64,000 bases of DNA from Macrolepiota albuminosa (lineage: Eukaryota > Basidiomycota > Agaricomycetes > Agaricales > Agaricaceae), in contig JAMWFC010000049.1 of NCBI GenBank assembly GCA_027475525.1, positions 5,998,947-6,062,946 on the forward strand. The letters are read 5' to 3'. Positions within the stretch are counted from its first letter, which is position 1; each line of letters begins with the position of its first letter. Position numbers and translations under genes: made by a program. The notes beneath the pieces were generated by a model. The model was not told the DNA's origin. It was given only the letters and a program-made list of their open reading frames with translations, and did no database searches. Shown here in pieces: positions 1-64,000 of the stretch.

Positions 1-737
1 TGAGCGGCAAGAGCACGATAAGCTTAGCGAAGTTCTAAGCGTCGATAATGCCTGCCGTAGTTGCAAGGCGCGAGTATGTCGAGTGTTGGCGAGCGTCTGC
101 AACTGCCGATGAGTTTGACGTTGCCGACCGTAGCGTAAATGAGCTCTTGAGCATAAGGGAGACTGAGGAAAGGGGAGTAAACTGTGGTCTATTGTTCTCT
201 TCTTCTCTATGTACAAATCGGTAAGTACTTTTATACTACAATGAGTTCGCCGTCGCCAGTGGCTAATGACGCCAGAGTGCGGTAAACTAGAAAATTTCAA
301 AGGGGTAGCTCCAGCGGTTTCAGATCCCTACCGTCCATTCAAGAGCCTTAGCAACGCCAGGCAACAGATCGCGAAGCTAAACCATCACTCCATCACCCTT
401 CTGTCTGTCAGAACACCTAAGCGACGTTGGGCGCCAAATCGAGACGGTAAGCGGTGTCAGACGCCAAGGTCAAACGCCAAGCTGTCCGTCAGTTTTTGAT
501 AGATCATCAAGCTTCTCGCTAAGCGCTGTCGTCAGTGACTGATGCCATCTGTCAGTTGTCATTCTTGCTGCCGTCGGCGCTATCATTGATTGGATCTGCT
601 TCTTGCCGTGCGCGGCCGTCAGAAATGGCTTAAAATAGGTAGAACGCGTGCGCTAAGTTTGGAACAAGTGCGGCAAGGTTTCCGGAGCCGGTGCCGAGCC
701 TGCCGTTGATGCGCCTAACCTGTATAGGGTCCTATCA
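1..737 (-). repeat. A1 3' LTR (family A, cut by window edge)
   Basis: Nearly identical to 10381-11117, about ten differences by eye and mostly transitions. The boundary CCTATCA at 731-737 is the complement of the element-sense LTR start TGATAGG. The polypurine tract lies directly next to it, so this is the 3' LTR of a minus-strand element. A TATA-like box (TATAAAAG, complement of 228-235) lies inside. The distal ~215 bp are outside the window. Confidence 0.95.
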
Positions 738-746
738 TCTCCCCCC
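738..746 (-). promoter_or_regulatory. A1 polypurine tract
   Basis: Element-sense GGGGGGAGA abuts the LTR start TGATAGG. It is the expected primer for plus-strand DNA synthesis and fixes the element orientation as minus strand. The same tract occurs at the matching place in A2 and A3. Confidence 0.9.
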
Positions 747-757
747 AACTGAAAAAT

Positions 758-773
758 TGACTGTCCTCAGTCA
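758..773. promoter_or_regulatory. Conserved palindrome between PPT and antisense gene (A1)
   Basis: TGACTG-TCCT-CAGTCA is a 6-bp inverted repeat with a 4-bp spacer, about 135 bp upstream of the antisense gene start. The arms are unchanged in A2 and A3 while the spacer varies (TTCT in A2). It could be an operator-like site; protein binding is not shown. Confidence 0.4.
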
Positions 774-907
774 CCAAATAAGGCTACCGTTACCGCTTTT
801 GTGACAAGTGGTCCGTGCGTTCTTGAGATTTGGTTTATAGTCCTGGCGCATGAGTGTGGACTTCGTTTCTCCTCCCCATCTTTTTCCTGGCGCTCAAATA
901 AAAAAAT

Positions 908-3314
908 ATGTCTTTCCGTATTCCAACTCCGCCCCCCGTACCGTCCCGCGAGGCTCAAGACGCTGCCTCCGCCTACATCGCCAAGGCGAACAATTTCATC
1001 AAGCGCATCGAGGGTGTGGGCGCGGAGGCGCCTACAAACTTGGTTGTTGCCGTCATGCGATTACTGGAGCGTTGGTATGAGGTGCAGGTCCTTGGCGTTG
1101 GGTGGGATCGCGAGATTGAGGTGCGGGAGTGGTGCCGGGCCCGCTATGTGGATAACCGTGGCGCGGAGTGGTTAGCTCCATTTTCTCGTTTTGTAAGTGC
1201 TTTCAAGTCCTTGCCGTGTCGCCAACTGATTGGTCCCTAGGCGCCTCCTCCCGTCCCTACCATCAAGGACGAGTTGGAGGATATCTTGTCGGGTGCCTTG
1301 CCGATGACGGTAAGCGCTCCCGCGCCTGAGTAAGTAACTCTGATTTTTATCTCTAACTTAGCTGTGGTCTGACCTGTCGCCTCATAGCAAGCAAGAGGTG
1401 TTAGCGCCTCTTGCGAATTTGCAGGTGGATGCAGAGATGGCGGCCATTCGCGAGAGCATGCTGGAAGAGGCTTCCCGTGACGCCAAGGAGAGGACTAAGG
1501 CGTTGGAGGAGCGAGAGGTCGTTGGCGAGTCCCTGGTTGCTAGCGAGAAGTCGCCAGTTGCCAGGAGGCAGGTGTCTGGTGGGAAGGATTCCCACGCCGG
1601 TAGTGCCCAGAGCCCAGCACTGCCGGCAAGCACATCGGGCTCTCCGGTCAAGCCTGGCAAGACTTTAAAGAAGAAGGTAAGTTTGTGCGTTGTTACCGCT
1701 GGCGCTTATTGTTTATCCCATTCTAAGTCTCGCAAGGCTGCCGCCCCTCGTTACACGGTAAGTTTGTTACGCCAAGGTACTTTCCCTGCTAACCAACCAG
1801 TTGACAGGCGCCAACGCAAACCTCCTTTAGCGACGCAGAGCTGAAGGGTTTGTTGGTGGCAAGACGAGATGAGGCGGTTTTGGATGGAGGAATGGAGGCG
1901 GGGGTGGTCTTGCCGGAGATGAAGGACAAGAAGACGGCAAGCCCAGCGGCAAGGCGGGAGTTCAAGGACTCCCAAGGGGCGGTAAGCACTTTGGCTTTCC
2001 TTGCCGTTTTCGTTAACATTCTTGTAGTGCGACAAGTGCTGGGCCGACAACGACCCAGAGGGGTGTTGGTACCCCACTGGTGGCCAGCCCTGCTACCGGT
2101 GCGGTACGCTTAAACGGGCCTGCACTCTGGACGGCGCTAAGAGTCGCGAACGCGGTGGAGCTCCCGACGCGGTAGTGGAGCGCACTTTCAAGCGTGCCGT
2201 CCTCGTCAAAAGGGCGCGGGAGTTCGTTGAGGGGGAGAGGAAGAAGCAGGCCGCTGGCGACGCGGCGACGATTAGCAAGAGTTCCCTGGCGCTGCCGACG
2301 CGTCAAGGGGACGAGTCTGCAACAGTCGGCAACCGTGGCGCCGGAGAGCGCCAAGGGACTACGGTCCCTTCAAAACGACAAGTCCCTTCGCCCGCCAAGG
2401 GGAAGGGCAAGGCCAAACGTGCGCGGGTAGAGTCTCCTCCCTCTGCCCCTGAAGACGTGGAGATGGAGGAGCTGGAGAAGGCGCTTGCCGCCAGCCGCCT
2501 GCCGCCGAGGGACCCTGAAGCCGGGCCTAGTAAGTTGCTTTCCCCCATCCACCTGAGGGGGGTTTCTCTGCCGGCTGCCGATGAGGACGACGCGGTAATG
2601 GGTCCGCCGCCAAGAGAGGAGCCTCAAGAGGCGGGACCAATGGTGGCGATACCAAGGGGCGAAGGGAGCCCCTCGGCAATGGCTGGCGACGAGGACGCAG
2701 ATGGGGAGCCAGACGAGACCTTGGCGACCCAGCGCGAAGGTGACGAGGAGGAGGCCCCCGCCAAGGAGACGGTAGCGGGAGAAGGAGAGGGAGAAGGGGA
2801 GGCAGCGACAGGAGTTGCCCGGGAGGAGCCTGAGTGGCGTTGGCTGCCTCCCTATGGTAACACTGCCCCTTGGGAGGTATCTGACCCCGAGGATGTTGCC
2901 GGATTGGAGCCCAGGCGACCTGTCGTCGCCAGGATAAACCCTGCCTGGACTCCCCAGCCGCAGCCAACGGTCACTGGCGACGCGTTTAATTGGCTGGGGC
3001 AGGACCTCGTATATCCAGTCGTCGCGCTTAATCCGCGGGAGATGTTGGAGAGGTTTTCAAGGAGGGCGGCAACCATGGAGTCGGCAATGGAGCGGGAACA
3101 GGAACGAGTCCGGGGCCAGCTAATGGCGCTTCGCTTGCGCTATTCCAATTTGGGTTGCAGCTTGCAGGTACTGCGTGATTACCAAGCGGATTGCCAAGCC
3201 GCCCTGGACTGGCAAACCGCTAACGCCATCCTACCTGGCGACCTCTTACCCCTTCGCGATTCTTCCCTCCCACTTTCCGACGCCTCCTTGTCGATGGATG
3301 ATGTTAGCAATTAA
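908..3314 (+). CDS. Family A antisense gene, six exons, Zn2Cys6-like cluster protein (A1, intact)
   Basis: The gene lies between pol and the 3' LTR on the strand opposite to gag-pol. Exons: 908-1192, 1241-1309, 1362-1676, 1728-1757, 1808-1981 and 2028-3314. All five introns (46-52 nt) are GT-AG and phase 0, joining to about 719 codons. Exon 1 starts MSFRIPTPPPVPS. Exon 6 opens exactly on the first cysteine of CX2C-X8-C-X8-CX2C-X6-C, the cysteine order of a fungal zinc binuclear cluster with a longer first loop. A basic stretch (KRAREFVEGERKK), a Lys/Pro-rich NLS-like segment, a long Glu-rich acidic region and a conserved C-terminal part (EWRWLPPYG ... MEREQERVRGQLMALRL, likely coiled coil) follow. 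A nuclear regulatory or nucleic-acid-binding role is inference. All six cysteines are kept in A2, A3 and A4. Its 3' end faces that of pol, 433 bp away. Confidence 0.8.
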
Positions 3315-3747
3315 ACGGACCTTAGCGTAGATAGGCCGTTTGTACATCTATTTTTGTTGGCGCCTCGATTTCTTTTTATATATTTTGGTGTTTCCCTGCC
3401 GAGTGGAGGAATTGAGTCCAATAATCTGAGTTAGCGTAGCGGCAGAGAGCAAGGAAAGTATAGCAAAGAGAAAGCAAGCGGTAAGTATTCTGAGGTAGGT
3501 ATTAGCAAGAACAGTAATATGTGAGGGACTTAGACAAATTTTGAGGAAAAGGGAAACGCTCAGTAGATCATCATAGCGAAAAACCCTTGGCGAGAGTTGC
3601 ACAAGGCGCTAAGCGTTGGCGACACGCTAGCGCTGCGGCTTGACTATGTAAGAAATTGTCTGTTTGAATATAGTATAGTAAGTATCGGCAAGAAAGATAA
3701 GTAAGATAAGTAATAGAAAGAAAGAGCTTATCAATATATAGTCTTTT
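3315..3747. other. Convergent 3' region between antisense gene and pol (A1)
   Basis: No coding signal. AT-rich stretch holding the 3' UTRs and presumably the polyadenylation signals of the two convergent genes. Equivalent stretches occur in A2, A3 and A4. Confidence 0.6.
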
Positions 3748-5325
3748 CTAATCATTTTCTTCTTCTTCAACCAGAGTCGGTAAGTCATCATCGTCCAATA
3801 TTTCGGTTTCTTCAAGTTCTCTAAGCTTGGCGGTGTCGATATCTAGCGCTTCCAATGGCAAGTCAATCTGTTCCCTGGCGAGATACGGCAATAGGCAAAA
3901 AGCGGCAACGGGTCGATGCAGTACTGAGCCATCTAATTCACAGAGCACGTAAGCGCCTCCACGGTTACGAGAGATAACTACCAAAGGTCCAAGATAGCGC
4001 GGGCGCATTTTCTTGTTATATGAGGTTTCAATTTTGGAGTTGCGCATGAGTACTAGCGCGCCCCTCGGGAAGTTGTAATCTTTGATAGTGGCGCTATGCT
4101 CGGTCTCGAATCGTAATGCTGCTTGGCGACGTGCGCTAAAGACTACCTCGTGGAGTCGCTCTAAATCTTCTTTCCTTCGCTGGAGATCAATAGCTCGTCT
4201 GGCGATAAGGTCGGTAGTCGCTAAGATGCTGTTGGGTGCTGGCTGAAGATAGGTCGCTTCTATAATGTCGGCAGGGAGTAACGGATGGGTGCCAGTAGCC
4301 GCGTAATAGGGAGAGCAACCCATGCGCTTACGAATGGTAACCCTCTCTGACCAGAACACTGAATACGTTGCCTCACTCCAACGAGACTCGTCGCCATCGA
4401 CTGCCTTAAAGAGCGCTTGCCGAACGTCAAAATGTGGTCTCTCTACCAGGCCATTGGCGCGTTTGTTGTAGCCAGATACTCGAATGTGGTGTATGTTGTA
4501 TTTCTTGGCAAGGTATGTTAGCGCTTTGATGATGGGCGCACCGTTATCCGTGACGATTTCTCTTAGCGCTCCCCAACGGCAGATGACGTCCTCAAATAGC
4601 CACTTGGCGACCGCCTCGGTATTTTCTCTTTGGAGCATTCGAAATTCAGGCCAGTGGATTAGTGAGCAACGACCTTGAATGATGTACTTGTAGCGACCAG
4701 ACTTGGGCATATGCATGGTATCGACGTAGATTTTGCTGAAGAGGGGAGCTGGCGTTGCAACGGTTGGCGGTATGAGCACTTGGCGTGTCTGTTGGATTTG
4801 GCAGAGGTGGCAAGTCCTAATGTACCAGGCGATGTCGGCACTAGCGTGTGGCCACCAGAAGCGTTCTAACAGAGAAGCTCAAGTAGCGTACAGACCTCTA
4901 TGACCTAGCTCGTCATGCATAGCGCGCAAGACTCGTAAGCGACTTTCTGGCTTGATGATCAGCTTGTGAGCGCCATCTCAATTGCGTCGCCAAAGTCGGT
5001 CGTCGATAAAAAAGAAGCGGGTAGCATAGCGGATAAAGGTCGCGTATTGTTCGTCGGTAAGGCTCGCAGGTTGCTTAAGGTCTTGTATCCATTGCTCGAC
5101 TACTAACAGGCGACTATCTTCTGCCTTTGCCTTGGCGGATCGGGGGACGGCATTGTAGGTCAGGTTTCTGCTGTCTTCTCTTAGCGACTGGGGTTCCTGT
5201 ACGACTTTTACTGGAGGCAAGTCTTGTCCAAGGATGCTTGCCGTGTAGAATGTGAGGGGTGCGCTAAAGGTCTCGGGGCGGTAAGGGACAATGGGATGTA
5301 GAAGAATACTAGTAGGCTGTTGCCG
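3748..5325 (-). pseudogene. pol: A1 pol, integrase part (in-frame TGA codons)
   Basis: Continues the RT-RNase H frame after a TGA. It contains the HHCC zinc-binding segment (HDELGHRG ... CHLC, about 4800-4910). The catalytic core follows, with Asp in YVDTMH, Asp in VTDNGAP and Glu in NGLVERPH; I count 34 residues between the second Asp and the Glu. A GPY/F-like module (RYLGPLVV) and an acidic tail ending EEEEND complete it. No chromodomain is present, which separates family A from chromoviruses. Further in-frame TGAs lie at 4980-4978 (shared by A3 and A4) and 4881-4879 (private to A1, CGA in the others). Integration activity from this copy would need readthrough or help in trans. Confidence 0.85.
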
Positions 5326-7497
5326 TCATAGGAGGGGTATTGGCTGTTGTATGAGGTGCACAAATCCGTGTAAGCGGTCAATCCAGTCCTCGAAATCGCT
5401 ATCTGCCTGCGGATCCACTGCCGGGTCGCCAGGCTGCCGTGGTCGCCTAGAAAGTCCATCTGGGCCGTGGAAAGAGCTCTTGACGTGTACCAATTCAAAG
5501 TGAAACATGAGGATGGTGACTACCCACCGGTTCATACTAGTGGATGGCTGGATGTTGGGATTCTGCAGCATGCCTTTGATGTACCTAGCGTCGACTTCAA
5601 CAATAAGGTTCCGGACGCCAATCAAATACATCTGTAGCGCTCGGAAAGCTTTGAAGAGTCCATAGAGCTCTAGCTTAGGCTGACTGTAGCGAGACTCTCT
5701 GTCATTTAGCGTGATAGACCCAAAGCGGTTGTAGTGTCGCTGTTTCTGATTGTCGCTAAGGCACTGGCACAGAAAGTAACCAACGGCAATGTATGAGGTG
5801 TCCACCGCCAAGATAACAGGGTCGGCAGAGCTATAGTCGATGGGAACTAGGGGCTTGGCGTCTTGTAGAGCTTTTACTAAGTCTCGTTGTGCGGTAACCT
5901 GGTCTGGCCCAAATTCGAAGGGCTCGTTGGCGCGGGTGAGTTGGTTAAGGGCGTGTGCGCGATGGGCAAAGTTTTTCACGAATATCCTAAGAACGCCAAC
6001 AGTGCCAAGAAAGGCGCAAACTTCAGATAAGTCGCGGCAAGGACCCCAGCGCTCCAAGAGTGCTAAGCAAGATTCGTCGGGAACACGACCGTCGGGAGTG
6101 CAGATGTGACCAAGTATTTTGAACCTTGGCGCGCAAAGGAGGAGTTTGTGACCGCTAAACGTACCACCGCTATACTTCATACGCTGGAGAACTCGATTGA
6201 GCAGCTGGAAAAAGTCCCATAGCGCTAAGCGAATGTTGGAGTTGTCGGGATGGGTCGCCGGTAAGCCGTTCACGAGTCGCCAGTCTTTGGGGCCTTTGAC
6301 GCCAACGTCATCAATGAAGCTAAGGACATGGTGCGGTATCTCGGGTTGGAGGATGAAGGTGATGTCGTCATGAAATATAGGGACTGAGTTTGTCCAGCCC
6401 ATCGGTAAGGTGACTAGGCGCAAGGCGCCAAACGGAGTTTGAAAGGTAGTGAGATCCCGGGAAGAGGGGTGGATTAAGCGTTCATCGTAGCCAACATAGA
6501 GATCAAGAGTGGCGCCACAAATACGCCCGGCAAAGGACTTGGCAAAGTGGTCAGGGAAAGGCGGTACGCCAGAGTGTCGTATGGTTACTCTATTCAGCGG
6601 CTCAAGACTGTGAACTATGCGTAGATTGCCGTTCTTTTTGAGGACACAGAACCAGCGGGAGCGGTAAGAACTATTGGAGGGTTCGTAGACGCCAGCCTTA
6701 ATCTTGGTCCTAATGGTTTGGCAGACCTCGGCTTTGATCCCAGGCGGTAGCGGTCGGTTGTGCTTAGTCCACGGCACGTGAGAGATAGTCGGGATTACGA
6801 CAGGCGGGAAGAAATCTGTGCGGAGGCTGCCGCGTTCCGAGTCCTCCCAAGCAAAGGCTTTGTCTTGCTTAGCGACAAGATCGGTAAGGACGTTCAACTC
6901 ATCTTTGGTCAAAAATCCTGTGTCGTGCTCCTTGGCGAACTGCTGTTGGCGTTCCTCGGTAAAACGTCCTGTGGGCTGAAAGGGTGGCGGATTCGGTGAT
7001 AAGGTCGGTATGTCGGCAAGAGGGTCGCCAATGATCTGGCGCTCGATTCTGAAAGTCTCGGGAGAGTGCGTAGCGATGGGTTTTGTTTTAAGCGCAACTG
7101 GCTTATATTTCTTTTTGACTTGTACCCCTTTCCTTTTGGGAGCGTTAGCTTGGTTATACACAGATGTGGAAAGGGGAACTGTAGCCTGAGGAGCGGCAAG
7201 TCCAAGAACGGCAGGAGACGAGGCTCCGGGAAGGGTAGTGAGATAAGTATCGGTAGACGCAATATTTTGAAATGATTCGGAAGCGGTAAGATATAAGTAG
7301 GCAAGAGAGGAGTCGGTAATATTTTGATTTTTCTGGGAAGGCTCTGCGTCGGTAGTGGGTAAAGTAGTTAAAACATCTTCGTCAAGAAAAGCAGTAGACA
7401 AAACAGTTACAAGACCAGTTGAATGGTCAAATTCCAGCGTTAGCGCCACATCTCCGTGATCGTCGCCAATCACCTCCTCGATGGTCTGTGAAAACAC
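5326..7497 (-). CDS. pol: A1 pol, reverse transcriptase-RNase H
   Basis: Ty3/Gypsy RT and RNase H, which copy the element RNA into DNA in cytoplasmic particles. The RT motif SFIDDVGV (Phe-Ile-Asp-Asp in place of Tyr-x-Asp-Asp) is at 6318-6307. RNase H shows ILAVDTSYIAVGYFL and, downstream, the KLELYGLFKAF and VEVDARY segments. The frame is -1 (or +2) relative to gag and opens after a TAA near 7527, so it overlaps the gag end by tens of bases. No ATG marks the start, so a Gag-Pol fusion by frameshifting is likely; I did not see a canonical slippery heptamer. The frame ends at a TGA (5328-5326) that A3 and A4 share. Confidence 0.88.
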   Translation of the reverse strand: MFSQTIEEVIGDDHGDVALTLEFDHSTGLVTVLSTAFLDEDVLTTLPTTDAEPSQKNQNITDSSLAYLYLTASESFQNIASTDTYLTTLPGASSPAVLGLAAPQATVPLSTSVYNQANAPKRKGVQVKKKYKPVALKTKPIATHSPETFRIERQIIGDPLADIPTLSPNPPPFQPTGRFTEERQQQFAKEHDTGFLTKDELNVLTDLVAKQDKAFAWEDSERGSLRTDFFPPVVIPTISHVPWTKHNRPLPPGIKAEVCQTIRTKIKAGVYEPSNSSYRSRWFCVLKKNGNLRIVHSLEPLNRVTIRHSGVPPFPDHFAKSFAGRICGATLDLYVGYDERLIHPSSRDLTTFQTPFGALRLVTLPMGWTNSVPIFHDDITFILQPEIPHHVLSFIDDVGVKGPKDWRLVNGLPATHPDNSNIRLALWDFFQLLNRVLQRMKYSGGTFSGHKLLLCAPRFKILGHICTPDGRVPDESCLALLERWGPCRDLSEVCAFLGTVGVLRIFVKNFAHRAHALNQLTRANEPFEFGPDQVTAQRDLVKALQDAKPLVPIDYSSADPVILAVDTSYIAVGYFLCQCLSDNQKQRHYNRFGSITLNDRESRYSQPKLELYGLFKAFRALQMYLIGVRNLIVEVDARYIKGMLQNPNIQPSTSMNRWVVTILMFHFELVHVKSSFHGPDGLSRRPRQPGDPAVDPQADSDFEDWIDRLHGFVHLIQQPIPLL

Positions 7498-9782
7498 CGG
7501 TGTGGAGGCTCGTTGGCGTGTTGGTCGGTAAACTCCGGGGGCTTAGCGCGGGCGCCTTTTCGTTGTCCCCTAGGGAACGTTGGCACCGTTCGTCGGATTC
7601 CGGAATTGGGGTCGCTAATTGTGAGGGTCGTTTCCTCGTCGGTAACTGTCTTGACGACTGATCGCGCCAAGACGTCGAAAGGTCTGCCGAGTAGTAAGTC
7701 GTAAGCCGGGGAGCGTAAGATGTGTATCTGAAGATAAAAAGTGATGTCGCCAAGGGTGCACGGCACATTCTTGGCGAGGCCTAGAGATCTGTCCACCGTA
7801 CCGTTAGCGCTCTGCATGTTTAGTATAACCGTAGGGTCGTAAATGAGGCCTAGATCGTTAGCGACTTCTGCTGCCATAGAAATAATCTGAGACCCGCTAT
7901 CCACAATTGCCTCTACTTCGTGCTTGTTGTCTACGGTTAGCGCTACCGAGCGGATAGCGTGCGATTCTTGAGCGACGGTAAGAATTGCTGGGTCCTCTCC
8001 ATGGTCCACAGACCTAAGGTAGGTCTCCACTGGGTCCACAGAGGTGGCGTTAGCGATGGAGTCGGCAAGAGGTTCATCGGTGTCGGGAGAGTCGATGGTA
8101 ACAGAGAAACCAGGAAGCGCATCGTCGAGTTCATCAACCTCGGCAACAGCTGTCGCCAAGGGACGTCGGGGAGTGACTGCCGTCTTGACTTGGTTGCAAA
8201 CGTCGGGAGCAATACTACAAAGTTCTTCTACTGACAAGGTGACGGCGGTTTTCATAATGCGGTTGAAGACGTGGTTGGATTTCTTGATATCGAATATTGG
8301 CGCGGTAGGTCGGTAGCCACCCTCAGGACGTTTCTCGGGAGCGGCAAAGTTTCGTTGTGCGGGGACATGATAACGGTCGGGAATCCCTGAGTAGGGATGG
8401 AGAGGCGGCAAAGGCGGTTCGGGAGCGGTAGCGGTCGACGATGGTTCTGAAGCAGGAGCAGGGGCAGTGGCAGGAGGTGCGGCAGGAGCAGGTGTCGGTA
8501 ACTTGCTAGCGGGAGGCATCGGCTTGTATCCTTTAAGAGGTTGTTTAGGCTGCTTAACTTCAACCCCATCAAAGACCTGGTTCTTTAGCGAATCTAATTC
8601 CTGCTGCAGCTTGGCGATACGCTCTTCCCGCAAAAAAGTAGGGTGGTCGCCAACGCTGTCGAAATGTAAGACCTCGTGAATCATCTGCTGTTGGGTCGCT
8701 TGTTCAGGGTCGGGGTTGGCGTTGCCAGATAGCGTGCCGGTAACAATTTGTCCTGGATTGCGCCTATGCCATTCATCAACTCGCTCCTGGAAGGACTTCT
8801 TGTCTGGGTAGTTGGGAATGATGGCGCCAGTGGTGAGAACTATCTTGCCGTCGATGGCCCGTCGAATCCTCCCTTGCCGAATGTAGTTCTCTAAAGTCGC
8901 GCAGCGTCCTCTAGTCATGGTGTGGCCAATTTCCCCACAGAAGTGGCAAGGGCCAGGTGCGGGTACGTTGGCGGGTCGGTTAGCCGTGAGGTTGGTCGTG
9001 ATCATAGTTTCGATACGTGTCATAGCGGAAGCGACAGCGGCGGTAATAGCAGCATTGAGCTCCTCCTTCTTAACGAAGTCGGCAGCAGGAGGCGGGATGG
9101 GAATGATACCGTTAGTTCGCTCAGGGGGTGGGCTCGTCCTAGCGCGTGATATACCAACGCCAGTGTCTGTCCCCTTGAGAACCCATTTACCGGCTTCAAA
9201 GACGTCGGCAACGTTATAGGGCTCGTCAGGGTGATGGGCCTGATGAACTATCTCTAGGCGACGAGCAATACGAGTCCACAGTGACGTCGGGATGCCTTGC
9301 TGAAATAGGCGACGTTCCTCGTTAATATAGAGCTTGCCGTTCTGCAGAAGCCACCTAGCGATTTTCTGGAACTCGCGGTAATACGTGGAGAATGCGCCAA
9401 GAGAAGAAGTGCCGTTGTCGAAAGATTCCTGTACTAGTTTTTGTAGCTCGTTTACCGTGTATCGGGTAGCTTCCTCTGCGCCAGGGTACAGCTGGATTAC
9501 CGCCGTCTTCCAGTCCTCGTATGAAGCGCCTTGAGCTGGAGCTGGCGGGGCGGCAGGAACAAAGGCGGCAAACTCGGTAAGACCTGTCCACGTCTCTGCC
9601 GTGTCGTATGATACGTATCTTGCCGCGTACTCCTTCATCTGCGTATGGTCAGTAATGTTACAATCTCTGAATAAATACTCCAACTCCTTGAAATACTGGG
9701 AGAGCTCCCGTGGCTTGGACTCGTCCCATTTCGGTGCCGAGAAGTGGTTGCGTGGCGGCATGCGCTGGACTTGTTGTTCCAT
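7470..9782 (-). CDS. gag: A1 gag with retropepsin
   Basis: About 770 aa from the ATG at 9782 (MEQQVQRMPPRNHF). A capsid-like region (SAPKWDESKPRELSQYF; WTGLTEF) is followed by an atypical zinc knuckle, C-X2-C-X4-H-X6-C (8948-8901). A Pro/Ala-rich linker and a retropepsin with the catalytic motif VDSGSQI (7901-7890), ending near LLLGRPFDV, complete it. Gag and protease share one frame while RT and integrase lie in another, so the gag:pol ratio is presumably set at the overlap. The reading frame is intact. I chose the ATG at 9782 because it is the first methionine in the frame, although the frame stays open far upstream. Confidence 0.9.
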   Translation of the reverse strand: MEQQVQRMPPRNHFSAPKWDESKPRELSQYFKELEYLFRDCNITDHTQMKEYAARYVSYDTAETWTGLTEFAAFVPAAPPAPAQGASYEDWKTAVIQLYPGAEEATRYTVNELQKLVQESFDNGTSSLGAFSTYYREFQKIARWLLQNGKLYINEERRLFQQGIPTSLWTRIARRLEIVHQAHHPDEPYNVADVFEAGKWVLKGTDTGVGISRARTSPPPERTNGIIPIPPPAADFVKKEELNAAITAAVASAMTRIETMITTNLTANRPANVPAPGPCHFCGEIGHTMTRGRCATLENYIRQGRIRRAIDGKIVLTTGAIIPNYPDKKSFQERVDEWHRRNPGQIVTGTLSGNANPDPEQATQQQMIHEVLHFDSVGDHPTFLREERIAKLQQELDSLKNQVFDGVEVKQPKQPLKGYKPMPPASKLPTPAPAAPPATAPAPASEPSSTATAPEPPLPPLHPYSGIPDRYHVPAQRNFAAPEKRPEGGYRPTAPIFDIKKSNHVFNRIMKTAVTLSVEELCSIAPDVCNQVKTAVTPRRPLATAVAEVDELDDALPGFSVTIDSPDTDEPLADSIANATSVDPVETYLRSVDHGEDPAILTVAQESHAIRSVALTVDNKHEVEAIVDSGSQIISMAAEVANDLGLIYDPTVILNMQSANGTVDRSLGLAKNVPCTLGDITFYLQIHILRSPAYDLLLGRPFDVLARSVVKTVTDEETTLTISDPNSGIRRTVPTFPRGQRKGARAKPPEFTDQHANEPPHRCFHRPSRR

Positions 9783-10136
9783 AGCGACTGTGTTGGCGAG
9801 TTCGGTTAGCGGTAGTGGGGAAGGGGTTCTAGGTATTGGCAACGGGGTAAGAGAAATGGCGAACTGAGAAAGCGGTGTTAAAGGAGTGATGGGGGTAACT
9901 GATTGCGGCAAAGTAAAGGGCGATGCTAAGGGGTCGTCGGCACTATAATCGAGGGAGTGCGGGAAGAGATCAGGAAAAGCGTCTGCAGTGGCGTTCTGTA
10001 GTTCCTGGGCTAGAGAGAGACCCGGTAAGGCACCAGGTGGTTGTGGAGTTGATGGGTGGGAAGGAGCAATGCCTTCTGCCGACTGCTCTAGCAGACGGCG
10101 CCTACGCTGAAGACGGGTTTCTGGCGGAATTCTGCC
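9783..10136 (-). other. Conserved open 5' leader without ATG (A1)
   Basis: In frame with gag, 118 codons stay open from a TAG at 10139-10137 to the gag ATG, with no in-frame ATG. The translation is coherent (Pro/Thr-rich, e.g. LPGLSLAQELQNAT) and is kept in A2 and A4. It may be read from a non-AUG start, or it may hold packaging signals. Confidence 0.5.
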
Positions 10137-10143
10137 CTAGAGA

Positions 10144-10162
10144 TCCCTCGCGGTGGGCTCCA
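10144..10162 (-). promoter_or_regulatory. A1 primer-binding site (tRNA-Cys-like)
   Basis: Element-sense TGGAGCCCACCGCGAGGGA starts 3 nt after the 5' LTR. Its complement ends GGTGGGC-T-CCA, i.e. a tRNA 3' end with U at position 73, which in eukaryotes points to tRNA-Cys. Identical in A2, A3 and A4. The tRNA identity is inferred. Confidence 0.7.
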
Positions 10163-10165
10163 ATT

Positions 10166-11117
10166 TGATGACGCCCAAAGTTTGGTCAGTAACAAATGTA
10201 ACTAAAGTGTTACCGTACCAAGAGTGTGCGTTGGGCGCGCTATAAGTGATTTGAGGAGTCCCGGGCAGGTCCCAGAGAACGCGTCTGTGGAAAAGGGGAA
10301 AAGTCAGTAACGGGTGTCGGCAAGTGTCAAGCGCTAAGGTAAAGCGCCTAAGGAAATGCGGTAAGTGAAGACGGCAAGGGTGAGCGGCAAGAGCACGATA
10401 AGCTTAGCGAAGTTCTAAGCGTCGATAATGCCTGCCGTAGTTGCAAGGCGCGAGTATGTCGAGTGTTGGCGAGCGTCTGCAACTGCCGATGAGTTTGACG
10501 TTGCCGACCGTAGCGTAAATGAGCTCTTGAGCATAAGGGAGACTGAGGAAAGGGGAGTAAACTGTGGTCTATTGTTCTCTTCTTCTCTATGTACAAATCG
10601 GTAAGTACTTTTATACTACAATGAGTTCGCCGTCGCCAGTGGCTAATGACGCCAGAGTGCGGTAAACTAGAAAATTTCAAAGGGGTAGCTCCAGCGGTTT
10701 CAGATCCCTACCGTCCATTCAAGAGCCTTAGCGACGCCAGGCGACAGATCGCGAAGCTAAACCATCACTCCATCACCCTTTTGTCTGTCAGAACACCTAA
10801 GCGACGTTGGGCGCCAAATCGAGACGGTAAGCGGTATCAGACGCCAAGGTCAAACGCCAAGCTGTCCGTCAGTTTTTGATAGATCATCAAGCTTCTCGCT
10901 AAGCGCTGTCGTCAGTGACTGATGCCATCTGTCAGTTGTCATTCTTGCTGCCGTCGGTGCTATCATTGATTGGATCGGCTTCTTGCCGTGCGCGGCTGTC
11001 AGAAATGGCTTAAAATAGGTAGAACGCATGCACTAAGTTCGGAACAAGTGCGGCAAGGTTTCCGGAGCCGGTGCCGAGCCTGCCGTTGATGCGCCTAACC
11101 TGTATAGGGTCCTATCA
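10166..11117 (-). repeat. A1 5' LTR (family A, complete)
   Basis: 952 bp with TG...CA ends. The plus strand reads TGATGACGCCC ... GGTCCTATCA. TATA-like box at the complement of 10608-10615. Directly followed at 11118 by GCGTGACC of the interrupted B0 protease sequence; the matching target duplication is outside the window on the left. Confidence 0.95.
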
Positions 11118-12054
11118 GCGTGACCAGGAAGTCGGAAGTGAACTCGTAGTTGTTGTCCAGGGTCACGTGTCCCGAGTGAGACCTTTGGATGGGGCCGGAG
11201 GAGGAGGGGGTGCCGTCAAGGCGCTGCAGGCAGAGGGGCTGGTCGAGGGAGTCATGGGGGAGGTCGAGGGCGTCGCTGATGAAAACCCCGGTGGCTCCGC
11301 TGTCGATAAGGGCCAATATCGGTCCCGGGGCGCCGTCCAGCCTGGCATTGATGACGAAGGATCGGGACGAACAAGACTGGAGTCCGGGGGGTGGTGGGGG
11401 CTCGTCCGGGGGGTCCTTCGGGGTTGGATTTGAGGAGTGGGGGATGTCGAAGGGGAGTTGCTGGTCGTCGGGGGTCGGGTCCCGGGTCAGGCGAAGGGTG
11501 AGGTGTCGCCAATCGATGCGGGGGTTAGTGTCTCGGAGCCATGGGAGCCCTAGGACCAGGGGTGCGGAAGGGTGGAGTTTGGTTATCAACATCCGGAGGG
11601 TGTGAGTCTGTCCGTTGGCGAAGGTAACGGGCATACGCACAAAATGAGTGATGTTCCCCGCCGTAGAGGCGTCGCCGTCGAAGAGGCAGAGTCGTACCGG
11701 GACCGGGAGTCGCTGGGCGGGTTCCAGGGCAAGGGTAGACCATGCTTCGTCGATGAAGTTGTCGGTGGCGCCGCTGTCGACGAGGGTGTTGAGGGGAGTT
11801 CCGGAGGGGGTGAGGCGGGTTTTGAGGAGGAGGGAGTGCGAAGAGTGGGAGGGTAGATAAGCCGTGAGGGTGTCCAGTATGAGTGTCGTAGAGCGAAGAT
11901 GTGAGACCGGGGCGGAGAAGACGTCGGGGTCAATTCCGCGATTTAGGGCGTCTTCTGGGTCTAAATCGCCGGGTCGTTTTCCGAATACTTGTAGGTGGCG
12001 TCCTCCCCTTCGAAGGTTCAGGTGGCACGTCCCATGACCTGTCGTTTGGGGCAC
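11118..12054 (-). pseudogene. pol: B0 pol N-terminus, tandem retropepsin domains, split by A1
   Basis: Matches the first ~310 residues of the B1 pol. It holds two retropepsin-like units, each with a DSGAT motif ([10 protein letters not shown] and [10 protein letters not shown]). The [12 protein letters not shown] motif that closes the first unit is present. The second unit is cut by A1 at the codons following [12 protein letters not shown], and the rest of pol lies beyond the left edge. Frame is -1 to gag. The same double-protease layout in an independent copy (B1) shows the duplication is a family trait. Confidence 0.85.
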
Positions 12055-14687
12055 TCGGAGATGAAATAATCTTTCTCACCACAGAGTATGCAGACACCCT
12101 CCCTTCTCCGTCGTTCCTGCACATCCGTCGGGACCTCGATCCAGGGTCGTCCCTTCTTTTGAAGCCGGTTGGCTCGGAGGGCCTCCTCGTCCCGTTCGTC
12201 GTCAAAGTCGAAGTCTTTGGGGTTTTCCGGGGGTTCCTCGGGGCTTGGCACGTCGCCTGGGTCGTGGGCGGCCACAGCGGCGTTGAGTTGGGCCTGGGGG
12301 CGGGTGCCGCTGCCGGAGTTAGCATTGGGCAGGCCGCGACTCACCGGGGGTCGGCCGCCAGGGAACGCGGGGGGACCAGGGTTTTGACCTTGGGGGTTGG
12401 GGGCTTCGCCAGAGGGCCAAGGGGGTCCTCCTCTAGGGTTCCAGGGGGGTCAGGAATTCGAATACTCGCTGCGGTCCTCCCAGTAGCGTTGGTCGATCTG
12501 CATGATGAGGGCCTTGTATCCGTTGTAGGAGGGTTGTTTCGGGGCGAGTCGGAGGACGTCCTTGATGCGTTGTGGCAGGGCGCGGCGGAGGGCGTACCGG
12601 AGGGCGCTGTAGTTCCAACCTGTTTTGTAAGCTTCCTTCTCAAAACGTACGATAAAGGTGGTGAAACGTTCTTCCGAGCGCATCCGGAGATTGAAGAGGT
12701 TGTCCTCGGCCTCGGCCACGGTGTCGTAGATTCCGAACTTCCCGGAGAACTCGTCGACGAAGGCTTGCCAGCGAGCGAGTGCCGGGTTGTTGGGGTCGAA
12801 CTGGATGAGGGCCGTGTAGTGATCGAAGGCGATCCCCTGGAGGTACGACGCGGCAAAGGCCACCCGGGAGCTGTCAACCTGAAACGTGAGCGGCTTTGCC
12901 TGAAACGTATTAAGACACTGAGTGAGGAAGGTACGCCATTTCCGGGGGTCCCGGCCCATGAACGCATCAGGTTTCTGAATGTCTAGACGTCCTTCGCGGG
13001 CGAGGGCGTCGCGAGCGTTGTCCGGTCCGGCAGCGTTACGGGGAGGGGGGCCAGCGTTGTAATAGTAGTAGTAATGATTACCCCCCCCTCCTTGAGGAGG
13101 AAAAGCACCAAGAGCGGGGCCCCACCCGCCGGGAGGTCCTCCTCCGGGTGGCTCACCTGGGGGTCCACGCCCGGGAGGCCCGTTGTCCCAAGGGGGTTCG
13201 TTCCTGCCAGGAGGGGGCCCGGGTCTCCACGCAGGGAGTGGCGGAGGTGGAGGGCCTGGGGGTCGTCCTCGAGGTTCAGCTGGGGGTGGTGGAGGCGGTC
13301 GGGGAGGGTTCGGCGGTGTCGGGTCGGGCGGAGGGGGGTTAGGTGCTGGGTCGGGTGCCGGGTTGCGCAGGGGACGTTCAATCCGGGAGGGTCGGGCTTG
13401 CATCGGGGGTCGCGGGGGGTTTCGTAGGTCGAAGTGGGGTGGCGGATCGCGGCGGAAGTTGCGTTCCGGAGGGACCGGGGCTGACGTAGCGGGCGGTGCT
13501 GGTGCCGGGGCGGGCGCGGGCGCGGGACGTTGTTCGTTGTTGTCGCGCGTGAGCTCGTCAATGTAGCATAGCGTGTCGTCCGTACTAGGGGTGTCCATCC
13601 GGGCTCTACCGGGGTTCGTCGGGGCCGGGGGTTGGGCGTTGTCTGTTCGCGGGAGGGGTTCCAGGGGTCTTTGAGGCTGTCCCCAGGTCTCGAAGGTACT
13701 AGGAACGGAGTTAGCCCTGCGGCGAGTTGACAAGCCTACCGTGCGAGCAGCGGGTTGATCGAAGAGGCCTCCCATCGGGTTGAGGGACCATAGTATGGCT
13801 GAGGCGTTCTGCCGTTCTTCCCGTTGCCGTTGCTCCGGAGTGGGGACCGTGGGGGTTGCCGGGACTGCTGGGGCCGGTTCCGGGGGTTCCCGTCGAATGT
13901 GAATCGAGCGACCTGGGTCCGCGGGGTCGTTGAGGGGCCGAGGGGAGGGGGACGCGTGGACTTCGTCGAGCAGCTGCTGTAATTCTTCCCGGAGGATCGT
14001 ATTGTGCCTATACTTTACCATGGTTTGCTCCGGGAGTTCTCCCCGCGTGAGGCGATCCCCGAATTTGACCAGGCAGTGAGCCCATTCCTCCGGAGTGCCT
14101 TCGAAGTCGTCGTGTCCGAATTCCACGAGCAGCGTCCTTGTCCGTTGCGCGAAGTTCTCTGGCGAGATCCTGAGGGAGTGGAGTACCTCGTCCCGTTGCC
14201 GTTCATACTCCTCGAGGCGTCGTCGTCCCATTGGCGAGGGAGGGGTTCGAGTGGGTGGAGCGGCGGCCGGGTAATGACGAAGGGGGTAGTCGGGGTAGGG
14301 GGGTCCTCGGGGTTCTCGGGGTTGGGGGACGGGGCGCTGATAACCGTAGTAGGGGGTGGGTGCAAAGGGGCCCTCGCTGGGGGGAATCAGGCGAGGTCCA
14401 CTGGGTACAGGTGGGGTCTCCGGCAGGCCCCCGGGGATGCTCCGGTATGAGGGGACCTCCACGGGTCGCGCCATGGCTAAATTGGGCGGAGGGGCCCAGC
14501 TGGCTGAGGGCCCCAGGTCGTAGAGGGACGGGTCGGGGGCCCAGTGGCGGTGGAGATATGGAGGTTCGTACGGGAGAGGTGGGTAGACGGGGTGGGGGGT
14601 CTGCACGGAGTAGTGGTTGGGTACCGGGCGTCCGTAAGGGTCGGTCTGGTACCTGGTGGGGTAGTAAGTGTGAGTATACGTAGCCAT
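12018..14687 (-). pseudogene. gag: B0 gag (one in-frame TGA)
   Basis: About 890 codons from ATG 14687 (MATYTHTYYPT). Order: Tyr/Pro-rich N-terminus, an Arg-rich middle with RMRRLEEYERQR-type charged helices, and a ~110-residue Pro/Gly-rich low-complexity stretch ending in a Tyr run. A retrotransposon gag/capsid-like domain (DPRKWRTFLTQCLNTF ... YWEDRSEY) and a CX2CX4HX4C zinc knuckle follow. The knuckle has His changed to Tyr here (CGEKDYFISEC), so it is probably dead. A CGA-to-TGA stop lies at 12452-12450 (B1 has CGA), and the end is early because TGG became TGA at 12020-12018. Otherwise this is the better preserved of the two gag copies. Confidence 0.85.
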
Positions 14688-14707
14688 CAAGAACGGTGTA
14701 AGGAGAG

Positions 14708-14719
14708 AGTCTTGATATT
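14708..14719 (-). promoter_or_regulatory. B0 self-complementary primer-binding site
   Basis: Right after the LTR the element-sense sequence is AATATCAAGACT. It is the exact reverse complement of AGTCTTGATATT inside the LTR (15112-15101). No tRNA-like TGG start is present. Confidence 0.7.
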
Positions 14720-14720
14720 A

Positions 14721-15476
14721 TGTCAGGTTCCGCTGAGTCAGGGGCTTTCCGGGAAAGCAACGCCCTTACGATGCGGACTTGACCTACGAATACTCGGGTG
14801 TCTAGAACTCCGGGACTAGGATTCCGGGGTTCAAGACGTGGACAGGGAAATCCCAGGAGAGGGGACTTAGTCCGGGGGTTTTGGGTGGATGGGTAACGGG
14901 GAAGTTCGGGTAGGGGTCGAGTCGTGAACCGGGGGTTCTAAGACGAGACCAAGTTAGTAAGTTAAAGTCGCGAAGTGCGTACCAAAGCTTAGAGCACGCG
15001 ATTATCCAAGCGTGCCAGTCAAGCGTGCCAGTCAATGCGTACCAGTCAAATAGAGGGCACGCAACAATCCAAGTAAAGCAGAGTAACAGTATATGTATGC
15101 AATATCAAGACTACCGAATACAACAGGGAGCTACACTATAAGTACTACGGGGCCGGGTCTCGTGGTTCCGGGATGTCTGGGATGGGTTCCGGGGGTCATT
15201 GAGTAGCGGCAGGGGCTGTATACCGGGATTGCGTGTGTGGGGCGTGCGATCAATTGGCGCGGATGGAGCCGTGATGCGTGATGCGTGATGGCCAGCACGA
15301 GTCGCGTGATCTGATCGTTGATCGGGGCTGGTGATGGCTGATGGCGGTCCTTGATGCGCGTGATGGCGGTGTCGGCGGTCGTGATGGCGGGGCATGTCCT
15401 GTGGGGTCGGAGGGAGGGTCCCGGAGGGTGTTCCGGGGGTGTCCCGGGGTGGGCCCGGAGGGGAGGGGTCGTGACA
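14721..15476 (-). repeat. B0 5' LTR (family B)
   Basis: 756 bp. Element-sense TGTCACGACCCC ... GGAACCTGACA. Contains a TATA-like TTATAG about 28 bp before the AGTCTTGATATT start-site motif. Confidence 0.93.
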
Positions 15477-15776
15477 ATCACCTTGTCAACACACACCCGT
15501 GCCCCGTCTACTGCTGCTTTCTTCAGCCCTCGCAGAAAATGCATCTTCCTCATCTTTGCCCTCTTGAGTTTCACAAACCATTCCTCTGAGGCCACCACTT
15601 GTGGATGACAACAAACTGCTGCTGCACTTGTCCCTTTTCACATGAACACATGCACCGTGGTCTCTGCCTCCACCACCGCTGCTGCTGCCACACGTGGCAG
15701 GCACCACTCTGCACACCTCTGTGAAGCAAACACAACCATCGAGCGCTCCCAATCAATGGATAGATTGTGAATACGC
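15477..15776. other. Unassigned DNA between B0 and A2
   Basis: Matches no other part of the window. The minus strand can encode short stretches without a convincing gene, e.g. EEWFVKLKRAKMRKMHF near 15500-15590. It may be host DNA or a remnant of another element. Confidence 0.3.
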
Positions 15777-16709
15777 TGATGATGCCCAAAGTTTGGTCAG
15801 TAACAAATATAACTATAGTGTTACCGTACCAATTGCTTGCGTTGGGCACGCTAAAGTAATGAGGGAGTTCCGGGTAGGTCCCAGAGAACACGCCTGTGAA
15901 AAAGATGAAAAGTCGGTAACGGGTGTCGGCAAGTGTAAAGCACTAAGGTACAGCGCCTATGAAGAAGCGGTAAGTGAGCACGGCAAGATGAGTGGCAAGA
16001 ACGCGGTAAGCTTAGCGAGGTCTAAGTGTCGATAGTGCCTGCCGTAGCTGCAAGGCGCGAATAAGTCGAAGGTTGGCGATAGTCTGCAACTGCCGATAAG
16101 TTCGACGTTGCCGACCGTAAACGAAATCTTGAGCGTAAGGGAGAGTGAAGAAGTGGGAGCAGGAAACTCTCGTCTATTCTGATGATATTGTACAAGTCGG
16201 TAAGTACTTTTATACTACAAAGAGTTTGCAGTCGCCAGTGGCCAAAGAGCTGTAAACTAGAAAATTTTACAAGGGGTAGCTCCAACGGTTTCAGATCCCT
16301 GCCGTCCATTCAAGACCCTTAGCGGCGTCAGGCAGCAGATCGCAACGCTAAACCATCAATCCATCCTTCTTCTGTCTATCAACATACCTAAGCAGTGTCA
16401 GGCGCCAAATCGGTGGCGCTAAGCAATGTCAGCTGCCAAGGTCAAATGCCAAGCTGTCTGTCGGTTTTTGACAGATCATCAATCTTCTTGCTAAGCGCTG
16501 TCGTCAGTGACTGATGCCATCTGTCAGTTGTCATTCCTGCTGCCGTCGGCGCTATCATTGATTGGATCTGCTTCTTGCCGTGTCCGGCCGTCAGAAATGG
16601 CTTAAAATAGGTAGAACGCGTGCGCTAAGTTCGGAACGAGTGCGGCAAGGTTTCCGGAGCCGGTGCCGAGCCTGCCGTTGATGCGCCTAACCTGTATAGG
16701 GTCCTATCA
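15777..16709 (-). repeat. A2 3' LTR
   Basis: 933 bp. Plus strand TGATGATGCCC ... GGTCCTATCA, followed by the PPT at 16710-16718. The left flank TACGC does not match the right flank of the element (ACGGT at 34468). Confidence 0.93.
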
Positions 16710-16718
16710 TCTCCCCCC
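16710..16718 (-). promoter_or_regulatory. A2 polypurine tract
   Basis: Element-sense GGGGGGAGA abuts the 3' LTR, as in A1. Confidence 0.85.
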
Positions 16719-16729
16719 AACTGAAAAAT

Positions 16730-16745
16730 TGACTGTTCTCAGTCA
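16730..16745. promoter_or_regulatory. Conserved palindrome (A2)
   Basis: TGACTG-TTCT-CAGTCA at the same distance from PPT and antisense gene as in A1. The arms are conserved while the spacer has changed. Confidence 0.4.
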
Positions 16746-16879
16746 CCAAATAAGGCTACCATTACCGTTTTTGTGACATATGGCCTGTGCATTCTTCAAA
16801 CTTCGTTTATAGTCCTGGCATGTGAGTTTGGACTTTGTTTCTCCTCCCCATCTTTTACCTGGCGCTCAATAATAAAAAT

Positions 16880-19099
16880 ATGTCCTTCCGTATTCCAACT
16901 CCGCCCCCAGTACCGTCCTGTGAGGCTCAAGACACTGCCTCAGCGTATATTGACAAAGCAAACCGATTTATCTGACGTATCGAGGGTGTTGGCGTGGAGG
17001 CACCTGCAAATCTGGTAGTTGGCGTGATGAAATTGTTGGAGTGGTGGTATGAGGTGCGAGTCCTTGGCGTTGGGTGGGATCGGGAGATTGAGGTGCAGGA
17101 GTGGTGCCGAGCCCGCTATGTCGACAATCGTGGCACAGAGTGGTTAGTGCCATTTTCTCGTTTTGCAAGTACTTTTAGCCTTTGCCGTGTCACTAGCTAA
17201 TTGAATTGCCAGGCGCCTCCTCTCGTCCCTACGATCGAGGACGAGTTGGAAGATATTTTGTCCGGTGCCTTGCTGATGACGGTAAGCGCGCCTGCGGCAG
17301 AGTAAGTATTCCTAACCCATTCCTTTGACTTAGCTTTGGTCTGATTTGTCGCCATATAGTAAGCAAGAGGTGTTGGCGCCTCTCGCCAACCTGCAGGTTG
17401 ATGCCGAGATGGCAGCCATTTGTGAGGAAGTGCTTGCCGAGGCGTCGCAGGATGCCCAGGAAAGACTCCAGGCGCAGGAAGGACGCGAAGCCACTGGTGA
17501 GCAGGAGGTCGTCGGCAAGGAGAAGGCGCCTGCTACAAAAAGGCAGGAGTCCACAGTCGCTGGGTCAAGCAAGGATTCCCGCGCCGATAGTGCCCAGAAC
17601 CCAGCACTGCCGGCAAGCAGCATGGGTTCCCCAGTCAAGCCGGGCAAGACTTTGAAAAAGAAGGTAAGTCTCATCCTTTCTTACCGTTGGCGACCGTTGT
17701 TGATCCTATTTCAAGTCTCGTAAGGCTGCCACCCCTTGTTACACGGTAAGTTCGTTGTGCCAAGGTACTTCCCCTGCTAACCGCCTAGTTGGCAGGCGCC
17801 AACGCAAACCTCTTTCAGCGATGCAGAGCTGAAAGGTTTGCTGGTAGCACGACGAGATGAGGCGGTTTTGGATGAGGGAATAGAAGCAGGAGTGGTCTTG
17901 CCAGAAATGAAGGATAAGAAGACGGCAAGCCCGGCGGCAAGGCGGGAGTTCAAGGACTCCCAAGGAGCGGTAAGTGCTTTAGCTCTTTTTACCGCGTCTG
18001 TTAACACTTCTGTAGTGCGACAAATGCTGGGCCGACAACGACCCAGAGGGGTGTTGGTACCCCACCGGTGGCCAGCCCTGCTACCGGTGTGGGACGCTAA
18101 AACGGGCTTGCACTTTGGATGGCGCCAAGAGTTGCAAACGCGGTGGAGCTCCCGACGCGGTAGTGGAGCGCACTTTCAAGCGTGCCGTCCTTGTCAAGAG
18201 GGCGCGGGAGTTTGTAGAGGGAGAGAAGAAGAAGCAGGCTGCTGGCAACGCAGCCTTAATCAGCAAGAGTTCCCTGGCGCTGCCGACGCGTCAAGGGGAT
18301 GAAAACAAAACAGTCGGCAATTGTGGCGCCGGAGAGCGCCAAGGGACTGCGGTCCCCTCAAAACGACAAGTCCCTTCACCTGCCAAGGGGAAGGGCAAGG
18401 CTAAATGGATGCGGGTAGAGTCTCCTCCCTCTACCCCCATTGACGTGGAGATGGAGGACTTGGAGAAGGCGCTTGCCGCCAGCCGCCTACCGCCTAGGGA
18501 TGAAGAAGCTGGGCCCAGTAAGTTGCTCTCCCCTATCCATTTAAGGGGGGCTTCTCTGCCGCTTCCTGATAAGGACAACGCGGTAATGGGTCCACCGCCA
18601 AGGGAAGAGGGACAAGAGGCGGCCCCAGCTGGTGACCAGGACACGGACGGAGAGGATGACCTGGGTGCAGGAGAGGCGGTAGCGGTAGCGGGGGGCAATG
18701 AGGATGTAGCTGCCGACAAAACGTTGGCGATGCAGCAGGAGGGTGGCAAGGAAGAGGCATCGGCAAGGGAGGTAGTAACAGAAGAGGAAGTAGCAGGAGC
18801 TGAGGGAGCGGCAGGAGTTGCCCGGGAGGAGCCTGAGTGGCGGTGGCTGCCTCCCTATGGTAACGCTGCCCCTTGGAAGGTTTCGGACCCTGAGGACGTT
18901 GCCGGGTTGGAACTGAGGCGACCTGTCATCACCAGGATAAATCCTGCCTGGACTCCCCAGCCGCAACCGACGGTCACTGGCAACGCCTTCAACTGGCTGG
19001 GGCAAGACCTCGTGTACCCGGTGGTGGCGCTCAATCCGCGGGAAATGTTGGAGAGGTTCTTGAGGAGGGCGGCAACAATGGAGTCGTCCATGGAGCGGG
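16880..19099 (+). pseudogene. A2 antisense gene, 5' part, split by B1
   Basis: Homologue of the A1 gene. Exon 1 is 16880-17164 and the last exon starts at 18016. Exon 1 carries a TGA at 16973-16975, and its donor is GC (GCAAGT), a usable minor donor. The other introns keep GT-AG. The six-cysteine cluster is complete and the exon 6 frame is open up to 19099. There B1 inserted after the codons for MESSMER; the remainder resumes at 30189. Function as for A1; now broken. Confidence 0.85.
19095..19099. repeat. B1 target-site duplication, left
   Basis: GCGGG here and GCGGG at 30189-30193 flank B1. This proves one 5-bp integration event into the A2 antisense gene. Confidence 0.95.
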
Positions 19100-19839
19100 T
19101 GTCACGACCCCTCCCCTCCGGGCCCACCCCGGGACACCCCCGGAACACCCTCCGGGACCCTCCCTCCGACCCCACAGGACACGCCCCGCCATCACGACCG
19201 CCGACACCGCCATCACGCGCATCAAGGACCGCCATCAGCCGTCACCAGCCCCGATCAACGATCAGATCACGCGACTCATGCCGGCCATCACGCATCACGC
19301 ATCACGACTCCATCCGCGCCAATTGATCACGCGCCCCACACGCGCGATCCCGGTATACAGCCCCTGCCGCTACTCAATAAACCCCGGAACCCATCCCAGA
19401 CATCCCGGAACCCCGAGACCCGGCCCCGTAGTACTTATAGTGTAGCTCCCTGTTGTATTCGGTAGTCTTGATATTGCATAACTGTTACTTTGGATATTGC
19501 GTGCCCTCTGCTTGACTGGTACGCCTTGATTGGTACGCTTCGACTGGCACGCCTTAGTATTCGCGTGCTCTAAGCTCTGGTACGCACTTCGCGACTCTTA
19601 AGTTACTAACTTGGTCTCGTCTTAGAACCTCCGGTTCACGACTTGACCCCCTCTAACCCCAGCTACCCCCGACCCAAAACCCCCGGACCCTAGTCCCCTA
19701 TCCCGGGATTACCCCTGTCCTCGTCTTGAACCCCGGAGTCCTAGCCCCAGAGTTCCAGACACCCGAGTATCCGTAGATCAAGTCCGCATCATAAGGGCGT
19801 CGCTTTCCCGGAAAGCCCCCGATTCAGCGGAACCTGACA
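19100..19839 (+). repeat. B1 5' LTR
   Basis: 740 bp, TGTCACG ... CCTGACA. About nine differences from the 3' LTR at 29449-30188, eight of them C/T or G/A changes at CpG. TATA-like TTATAG at 19436-19440; predicted transcript start at the AGTCTTGATATT motif, 19464-19475. Confidence 0.95.
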
Positions 19840-19840
19840 T

Positions 19841-19852
19841 AATATCAAGACT
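19841..19852 (+). promoter_or_regulatory. B1 self-complementary primer-binding site
   Basis: AATATCAAGACT one base after the LTR pairs perfectly over 12 nt with 19464-19475, the predicted 5' end of the element RNA. This is the arrangement known from Tf1/sushi-type self-primed retrotransposons. Confidence 0.7.
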
Positions 19853-19872
19853 CTCTCCTTACACCATTCTTG

Positions 19873-21011
19873 ATGGCTACGTATACTCACACGTACTACC
19901 CCACCGGGTACCAGACCGACCCTTACGGACGCCCGGTACCCGACCACTACTCCGCGCAGACCCCCCGCCCCGTCTACCCACCTCTCCCGTACGAACCTCC
20001 ATACCTCCACCGCCACTGGGCCCCCGACCCGTCCCTCTACGACCTGGGGCCCTCAGCCAGCTGGGCCCCTCCGCCCAATTTAGCCATGGCGCGACCCGTG
20101 GAGGTCCCCTCGTACCGGAGCATCCCCGGGGGCCTGCCGGAGACCCCACCTGTACCCAGTGGACCTCGCCCGATTCCCCCCAGCGAGGGCCCCTTTGCAC
20201 CCACCCCCTACTACGGTTATCAGCGCCCTGTCTCCCAACCCCGAGAACCCCGAGGACCCCCCTACCCCGACTACCCCCTTCGTCAGTACCCGGCCGCCAC
20301 CCCACCCGCTCGAACCCCTACCTCGCCAATGGGACGACGACGCCTCAAGGAGTATGAACGGCAACGGGACGAGGTACTCCGCTCCCTCAGGATCTCGCCA
20401 GAGAACTTCGCGCAACGGACAAGGACGCTGCTCGTGGAATTCGGACACGACAACTTTGAAGGCACTCCGGAGGAATGGGCTCACTGCCTGGTCGAATTCG
20501 GGGATCGCCTCATGCGGGGAGAACTCCCAGAGCAAACCATGGTAAAGTATAGGCGTAATACAATCCTCCGGGAAGAATTACAGCAGCTGCTCAACGAAGT
20601 CCACGCGTCCCCCTCCCCTCGGCCCCTCAACGCCCCGCGGATCCAGGTCGCTCAATTCACATTCGACGGGAACCCCTGGAACCGGCCCCAGCAGTCCCGG
20701 CAGCCCCCACGGTCCCCACTCCGGAACAACAACAACGGGAAGAACGGCAGAACGCCTCAGCCATATTACGGTCCCTCAACCCGGCTGGAGGCCTCTTCGA
20801 TCAACCCGCGGCCCGCACGGTAGGCTTGTCAACTCGCCGCAGGGCTAACTCCGTCCCTAGTACCTTCGAGACCTGGGGACAGCCCCAAAGACCCCTGGAA
20901 CCCCTCCCGCGAACAGACAACGCCCGACCCCCGCGGCGAACCCCGGCAGACCCCGTGCGGACACCCCTAGCACGGACGACACGCTGTGCTACATCGACGA
21001 GCTTACGCGTG
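19873..21011 (+). pseudogene. gag: B1 gag, 5' part, split by solo LTR
   Basis: Starts MATYTHTYYPTGYQ as B0 does, with the same Tyr/Pro-rich N-terminus and charged helical region. A 1-nt deletion near 20632 (B0 AACGACCCC, here AACGCCCC) shifts the frame. The solo LTR interrupts the rest at 21012. Confidence 0.85.
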
Positions 21012-21749
21012 TGTCACGACCCCTCCCCTCCGGGCCCACCCCGGGACACCCCCGGAACACCCTCCGGGACCCTCCCTCCGACCCCACAGGACACGCCCCG
21101 CCATCACGACCGCCAACACCGCCATCACGCGCATCAAGGACCGCCATCAGCCGCCCCCAGCCCCGATCAACGATCAGATCACGCGACTCGTGCCGGCCAT
21201 CACGCATCACGCATCACGGCTCCATCCGCGCCAATTGATCGCGCACCCCACACGCGCGATCCCGGTATACAGCCCCTGCCGCTACTCAATGACCCCCGGA
21301 ACCCATCCCAGACATCCCGGAACCCCGAGACCCGGTCCCGTAGTACTTATAGCGTAGTCCCTTGTTGTATTCGCTAGTCTGGATATTGCATAACTGTTAC
21401 TTGGATATTGCGTGCCCTCTGTTTGACTGGTACGCCTCGTTTGGTACGCTTCGACTGGCACGCCTTAGTATTCGCGTGCTATAAGTTTGGTACGCACTTC
21501 GCGACTCTTAAGTTACTAACTTGGTCTCGTCTTAGAACCTCCGGTTCACGACTCGACCCCCTCTAACTCCCAGCCACTCTCATCCAAAACCCCCGGACTC
21601 TAGTCCCCTCTCCCGGGATTACCCCTGTCCTCGTCTTGAACCCCGGAGTCCTAGCCCCGGAGTTCCAGACACCCGAGTATCCGTAGATCAAGTCCGCATC
21701 GTAAGGGCGTCGCTTTCCCGGAAAGCCCCCGATTCAGCGGAACCTGACA
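21012..21749 (+). mobile_element. Solo LTR, family B, inside B1 gag
   Basis: 738 bp full LTR flanked by GCGTG (21007-21011 and 21750-21754). It therefore integrated as a full element and collapsed by LTR-LTR recombination. Its start-site motif has one mismatch (AGTCTGGATATT). Confidence 0.92.
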
Positions 21750-23331
21750 GCGTGGCAACAACGAACCACGTCCCACGCCCGCGCCCATCCTGGTACCGCC
21801 CCCTACGTCAGCCCCGGTCCCTCCGGAACGCAACTTCCGCCGCGATCCGCCACCCCACTTCGACCTACGGAACCCCCCGCGACCCCTGATGCAAGCCCGA
21901 CCCTCCCGGATTGAACGTCCCCCGCGCAACCCGGCACCCGACCCAGCACCTAACCCCCCTCCGCCCGACCCGACACCGCCGAACCCTCCCCGACCGCCTC
22001 CGCCACCCCCAGCTGAACCTTGAGGACGACCCCCAGGCCCTCCACCTCCGCCACTCCCTGCGTGGAGACCCGGGCCCCCTCCTGGCAGGAACGAACCCCC
22101 TTGGGACAACGGGCCTCCCGGGCGTGGACCCCCAGGTGAGCCACCCGGAGGAGGACCTCCCGGCGGGTGGGGCCCCGCTCTTGGTGCTTTTCCTCCTCAA
22201 GGAGGGGGGGGTAATCATTACTACTACTATTACAACGCTGGCCCCCCTCCCCGTAACGCTGCCGGACCGGACGACGCTCGCGACGCCCTCGCCCGCGAAG
22301 GACGACTGGACATCCAAAAGCCCAACGCTTTCACGGGCCGGGACCCCCGAAAATGGCGTACCTTCCTCACTCAGTGTCTCAATACATTCCAGGCAAAGCC
22401 GCTCACATTTCAGGTTGACAGCTCCCAGGTGGCCTTTGCCGCATCATACCTCCAGGGGATCGCCTTCGATCACTACACGGCCCTCATCCAGTTCGACTCC
22501 AACAATCCGGCACTCGCTCGCTGGCAGGCCTTCGTCGACGAGTTCTCCGGGAAGTTCGGAATCTACGACACCGTGGCCGAGGCCGAGGACAACCTCTTCA
22601 ATCTCCGGATGCGCTCGGAAGAACGTTTCACCACCTTTATCGTACGTTTTGAGAAGGAAGCTTACAAAACAGGTTGGAACTACAGCGCCCTCCGGTACGC
22701 CCTCCGCCGTGCCCTGCCACAACGCATCAAGGACGTCCTCCGACTCGCCCCGAAACAACCCTCCTACGACGGATACAAGGCCCTCATCATGCAGATCGAC
22801 CAACGCTACTGGGAAGACCGCAGCGAGTATTCGAATTCCCGACCCCCCTGGAACCCTAGAGGAGGACCCCCTTGGCCCTCCGGCAAAACTCCCAACCCCC
22901 AAGGTCGAAACCCCGGTCCCCCCGCGTTCCCTGGCGGCCGACCCCCGGTGAGTCGCGGCCCGCCCAATGCTAACCCCGGCAGCGGCACCCGCCCCCAGGC
23001 CCAACTCAACGCCGCCGTGGCCGCCCACGACCCGGGCGACGTGCCAAGCCCCGAGGAACCCCCGGAAGACCCCGAAGACTTCGACTTTGACGACGAGCGG
23101 GACGAGGAGGCCCTCCAAGCCAACCGGCTTCAAAAGAAGGGACGACCCTGGATCAAGGTCCCGATGGATGTGCAGGAACGACGGAGAAGGGAGGGTGTCT
23201 GCATACTCTGTGGTGAGAAAGATCATTTCATCTCCGAGTGCCCCAAACGACAGGTCATGGGACGTGCCACCTGGACCTTCGAAGGGGAGGACGCCACCTA
23301 CGAGTATTCGGAAAACGACCCGGCGATTTAG
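21750..23331 (+). pseudogene. gag: B1 gag, 3' part
   Basis: Continues the gag after the solo LTR: Pro/Gly-rich stretch, Tyr run, then the capsid-like domain and an intact zinc knuckle [15 protein letters not shown] (CX2CX4HX4C). A TGA at 22021-22023 replaces the CGA seen in B0. The frame ends [10 protein letters not shown] at 23331 and overlaps pol by 94 nt. Confidence 0.85.
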
Positions 23332-26300
23332 ACCCGGAAGACGCCCTAAATCGCGGAATCGACCCTGACGTCTTCTCCGCCCTGGTCTCACATCTTCGCT
23401 CTACGACGCTCATACAGGACACCCTCACGGCTTACCTACCCTCCCACTCTTTGCACTCCCTCCTCCTCAAAACCCGCCTCACCCCCTCCAGAACTCCCCT
23501 CAACACCCTCGTCGACAGCGGTGCCACCGACAACTTCATCGACGAAGCATGGTCTACCCTCACCCCGGAACCCGCCCAGCGACTCCCGGTCCCGGTACGA
23601 CTCTGCCTCTTCGACGGCAACGCCTCTACGGCGGGGAACATCACTCATTTTGTGCGTATGCCCATTACCTTCGCCAACGGACAGACTCACACCCTCCGGA
23701 TGTTGATAACCAAACTCCACCCTTCCGCACCCCTGGTCCTAGGGCTCCCGTGGCTCCGGGACACTAACCCCCGCATTGATTGGCGACACCTCACCCTTCG
23801 CCTGACCCGGGACCCGACCCCCGACGACCAGCAACTCCCCTTCGACATCCCCCACTCCCCCAACCCTGCCCCGAAGGACGGGCCTCCACCACCCCCCGGA
23901 CTCCAGTCCCGTTCATCCCGATCCTTCGTCATCAATGCCAGGCTGGACGGCGCCCCAGGACCAGTCTCGGCCCTCATCGACAGCGGAGCCACCGGAGTAT
24001 TCATCAGCGACGCTCTCGACCTCCCCCACGACTCCCTCGACCAGCCCCTCCGCCTGCAACGCCTCGATGGCACCCCCTCCTCCTCCGGCCCCATCCAAAG
24101 GTCTCACTTGGGACGCGTGACCCTGGACAACAACTATGAGTTCACTTCCGACTTCCTGGTCACGCGACTTCACGAATCGACCCCGATGGTGCTGGGACTA
24201 CCCTGGCTGCGCGACACGAACCCCGACATCGACTGGAGGACGCTCACCATGACCTTCCCGGGACCCGAAGACCACCCCTCGACCGCCGTGCACCTCCGGG
24301 CTCTAGGAAGCGACCCGACGCCCGACACCCCCGGAACGACTGCCGCGCCTCCCACACCCATCCGAGACCGCAAGGCCCCCGATCGACCCCCAAACATTCC
24401 TCGGAACAAGTACAAGGGGCCGAACTACCCCTGCCGGTCTCAGACACGCGTCACACCCGCTCCGGCCGATGATTCCGCAACACCGATCGACCCGAGCGCA
24501 CTCGACATTAGGATCATTGGGGCCGCCCCCTTCGCCCGCCTCATGAGGGATGGGACTCCCACGTTTCAGCTGCACACCTCGCCTTCTCTCCCGGAAGAAC
24601 ACCTACGAGGGAACACTATTCCCCCGGAACAGAAAACCGAGGAGCAAATCCTCCGAGAAGTAGTTCCCCCGGAGTATCACGAGTTCGCTGACGTATTCTC
24701 CGAAGGAGACGCCAAGGAGATCCCCCCTCACCGCCCCTATGATCACACCATCGACCTCAAGGAAGGAGCCACCCCCCCTTTCGGCAAGGTCTACAACATG
24801 TCAGAGGTCGAACTCCGGGCTCTCAAGGACTACCTCGACGAAATGCTTGGTAAGGGATTCATCCGACCCTCCGCCTCCGCCGCCGGAGCCCCGGTTCTAT
24901 TCGCCAAGAAGAAGGACGGCTTGCTCCGACTCTGTGTCGACTACCGGGGACTCAATAAGATCACCAAGAAGAACCGCTACCCGCTCCCGCTCATTGGCGA
25001 TCTGGTCGATCAACTCCGCAGTGCCAAGGTTTATACAAAGATCGACCTCCGCTCCGGTTACAACAACGTCCGCATCGCCCCGGGACATGAGTGGAAAACT
25101 GCGTTCCGCACGCGGTATGGTCTGTTTGAGTACCTTGTAATGCCTTTTGGAATAACTAACTCCCCCGCCACGTTCCAATACTTCATGAACGACATCTTCC
25201 ACGACATGAGCAACGTCTTCGTGATAGTCTACCTGGACGACATACTCATCTACTCCGACTCGCCGGAGGATCACCAGAAGCACGTCCGGCAGGTCCTCGA
25301 ACGCCTCCGGGAACACAACCTCCACGCCAAGCCCGAGAAGTGTTCATTCCATACCGAAGAGGTTGAGTATCTTGGCGTCATAGTATCCCCGAATGGCGTC
25401 CGCATGGATCCCCACAAGGTCGAGGCCATCGTCAACTGGCCGCAACCCCGGAACGTCAAGGAAGTACAATCTTTCCTGGGTTTCGCTAATTTCTACCGGA
25501 GGTTCATAGATAACTACTCCGGTATCACAAAACCTCTCAACCGGCTCACGCGCAAGGACGTCGCCTGGAACTGGGACAGTAAGTGCCAGAGCGTCTTTAA
25601 CCTGCTCAAGGAGGCTTTCACAGCTGCCCCCGTCCTCCGGCACTACGACCCGGCCCTCCCGATTATCCTGGAATGCGACGCCTCCGACTACGCCATCGCC
25701 GGGATTCTCTCGCAGATGGAACCTGACGGCGGGGAGCCCCGGCCAGTCGCCTTCTACACCCGGTCCATGATCGACGCCGAGCTCAATTACGACATCTACG
25801 ACAAGGAGCTCCTCGCCATCGTCGAAGCCTTCAAACAATGGCGAGCCTACCTCGAGGGAGCCCGGCATCGGATTCAGGTCTACTCGGATCATAACAACCT
25901 GCAGTACTTCACCACTACCAAGCAACTGAGTCGACGGCAGGCCCGATGGTCCGAGATCCTCTCAGAATACGACTTCACGATTCAGTACCGCCCGGGACGA
26001 CTTGGCGCCAAGCCTGATGCCCTCACCCATCGACCGGACGTCTACCCCAAGAAGTCATTCGAGGCGGAACGCAATGCGTTCAATCATCACGTGGTGATCC
26101 CTCCCAAACATCTGAATGCCGTACTGATCTTAAATGACAAAGGAACCCTGAACCAGATCCGCCGTGCTCCCCGAGACAAGTTTTTCACTGATCACGACCC
26201 CCGAAACTCTTCCGACGAAACCGACCGGGACCCCGCCTTCTCATTGTCCCCCGACGGAAAACTCCTCCTCCGGGACGGCCGCATCTATGTCCCGGATCAC

Positions 26301-27614
26301 GCCCGACTCCGCTACAATGTCCTCCGTCAGCACCATGATCATAAGCTCCGAGGGCATCCTGGGATACGTAAGACTCTCCAGCTGATCTCCCAGACTTACT
26401 TTTGGCCAGGGTTGAAGAAGGACGTGACCCGCTACATTCGATCATGTGAACCCTGCCTCCGGGCCAAGGTCCCCCGACACCGACCATACGGACTCCTGAA
26501 ACCCCTGCCAGTCGGACGACGCCCCTGGTCCTCCATATCCCTGGACCACATCGTCAAACTCCCGGAGTCTGAAGGGTTCGATGCCATTCTCGTCGTTGTG
26601 TGCAGGCTAACCAAACAGGGCATCTTCCTACCCTGCCACACCACGGACACCGCCCCGGACTTCGCCCGGCTGTTCCTCGAGCACGTCTTCGCCAAACATG
26701 GACTCCCGGACAACATCGTCTCCGACCGTGGCCCTCTCTTCATGTCCAAGTTTTGGACTTCCCTGTGTAAGGCACTTGAAGTAAAGACTAACCTCTCTAC
26801 CGCCTACCACCCCGAAACCAACGGCCAAACCAAAAGGGTCAACCAGTCCCTTGAGCAGTACCTCCGGCTGTACGTCAACTACTTACAGGACGACTGGCGC
26901 GCCGAGCTCCCCCTGGCCGAGTTCACCTACAACAACACGCCGCACTCTGCCACCGGGGTATCACCCTTCTTTGCCAACAAGGGATACCACCCTCGACTGA
27001 CGCTCTCGCTCCGGGACATCCCATCGCACGCCGCCCACGAGGTCGCCCGGGATCTCCAATCCCTTCACGAGTTCCTCCGGGAAGAGATCGACACCGCAAA
27101 CCGGGCCTACGTGAAACACGCCGACCGGAAACGGGAAGACACCCCCGACTGGGCCCCCGGGACAAAGGTATGGTTAGATCGGCGACATCTCCGCACCCGC
27201 CGGCCCTCCCCAAAACTCGATCACAAGCGTCTCGGCCCGTTCAAAATATTGAAGAAGGTCTCATCCCACGCCTACAAGATTGAGCTCCCCCCGGGACTAA
27301 AAGGTCTGCACCCGGTATTCCACGTCCGCCTCCTGGAACGACACCCCCCGGATCCCTTCCCTGAACGACGCCCCGAGCCCCCTCCCCCGGTCGAGGTCGA
27401 GGACGAGTACCACTACGAGGTTGAAGACATCCTCGACTCCCGGAACATTCGTGGACGACCCCACTTCCTCGTATGATGGAAGGGATACGGCCCGGAAGAC
27501 GACACTTGGGAACCGCGCCGAAACCTCAAAGGCGCCCTCGACAAACTCCGGAACTTTCAACAACGGCACCCGGGAAACGACCTCTCCGGGCGCAGAACTC
27601 ACAGACGGCAGTAG
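23238..27614 (+). pseudogene. pol: B1 pol: tandem proteases, RT, RNase H, integrase, chromodomain
   Basis: Open for 1412 codons. Two retropepsin-like units have catalytic Asp at residues 93 and 248 (both DSGAT); each ends near a [12 protein letters not shown] motif. RT has YLDD at residues 665-668. RNase H runs from [14 protein letters not shown] to [12 protein letters not shown]. The integrase has an HHCC segment, Asp1103 (SLDH) and Asp1163 (SDRG), but Lys1199 where DD35E requires Glu ([10 protein letters not shown]3 has Glu). The C-terminus is a chromodomain ([12 protein letters not shown] ... [13 protein letters not shown]) broken by TGA at 27474-27476; B3 has CGA there. After that TGA the frame runs on to a TAG at 27612. 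This is the most complete chromovirus pol here. Frame is -1 to gag, so a frameshifted Gag-Pol is likely. Confidence 0.92.
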
Positions 27615-27892
27615 TGGGCGTAACCCCCGCCTCTGGGCTCAGTAGGGATTCAACTCCCATGTATATTTTCTGCTTTCCCTTTCTAGATCTTACTCTCTTT
27701 TAGTACTTTCTTTTACAGTAGCGCCCCGGACTCTGGGCAAGGTACCCTTTCCCGTTTCCCCGCCACTTTACTTACACCATTCTCTACGAGATCAGTCAGG
27801 TATATACATTTTTCTACTGTTACATATACTACAGGATTTGGGACCTCAAAAAAAAAAAAAACAACAGTACCAAGAAACATACGAGGGGGCCC
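27615..27892. other. Convergent 3' region of B1
   Basis: Noncoding stretch between pol and the convergent antisense gene, T- and C-rich, with an A-run near 27848-27861. It presumably holds both 3' UTRs. Confidence 0.5.
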
Positions 27893-29321
27893 TTAGAGCG
27901 AGGGCCCTGAACCGCCTTCCCCACCTTCCCCGCCCCCTCCCCTCGGCCAGCCCCAGAACTCTTCCCCCACCCCCTCCGGACCGTGTTCCCGCCACACCTC
28001 CTCGGCCAGTTGGTCCCACGACGGGAGCTGCTCGCCCTCGTCCAGGACCCGCTCGAACCAGGATCCTGGAGCAGGCACGTTCCTCCGCCGATGCGCGGCC
28101 ACCAGCCGCCCCAGGAGATCGAGGCCACGCTCCACCCCGGGGGTCGTCACCTCAGGACGCTGCCCCTCCTGTAGCGAGGCCAGCGCCGCGGCTGCCCCAT
28201 CCAGGAGCAGACGGTGCTCCTGGGCCCAGCCTGAAGATGTCAGCAGAAGGAGAGATCCGGCGACAGAGGACTCACTTAGAGACGCCATACGCGCGACCAC
28301 CAGATCGCGGCGCAAACCCTCCATCACCTCCTGCCCCGAGGGGGCCCTCTCCGGGATCCCCACTCCCTGCCCCAACCTCGCCCGCAACGCCTCCAGCTCT
28401 GCCACCGCCTCCTCCCGAGCAACCCGGGCCTCCTCCAGCTGCCGAAGCGCCTCCCGGCCCGCCTCCAACTCCCTCTGCACGTCGGTCCCCTCGGACTCCC
28501 CCGGGCGCTCCAGCAGGACCCTCACGTCCGCCCCCAGGGGCCGCCCCAACAGAGGCGAGAACACTGCCGGGGAGAGACGCGGGGGGGAAGCCGGGGGCGG
28601 GGTCCCAGAGGGCAAACGCGCCCTCTTAGAGGGCCCCGGGGAGGGGCTAGGCGACGCCCGCCTCTTCCCCTTGTCGGGGCGCCTCCCACGACCCTCGTGA
28701 CCCCCGGTCCCGGCCCGGGTCGCCCGACGCGTGATCAGGACCACGGGCCGGCCCCGGCCCCCCACCCGAACGACCCCCTGGCCCCTCGACCCCCCACTGG
28801 CCGCCCCTGCGGGCGCCGCGGACACATCTCCCACCGACTCCGCCGTCTCCACCGCCGGCTCCACTACCCAGTCCCGCTCCTCGACCCCCATCCTCCGGGT
28901 AACCCCGCCCAGTGGCCACCCCTGCTCCCGCGCGACGCAGCGCGCCCTCCACAGCGCCGACACAGAACATCGTTTGTGGTTGAGGCGACACGCCTCGCAC
29001 ACAGATGTGTCCCGGCGGGACGAAGGAGTCGGGGCCTCAAACGTGCACGTCACCAGCCGGCGGGCACAGTGCAGGCACTACGGCGCCCCAGGAGCCGACT
29101 AGGACCCGCCTCCGGGGCAGGGACGTTGTGTTGTTCTGAAAGGGGAAGGTCAGTAGCGGTAAGCGACCGGCACGGGGACACTTACGCTGTTGAGTAAGCG
29201 CCGCTATGCGCTCCCGATCTAGGCGGCGCCGGTACCGCGCATCCCGGGCCTCCCAGGCCATCAGGGGCGCAACCTCGTTGGTTTGCGGGGGCGTCAGGGA
29301 ATGCGTTGGCGTACGCGACAT
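27893..29321 (-). pseudogene. Family B antisense gene, six-cysteine cluster protein (B1, exon deletion)
   Basis: On the strand opposite to B1 gag-pol, between pol and the 3' LTR. Exon 1 is 29321-29186 (MSRTPTHSLTPPQTNE), followed by a 50-nt GT-AG intron (29185-29136). The next exon is mostly lost: relative to B3 about 290 bp are missing around 29085. The large exon starts at 29077 exactly on a cysteine after TAG and encodes C-X2-C-X6-C-X15-C-X2-C-X6-C, the cysteine spacing of a Zn(II)2Cys6 cluster. It then runs to 27893: Arg/Ser/Pro-rich basic region (KGKRRASPSPSPGPSKRAR, NLS-like), Arg/Glu/Ala-rich coiled coil, then WFERVLDEGEQLPSWDQL. A likely 45-nt in-frame intron precedes GWAQEHRLLL. No sequence similarity to the family A gene is evident outside the cysteine spacing. 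A regulatory role is inferred. Confidence 0.7.
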
Positions 29322-29435
29322 GGTTGAACTTGACGATAAAATTTTTTTCGATACGTAGCAGGTCAGGTGCCGGATCCCATGGTTGACCCCCGGTCCGAAC
29401 CACCGGCTACGTGCGCCTCGGAGGGTCTCGGCGCT

Positions 29436-29448
29436 GAGGGGGGGGTGA
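29436..29448 (+). promoter_or_regulatory. B1 polypurine tract
   Basis: GAGGGGGGGGTGA directly before the 3' LTR start TGTCACG. It confirms plus orientation. Confidence 0.85.
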
Positions 29449-30188
29449 TGTCACGACCCCTCCCCTCCGGGCCCACCCTGGGACACCCCCGGAACACCCT
29501 CCGGGACCCTCCCTCCGACCCCACAGGACACGCCCTGCCATCACGACCGCCGACACCACCATCACGCGCATCAAGGACCGCCATCAGCCGTCACCAGCCC
29601 CGATCAACGATCAGATCACGCGACTCATGCCGGCCATCACGCATCACGCATCACGACTCCATCCGCGCCAATTGATCGCGCGCCCCACACGCGCGATCCC
29701 GGTATACAGCCCCTGCCGCTACTCAATAAACCCCGGAACCCATCCCAGACATCCCGGAACCCCGAGACCCGGCCCCGTAGTACTTATAGTGTAGCTCCCT
29801 GTTGTATTCGGTAGTCTTGATATTGCATAACTGTTACTTTGGATATTGCGTGCCCTCTGCTTGACTGGTACGCCTTGATTGGTACGCTTCGACTGGCACG
29901 CCTTAGTATTCGCGTGCTCTAAGCTCTGGTACGCACTTCGCGACTCTTAAGTTACTAACTTGGTTTCGTCTTAGAACCTCCGGTTCACGACTCGACCCCC
30001 TCTAACCCCAGCTACCCCCGACCCAAAACCCCCGGACCCTAGTCCCCTATCCCGGGATTACCCCTGTCCTCGTCTTGAACCCCGGAGTCCTAGCCCCGGA
30101 GTTCCAGACACCCGAGTATCCGTAGATCAAGTCCGCATCGTAAGGGCGTCGCTTTCCCAGAAAGCCCCCGATTCAGCGGAACCTGACA
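29449..30188 (+). repeat. B1 3' LTR
   Basis: 740 bp, partner of 19100-19839, followed by the GCGGG duplication. It carries the same start-site motif at 29813-29824. Confidence 0.95.
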
Positions 30189-30411
30189 GCGGGAGCGGGA
30201 ACGAGTCTGGGGTCAACTGATGGCACTGCGCTTGCGCTACTCCAACCTGGGCCGTAGTCTTCACGTCCTGCGCGACTATCAAGCGGATTGCCAAGCTGCT
30301 CTGGACTGGCAAGCCGCCAACAACATCTTGCTGGGCGACCTCCTTCCTTTGCGTGACTCCTCTTTGCCAGTGTCGGATAACTCCTTGCCAATGGACGATG
30401 AGAGTGATTGA
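30189..30411 (+). pseudogene. A2 antisense gene, 3' end after B1
   Basis: Resumes the interrupted gene (GCGGG duplicated) with RERVWGQLMALRLRYSNLGR ... MDDESD and ends in TGA at 30411. This C-terminal coiled-coil-like part is conserved among all A copies. Confidence 0.85.
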
Positions 30412-30837
30412 GCAGACCTTAGCGTAGATAGGCCGCTTATGTATAGCTTTTTGTTACCGCTTGTATCAATATATATATGTTTCTTGCCGCCTCCTTGCCG
30501 AGTATAAGGGTAAATCCCGAAATCTGAGTTAGCGAAGCAGCAAAAAGAAAAACAAAGAAAGTAAAGCTAAGCGGCAAGCATTCTAAAGGAGGCTTTAGCA
30601 ATATGTATCAAATGAGAGGGACTTTGACAAATTTTGAGGAAAAGGGAAACGCTCAGTAAGTCATCATAGCGAAAAACCCTTGGCGAGAGTTGCGCAGAGC
30701 GCTAAGCATTGGCAACACGCTAGCGCTGCGACTTGACTACGTAAGGAATTGTCTGTGGAATATAGTACAGTAAGTGTCGGCAAGAAAGATAAGTAAGATA
30801 AGTAATAGAAAAAGGGAGCTTATCAATATAGTCTTTT
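30412..30837. other. Convergent 3' region of A2
   Basis: Counterpart of 3315-3747; no coding signal. Confidence 0.5.
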
Positions 30838-33149
30838 CTAATCGTTTTCTTCTTCTTCTACTAGAGTTGGCAAGTCATCATCGTCCAATAATTCTGTTTC
30901 TTCAAGTTCTCTTAACTTGGCGGTGTTGATATCTAGCGCTTCCAGCGGCAAGTCAATGTGTTCTCTGGCGAGATATGGCAATGGGCAAAAGGCGGCAACA
31001 GGTCGATGTAGTACTGAACCATCTAATTCACAGAGCACGTAAGTGCCTCCACGGTTACGAGAGATAACTACCAAAGGTCCTAAATAGCGCAGGCACATTT
31101 TCTTGTTGTACGAGGTTTCAATTTTGGAGTTGCGCATAAGCACTAGCGCTCCTCTCGGGAAGTTGTAATCCTTGATAGTGGCGCCATGCTCGGTTTCGAA
31201 TCGTAGGGCTGCTTGGCGACGGGCGCTAAAGACTACTTCATAAAGCCGTTCCAAATCCTCTTTCCGTCGTTGGAGATCAATTGCCTGCCTGGCAATCAGG
31301 TCGGTAGTCGCTAAGATACTGTTAGGGGCTGGCTGAAGGTAGGTCGCTTCTATAATGTCGGCAGGGAGTAAAGGATGGGTGCCAGTAGCTGCGTAATAGG
31401 GAGAACAACCCATGCGCTTATGAATGGTAACTCTTTCCGACCAAAATACTGAATATGTTGCCTCACTCCAACGCGACTCGTCGCCATCAACTGCCTTGAA
31501 GAGCGCTTGCCGTACGTTGAAGTGTGGCCTCTCTACCAGGCCATTGGCACATTTGTTGTAGCCCGATATGCGGATGTGATAGATATTGTACTTCTTGGCA
31601 AGATAGGTTAGCGCTTTGATAATTGGCGCACCGTTATCCATGACAATTTCTCTTAGCGCCCCCAACGGCAAATGACGTCCTCAAATAGCCACTTGGCGAC
31701 CGCCTCGGTATTTTCTCTTTGAAGCATTCGAAATTCAGGCCAATGGATTAGCGAGCAACAACCTTGAATGATGTACTTGTAGCGACCAGACTTGGGCATA
31801 TGCATGGTATCGACATAGATTTTGCTGAAGAGGGGAGCTGGCGTGGCGACAGGAGCAGAAGTCAGTAACTTGTTAGTGGCAGACATTGGCTTGTATCCTT
31901 TAAGCGGTTGTTTGGGCTGTTTAACTTCAACCCCATCAAAAACCTGGTTCTTCAGCGAATCTAGCTTCTGTTGTAGCTTGGCGATACGCTCTTCCCGCGA
32001 GAAAGTAGGGCGGTCGCCAACGCTGTCAAAGTGTAAGACCTCGTGAATCATTTGCTGTTGGGTCGCCTGCTCTGGGTCGGGGTTGGCATTGCCAGATAGC
32101 GTGCCGGTAACGATTTGTCCTGGGTTGCACCTGTGCCATTCATCAACTCGTTCCTGGAAAGACTTCTTATCCGGGTAGTTGGGAATGGTGGCACCAGTAG
32201 TAAGAACTATCTTGCCATCGATAGCCCTTCGAATTCTTCCTTGCCGAATATAGTTTTCAAGGGTAGTGCATCGTCCTCTAGTCATGGTGTGGCCAATTTC
32301 CCCACAAAAGTGGCAAGGGCCTGACGCGGGTACGTTGGCGGGTCGGTTAGCAGCGAGGTTGGTGGTAATCATAGTTTCGATGCGAGTCATGGCGGATGCG
32401 ACAGCAGCGGTAACGGCAGCGTTGAGGTCCTCCTTCTTAACGAAGTTGGCAATGGGAGGTGGGATGGGGATAATTCCGTTAGTTCGCTCAGGGGGTGGGC
32501 TCGTCCTAGCACGTTGCAACCCAACACCAGTGTCTGTTCCCTTGAGAACCCACTTACCGGCTTCAAAGACGTCGGCAACGTTATATGGCTCGTCTGGGTG
32601 GTGTTCCTGATGAACAATTTCTAGGCGACACGCAATGCGAGTCCAAAGTGAAGTCGGGATGCCTTGTTGGAATAGGCGACGTTCCTCGTTGATATAGAGC
32701 TTGCCGTTTTGCACCAACCACTTAGCAATCTTTTGGAATTTGCGGTAATACGTGGAGAACGCACCAAGAGACGATGTGTCGTTATCAAAGGATTCATGAA
32801 CTAGTTTCTGCAGCTCGTTTACCGAGTAGCGGGTAGCTTCCTCAGCGCCAGGGTACAACTGAATCACTGCCGTTTTCCAATCCTTGTAGGAAGCGCCTTG
32901 GGCGGGAGCTGTCGGTGTGGCGGGAACAAATGCTGCAAACTCGGTAAGACCTGTCCAAGTTTCTGCCGTGTCATATGATACGTATCTTGCCCCATACTCC
33001 TTCATCTGCGTGTGGTCGGTAATGTTACAATCCCTGAATAAATACTCTAATTCCTTGAAATACTGGGAGAGCTCCCGTGGCTTGGACTCGTCCCATTTCG
33101 GTGCTGAGAAGTGGTTACAGGGAGGCATGCGCTGAACTTGTTGTTCCAT
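30838..33149 (-). pseudogene. A2 gag-integrase fusion (internal deletion derivative)
   Basis: Starts at ATG 33149 (MEQQVQRMPPCNHF). Capsid-like region and zinc knuckle (CHFCGEIGHTMTRGRC) are present. Near 31845-31860 the frame passes directly from the gag linker (NKLLTSAP) into integrase (VATPAPLFSKIYVDTMHMP). Protease, RT and RNase H are gone, roughly 3.7 kb compared with A1. The fusion was in frame; a later 1-nt loss near 31662 (run of C shortened) shifts the integrase C-terminal part, which continues to 30838. The three catalytic acidic residues are still encoded, although the second one (VMDNGAP) follows the frameshift. A2 keeps both LTRs, PBS and PPT, so the RNA could in principle have been packaged and copied by proteins supplied in trans. 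Confidence 0.88.
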
Positions 33150-33510
33150 AGTGACTGTGTTGGCGAGTTTGGTTAGCGGTTGTGGGGAAGGGGTTCTAGA
33201 GACTGGCGATGGGGTAAGCGAAATGACAAGTTGAGATAGTGGCGTTAAGGGAGTAGTGGGAGTAACTGGCTGTGGTACGGCAAGCAGTGACGCTAAGAGG
33301 TCGTCCACGCTAAAATCCAACGAGTGCGGGTAGAGATCAGGAAATTCGCCTACAGTGGCGTTCTGTAGTTCCTGGGCTAGCGAAAGACCCGGTAAGGCAC
33401 CAGGTGGTTGTGGAGTGGATGGATGGGAAGGAGCTATGCCTTCTGCCGACTGCTCTAGCAGGCAGCGCCTACGCTGGAGACGGGTTTCTGGTGGAATTCT
33501 GCCCTAAAGT
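33150..33510 (-). other. A2 gag leader
   Basis: Same open, ATG-less leader as in A1, including the Pro/Thr-rich coding-like stretch ahead of the gag ATG. Confidence 0.45.
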
Positions 33511-33529
33511 TCCCTCGCGGTGGGCTCCA
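33511..33529 (-). promoter_or_regulatory. A2 primer-binding site
   Basis: Identical to the A1 site, 3 nt from the 5' LTR. Confidence 0.7.
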
Positions 33530-33532
33530 ATT

Positions 33533-34467
33533 TGATGACGCCCAAAGTTTGATCAGTAACAAATATAACTATAGTGTTACCGTACCAATTGCTTGCGTTG
33601 GGCACGCTAAAGTAATGAGGGAGTTCCGGGCAGGTCCCAGAGAACGCGCCTGTGAAAAAGATGAAAAGTCGGTAATGGGTGTCGGCAAGTGTAAAGCGCT
33701 AAGGTACAGCGCCTATGAAGAAGCGGTAAGTGAGCATGGCAAGATGAGTGGCAAGAACGCGGTAAGCTTAGCAAGGTCTAAGCGTTGATAGTGCCTGCCG
33801 TAGCTGCAAGGCGCAAATAAGTCAAAGGTTGGCGATAGTCTGCAACTGCCGATAAGTTCGACGTTGCTGACCGTAAACGAAATCTTGAGCGTAAGGGAGA
33901 GTGAAGAAGTGGAAGCAGAAAACTCTCGTCTATTCTGATGATATTGTACAAGTTGGTAAGTACTTTTATACTACAAAGAGTTTGCAGTCGCCAGTGGCCA
34001 AAGAGCTGTAAACTAGAAAATTTTACAAGGGGTAGCTCCAACGGTTTCAGATCCCTGCTGTCCATTCAAGACCCTTAGCGGCGTCAGGCGGCAGATCGCG
34101 ACGCTAAACCATCAATCCATCCTTCTTCTGTCTATCAACATACCTAAGCAGTGTCAGGCGCCGAATCGGTGGCGCTAAGCAATGTCAGCCGCCAAGGTCA
34201 AACGCCAAGCTGTCTGTTGGTTTTTGACAGATCATCAATCTTCTCGCTAAGCGCTGTCGTCAGTGACTGATGCCATCTGTCAGTTGTCATTCCTGCTGCC
34301 GTCGGCGCTATCATTGATCGGATCTGCTTCTTGCCGTGTCCGGCCGTCGGAAATGGCTTAAAATAGGTAGAACGTGTTCGCCAAGTTCGGAACAAGTGCG
34401 GCAAGGTTTCCGGAGCCAGTGCCGAGCCTGCCGTTGATGCGCCTAACCTGTATAGGGTCCTATCAAC
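33533..34467 (-). repeat. A2 5' LTR
   Basis: 935 bp, partner of 15777-16709. Ends CCTATCA and joins directly to an LTR-C fragment. Confidence 0.93.
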
Positions 34468-34861
34468 GGTAGTCTTGATATTGCCATAAACTTGTCTCTA
34501 TACTCTCTTGTCTACTTTGTACTTATCTCAATCTATCTGTCTTATCCTCTCAAGTCTCTCAGCCCTCTAAAAGTCTCACTTCAATTCTAACTCAGTCTCC
34601 CAGTCTTAGTCTCTTTCTCTGATCACCCCTCCTCTCCTCCACCCTAGCAAGGCTCTGCCTACTCCTGCCCCGTATTCTGGACTTAGCCCAGGATCCTGCT
34701 CCACCTCTCCCTATGAATTCCGGCGCTCTGTAGCCACCCCACGCCCCACCCAAAGCCCTGGAACTCATCCTCCGTTACTCGGAGACTCTCCGTAGACTTC
34801 GAGTCCGCCTAGTAAGGACCCGCTTGCCCCCGGAGGCCCCTGTCGTCAGCGGAACGTGACA
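34468..34861 (+). repeat. LTR fragment of a third family (C)
   Basis: Starts at GGTAGTCTTGATATTG, the same start-site word as family B, and ends TCAGCGGAACGTGACA, close to the B LTR end. The sequence between is different (CT-rich). It looks like the R-U5 portion of an LTR from a relative of B. The U3 portion is not found on the other side of A2. Confidence 0.65.
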
Positions 34862-34983
34862 ACATCTACTAAAAAACAAACAAAAAAGGCAAGAATTTGT
34901 CAGCCTTAGTCAGAAACTGTCAAAACTGACTAAGCACATCATTTCCACAAAACGGTTGTCCCATATTATATAGACAAGCTACG
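34862..34983. other. AT-rich flank of Helitron tail
   Basis: No coding potential seen. Separates the LTR-C end from the Helitron hairpins; it could be the Helitron's target or part of its end. Confidence 0.3.
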
Positions 34984-35034
34984 ATTCGTGCCTTTGGCAC
35001 GAATTTCATAACTCGTTGGGGGCTTCGCCCCCAA
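34984..35034 (-). promoter_or_regulatory. Two hairpins, candidate Helitron 3' terminus
   Basis: ATTCGTGCC-ttt-GGCACGAAT (34984-35004) and TTGGGGGC-ttc-GCCCCCAA (35016-35034) are perfect inverted repeats. They lie downstream of the helicase gene on its strand. A hairpin just before the 3' end is a Helitron hallmark. I did not find a clear CTRR end next to it (CTTG follows), so the exact end is uncertain. Confidence 0.45.
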
Positions 35035-35046
35035 ACCCCCCCCAAC

Positions 35047-35216
35047 TAAGCCTCCACCCTAACCTCACTTCATTCGGTTAGGGCTCCAAGTATGTATAAG
35101 TAACTTAGCCTCCACACTTCATTCAGTTAGGGCTCCAAGTATGTATATAAGTAACTCAGCCTTCACCCCAACCTCACTTCGTTCGGTTAGGGGTTCCAAA
35201 TATGTATATTCATAAC
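35047..35216. repeat. Tandem repeat, three ~55-60 bp units
   Basis: Imperfect units of the form CCTCCACCCTAACC ... CTCCAAGTATGTATA. Each holds the inverted repeat CCTAACC/GGTTAGG in a more or less degraded form. Confidence 0.7.
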
Positions 35217-35306
35217 TCAACTTCTATCATGACTTACTTTCATTATGTCTTACTGGTTCAAGCATATGTTGTTAAAGAATAGAAAGTTCACATTTATCAA
35301 GAAATG

Positions 35307-35539
35307 ATGTTACAATTCCAAGTTATATATATTCTATTAGTACAGTATCAACAAATATCAAGTTAGATGCTAAAATATAAAAGTTAGTAATAAGTAGGTA
35401 ATTAACAATCATACTCACATTTGTAAACCCAAAAAATAATGCTACAATTCCAAGTTATATGTACAGTATCAAGTTAGATGCTAAAATATAAAGTTAGTAA
35501 TAAGTATATAATTAACAATCACACTTACATTTGTAAACC
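35307..35539. repeat. Imperfect duplication, ~120 and ~100 bp
   Basis: Copies at about 35307-35430 and 35438-35539 share TACAATTCCAAGTTATAT, AGTTAGATGCTAAAATATAA and ACATTTGTAAACC. The second copy contains the last codons of the helicase, so the gene's 3' end was duplicated. Confidence 0.7.
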
Positions 35540-36419
35540 ATTAAGAACTTCTTGATACACAATATTTGCAGTCGCTCTTGATGTATTTTCTTCTGACAAA
35601 ATCACCTTGATACGATCTCCTGATGTGCATCGAGAAAGTGCAACATAGAGTTGGCCATGTGTAAAAACCGGTGATCGAAGGTCCAATCCAACATGCTTGA
35701 CTGATTGCCCTTGAGACTTGTTGATAGTCATAGCAAAGGCCAATCAAATTGGAAACTGTCTCCTGCATAATGGTATGGGCAAATCCTCTTCAGAGGCATC
35801 TAGATTGATCCTTGGAATCAAAACAGTTGAACCTGCAAACTTGGCATCTCCACTGATAATACGACATCTGAGAACTCTAGTGCTGATGTGAGTGATAATC
35901 ATTCTTGTTCCATTGCAAAGTCCTTTGGTTGTGTCCAGATTCCTGAGAAGCATGACAGGAACTCCAATCTTCAAAGCCAGTTTAGCCAAAGGCAAACTAC
36001 TGGCTTTCAAAGAGTTGAGATATTCCACAGGATATAATGCAAGGCCATCAGGATTCCTGTTATCAGAGAGAACAGAATCTGCACTCTGTAAGATCCTTTC
36101 TTCCCCTGGATACCTCTCTAGAACTTCTGCATTGATCTCCTCTATATCAGAGTTCTTGCCAGAGAGAATAGTCTGGTCCAGGTAATACTGATCATTTTGA
36201 GGATGACCAATATCAGGATATGTGGAAGAAATCAATCCAGTGATAGAATTGTCATCACAGATCATCCTTTCAGGCAGTTTGACTGTTTCTCCAGGTCCTA
36301 GATTTTTTCCTGCACCAACATCCAACAACCAAGCTGCATAAGCAATATTGTCTACAGTCTGCTCCAACCACATATTTTGGACCAAGTAATGGACTTGAAT
36401 ATTATCCCAAAGTTGGCCT
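35525..36419 (-). pseudogene. Helitron PIF1-type helicase, C-terminal part
   Basis: A single frame from 36419 to 35525 broken by one TGA (35746-35744). It shows the C-terminal motifs of the PIF1-like helicase of eukaryotic Helitrons: AAWLLDVGAGKN, GVPVMLLRNLDTTKGLCNGTRM, then [13 protein letters not shown] and LYVALSRC. The usual residue before LAFAMT is Arg, so the stop is probably a CGA-to-TGA change. The N-terminal half (Rep and helicase motifs I-II) is cut off by the B3 LTR at 36420 and would lie beyond the right edge. In Helitrons this helicase is part of the rolling-circle Rep-helicase transposase. Confidence 0.85.
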
Positions 36420-37184
36420 TGTCAGGTTCCGCTGAGTCAGGGGCTTTCCAGGAAAGCAACGCCCTTACAATGCGGACTTGACCTACGAATACTCGGGTGT
36501 CTGGAACTCCGGGGCTAGGGCTCTGGGGTTCAAGACGGGGACAGGGGCAATCCCAGGAGAGGGGACTAAGTCCGGGGGTTTTGGGTTGAGAGAAGCTGAG
36601 GGTTGGAAGGGGGTCGAGTCGTGAACCGGAGGTTCTAAGATGAGACCAAGTTAGTAACTTAAGAATTGCGAAGTGCGTACCAAACTTAGAGCACACAAAT
36701 ACTCAGGCGTGCCAGTCGAAGCGTACCAATCAAGGCGTACCAGTCAAGCAAGAGGGCACACAATAACCAAAGTAATATCAAGACTAGCGAATACAACGGA
36801 GAACTATGCTATAAGTACTACGGGACTGTGTCTTGGGATTCCGGGGTGTCTGGGATGAGCTCCGGGGGTCATTGAGTAGCGGGCAGGGACTGTATACCTG
36901 GATCGCAGGAGTGGGGATGTGCGATCAATTGGCGCAGAGGGAGCAGTGATGCGTAATGCGTGATGGCTGGGGGTGAGTCGCATGATCCGATCGCTGATGG
37001 CAGGGGGTCCCGGGGTCCGTGAGGCGGGGTTCCGGGGGGGGTTGGCTGATGGCGGTCCCTGATGCGCGTGATGGCGGCGTCGGTGGCTGTGGGAGCGGGG
37101 CGTGCTGTGGGGTCGGTGAAAGAGGTTTCCGGATGGGGCTCCGGGGATGTCCCGGGCAGGTTCCGGAGGGGAGGGGTCGTGACA
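36420..37184 (-). repeat. B3 3' LTR
   Basis: 765 bp, complement of TGTCACG ... CCTGACA. Start-site word at 36785-36774. The insertion splits the Helitron helicase; the left flank is GGCCT (36415-36419). Confidence 0.93.
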
Positions 37185-37197
37185 TCACCCCCCTCTC
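37185..37197 (-). promoter_or_regulatory. B3 polypurine tract
   Basis: Complement of GAGAGGGGGGTGA, next to the 3' LTR as in B1. Confidence 0.8.
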
Positions 37198-37308
37198 AGC
37201 GCCGAGACCCTCCGAGGCACGTGTAGTCAGGGGTTCGGACCGGGGAGCATGGGATCCGGCGCCTGTTGTACCATGTAACGAAAAAAATTTTACCATCAAC
37301 TTTAACTA

Positions 37309-39060
37309 TGTCGCGTACACCGACGCATTCCCCGACGCCCCCGCAGACTAACGAGGTCACGCCCCTTATGGCGTGGGGAGACCGGGACGCGCGCTATTGA
37401 GCTTGTCATGACTGGGAGCGCGTGGCGGCGCTCGCCCAACAACGTCAGTGTTCCCGCATTGTCCGCTCACCCCACTAACCTTCCTTTTTTAGAACAACGC
37501 AACACTCTGCCCTGGAGGCGGGCCCCAGCCGGATCCTGGAGCCTGCTCCCGATGCAGGCCCCAGTGCCTCTCCAGGGTCCCACCCTAGTCGTCCCACGCC
37601 CACCTTTGCGCGGATGATGGTCCGCCACCCCCGTCCACAGCCCCCTGTTTCCATCGCTTCGGGATGGTGATAGGGGCCGTGTCAGAGGTCCCAGAGGATC
37701 AGCGCGTTGTGTGGGCAGCCGTGATGCAGGAGTTGTTTGGGGAGGCTCTGGAGAGGCGCCAGGGTCTACCCGCCCATGCCTGGTGTGTGAGTAACGGACC
37801 GGTAAGTGGCCCTCTAGCCCTGGTCTTCCTTGCTGACTTTGGCGCAGTGCAAGCACTGCGCCTGACAGATGGTCCCTTGTTTATTTGAGGCCCCGAGCCC
37901 CTCGTCCTGCTGGGACACGTCTGTGTGCGAGGCCTGCCGCCTCAACCATGAGCGGTGTTCCGTGTCAGCGCCGTGGAGGGCACGTTGCGTCTCCTGGGAG
38001 CAGGGGTGGCCGCTGGGGGGAATCACCCAGAGGATGGGAGTCAAGGAGCAGGACTGGGTGGTGGAGCCGGTGGGGGAGGGGGTGGGGCCGGTGGGGGAGG
38101 GGGCAGGTCCGGTGGGGGAAACGCCCGCGACGTCCGCGGGGACGTCCAGTGGAGAGTCGTCCGGGTGGGGGGCTGGGGCCGGCCCGTGGTCCTCATTACT
38201 CGTCGGGTGACCCGGGCCGGGACTGGGAGTCACGAGGGTCGAGGGGGGCGCCTGGACAAAGGGAAGAGGCAGGCATCGCCCAGTCCCTCCCCGGGGCCCT
38301 CCAAGAGGGCGCGTCTGCCCACGGAGACCCCGTCCCCAGCTTCCCCAGTGCGTCTCTCCCCAGTGACATTTTCTCCACTGTCGGGACGACCGCTGGACGT
38401 CGAGGTGAGGATCCTGCAGGAGCGCCTCGAGCAGGCCGACTGGGAGCGGGAGGAGCGAGAGGAGGGGGCAAGGGAGGATGCGGCGATCTGGAGGGGGCTG
38501 GAGGAGGGCCGTGAGACTGCCCTCTGGGAGCTGGAGGAGCCAAGGCTCAGCTGGACGCGATGAGGGCCAGGCTCGAGCAGGGGGTGGGGCTCCCGGGGCA
38601 GGGTGCCTTGCGCCAGGACATGGTCATCGGGTGTATGGCCTCCCTGAGTGAGTGTCCTTCTTTTCTCGTGGTTGGGTCGATACTGATATTTCCAGGCTGG
38701 GCTCGGGAGCATTGCCTGCTCCTAGACGAGGCTGCCGCGGCGTTTGCGTCCCTGCAAGAGGGGCTATGGTTGGAGGTAGGGAACTCCAGGGTGGAGCGGG
38801 GTCTGGACTTGTTGGGGAGGCTGGTGGTGGCGCATCGCCAAAGAAACGTCCCGGCCCTGGGTTCGTGGTTCGAGCGGGTCCTGGATGAGGGCGAGCAGCT
38901 CCCGTCTTGGGACCAGCTGGCCGAGGAGGTCTGGCGGGAACATGGTCCGGAGGGGGTGGGGGAGGAGTTCCGGGGTTGGCCGAGGGGAGGGGAGGGTGAG
39001 GGTAGCTCGGGGCCCCCATTTTCTTGCAGGTTGCTTGTCTCGTGGTTCGTAGCTCCGTAG
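37309..39060 (+). pseudogene. Family B antisense gene (B3, degenerate, with exon 2)
   Basis: Same gene as in B1, on the strand opposite to the B3 pol. Exon 1 starts at ATG 37309 (MSRTPTHSPTPPQTNE) and has an in-frame TGA after RDARY. Exon 2 (about 37492-37800), missing in B1, is retained, with a GTAAGT donor near 37803. The cysteine exon starts at 37848 and shows CX2C (CKHC), then a TGA at 37863-37865, then Cys ... CEACRLNHERC; five of the six positions are directly readable and the sixth follows the TGA. Later indels break the Pro/Arg region. The C-terminal part (SWFERVLDEGEQLPSWDQL) is conserved with B1. A 5' splice site at ...SLS|GTGAGT near 38643 supports the last intron. Confidence 0.65.
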
Positions 39061-39279
39061 TTGTAGTATAGTGTAATCTCTAGAAAAATGTATATACTTG
39101 GGCGTTGTATTCAAATGATGTAAGTAACGTGGTGGGAAAACAAGAAAGAGTATCTTGCCCAGAATCCGGGGCGCTACTGTGAAAAAGGTACTACAAGGGA
39201 GTAAGATCTAGAAAGGAAAAACAAAAAGTATACGCGGGAGTTGAATCTCTGCTGAGTCCAGAGGCGGGGGTTACACCCA
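39061..39279. other. Convergent 3' region of B3
   Basis: Noncoding; counterpart of 27615-27892. Confidence 0.45.
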
Positions 39280-40602
39280 CTACTGCCGTCTGTGAGTCCT
39301 GCGCCCAGGGGAGTCGCCTCCCGGGTGCTGTTGCTGGAAGTCCCAGAGTTTGTCAAGGGCGCCTTCAAGGTTTCATCGCGGTTCCCAAGTGTCGTCCTCC
39401 GGGCCGTATCCCTTCCATCGTACGAGGAAGTAGGGTCGTCCACGAATGTTTCAGGAGTCAAGGATGTCTTCGACCTCGTAGTGGTACTCATCCTCAACCT
39501 CGACCGGGGGAGGGGGTTCGGGCCGTCGTTCGGAGAAGGGATCCGGGGGGTGTCGTTCCAGGAGGCGGACGTGGAATACCGAGTGTAGGCCTTTAAGTCC
39601 TGGGGGGAGTTCGATCTTGTAGGCGTGGGATGAGACCTTCTTCAAAATTTTGAACAGGCTGAGGTGCTTGTGATCGAGTTTTGGGAAGGGCCAGCAGGTG
39701 TGGAGGTGGCATCGATCTAACCATACCTTTGTCCCAGGGGTCTAGTCAGGGGTGTCTTCCCATTTTCGGTCGGCATGTTTCGCATAGGCCCGGTTTGCAG
39801 TGTCAATCTCTTCCCGGAGGAACTCGTGGAGGGACTGGAGGTCCCGGGCGACCTCATGGGCGGCATGCGACGGGATGTCCCGGAGTGAGAGCGTCAGTCA
39901 AGGGTGGTATCCTTTGTTGGCAAAGAAAGGCGATACCCCAGTGGCAGAGTGCGGCGTGTTGTTGTAGGTGAACTCGGCCAGGGGGAGCTCGGCGTGCCAG
40001 TCGTCCTGCAAGTAGTTGACGTACAGCCGGAGGTACTGCTCGAGGGACTGGTTGACCCTTTCGGTTTGGCCGTCGGTTTTGGGGTGGTAGGCGGTAGAGA
40101 GGTTAGTCTTTACTTCAAGTGCCTTACACAGGGAAGTCCAAAACTTGGATACGAAGAGGGGGCCACGGTTGGAAACGATATCGTCCGGGAGACTGTGTTT
40201 GGCAAAGACGTGCTCGAGGAACAGCCGGGTGAAGTCTGGGGTGGTATCCGTAGTGTGGCAGGGTAGGAAGATGCCCTGTTTGGTTAGCTTGCACACAACG
40301 ATGAGAATGGCATTGAACCCTTCAGATTCTGGGAGCTCGATGATGTGGTCCAGAGATATGGAGGACCAGGGGCGTTGTCCGACCAGCAGGGGTTTCAGGA
40401 GTCCGTATGGTTGGTGTTGGGGGACCTTGGCCCGGAGGCAGGGCTCGCATGATCGAATGTAACGGGTCACGTCCTTCTTCAACCCTGGCCAAAAGTAAGT
40501 CCGGGAGATAAGCTAGAGGGTCTTACATATTCCAGGATGTCCCCAGAGCTTGTGGTCGTGGTGTTGACGGAGGACGTTGTAGCAAAGTCGGGCATGATCC
40601 GG
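39280..40602 (-). pseudogene. pol: B3 pol 3' part: integrase and chromodomain, split by A3
   Basis: Aligns with the B1 integrase from [15 protein letters not shown] to the terminal TAG at 39282-39280. The catalytic Glu is present (DGQTERVNQ). The chromodomain reads [17 protein letters not shown] with CGA at the position of the B1 stop, but has its own TGA after EDILDS. Further stops include TAG for Trp near 39743 and TAG for Gln near 40514. The frame continues across A3 at 62273. Confidence 0.88.
40599..40602. repeat. A3 target-site duplication, left
   Basis: CCGG here and at 62273-62276. The unbroken B1 sequence at this place is GATCCGGGACAT on the matching strand, so the duplication is 4 bp. 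Confidence 0.85.
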
Positions 40603-41536
40603 TGATGACGCCCAAAGTTTGGTCAGTAACAAATGTAGGTATAGTGTTACCGTACCAATTGCTTGCGTTGGGTGCGCTAAAGTAATGAGGGAGTCCTGGG
40701 CAGGTTCCAGAGAACGCGCCTGTGAAAAAGATGAAAAGTCGGTAACGGGTGTCGGCAAGTGTAAAGCGCTAAGGTACAGCGCCTATGAAGAAGCGGTAAG
40801 TGAGCACGGCAAGATGAGTGGCAAGAACGCGGTAAGCTTAGCGAGGTCTAAGCGTCGATAGTGCCTGCCGTAGCTGCAAGGCGCGAATAAGTCGAAGGTT
40901 GGCGATAGTCTGCAACTGCCAATAGGTTCGATGTTGCCGACCATAAACGAAATCTTGAGCGTAAGGGAGACTGAAGAAGTGGGAGCAGGAAACTCTGGTC
41001 TATTCTGCTGATGATTGTACAAGTCGGTAAGTACTTTTATACTACAAAGAGTTCGCCGTCGCCAGTGGCCAAAGAGCGGTAAACTAGAAAATTTTATGAG
41101 GGGTAGCTCCAACTGTTTCAGATCCCTGCCGTCCATTCAAGACCCTTAGCGGCGTCAGGCGGCAAATCGCGATGCTAAACCATCAATCCATCCTTCTTCT
41201 GTCTATCAACATATCTAAACGGTGTCAGGCGCCAAATTGGTAGTGCTAAGCGATGTCAGCCGCCAAGGTCAAACGCCAAGCTGTCTGTCGGTTTTTGACA
41301 GATCATCAATCTTCTCGCTAAGTGCTGTCGTCAGTGACTGATGCCATCTGTCAGTTGTCATTCCTGCTGCCGTTGGCGCTATCATTGATCGGATCTGCTT
41401 CTTGCCGTGTCCAGCTGTTGGGAATTGCTTAAAATAGGTAGAACGCGTGCGCTAAGTTTGGGATGAGTGTGGCAAGGTTTCCGGAGCCGGTGCCGAGCCT
41501 GCTGTTGATGCGCCTAACCTGTATAGGGTCCTATCA
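40603..41536 (-). repeat. A3 3' LTR
   Basis: 934 bp family A LTR; partner at 61340-62272. Confidence 0.94.
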
Positions 41537-41545
41537 TCTCCCCCC
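41537..41545 (-). promoter_or_regulatory. A3 polypurine tract
   Basis: Element-sense GGGGGGAGA abuts the LTR, as in A1. Confidence 0.85.
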
Positions 41546-41556
41546 AACTGAAAAAT

Positions 41557-41572
41557 TGACTGTCCTCAGTCA
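41557..41572. promoter_or_regulatory. Conserved palindrome (A3)
   Basis: TGACTG-TCCT-CAGTCA, identical to A1. Confidence 0.4.
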
Positions 41573-41704
41573 CCAAATAAGGCTACCGTTACCGTTTTTG
41601 TGACATGTGGCCCGTGCGTTCTTGAGATTTGGTTTATAGTCCTGGCGCATGAGTGTGGACTTCGTTTCTTCTCCCATCTTTTATCTGGCGCTCTATTAAA
41701 ATAA

Positions 41705-44110
41705 ATGTCTTTCCGCATTCCAACTCCGCCCCCTGTTCCCTCCCGTGAGGCTCAAGACGCCGCCTCTGCTTATATTGAAAAGGCGAATCACTTTATCAGG
41801 CGCATCGAGGGTGTTGGCATGGAGGCGCCTGCAAATTTGGTAGTTGGCGTGATGAAATTGTTGGAGCGGTGGTATGAGATGCGAGTCCTTGGCGTTGGGT
41901 GGGATCGGGAGATTGAAGTGCAGGAGTGGTGCCGGGCACGGTACGTCGACAATCGTGGCGCGGAGTGGTTAGCGCCCTTCTCCCGTTTCATAAGTTGCTT
42001 TTGTTGCCTGCCATGTCGCTTAGCTGATTGCTCTCTAGGTGCCTCCTCCCGTCCCTACGATCAAGGACAAGTTGGAGGATATCTTGTCAGGTGCCTTGCC
42101 GATGACGGTAAGCGCACCTGCGGCAGAGTGAGTATTCCTAACCCATTCCTTTGACCTTAGCTTTGGTCTGACTTGTCGCCTCGTAGTAAACAGGAGGTGC
42201 TTGCGCCCTTGGCACGGATGCAGGTGGAGGAGGAACTCGCTACCGCCGCCTCTCGTGACGCCAAGGAGATTACAAGGGCGCTAGAAGAGTGGGCACGTGC
42301 GCAGGCATTGGCAGAGGAGATGGAGGAGATTGACCGTGGGAGGGCGCCAGTTGCCAAAGAACAGAGCAAGGTTTCGCACGCCGGCAGTGCACAGAGCCCA
42401 GCACTGCCGGCTAGCAGGAAGGGCTCCCCAGTAAAGCCGGGTAAGGCTTTGAAAAAAGTGAGTTTTGGCCTATTCTTGCCGCTGCCGTGCCACGCTAACC
42501 ACTGTTTCCAAGTCTTGCAAGGGAAAGGCTCCCCAGTATGCGGTAAGTATTCTTTTTGGACCTAGGTGGTGTTTACCAACCTATGCCTGCAGGCGCCAAC
42601 GCAAAGTTTCTTCGACGACAAGGAGCTGAAAGGCTTGCTTTTGCCACGTCGGGAGGAGGCCGTCCTTGACAAGGGGCAGGAGGCCGGGGTTGTAATGGAG
42701 GAGATGAAGGGGAAGAAGACTGTTTCCCTGGCGACCTGGCAGGCCTTTAAGGAGGCGCGAGGAGCGGTAAGTGACTTTTCCATCTTTTAAGCTCTCGCTG
42801 ACTTGTAGCACTAGTGTGACAAGTGCTGGGCGGATAACGACCCAGAAGGCTGCTGGTTCCCGACTGGGGCCCAGCCTTGCTATCGCTGTGGTGCCCTCAA
42901 GTGCGCTTGCACCATCGACGGGGCCAAAAGTCGCGAGCGTGGCGGCGCGCCAGACGCACTTGTTGAGAAGACATTTTCGGGCGCTGTTTTGGTGAGAAGG
43001 GCCAGGGAGTTTGTGGAGGGCCAAAAGAGGAAGGTTGCCGCCGGAGAAATGGCAGCCATTGGACATACCTCCTTAGCGTTGCCGACGCGCCAAGGAGATG
43101 GGTCAGAAACAGTCGGCAATCGAGGCGCTGGAGAGCGCCAAGGGACTTCGGTCCCAGAAAAACGACCAGCCCCTTCCCCAAGCAAGGGGAAGGGCAAAGC
43201 AAAGCGCCCTCATGTGGTTTCGTCGTCGCCTTCCCCCTCGCCAGTGCCAAAGGACACCGAAATGGAGGACCTGGAGAAGGCGTTGGCGGCTAGTCGCCTC
43301 CCGCCTCGTGACACAGAGGCTGGCCCCAGCAGTCTTTTGTCGCCCATTCACTTGGCGGCAAGGTCTCTTGGCAGGGAGCAGGAGGAGGGAGAGCGGGAGG
43401 CGCCTCAAGAGGAGCGGGAAGACGCTCCCGCAGATGTCAAGATGGAGGTGGAGGAGAAGGCAGAGGGGGCGGCAACAGGAGGGGATGAAGACGCCGAGGG
43501 TGAAGAAGAGACCCTGGCGATGCAACAGGAAGGCGACAAGGTGGTGGCAGGCAAAGGGCAGGGAGCGGCAGAAGAGGTGGTAGAGGGCGAGGGGGCGGTA
43601 GCTGCAGGAGTGGCCAGGGAGGAGCCTGAGTGGCGCTGGCTGCCTCCCTACAGTAGCGTTGCCCCTTGGGAGGTTTCAGACCCCAAGGACATTGCCGGAC
43701 TGGAGCCTAGACGCCCCGTGGTTGCCAGGGTCAATCCCGCGTGGACCCCCCAGCCGCAGCCAATGGTCACAGGCGACGCTTTCAACTGGCTGGGACAAGA
43801 CCTTGTGTACCTGGTGGTGGCGCTTAACCCACGGGAGATGCTGGAGAGGTTTTTGAGGAGGGCGGCAACGATGGAGTCGTCCATGGAGCGGGAGTGGGAA
43901 CGAGTCCGGGGTCAACTGATGGCGCTGCACTTGTGCTACTCCAACCTGGGCCGTAGTCTTCACGTCCTGCGCGACTACCAAGCGGATTGCCAAGCTGCTA
44001 TGGATTGGCAGACCGCCAACAATATCTTGCTGGGCGACCTGCTTCCTCTTCGCGACTTGTTGTTGCCAATTTCTGACAATTCTCTGCCCATGGACGATGA
44101 CAGTGATTAA
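41705..44110 (+). pseudogene. Family A antisense gene (A3, one donor lost)
   Basis: Same six-exon gene as A1. Exon 1 (41705-41989) is open, but its donor is AT instead of GT (41990-41991), so intron 1 may not be removed. The other introns keep GT-AG ends. Exon 6 (42815-44110) is open to a TAA and keeps the cluster CDKC-X8-C-X8-CYRC-X6-C. The Glu-rich middle region differs in length from A1 while the cysteine cluster and the C-terminal segment (EWRWLPPYS ... MALHLCYSNLGRSLHVLRDYQ) are close. The pattern of change, free in the acidic linker and tight at both folded-looking ends, argues for past selection on the protein. Confidence 0.75.
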
Positions 44111-44540
44111 ACAAACCTTAGTGTAGATAGGTCATTTACTGTATAGCTTTTTGACGCCGCCAGTTTCTTTTATAATTATATTTTGCCGCTTCCTTGCCGA
44201 GTGTAAGGGTGAATCCTGAAATCTGAGTTAGCGAAGCAGCCAAAAGAAAAACAAAGAAAGTAAAGCTAAGCGGCAAGCATTCTAAAGGAGGTTTTAGCAA
44301 TATGTATCAAATGAGAGGGACTTGGACAAATTTTTGAGGAAAAGGGAAACGCTCAGTAAGTCATCATAGCGAAAAAACCCTTGGCAAGAGTTGCACAATG
44401 CGCTAAGCGCTGGCGACGTGCTAGCACTGCGACTTGACTAAGTAAGAAAATGTCTGTTGGATATGGTATAGTAAGTATCGGCAAGAAAGATAAGTAAGGT
44501 AAGTAATAGAAAGAAAGAGCTTATCAATTTATAGTCTTTT
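44111..44540. other. Convergent 3' region of A3
   Basis: Noncoding counterpart of 3315-3747. Confidence 0.5.
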
Positions 44541-47500
44541 CTAATCATTTTCTTCTTCTTCAACTAGAGTCGGCAAGTCATCATCGTCCAATAATTCTGT
44601 TTCTTCAAGTTCTCTTAACTTGGCGGTGTCAATATCTAGCGCTTCAAGCGGCAAGTCAATGTGTTCTCTGGCGAGATATGGCAATAGGCGAAAGGCGGCA
44701 ACAGGTCGATGTAGTACTGAACCATCTAATTCACAGAGCACGTAAGCGCCTCCATGGTTACGAGAGATAACTACCAAAGGTCCTAGATAGTGAGGGCGCA
44801 TTTTCTTGTTGTACGAGGTTTCAATTTTGGAGTTGCGCATAAGCACTAGCGCTCCTCTCGGGAAGTTGTAATCCTTGATAGTAGCGCCATGCTCGGTTTC
44901 GAATCGCAGGGCGGCTTGGCGACAGGTGCTAAAGACTGCCTCGTGAAGTCGCTCCAAATCTTCTTTCCGTTATTGGAGATCAATTGCTCGCCTGGCGATC
45001 AGGTCGGTAGTTGCTAAGATGCTGTTGGGTGCGGGCTGAAGGTAGGTTGCTTCTATAATGTCGGCAGGGAGTAAAGGATGGGTGCCAGTAGCCGCGTAAT
45101 AAGGAGAACAACCCATGCGCTTACGAATGGTAACTCTTTCCGACCAGAATACTGAATATGTCGCCTCACTCCAACACGACTCGTTGCCATCGACTGCCTT
45201 GAAGAGTGCTTGCCAAATGTCAAAGTGTGGTCTCTCTACCAGGCCATTGGCGTGCTTGTTTTAGCCAGATATGCGGATGTGATGGATATTGTACTTCTTG
45301 GCGAGATAGGTTAGCGCTTTGATAATTGGCGCACCGTTATCCATGACAATTTCTCTTAGTGCTCCCCAACGGCAGATGACGTCCTCAAATAGCCACTTGG
45401 CGACCGCCTCGGTATTTTCTCTTTGAAGCATTCGAAATTCAGGCCAGTGGATTAGCGAGCAACGACCTTGAATAATGTACTTGTAGCGACCAGATTTAGG
45501 CATATGCATGGTGTCGACGTAAATTTTGCTAAAAAGAGGAGCTGGCGTTGCAACGGTTGGCGGGATGAGCACTTGGCGTGTTTGTTGAATTTGGCAGAGG
45601 TGGCAAGTCCTGATGTACCAGGCGATGTCGGCACTAGCGTGGGGCCACCAGAATCGTTCCAGCAGAGAAGCTCGGGTAGCGTACAGACCTCTATGTCCTA
45701 ATTCGTCATGCATGGTGCGCAGGACTCGTAAGCAACTTTCTGCCTTGATGATCAGCTTGTGAGCGCCATCTCAATTTCGTCGCCAAAGTCGGTTGTCAGT
45801 AAAGAAGAACTGGGTAGCGTATCTGATAAAAGTCGCGAATTGTTCGTTGGTAAGGCCTGCTGGTTGCTTGAGGTCTTGTATCCATTGTTCAACTATTAAC
45901 AGACGACTGTCTTCTGCCTTTGCCTTGGCGGATCGGGGAACAGCATCGTAGGTCAGGTTTCTGCTGTCTTCTCTTAGCGGATGGGGCTCTTGTACGATTT
46001 TGACTGGAGGCGAGTTCTGACTGAAAATGCTTGCCGCGTAGAATGTGAGGGGTGCGCTAAAGGTCTCGGGGCGGTAAGGGACAATGGGATGTAGAAGAAT
46101 ACTAGTAGGCTGTTGCCGTCATAGGAGGGGTATTGGCTGTTGTATGAGGTGCACAAATCCGTGTAAGCGGTCAATCCAGTCCTCGAAATCGCTATCTGCC
46201 TGCGGATCCACTGCCGGGTCGCCAGGCTGCCGTGGTCGCCTAGAAAGTCCATCTGGGCCGTGGAAAGAGCTCTTGACGTGTACCAATTCAAAGTGAAACA
46301 TGAGGATGGTGACTACCCACTGGTTCATACTAGCGGATGGCTGGATGTTGGGATTCTGCAGCATGCCTTTGATGTACCTAGCGTCGACTTCAACAATAAG
46401 GTTCCGGACGCCAATCAAATACATCTGTAGCGCTCGGAAAGCTTTGAAGAGTCCATAGAGCTCTAGCTTAGGCTGACTGTAGCGAGACTCTCTGTCATTT
46501 AGCGTGATAGACCCAAAGCGGTTGTAGTGTCGCTGTTTCCGATTGTCGCTAAGGAACTAGCACAAGAAGTAGCCAACGGCAATGTACGAGGTATCCACCG
46601 CCAAGATAACTGGGTCGGCAGAGGTATAATTGATGGGGACTAGGGGCTTGGCGTCTTGTAGGGCTTTTACTAAGTCTCGCTGTGCAGTGACCTGGTCTGG
46701 CCCAAATTCGAAGGGCTCGTTGGCGCAGGTGAGTTGGTTAAGGGCATGTGCGCGATGGGCAAAGTTCTTGACGAATATCCTGAGAATGCCAACGGTACCA
46801 AGAAATGCGCGAACTTCTGATAAGTCGCGGCAAGGACCCCAGTGCTCCAAAAGTGCTAAGCGAGATTCGTCGGGAACCCGTCCGTCGGGAGTGCAGATGT
46901 GACCAAGTATTTTGAACCTTGGCACACAAAGGAGGAGCTTGTGGCCGCTAAAGGTTCCACCGCTATACTTCATACGTTGGAGAACTCGGTTGAGCAACTG
47001 GAAAAACTCCCATAGCGCTAAGCAAACGTTGGAGTTGTCGGGATGAGTCGCCAGTAAGCCGTTGACGAGTCGCCAGTCTCAGGGGCCTTTAACGCCAACG
47101 TCATCAATGAAGCTAAGGATGTTATGCGGTATCTCGGGTTGGAGGATGAAGGTGATGTTGTCATGGAATATAGGGACTGAGTTTGTCCAGCCCATTGGCA
47201 AGGTAACTAGGCGTAACGTGCCAAACAGAGTCTGGAAAGTAGTGAGGTCACAGGAAGAAGGGTGTATCAAGCGTTCATCGTAGCCAACATAGAGATCGAG
47301 GGTGGTGCCACAAATACGCCCGGCAAAGGACTCGGCAACGTGATCAGGAAAAGGCGGTACGCCAGAGTGTCGAATGGTAACTCTATTTAGCGGTTCGAGA
47401 CTGTGGACTATGCGTAGGTTGCCATTCTTTTTGAGGACGCAAAACCATCAGGAGCGGTAAGAACTGTTTGAGGGCTCGTAGATGCCAGCCTTAATCTTGG

Positions 47501-48290
47501 TCCTAATAATCTGGCAGACCTCGGCTTCGATCCCAGGCGGTAACGGTCGGTTGTGCTCAGTCCACGGTACGTGAGGAATGGTCGGGATGATGACAGGCGG
47601 GAAGAAATCTGTGCGTAGGCTGCCGCGTTCCGAGTCCTCCCAAGCGAAGGCTTTATCCTGCTTAGCGACAAGATCGGTAAGGACATTCAACTCATCTTTA
47701 GTCAAAAATCCTGTGTCATGCTCCTTCGCGAATTGTTGCTGGCGTTCCGTGGTAAAACGTCCTGTGGGCTGAAAGGGTGGCGGATTTGGTGATAAGGTCG
47801 GCATATCGGCAAGAGGGTCTCCAACGATCTGGCGCTCGATCCTAAACGCCTCAGGAGAGTGCGTAGCGATGGGTTTTGTTTTAAGCGCGACTGGCTTATA
47901 TTTCTTTTTGACTTGTACCCCTTTCCTTTTGGGAGCATTAGCTTGGTTATATACAGAAGTAGAAAGGGGAACTGTAGCCTGAGGAGCGGCAAGTCCAAGA
48001 ATGGCAGGAGACGATGCTCCGGGAAGGGTGGTGAGATAAGTATTGATAGATGCAAAATTTTGAAATGACTCAGAAGCGGTAAGGTATAAGTAGGCAAGAG
48101 AGGAATCGGTAATGTTTTGATTTTTCTGAGAAAGCTCTGCGTCGGTAGTGGGTAAAGTAGTTAAAACATCTTCGTCAAGAAAAGCAGTTGACATAACATT
48201 TACAAGACCAGTTGAATGGTCATATTCCAGCGTTGGCGCCACATCTCCGTGATTGTCGCCAATCACCTCCTCAATGGTCTGTGAAAACAC
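44541..48290 (-). pseudogene. pol: A3 pol: RT, RNase H, integrase (many stops)
   Basis: Same domain order as A1. Stops include 47448 (after SYRS), 47079 (CGA to TGA), 46557 (TAG after GYFLC, shared with A4), 46119 (TGA after PIPLL, shared with A1 and A4) and 45773-45771 (TGA in RRN-stop-DGAH, shared with A1 and A4). Another stop lies near 45260, and the frame is also broken around 44960-45260. Catalytic segments FIDDVGV, YVDTMHMP and VMDNGAP remain recognisable. Confidence 0.88.
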
Positions 48291-49567
48291 CGGTGTGGAG
48301 GGTCGTTGGCGTGTTGGTCGGTAAATTCCGGCAGCTTAGCGCGGGCGCCTTTTTGTTGTTCCCTAGGGAACGTCAGCACCGTTCGTCAGATTCCGGAATT
48401 AGGGTCGCTAATCGTCAAAGTCGTCTCGTCGTCGGTAACTGTCTTGACGACTGATTGTGCCAAGACATCGAAGGGTCTGCCGAGAAGTAAATCGTATGCC
48501 GGGGAGCATAAAATATGTATCTGCAAATAAAAGGTGATGTCGCCAAGGGTGCAAGGCACATTCTTGGCGAGGCCAAGGGATCTGTCCACCGTACCGTTAG
48601 CGCTCTGCATGTTTAGTATAACTGTAGGGTCGTAAATAAGGCCTAGATTGTTAGCGACGTCGGCTGCCATAGAGATAATTTGAGACCCGCTATCCACAAT
48701 AGCCTCTACCTTGTGCTTGTTGTCGACAGTTAGCGCTACTGAGCGGATAGCGTGTGATTCTTGAGCGACGGTAAGGATTGCTGGGTCTTTTCCATGGTCG
48801 ACTGACCTAAGATAGGTCTCGACAGGGTCCACAGAGGTGGCGTTAGCGATGGTGTCGGCAGGAGAGTCTTCAGTATCCAGCGAGTCGACGGTAACAGAAA
48901 ACCCGGGTAGCGCATCGTCGAGGTCCTTGACCTTGGCAACAGTTGTCGCCAAGGGATGTCGAAGCGTGACTGCTGTCTTGACTTGGTTGCGAACGTCGGG
49001 AGCTATACTGCAAAGTTCTTCTACTGACAAGGTGACGGCAGTTTTTATTATGTGGCTGAAGACATGGTTGGATTTCTCTATGTCGAAAATTGGTGCGGTA
49101 GGTCGATAGCCGCCTTCAGCATGCTTCTTGGAAGCGGCAAAATTTTGTTGTGCGGGGGCGTGATAACGGTTGGGAATCCCTGAGTAGGGATGGAGAGGCG
49201 GCAAAGGCACCTCAGGAACGGCAGCGGACGACGATGGTTCTTGAGTGGTAGCTGGCAGGGCGGCAGGAGCGGGAGGCATGGGCTTATATCCTTTAAGAGG
49301 CTGCTTAGGCTGCTTAACTTCAACACCATCAAAAACCTGATTCTTAAGCGAATCCAGCTCCTGTTGTAGCTTGGTGATACACTCTTCCCGTGAGAAAGTA
49401 GGGCGGTCGCCAACGCTGTTGAAGTGTAAGACCTCGTGGATCATTTGCTGTTGGGTCGCCTGTTCAGGGTCGGGGTTGGCGTTGCCAGAAAGCGTGCCGG
49501 TAACAATTTGGCCTGGGTTGCGCCTGTGCCATTCATCAATTCGCTCCTGGAAGGACTTCTTGTCCGG
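48263..49567 (-). pseudogene. gag: A3 gag-protease, 3' part, split by A4
   Basis: Gag from DKKSFQERIDEWHRR to the end, including retropepsin VDSGSQI. A TGA at 48388-48386 replaces the CGA of A1 and A4. The 5' part lies at 60115-60980 on the other side of A4. Confidence 0.87.
49564..49567. repeat. A4 target-site duplication, left
   Basis: CCGG. The other copy is the CCGG at 60015-60018, at the end of the inverted gag piece. Confidence 0.75.
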
Positions 49568-50500
49568 TGATAGGACCCTATACAGGTTAGGCGCATCAAC
49601 GGCAGGCTCGGCACCGGCTCCGGAAACCTTGCCGCACTTGTTCCGAACTTGGCGCACACATTCTACCTATTTTAAGCCATTCCCAATGGCCGGACACGGC
49701 AAGAAGCAGATCCGATCAATGATAGCGCCGATGGCAGCAGGAATGACAACTGACAGATGGCATCAGTCACTGACAACAGCGCTTAGCAAGAAGATTGATG
49801 ATCTGTCAAAAACTGACAGACAGCTTGGCGTTTGACCTTGGCAGCTGACATCGCTTAGCGCCACCGATTTGGCGCCTGACACTGCTTAGGTATGTTGATA
49901 GACAGAAGAAGGATGGATTGATGGTTTAGCGTCGCGATCTGCCGCCTGACGCCGCTAAGGGTCTTGAATGGATGGCAGGGATCTGAAACAGTTGGAGCTA
50001 CCCCTTGTAAAATTTTCTAGTTTACCGCTCTTTGGCCACTGGCGACGGCGAACTCTTTGTAGTATATAAGTACTTACCGACTTGTACAATATAATCAGAA
50101 TAGACCAGAGTTTCCTGCTCCCACTTCTTCAGTCTCCCTTACGCTCAAGATTTCGTTTACAGTTGGCAACGTCGAACTTATTGGCAGTTGCAGACTATCG
50201 CCAACCTTCGACTTATTCACGCCTTGCAGCTATGGCAGGCACTATTGACGCTTAGACCTCACTAAGCTTACCGCGTTCTTGCCACTCATCTTGCCGTGCT
50301 CACTTACCGCTTCTTCATAGGCGCTGTACCTTAGCGCTTTACACTTGCCGACACCCGTTACCGACTTTTCATCTTTTTCACAGGCGCGTTCTCTGGGACC
50401 TGCCCGGGACTCCCTCATTACTTTAGCGTGCCCAATGCAAGCAATTGGTACGGTAACACTTTACCTACATTTGTTACTGACTAAACTTTGGGCGTCATCA
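49568..50500 (+). repeat. A4 5' LTR
   Basis: 933 bp, TGATAGG ... CGTCATCA. TATA box TATATAAG at 50063-50070. Plus orientation, opposite to the A3 it sits in. Confidence 0.94.
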
Positions 50501-50503
50501 AAT

Positions 50504-50522
50504 TGGAGCCCACCGCGAGGGA
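50504..50522 (+). promoter_or_regulatory. A4 primer-binding site
   Basis: TGGAGCCCACCGCGAGGGA, identical to A1-A3. Confidence 0.7.
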
Positions 50523-50883
50523 ACTTTAGGGCAGAATTCCTCCAGAAACCTGTCTCCAGCGTAGGCGCCGCCTGCTAGAGCAGTCGGCAGAAGGCATAGC
50601 TCCTTCCCACCCATCCACTCCACAACCACCTGGTGCCTTACCGGGTCTTTCGCTAGCCCAGGAACTACAGAACGCCACTGTAGGCGAATTTCCTGATCTC
50701 TACCGGCAGTCCCTAGACTTTAGCGTGGACGACCTCTTAGTGTCACCGCTTGCCGTACCACAGCCAGTTACTCCCACTACGCCTTTAACGCCTCTATCTC
50801 AACTCGTCATTTCGCTTACCCCGTCGCCAGTCTCTAGAACCCCTTCCCCACAACCGCTAACCAAACTCGCCAACACAGTTGCT
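50523..50883 (+). other. A4 gag leader
   Basis: Open in the gag frame after a TAG near the PBS, without ATG, as in A1; conserved coding-like Pro/Thr-rich sequence. Confidence 0.45.
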
Positions 50884-53184
50884 ATGGAACAACAAGTTCA
50901 GTGCATGCCTCCACGTAACCACTTCTCGGCACCAAAATGGGACGAGTCCAAGCCACGGGAGCTCTCCCAGTATTTCAAGGAATTAGAGTATTTATTCAGG
51001 GATTGTAACATTACCGACCACACGCAGATGAAGGAGTATGGGGCAAGATACGTATCATATGACACGGCAGAAACTTGGACAGGTCTTACCGAGTTTGCAG
51101 CATTTGTTCCCGCCACACCGACAGCTCCCGCCCGAGGCGCTTCCTACGAGGATTGGAAAACGGCAGTGATTCAGTTGTACCCTGGCGCTGAGGAAGCTAC
51201 CCGCTACTCGGTAAACGAGCTGCAGAAACTAGTTCATGAATCCTTTGATAACGACACATCGTCTCTTGGTGCGTTCTCCACGTATTACCGCAAATTCCAA
51301 AAGATTGCTAAGTGGTTGGTGCAAAACGGCAAGCTCTATATCAACGAGGAACGTCGCCTATTCCAACAAGGCATCCCGACTTCACTTTGGACTCGCATTG
51401 CGTGTCGCCTAGAAATTGTTCATCAGGAACACCACCCAGACGAGCCATATAACGTTGCCGACGTCTTTGAAGCCGGTAAGTGGGTTCTCAAGGGAACAGA
51501 CACTGGTGTTGGGTTGCAACGTGCTAGGACGAGCCCACCCCCTGAGCGAACTAACGGTATTATCCCCATCCCGCCTCCCGCTGCCGACTTCATTAAGAAG
51601 GAGGATCTCAACGCTGCCGTTACCGCTGCCGTCGCATCTGCCATGACTCGCATCAAAACTATGATTACCACCAACCTCGCTGCTAACCGACCCGCCAACG
51701 TACCTGCGTCAGGTCCTTGCCATTTTTGTGGGGAAATTGGCCACACCATGACTAGAGGACGCTGCACCACCCTCGAAAATTATATTTGGCAAGGAAGAAT
51801 TAGAAGGGCTATCGACAGCAAGATAGTCCTTACCACTGGCGCCACCATCCCCAACTACCCAGACAAAAAGTCCTTCCAGGAGCGAGTTGATGAATGGCAC
51901 AGGCGCAACCCAGGCCAAATCGTTACCGGCACGCTATCTGGCAACGCCAACCCCGACCCTGAACAGGGGACCCAACAGCAGATGATCCACGAGGTCTTAC
52001 ACTTCGACAGCATTGGCGACCGCCCTACTTTCTCGTGGGAAGAGTGTATCGCTAAGCTACAACAGGAGCTGGATTTGCTTAAGAATCAGGTTTTTGATGG
52101 TGTTGAAGTTAAGCAGCCTAAGCAGCCTCTTAAAGGATATAAGCCAATGCCTCCCACTAGCAAGCTACTGACTCCCGCTCCTGCCGCCCTGCCCGCTACA
52201 ACTCCAGAACCATCGACGTCCGCTGCCGCTCCCGAACCGCCTTTGCCGCCTCTCCACCCCTATTCAGGGATTCCTGACCGTTATCATGCACCCACACAAC
52301 GAAATTTTGCTGCTCCCGAGAAGCGTCCTGAAGGTGGTTACCGACCTACTGCGCCAATTTTTGACATCAAAAAATCCAACCACGTCTTTAGCCGCATTAT
52401 GAAAACTGCCGTCACATTGTCAGTAGAAGAACTTTGCAGCATTGCTCCTGACGTTTGCAACCAAGTGAAAACCACAGTTACTCCTCGACGTCCCTTGGCG
52501 ACAACTGTTGCCAAGGTTGAGGACCTTGACGATGCGCTACCCGGTTTTTCTGTTACCGTCGACTCGCTGGATACTGAAGCCTCTCCTGCCGACACCATCG
52601 CTAACGCCACCTCTGTGGACCCAGTAGAGACTTATCTTAGGTCAGTAGACCATGGAGAAGACCCTGCAATTCTTACCGTCGCTCAAAAATCACACACTAT
52701 CTGCTCAGTAGCGCTAACTGTCGACAACAAGCACGAGGTAGAGGCTATAGTGGATAGCGGTTCTCAAATTATCTCTATGGCAGCCGACGTCGCTAACGAT
52801 TTGGGTCTCATTTATGACCCTACAGTCATCCTAAACATGCAGAGCGCTAACGGTACAGTGGACAGATCTTTAGGCCTCGCCAAGAATGTGCCTTGCACCC
52901 TTGGCGACATCACCTTTTATTTGCAGATACATATTTTACGCTTCCTGGCATACGATTTACTTCTCGGCAGACCCTTCAACATCTTGGCGTGATCAGTCGT
53001 CAAGACAGTTACCGACGACGAGACGACTTTGACGATTAGCAACCCCAATTCCGGAATCCGACAAACGGTGCCAACGTTCCCTAGGAGACAACAACAAGGC
53101 GCCCGCGCTAAGCCCCCGGAATTTACCGACCAACACGCCAACGACCCTCCACACCAGTGTTTTCACAGACCATCGAGGAGGTGA
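50884..53184 (+). pseudogene. gag: A4 gag-protease (one TGA)
   Basis: MEQQVQCMPPRNHF start. Capsid-like part, atypical zinc knuckle (CHFCGEIGHTMTRGRC), Pro-rich linker and retropepsin VDSGSQI are all present. Its only stop is TGA at 52990-52992, where A1 has CGA, near the end of the protease. Start chosen as the first ATG in frame. Confidence 0.88.
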
Positions 53185-56100
53185 TTGGCGACGATCACAG
53201 AGATGTGGCGCTAACGCTGGAATATGACCATTTTACTGGTCCTGTAAATATCTTATCTACCGCTTGTCTGGACAATGAAGTTTTACTTTCCTCTACCACT
53301 ACCGATGCTGAGCTTTTCCAGAAAAACCCAAACATTACCGACTCTGCTCTAGCGTACTTATATCTTACCGCCTCAGAATCGTTTCAAAGTTTTGCGTCTA
53401 CCGATACCTATCTCACCACTCTTCCCGGAGCCTTGTCTCCTGCCGTTCTTGGACTTGCCGCTCCTCAGGCTACAGTTCCCCTTTCCACCTCTATATATAA
53501 CTAAGCTAACGCTCCCAAAAGGAAAGGGGTACAAGCCAAAAAGAAATATAAGCCAGTTGCACTTAAAACAAAACCCATCGCTACGCACTCTCCTGAGGCG
53601 TTTAGAATCGAGCGCCAGATCATTGGCGACCCTCTTGCTGACCTACGTACTTTATCACCGAATCCGCCACCCTTTCAGCTCACGGGACGTTTTACCGCAG
53701 AACGCCAGCAGCAGTTTGCCAAGGAGCATGACACAGGATTTTTGACCAAAGATGAGTTGAACATCCTTACCGATCTCGTTGCTAAGCAGGATAAAGCCTT
53801 CACCTGGGAGGACTCAGAGCGCAGCAGCCTACGCACAGACTTCTTCCCGCCTGTCATCATCCCGACCATTCCTCATGTGCCGTGAACTGAGCACAACTGA
53901 CTGTTACCGCCTAGAATCAAAGCCGAGGTCTGCCAAATCATTAGGACCAAGATTAAGGCTGGCGTCTATGAGCTCTCAAACAGTTCTTACTGCTCCCATT
54001 GGTTCTGCGTCCTCAAAAAGAACGGTAATCTGCGCATAGTCCACAGCCTGGAACCGCTAAATAGGGTTACTATTTGACACTCTGGCGTACCGCCCTTCCC
54101 TGACCATGTTGCCGAGTCCTTTGCCGGGCGCATTTGTGGCGCACCCTTGACCTTTACGTTGGCTACAATGAACGTCTGATACACCCTTCTTCCCGTGACC
54201 TCACCACTTTTCAAACTCTGTTTGGCGCATTACGCCTAGTTACCTTGCCGATGGGCTGGACAAACTCAGTCCCTATATTCCATGACAACATCACCTTCAT
54301 CCTCCAACCCGAGATACCGCATAACATCCTTAGCTTCATTGATGACGTTGGCGTTAAAGGCCCCCGAGACTGGCGACTCGTCAACGGCTTACCGGCGACT
54401 CATCCCGACAACTCCAACGTTTGCTTAGCGCTATGAGAGTTTTTCCAGTTGCTCAACCGAGTTCTCCAACGTATGAAGTATAGCGGTGGAACCTTTAGCG
54501 GCCACAAGCTCCTCCTTTGTGCGCCAAGGTTCAAAATACTTGGTCACATCTGCACTCCCGACGGACGGGTTCCCGACGAATCTCGCTTAGCACTTTTGGA
54601 GCACTGGGGTCCTTGCCGCGACTTATCAGAAGTTCGCGCATTTCTTGGTACCGTTGGCATTCTCAGGATATTCGTCAAGAACTTTGCCCATTGCGCACAT
54701 GCCCTTAACCAACTCACCTGCGCCAACGAGCCCTTCGAATTTGGGCCAGACCAGGTCACCGCTCAACGAGACTTGGTAAAAGCTCTACAAGATGCCAAGC
54801 CACTAGTCCCCATCGATTATACCTCTGCCGACCCAGTTATCTTGGCAGTGGATACCTCGTACATTGCCGTTGGCTACTTCTTGTGCTAGTTCCTTAGCGA
54901 CAATCGGAAACAGCGACACTACAACCGCTTTGGGTCTATCACGCTAAATGACAGAGAGTCTCGCTACAGTCAGCCTAAGCTAGAGCTCTATGGACTCTTC
55001 AAAGCTTTCCGAGCGCTACAGATGTATTTGATTGGCGTCCGGAACCTTATTGTTGAAGTCGACGCTAGGTACATCAAAGGCATGCTGCAGAATCCCAACA
55101 TCCAGCCATCCGCTAGTATGAACCGGTGGGTAGTCACCATCCTCATGTTTCACTTTGAATTGGTACACGTCAAGAGCTCTTTCCACGGCCCAGATGGACT
55201 TTCTAGGCGACCACGGCAGCCTGGCGACCCGGCAGTGGATCCGCAGGCAGATAGCGATTTTGAGGACTGGATCGACTGCTTACACGGATTTGTGCACCTC
55301 ATACAACAGCCAATACCCCTCCTATGACGGCAACAGCCTACTAGTATTCTTCTACATCCCATTGTCCCTTACCGCCCCGAGACCTTTAGCGCACCCCTCA
55401 CATTCTACGCGGCAAGCATTTTCAGTCAGAACTCGCCTCCAGTCAAAATCGTACAAGAGCCCCATCCGCTGAGAGAAGACAGCAGAAACCTGACCTATGA
55501 TGCTGTTCCCCGATCCGCCAAGGCAAAGGCAGAAGACAGTTGCTTGTTAATAGTTGAACAATGGATACAAGACTTTAAGCGACCTGCAGGCCTTACCAAC
55601 AAGCAATACACGACCTTTATCTGATACGCTACCCGCTTCTTCTTTACCAATAACTGACTTTGGCGACGGAATTGAGATGGCGCTCACAAACTGATCATCA
55701 AGCCAGAAAGTCGCTTACGAGTCCTGTGCGCCATGCATGACGAGCTAGGGCATAGAGGTCTGTATGCTACCCGAGCTTCTCTGTTAAAACGATTCTGGTG
55801 GCCACACGCTAGTGCCGACATCGCCTGGTACATCAAGACTTGCCACCTCTGCCAAATTCAACAAACGCGCCAAGTGCTCATCCCGCCAACCATTGCAATG
55901 CCAGCTTCCCTTTTCAGCAAAATTTACGTCGACACCATGCATATGCCTAAATCTGGTCGCTACAAGTACATTATTCAAGGTCATTGCTCGCTAATCCACT
56001 GGCCTGAATTTCAAATGCTTCAAAGACGAGGCAGTTGCCAAGTGGCTATTTGAGGACGTCATCTGCCGGTGGGGAGCGCTAAGAGAAATTGTCACGGATA

Positions 56101-56897
56101 ACGGTGCGCCAATCATCAAAGCGCTGACATATCTCGCCAAGAAATACAACATTCACCACATTCAAATATCGGGCTACAACAAACACGCCAATGGCCTGGT
56201 AGAGAGACCACACTTTGACGTTCGGCAAGCACTCTTCAAGGCAGTCGATGGCGACGAGGCATGTTGGAGTGAGGTGACATATTCAGTATTTTGGTCAGAA
56301 AGAGTTACTATTTGTAAGCGCATGGGTTGTTCTCCCTATTACGCGGCTACTGGCACCCATCCGTTACTCCCTGCCGACATTATAGAAGCGACCTACCTTC
56401 AACCAGCACCAAACAGCATCTTAGCGACTACCGACCTGATCGCCAGACGAGCAATTGATCTCCAACGACGGAGAGAAGATTTGGAGCGACTTCACGAAGT
56501 AGTCTTTAGCGCCCGTCGGCAAGCCGCCCTGCAATTCAAAACCGAGCATGGCGCTACTATCAAGGATTACAACTTCCCGAGAGGAGCGCTAGTGCTTATG
56601 CGCAACTCCAAAATTGAAACCTCGTACAACAAGAAAATGCGCCCTCACTATCTAGGACCTTTGGTAGTTATCTCTCGTAACCATGGAGGCGCTTACGTGC
56701 TCTGTGAATTAGATGGTTCAGTACTACATCGACCTGTTGCCGCCTTTTGCCTATTGCCATATCTCGCCAGAGAACACATTGACTTGCCGCTTGAAGCGCT
56801 AGATATTGACACCGCCAAGTTAAGAGAACTTGAAGAAACAGAATTATTGGACGATGATGACTTGCCGACTCTAGTTGAAGAAGAAGAAAATGATTAG
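53157..56897 (+). pseudogene. pol: A4 pol: RT, RNase H, integrase (degenerate)
   Basis: Same architecture as A1. A TAA at 53502 replaces CAA. Frameshifts occur near 54100 and 56030 (a short deletion in LQRENTEAV). A TAG lies after GYFLC (shared with A3), and the two TGAs after PIPLL (55325-55327) and in RRN-stop-DGAH (55673-55675) are shared with A1 and A3. The integrase C-terminal part, 56274-56897, is open to EEEEND. Confidence 0.87.
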
Positions 56898-57318
56898 AAA
56901 AGACTATAAATTGATAAGCTCTTTCTTTCTATTACTTACCTTACTTATCTTTCTTGCCAATACTTACTATACCATATCCAACAGACATTTTCTTACTTAG
57001 TCAAGTCGCAGCGCTAGCACGTCACCAGCGCTTAGCGCATTGTGCAACTCTCGCCAAGGGTTTTTCGCTATGATGACTTACTGAGCGTTTCCCTTTTCCT
57101 CAAACTTTGTCTAAGTCCCTCTCATATGATTCATCTTACTAAAACCTACCCTAGAATGCTTGCCGCTGACTGTCTCTTAGCTATACTTTGTTTGCTGCTG
57201 CGCTAACTCAAATTATGAAGCTTATCCTCACACTCGGCGAGAAGGCAGCAAGAAAGCTATACGCGTACGGCAATCAACAAAATATTTACATAAGCGGCCT
57301 ATCTACACTAAGGTCCGC
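56898..57318. other. Convergent 3' region of A4
   Basis: Noncoding counterpart of 3315-3747. Confidence 0.5.
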
Positions 57319-59213
57319 TCAATCGCTATCGTCATCTAGCAGCAGGGAGTCGTCCGACACTGGCAAGGAGAAATTGCGAAGGGGAAGCAGGTCGCCCGGC
57401 AAGATATTATTGGCGGTTTGCCAATCCAAGGCAGCTTGGCAATCGCCTTGGTAGTCTTGCAGAACGTGTAGACTGCGGCCCAAGTTGGCATAGCGCAAGC
57501 GAAGCGCCATGAGCTGGCCACGTACTCGTTCCCGTTCTTGTTCCATTGATGTCGCCATCATTGCCGCCCTTCTAGAATACCGCTCCAGCATCTCGCGAGG
57601 ATTTAGCGCTATGACCGGATAAACAAGGTCCTGCCCCAGCCACTGAAAAGCGTCGCCAGTCACCGACGGTTCCGGTTGAGGGGTCCAGGCAGGATTGATC
57701 CTGGCAATCACGGGGCACCTTGGTTCCAGCCCAGCAACGTCCTCAGGGTCTGAGACTTCCCAGGGGGCAACGTTACCGTAGGGAGGTAGCCAGCGCCACT
57801 CTGGCTCCTCCCTGGCAACTCCGCCAGCTACCGCCCCCTCGCCCTCTACCACCTCTTCTGCCACTGGCTCCCTAGCCGCGGTTCCCGCCTCGTTGTTTTC
57901 GCGTTGAGTTGCCAAGGTTTCTTCTTCACCCTCGGCATCCTCAGTCCCTCCCGTTGCTGCCTTCTCGGCCTTCTCCTCATCCTCCATCTCCACATCTGCG
58001 GGGGCCTCTTCCCGCTCCTTTTGTGGCACTGAGTCGCCAACCTCTTCCCGCTCTCCCACCTCTTCCTCCCCGCCAAGGGACCTCGCCGCCAAGTGAATGG
58101 GCGACAAGAGGCCACTTGGACCTGCCTCAGAGTCTGGAGGGGGGAGGCAACTAGCCACCAACGCCCTCTCCAGGTCCTCCATCTCGGTGTCATGGGGGGC
58201 TGGCGAGGAGGAAGGCAAAGAGACCACTCGAGGTCGCTTGGCCTTGCCCTTCCCCTTGCTTGGAGAAGGGGCTTGTCACTTTTCTGGGACCAAAGTCCCT
58301 TGGCGCTCGCCAGCGCCTCGCTTGCCGACTGTTTCCGACCCATCTCCTTGGCGCATCGGCAACGCCAAGGAGGCTCGTCCCACAACCGCCATTCCTCCAG
58401 CAGCAACCTTCTGCTTCTGCTCCTCCACAAACTCCCTGGCCCTCCTCACCAGAACCGCGCGCGAAAAGGTCTTCTCGACCAGGGCGTCTGGCATGCCGCC
58501 ACGCTCGCGACTCTTTGCCCCGTCAATAGTGCAAGCGCGTTTCAGGGCGCCGCAACAATAACACGGCTAGGCCCCAGTCGGGAACCAGCAGCCTTCTGGG
58601 TCGTTGTCCGCCCAGCACTTGTCACACTAGCGCTAAAGTCAGCAGGAGACTAAAAGAAGACAGAAAAAGCTACTTACCGCTCCCCTTGCCTCTTTAAAAG
58701 CTTGCTGGGTCGCCAGGGAAACAGTCTTTTTCCCCTTCATTTCCTCCATGATGACCCCAGCCTCTTGTCCCTCGTCAAGGACAGCCTCCTCCCGACGCAG
58801 CAAAAGCAGTCCCCTCAGATCCATGTCATTGAAGCTGGATTGTGTGGGCGCCTAGACAGATCACGGTAAAAAGAGTAACCAAATTTCTAAATACCACTTA
58901 CCGCGTATTGAGGAGCCGCCTTGCGACTCTGCGAATGTCGTTAGCAACAATTGGCAATGGCAAGCAAAATCAGCACTTACCTTGCGTTTGGAAGCACCTG
59001 CCGGCTTCCTCGGCGAGCCCAACTTGCTTGCCGGCAACACTGGGCTCAAAGTGCTGCCGGCGCGACCACCCTTGCCGGATCCCTCTGCTACCGCCTGCCT
59101 CTCGGCAGCAGGCGCCTTCCCTGCAGCAACCTCCTCCATCTTTGCGGCCAACACGGCAACCCTCTCTCGTTCCTCTAGCGCCCTGGTAATCTCGCGGGCG
59201 TCTCGGGAAACCC
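57319..59213 (-). pseudogene. Family A antisense gene (A4, 5' end deleted)
   Basis: The last exon starts at 58626 with the six-cysteine cluster. A TAG interrupts it (CAG to TAG after GCWFPTGA), and there is another stop after LVPEK near 58277. The frame then runs to 57319 (MDDDSD-like end, LLLDDDSD). Upstream exon pieces are visible to 59213 (DAREITRALEERERVA), but exons 1 and 2, the PPT and the first ~125 bp of the 3' LTR are gone, fused by a deletion to the LTR interior. Confidence 0.75.
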
Positions 59214-59921
59214 CACGGCAAGAAGCAGATCCGATCAATGATAGCGCCGATGGCAGCAGGAATGACAACTGACAGATGGCATCAGTCACTGACGACAGCG
59301 CTTAGCGAGAAGATTGATGATCTGTCAAAAACCGACAGACAGCTTGGCGTTTGACCTTGGCGGCTGACATTGCTTAGCGCCACCGATTTGGTGCCTGACA
59401 CTGCTTAGGTATGTTGATAGACAGAAGAAGGATGGATTGATGGTTTAGCGTCGCGATCTGCCGCCTGACGCCGCTAAGGGTCTTGAATGGACGGCAGGGA
59501 TCTGAAACCGTTGGAGCTACCCCTTGTAAAATTTTCTAGTTTACCGCTCTTTGGCCACTGGCGACGGCAAACTCTTTGTAGTATATAAGTACTTACCGAC
59601 TTGTACAATATAATCAGAATAGACCAGAGTTTCCTGCTCCCACTTCTTCAGTCTCCCTTACGCTCAAGATTTCGTTTACGGTCGGCAACGTCGAACTTAT
59701 TGGCAGTTGCAGACTATCGCCAACCTTCGACTTATTCATGCCTTGCAGCTACGGCAGGCACTATTGACGCTTAGACCTCACTAAGCTTACCGCATTCTTG
59801 CCACTCATCTTGCCGTGCTCACTTACCGCTTCTTCATAGGCGCTGTACCTTAGCGCTTTACACTTGCCGACACCCGTTACCAACTTTTCATCTTTTTCAC
59901 AGGCGTGTTCTCTGGGACCTG
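59214..59921 (+). repeat. A4 3' LTR, internal remnant
   Basis: Matches the A4 5' LTR from CACGGCAAGAAGCAGATCCG (49693) up to GGGACCTGCC. The LTR start is deleted and the LTR end is inverted (next entry). Confidence 0.88.
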
Positions 59922-60114
59922 CCCACCCTCAAAAACTATATTCAGCAAGGAAGAATTTGTAGGGCTATCGACGGCAAGATAGTTCTTACCACTGGCGCCA
60001 CCATCCCGAACTACCCGGTGATGACGCCCAAAGTTTGGTCAGTAACAAATGTAGGTAAAGTGTTACCGTACCAATTGCTTGCGTTGGGCACGCTAAAGTA
60101 ATGAGGGAGTCCCA
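59922..60114 (-). other. 193-bp inversion spanning A4 LTR end and A3 gag
   Basis: 59922-60018 is A3 gag in the wrong orientation (complement of the segment that should follow the CCGG target). 60019-60114 is the last ~96 bp of an A LTR, also reversed (TGATGACGCCC ...). Flipping the block restores LTR end, CCGG and gag in order with both neighbours. Confidence 0.8.
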
Positions 60115-60980
60115 GTACAGCGTCCTCTAGTCATGGTGTGGCCAATTTCCCCACAAAAGTGGCAAGGGCCTGACGTGGGTACGTTAGCGGGTCGGTTAGC
60201 AGCAAGGTTGGTGGTAATCATAGTTTTGATGCGAGTCATGGCAGATGCAACGGCAGCGGTAACGGCAGCGTTGAGGTCCTCCTTCTTAACAAAGTTGGCA
60301 ACGGGAGGCGGGATGGGGATAATACCGTTAGTTTGCTCAGGGGGTGGGCTCATCCTAGCGCGTTGCAACCCAACGCCAGTGTCTGTTCCCTTGAGAACCC
60401 ACTTACCAGCTTCAAAGATGTCGGCAACGTTATATGGCTCATCTGGGTGGTGTTCCTGATGGACAATTTCTAGGCGATGCGTGATGCGGGTCCAAAGTGA
60501 AGTCGGGATGCCTTGTTGGAATAGGTGACGTTCCTCGTTGATATAGAGCTTGCCGTTTTGCACCAACCACCTAGCGATCTTTTGGAATTCGTGGTAATAC
60601 GTGGAGAACGCGCCAAGAGATGATGTGCTGTTGTCGAAGGATTCATGAACTAGTTTCTGCAGTTTGTTTACCGAGTAGCGGGTAGCTTCCTCCACGCCAG
60701 GGTACAACTGAATCACTGCCATTTTCCAATCCTCGTAGGAAGCGCCTCAGGCGGGAACAAATGCTGCAAACTCGGTAAGACCTGTCCACGTTTCTGCCGT
60801 GTCATATGATACGTATCTTGCCGTGTACTCCTTCATCTGTGTGTGGTCGGTAATGTTACAGTCTCTGAATAAGTACTCTAATTCCTTGAAATACTGGGAG
60901 AGCTCCCGTGGCTTAGACTCGTCCCATTTTGGTGCTGAGAAGTGGTTGCGTGGAGGCATGCGCTGAACTTGTTGTTCCAT
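60115..60980 (-). pseudogene. gag: A3 gag, 5' part
   Basis: From ATG 60980 through the capsid-like region and zinc knuckle up to the A4/inversion junction. A short deletion near 60748 (after FVPA) breaks the frame. Confidence 0.85.
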
Positions 60981-61317
60981 AGCAACTGTGTTGGCGAGTT
61001 CGGTTAGCGGAGGTGGGGTAGGAGTTCTGGGTGTTGGCGACAGGGTAAGCAAAATGACGAGTTGAGATAGTGGCATTAAGGGAGTAGTCGGAGTTACTGG
61101 CTGTGGTACGGCAAGTGGTGACGCTAAGAGGTCGTCCGTGCTAAAGTCCAGGGACTGCGGGTAGAGATCAGAAAATTCGCCTACAGTGGCGTTCTGTAGT
61201 TCCTGGGCTAGCGAAAGACCCGGTAAGGCACCAGGTGGTTGTGGAGTGGAGGGGTGGGAATAGAGCAGTCAGCGCCTACACTGGAGACAGGTTTCTGGCG
61301 GAATTCTGCCCTAAAGT
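60981..61317 (-). other. A3 gag leader
   Basis: Counterpart of the A1 leader, with a small deletion around 61262 relative to A2. Confidence 0.4.
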
Positions 61318-61336
61318 TCCCTCGCGGTGGGCTCCA
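61318..61336 (-). promoter_or_regulatory. A3 primer-binding site
   Basis: Same 19-nt site as in A1, 3 nt from the LTR. Confidence 0.7.
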
Positions 61337-61339
61337 ATT

Positions 61340-62272
61340 TGATGACGCCCAAAGTTTGGTCAGTAACAAATGTAGGTATAGTGTTACGGTACCAATTGCT
61401 TGCGTTGGGCACGCTAAAGTAATGAGGGAGTCCCAGGCAGGTCCCAGAGAACGCGCCTGTGAAAAAGATGAAAAGTCGGTAATGGGTGTCGGCAAGTGTA
61501 AAGCGCTAAGATACAGCGCCTATGAAGAAGCGGTAAGTGAGCACGGCAAGATGAGTGGCAAGAACGCGGTAAGCTTAGTGAGGTCTAAGCGTTGATAGTG
61601 CCTGCCGTAGCTGCAAGGCGCGAATAAGTCGAAGGTTGGCGATAGTCTGCACCTGCCCATAGGTTTGACGTTGCCGACCGTAAACGAAATCTTGAGCGTA
61701 AGGGAGACTGAAGAAGTGGGGCAGGAAACTCTGGTCTATTCTGCTGATGATTGTACAAGTCGGTAAGTACTTTTATACTACAAAGAGTTCGCCGTCACCA
61801 GTGGCCAAAGAGCGGTAAACTAGAAAATTTTATGAGGAGTAGCTCCAACTGTTTCAGATCCCTGCCGTCCATTCAAGACCCTTAGCAGCGTCAGGCGGCA
61901 AATCGCAATGCTAAACCATCAATCCATCCTTCTTCTGTCTATCAACATATCTAAATGGTGTCAGGCGCCAAATCGGTGGCGCTAAGCGATGTCAGCCACC
62001 AAGGTCAAATGCCAAGCTGTCTGTCGGTTTTTGACAGATCATCAATCTTCTCGCTAAGCGCTGTCGTCAGTGACTGATGCCATCTGTCAGTTGTCATTCC
62101 TGCTGCCGTCGGTGCTATCATTGATTGGATCTGCTTCTTGCCGTGTCCGGCCGTTGGGAATGGCTTAAAATAGGTAGAACGCGTGCGCTAAGTTCGGGAC
62201 AAGTGCGGCAAGGTTTCTGGAGCCGGTGCCGAGCCTGCCGTTGATGCGCCTAACCTGTATAGGGTCCTATCA
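61340..62272 (-). repeat. A3 5' LTR
   Basis: 933 bp; ends CCTATCA and is followed by the CCGG duplication at 62273-62276. Confidence 0.94.
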
Positions 62273-64000
62273 CCGGGACATACATGCAGCCGTTCTGGAG
62301 GAGGAATTTTTTTGTCGGGGAACAGGGAGAAGGCGGTCAGGGGGGTTGTGGGGGTCGTGATTGGTGAAGTACTTGTCTCGGGGGGCGCGGCGAATCTGAC
62401 TCAGGGTCCCTTCCTCGTTTAAGATCAGTAAGGCATTCAGATGTTTGGGAGGGATCACCACGCGATGATTGAACACATTGCGTTCTGCCTCAAATGACTT
62501 CTTGGGATAGACGTCCGGTCAATGGGTGAGGGCATCTGGTTTAGCGCCAAGTTGTCCCAGGCAGTACTGGATTGTGAAGTTGTACTCCGAGAGGATCTCG
62601 GACCATCAGGCCTGCCGTCGACTAAGTTGCTTGGTCATGGTGAAATACTGCAGGTTGTTATGATCTGAGTAGACCTGAATCCGGTGCTGGGCTCCCTCGA
62701 GGTAGGCCCGCCATTGTTTGAAGGCTTCAACAATGGCAAGGAGCTCCTTGTCGTAAATGTTGTAATTGAGCTCGGCGTCAATCATGGACCGGGTGTAGAA
62801 GGCAACTGGCCGGGGTTCCCCATCGTCAGATTCCATCTGTGAGAGAATCCCGGCAATGGCATAGTCGGAGGCGTCACATTCTAGGATGATCGGAAGAGCC
62901 GGGTCGTAGTGCCAGAGTACGGGAGCGACTGTGAAAGCCTCCTTGAGCAGGTTAAAGATGCTCTGGCACTTACTGTCCCAGTTCCAGGCGATATCCTTGC
63001 GCGTGAGCTGGTTGAGGGGTTTTGTGATCCCAGAGTAGTTGTCTATAAACCTCTGGTAGAAGTTAGCGAAACCCAGGAAGGACTGTACTTCCTTCACATT
63101 CCGGGGCTGCGGCCAGTTGACGATAGCTTTGACCTTGTGGGGATCCATGCAAACGCCATTCAGGGATACGATGACGCCAAGATACTCAACCTCTTCCGTG
63201 TGGAACGAGCACTTCTTGGGCTTGGCGTGGAGGTTGTGCTCCCGGAGGTGTTCGAGGACTTGCCGGACGTGCTTCTGGTGATCCTCCTTCGAGTCGGAAT
63301 AGATGAGGATGTCGTCCAGGTAGACTATCACAAAGACGTCGCTCATGTCGTGGAAGATGTCATTCATGAAGTATTGGAATGTGGCGGGGGAGTTAGTCAT
63401 TCCAAAAGGCATCACAAGGTACTCAAACAGACCATACCACGTGTGGAACGCGGTTTTCCACTCGTGTCCCGGGGCGATGCGGACGTTGTTGTAACCGGAG
63501 CGGAGGTCGATTTTTGTGTAAACCTTGGCGCTGCAGAGTCAATCAACCAGATCGCCGATGAGTGGGAGCGGGTAGCGGTTCTTCTTGGTGATCTTATTGA
63601 GTCCCCAGTAGTCGACACAGAGCCGGAGTGAGCCGTCCTTCTTCTTGGCAAATAGGACCGGGGCTCCAGCAGCGGAGGTGGAGGGTCGGATGAATCCCTT
63701 ACCAAGCAATTCGTCGAGGTAGTCCTTGAGGGCCCGGAGCTCGACCTCCGACATGTTGTACACCTTGCCGAAAGGGGGGGCGACTCCTTCCTTGAGGTCG
63801 ATTGTATGGTCGTAGGGACGGTGGGGGGGAATCTCCTTAGCATCTCCTTCGGAGAATACGTCAGCAAATTCATGATACTCCAGGGAAACTACTTCTCGGA
63901 GGATCTGTTCCTCGGTTTTCTTCTTTGGGGAAATAGTGTCTCCTCGTAGGTGCTCTCCCAGGAGAGATGGCAAGGTGTGCAGCTGGAATGTGGGAGTTCC
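62273..64000 (-). pseudogene. pol: B3 pol, RT-RNase H part, continues past window
   Basis: Aligns to the B1 pol from GTPTFQLHT to the integrase start. RT YLDD lies near 63330 ([13 protein letters not shown]), RNase H is complete. In-frame TGAs at 62519-62521 and 62606-62608 replace CGA of B1, and a further TGA lies near 63541. The protease and gag of B3 lie outside the right edge. Confidence 0.9.

Follow-up and report, generated by a model that had tools for sequence, protein, structure and literature searches.

Two unrelated LTR retrotransposon families of a basidiomycete each carry an intron-containing antisense cysteine-cluster gene between pol and the 3' LTR

Accessory genes on the antisense strand of LTR retrotransposons have long been known, and the accessible parts of the accounts describe no demonstrated job for them (PMC7264820, PMC11963269). 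In plants, antisense open reading frames between pol and the 3' LTR (aORF-3R) include gene23 of Grande, that of RIRE2 and TRP28 of Retand; they occur in most copies of a family and are suspected of a nuclear or DNA-related role (PMC7264820, PMC11963269). The fungal element Boty of Botrytis cinerea carries the antisense gene brtn between pol and the 3' LTR (PMC7264820, PMC8365987). HBZ of HTLV-1 and the APH genes of HTLV-2, HTLV-3 and HTLV-4 are spliced antisense genes near the 3' LTR whose products are nuclear regulators of the sense promoter (PMC10186651). Bdelloid LTR elements have extra ORFs common to different retroelements and regarded as exchanged (PMC5408684). Searches of one open-access library listed no report of a cysteine-cluster antisense gene for basidiomycete or Termitomyces elements. 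Antisense genes at the pol-3' LTR site are thus already known from plants, Boty and HTLV; new here are the protein type, its presence in two unrelated families of one genome, and exchange of the gene as a module within families.

The genes described here are like plant aORF-3R in slot and strand. Unlike here, other protein types are found in the plant elements (TRP28, SMC and others), the accessible parts of the plant reports mention neither a cysteine cluster nor an intron (PMC7264820, PMC11963269), and the present case concerns two unrelated families of one fungus, with exchange within families. Boty, as far as the accessible descriptions go, likewise combines a fungal LTR element with an antisense gene in the pol-3' LTR slot, although its host is an ascomycete and brtn was likened by description rather than by sequence. 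The HTLV products are bZIP or other retroviral proteins for which regulation has been shown, whereas for the present genes we infer it; in common with HBZ is the place of an antisense gene near the 3' LTR, and splicing of its putative transcript is predicted from intron signals that gene copies conserve in genomic sequence. The extra proteins of bdelloid elements (the ORF3 types env, DEDDy, GDSL, CC and TM, in the accessible description) are again different ones, and exchange in families A and B was seen within each family.

The window, the whole 64,000-nucleotide stretch of Macrolepiota albuminosa DNA that was analysed, was found by self-comparison to be a stack of nested LTR elements. Element B1 (19100-30188, plus strand; LTRs at 19100-19839 and 29449-30188) represents family B, which self-comparison and Pfam domains identified as Ty3/Gypsy, with protease, RT, RNase H and integrase in that order between the LTRs; its pol spans 23238-27476 on the plus strand. 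The host site of the B1 insertion is itself an A element. The insertion broke the antisense gene of A2, whose cysteine exon occupies 18016-19099 on the plus strand and whose far-end homology resumes at 30188-30387, so that one element with an antisense gene has come to interrupt the antisense gene that belongs to the other family. Within the 5' part of B1, a solo family-B LTR at 21012-21752 indicates that the family also inserted into itself. Element B3, whose 3' LTR is at 36420-37189, lies on the minus strand; element A3 breaks it at 40603. In family A the protease is encoded by its own ORF upstream of the RT ORF, and the pol proteins of the two families share 24% identity over 422 columns around the RT. 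The window self-comparison returned no match of at least 200 nt at E 1e-20 between A and B LTRs, and the claim that the families differ in LTR and protease layout is borne out; they differ in pol as well.

For B1 and B3, the earlier note had proposed a spliced antisense gene between pol and the 3' LTR whose cysteine cluster starts at an exon boundary. The motif C-X2-C-X6-C-X15-C-X2-C-X6-C was located at 28967-29077 on the minus strand in B1 and at 37848-37958 on the plus strand in B3, and the pattern C..C.{6}C.{3,30}C..C.{6}C fitted only those two sites in a six-frame scan of the window. Both clusters begin right after an AG, have pol on one side and the 3' LTR on the other, and read against the direction of pol, confirming motif, slot and strand. 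Copies elsewhere in the genome gave a gene of four exons. Exon 1 (136 nt) starts with ATG (MSRTPTHS..) and is followed by a phase 1 intron of 49-51 nt in 9 of 11 copies, the nine in which the start was found. In 18 of 19 distinct copies whose Cys exon is open, intron 2 (44-48 nt, GT..AG, phase 0) gives way directly to the first Cys codon, in agreement with the proposed boundary, and the sole exception is B1 of the window. Intron 3 is 45 or 48 nt long, always a multiple of three, in all 19. The six-cysteine motif is clean and its spacing fixed in 31 of 33 B copies inspected, and 23 of the 33 have an open model, meaning no stop from the Cys exon to the stop codon; among 22 copies with an open Cys exon, four are interrupted by a stop in the final 60 codons of exon 2.

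All parts of the B1 gene lie on the minus strand. Exon 1 (29186-29321, 136 nt) opens with the ATG at 29321, roughly 130 nt away from the 3' LTR; a remnant of exon 2 and intron 2 (29078-29135) precedes exon 3 (28276-29077), which encodes the cysteine cluster, a basic region and a coiled-coil helix. Intron 3 (28231-28275, 45 nt, GTGAGT..CAG) is free of in-frame stops and is followed by exon 4 with the stop codon (27893-28230). Missing from B1 are about 300 bp present in B3 (37543-37842), namely the greater part of exon 2 together with intron 2, of which only the final bases survive and whose donor is gone. The B3 gene (37308-39060, plus strand) retains exon 2 and intron 2 and has decayed, being frameshifted and carrying a stop inside its cluster. 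Both elements thus carry the cluster in the expected slot, but as damaged copies. Intron 3 of B1 is open in frame, and its retention would yield a second, slightly longer protein.

Family A had been said to carry an antisense six-cysteine gene at the same place. In the window, the A1 gene (908-3314, plus strand) has its ATG at 908 and its cysteine exon at 2028-3314; the cysteine exon of A3 (42815-44110, plus strand) is open, and that of A4 (57319-58626, minus strand) has a stop in the cluster. The A cluster likewise begins where a phase-0 intron ends, at the first Cys codon, but its spacing is C-X2-C-X8-C-X8-C-X2-C-X6-C in 31 of 32 copies and is unlike that of B. In the seven A copies compared, a TATA-like TTTATAG stands some 75 nt upstream of the start codon and may be an internal antisense promoter. 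The contrast between a conserved pol and a divergent antisense gene, described below for copies within each family, is larger still in a distant relative of A: its pol C-terminal part is 88-89% identical to A1 in two main pieces and 67-81% in two short end pieces, whereas its antisense pieces are 39-43% identical, with pol and antisense gene on opposite strands.

A search of the window's own genome (100.1 Mb, 129 contigs) found at least 126 B-like and at least 102 A-like stretches; these counts are lower bounds because only the best candidates were scored, and in some cases several matches belong to a single gene. Free of stops were 85 of the 102 A matches and 79 of the 126 B matches, with intron 3 of B read as coding. 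In 50 loci taken with 1.5 kb of flank at either end, the gene always had an LTR of its family beside it (20/20 B, 30/30 A), and pol was found on the opposite strand within 1.5 kb in 49 (19/20 B, 30/30 A), which is the arrangement that characterizes aORF-3R, between pol and the 3' LTR and opposite to pol. One further B-like cysteine gene (locus L067, G000:C27:392300-397300), with 38-45% identity to B1 and to the Termitomyces protein P0001, lies in another multi-copy repeat family; the 5 kb examined there contained no A- or B-type pol and no match to A or B LTRs.

Relatives were also found among Termitomyces proteins, the source of all 25 matches to the A protein and of 70 of the 71 matches to the B profile, the remaining one bearing no name. 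These matches suggest a host in Termitomyces or near it. The motif is kept in 32 of the 71 Termitomyces-type B matches, always with the linker of 15 residues (32/32). Protein P0001 of Termitomyces strain T112 matches B in exon 2, in the Cys exon and in exon 4, beyond which it runs on as antisense of the pol 3' end, a tail that inflates the scores of the B profile search. Of the 71 matches, three were not matched by BLASTP when compared with the first sequence; among them is P0093, an ordinary pol protein read in the sense direction. Seven of the 71 run into antisense pol, five from strain T112 and two from Mn162, and the layout therefore occurs beyond this genome. The annotated proteins P0001, P0027-P0030, P0034 and P0046 span antisense gene plus antisense pol and are probably gene-model artefacts in public records. 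Two scans for relatives in viral contigs confirmed none. The gene is, in sum, not unique to the window copies but present in many copies across the genome and in Termitomyces proteins.

In both families the antisense strand is protein-coding and under purifying selection; of the two outcomes that the earlier note had set against its view, a gene confined to these copies and a lack of such selection, neither came about. Ratios of sums computed with NG86 put dN/dS at 0.11 in the last exon of A (325 pairs from 26 distinct copies), at 0.27 in B exon 3 (171 pairs from 19 copies) and at 0.18 in B exon 4 (153 pairs from 18 copies), and the share of pairs with dN/dS above 1 was 0.00 to two decimals among pairs with dS above 0.05. 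The B copies in this comparison had been picked because a splice model left their exon 3 open; they number 23 of the 33, and 19 of them are distinct. Pol of the same loci gave ratios of sums of 0.128 (A) and 0.267 (B) and medians of 0.071 and 0.171, pol distances being inflated in places because some segments are frameshifted (e.g. L016); the antisense gene is conserved like other element proteins. Gene and pol do not overlap in B1, so the low dN/dS is not a shadow of constraint on pol. Divergence at codon positions 1/2/3 was 0.07/0.05/0.25 in A, 0.16/0.15/0.31 in B exon 3 and 0.14/0.12/0.35 in B exon 4. Gaps were in frame in 17 of 17 cases in B exon 3, partly by force of choosing copies with an open exon 3, versus 12 of 38 in the flank, and in 8 of 10 cases in the last exon of A. 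Masking CpG-type changes had little effect on the dN/dS ratios of medians, which went from 0.116 to 0.105 (A), from 0.265 to 0.261 (B exon 3) and from 0.178 to 0.181 (B exon 4). Such changes made up 14-17% of antisense and 16-26% of pol differences, as if copies decay at methylated CpG. Families A and B, then, each carry an intron-containing coding accessory gene that runs from the 3'-LTR side towards pol, in many copies and under purifying selection; selection in both families, together with occurrence beyond the window copies, supports the view of a general strategy rather than an accident.

Whether the two genes share an origin is a matter apart from their function. Slot, strand and a phase-0 intron ending at the first Cys codon are common to A and B, as is the order of six cysteines, basic region and long helix. 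These features fit very old common descent and convergence alike. Descent from one ancestral antisense gene, diverged beyond recognition, has in our judgement a chance a little short of even: the likeness in slot, strand, intron phase and position and domain order speaks for it, while the cysteine spacing differs and sequence homology is undetectable, BLASTP between A and B giving only E 0.012 on a basic, proline-rich stretch and profile-profile comparison (hhalign) non-significant probabilities of 1.0% and 2.1%.

The classical fungal Zn(2)-Cys(6) motif is C-X2-C-X6-C-X5-12-C-X2-C-X6-8-C. The B protein resembles this type (PF00172) in having C-X2-C-X6-C twice, weak Zn_clus matches, a basic stretch that is invariant in 10 of 10 members, and a long helix. 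Its linker of 15 lies outside the classical spacing, as does the second spacing of 8 in A. Nine of 10 B-type members matched Zn_clus at E 5 or better, B1 scoring 9 bits against a cut-off of 21, and in a larger B set 23 of 49 matched at E 1 or better, the best at 0.002; none of 12 A-type members matched a zinc cluster in Pfam at E 5. Raw exons matched no Pfam family, and a PDB profile search gave no convincing relative (B at E 0.28 or worse, A none). Structure models placed a confident long helix towards the C-terminal side (B exon 3 about 201-230, A 341-400) and modelled the cysteine regions at low confidence (pLDDT about 50 in B, 35-46 in A). On the strength of the weak Zn_clus match, the helix and the basic stretch we call the protein zinc-cluster-like and do not file it as a member of PF00172.

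Judging from motif and models, the protein most likely works like a zinc-cluster regulator of its element. A fuller prediction, drawn by analogy and to our minds evenly balanced, is that of a zinc-cluster-like regulator at work in the nucleus. The gene would be driven by an antisense promoter lying within the 3' LTR or beside it; the putative protein would enter the nucleus, dimerise by its helix and bind element DNA, most simply the LTR; and, once bound, it would tune the transcription of the element or its copy number, the part that HBZ plays in HTLV-1. Fast divergence and reshuffling of the gene may then be a response to changing LTR targets, host factors or rival elements. In favour of this prediction are the many copies and their constant layout, purifying selection, conserved introns and cysteines, the weak Zn_clus resemblance, basic stretch and helices, the conflict between trees, and the precedent of HBZ and APH. 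Against it count the lack of a Zn_clus match in A and of a PDB relative, the low-confidence models of the cysteine regions, the weak coupling of LTR and cysteine-exon distances, the damage to both B copies of the window and the stops in exon 2 of some other B copies. The same anatomy would also fit a protein that aids the replication cycle otherwise, as a chaperone, in nuclear import or in tethering of the pre-integration complex, its cysteine cluster binding RNA or protein; such roles have been proposed for plant antisense ORFs too, in the part of that account available (PMC7264820). We hold this to be rather unlikely, since antisense expression would uncouple the protein from gag-pol and the weak resemblance of B is to a DNA-binding domain.

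That the gene is a captured host gene, a passenger of no use to the element, appears improbable. Its introns resemble those of a host gene, B resembles a fungal host domain, and at L067 a B-like gene sits in another repeat family with no pol in the 2.2 kb after it, but constraint extends across many diverged copies of both families and no match, judged by label, belonged to a known host family. Still less probable, to the point of being remote, is that the antisense transcript is the agent, through RNA silencing or copy-number control, with an incidental reading frame: antisense control RNAs of retroelements do exist, micropia and others being described in the accessible text (PMC7264820), yet dN/dS is well below 1, third positions show an excess of change, and cysteines and introns are fixed in both families. 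An RNA role may exist in addition to the protein. Least credible by far is a sense-strand gene, for instance an env-like ORF, with the antisense frame as its shadow, for although the B1 gene is overlapped by two sense ORFs (263 and 166 aa), the most variable positions, third ones in the antisense frame, would be second and first codon positions of those ORFs and the Termitomyces proteins match the antisense frame. A sense-strand gene, an RNA-only role and a chance motif were rejected as main explanations on dN/dS, third positions, the Termitomyces antisense-frame matches and the motif scan.

Within each family the antisense gene recombines with pol among copies, and in B also internally. Mean synonymous distance was 0.56 in B antisense exon 3 versus 0.25 in pol of the same 113 pairs, and 0.45 versus 0.28 in A (273 pairs). 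Single pairs departed in either direction: L010-L052 had 0.73 in the antisense gene and 0.11 in pol, L013-L015 had 0.004 and 0.19, and the A pair L038-L044 had 0.08 and 0.24. Median identity among 17 aligned B copies was 89% on the LTR side, 84% in exon 1, 74% in exon 2, 78% in exon 3, 79% in exon 4, 80% in the 3' flank and 92% in pol, and the identities of pol and exon 3 were uncorrelated (Spearman -0.02). Some copies are mosaics: L010 and L056 agree at 99-100% in exons 1 and 2, at 84% in exon 3 and at 77% in exon 4, and L007 and L054 at 100% in exon 2 and 74% in exon 4. Antisense and pol trees rejected each other in both families, with AU p values, also fed by recombination inside the gene, of 6e-55 and 2e-4 in B (11 copies, after leaving out L012, L014, L016 and those with less than 300 aa of pol) and of 5e-39 and 6e-5 in A (17 copies, after leaving out those with less than 340 aa of pol). 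Pairwise distances in 12 of the 17 aligned B copies (L001, L016, L020, L051 and L058 left out) fell into three blocks, one of exons 1-2 plus the cysteine and middle parts of exon 3, a second of the exon 3 end plus exon 4, and a third of pol. In the same 12 copies, coupling between LTR and cysteine-exon distance was weak for one LTR half (Spearman 0.38, Mantel p 0.03, among several tests), and the other half gave a Spearman of 0.12 (p 0.22). The earlier note had raised the exchange of a module between the two families. Exchange is seen inside each family, in the AU tests and the mosaic B copies; as for A and B, their proteins lack detectable homology, and no A-type gene beside a B-type pol, or the reverse, occurred among the fetched loci.

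Many open and diverged copies, a motif of metal-binding type and clear selection make these families a tractable case for the function of antisense genes, and the pairing of a conserved pol with a variable, reshuffled antisense gene offers the testable idea of a regulator exchanged as a module. More tentatively, and with more doubt than confidence, we suggest that the pol-3' LTR slot may be an exchangeable specificity cassette, in which elements with almost the same pol carry strongly divergent, internally reshuffled zinc-cluster-like proteins, the cysteine and coiled-coil halves move as separate modules, and a regulator particular to each lineage is kept diverse. If so, each lineage would make its own regulator for self-recognition, copy-number control or target control, and the diversity of the cassette would be kept much like that of recognition loci.
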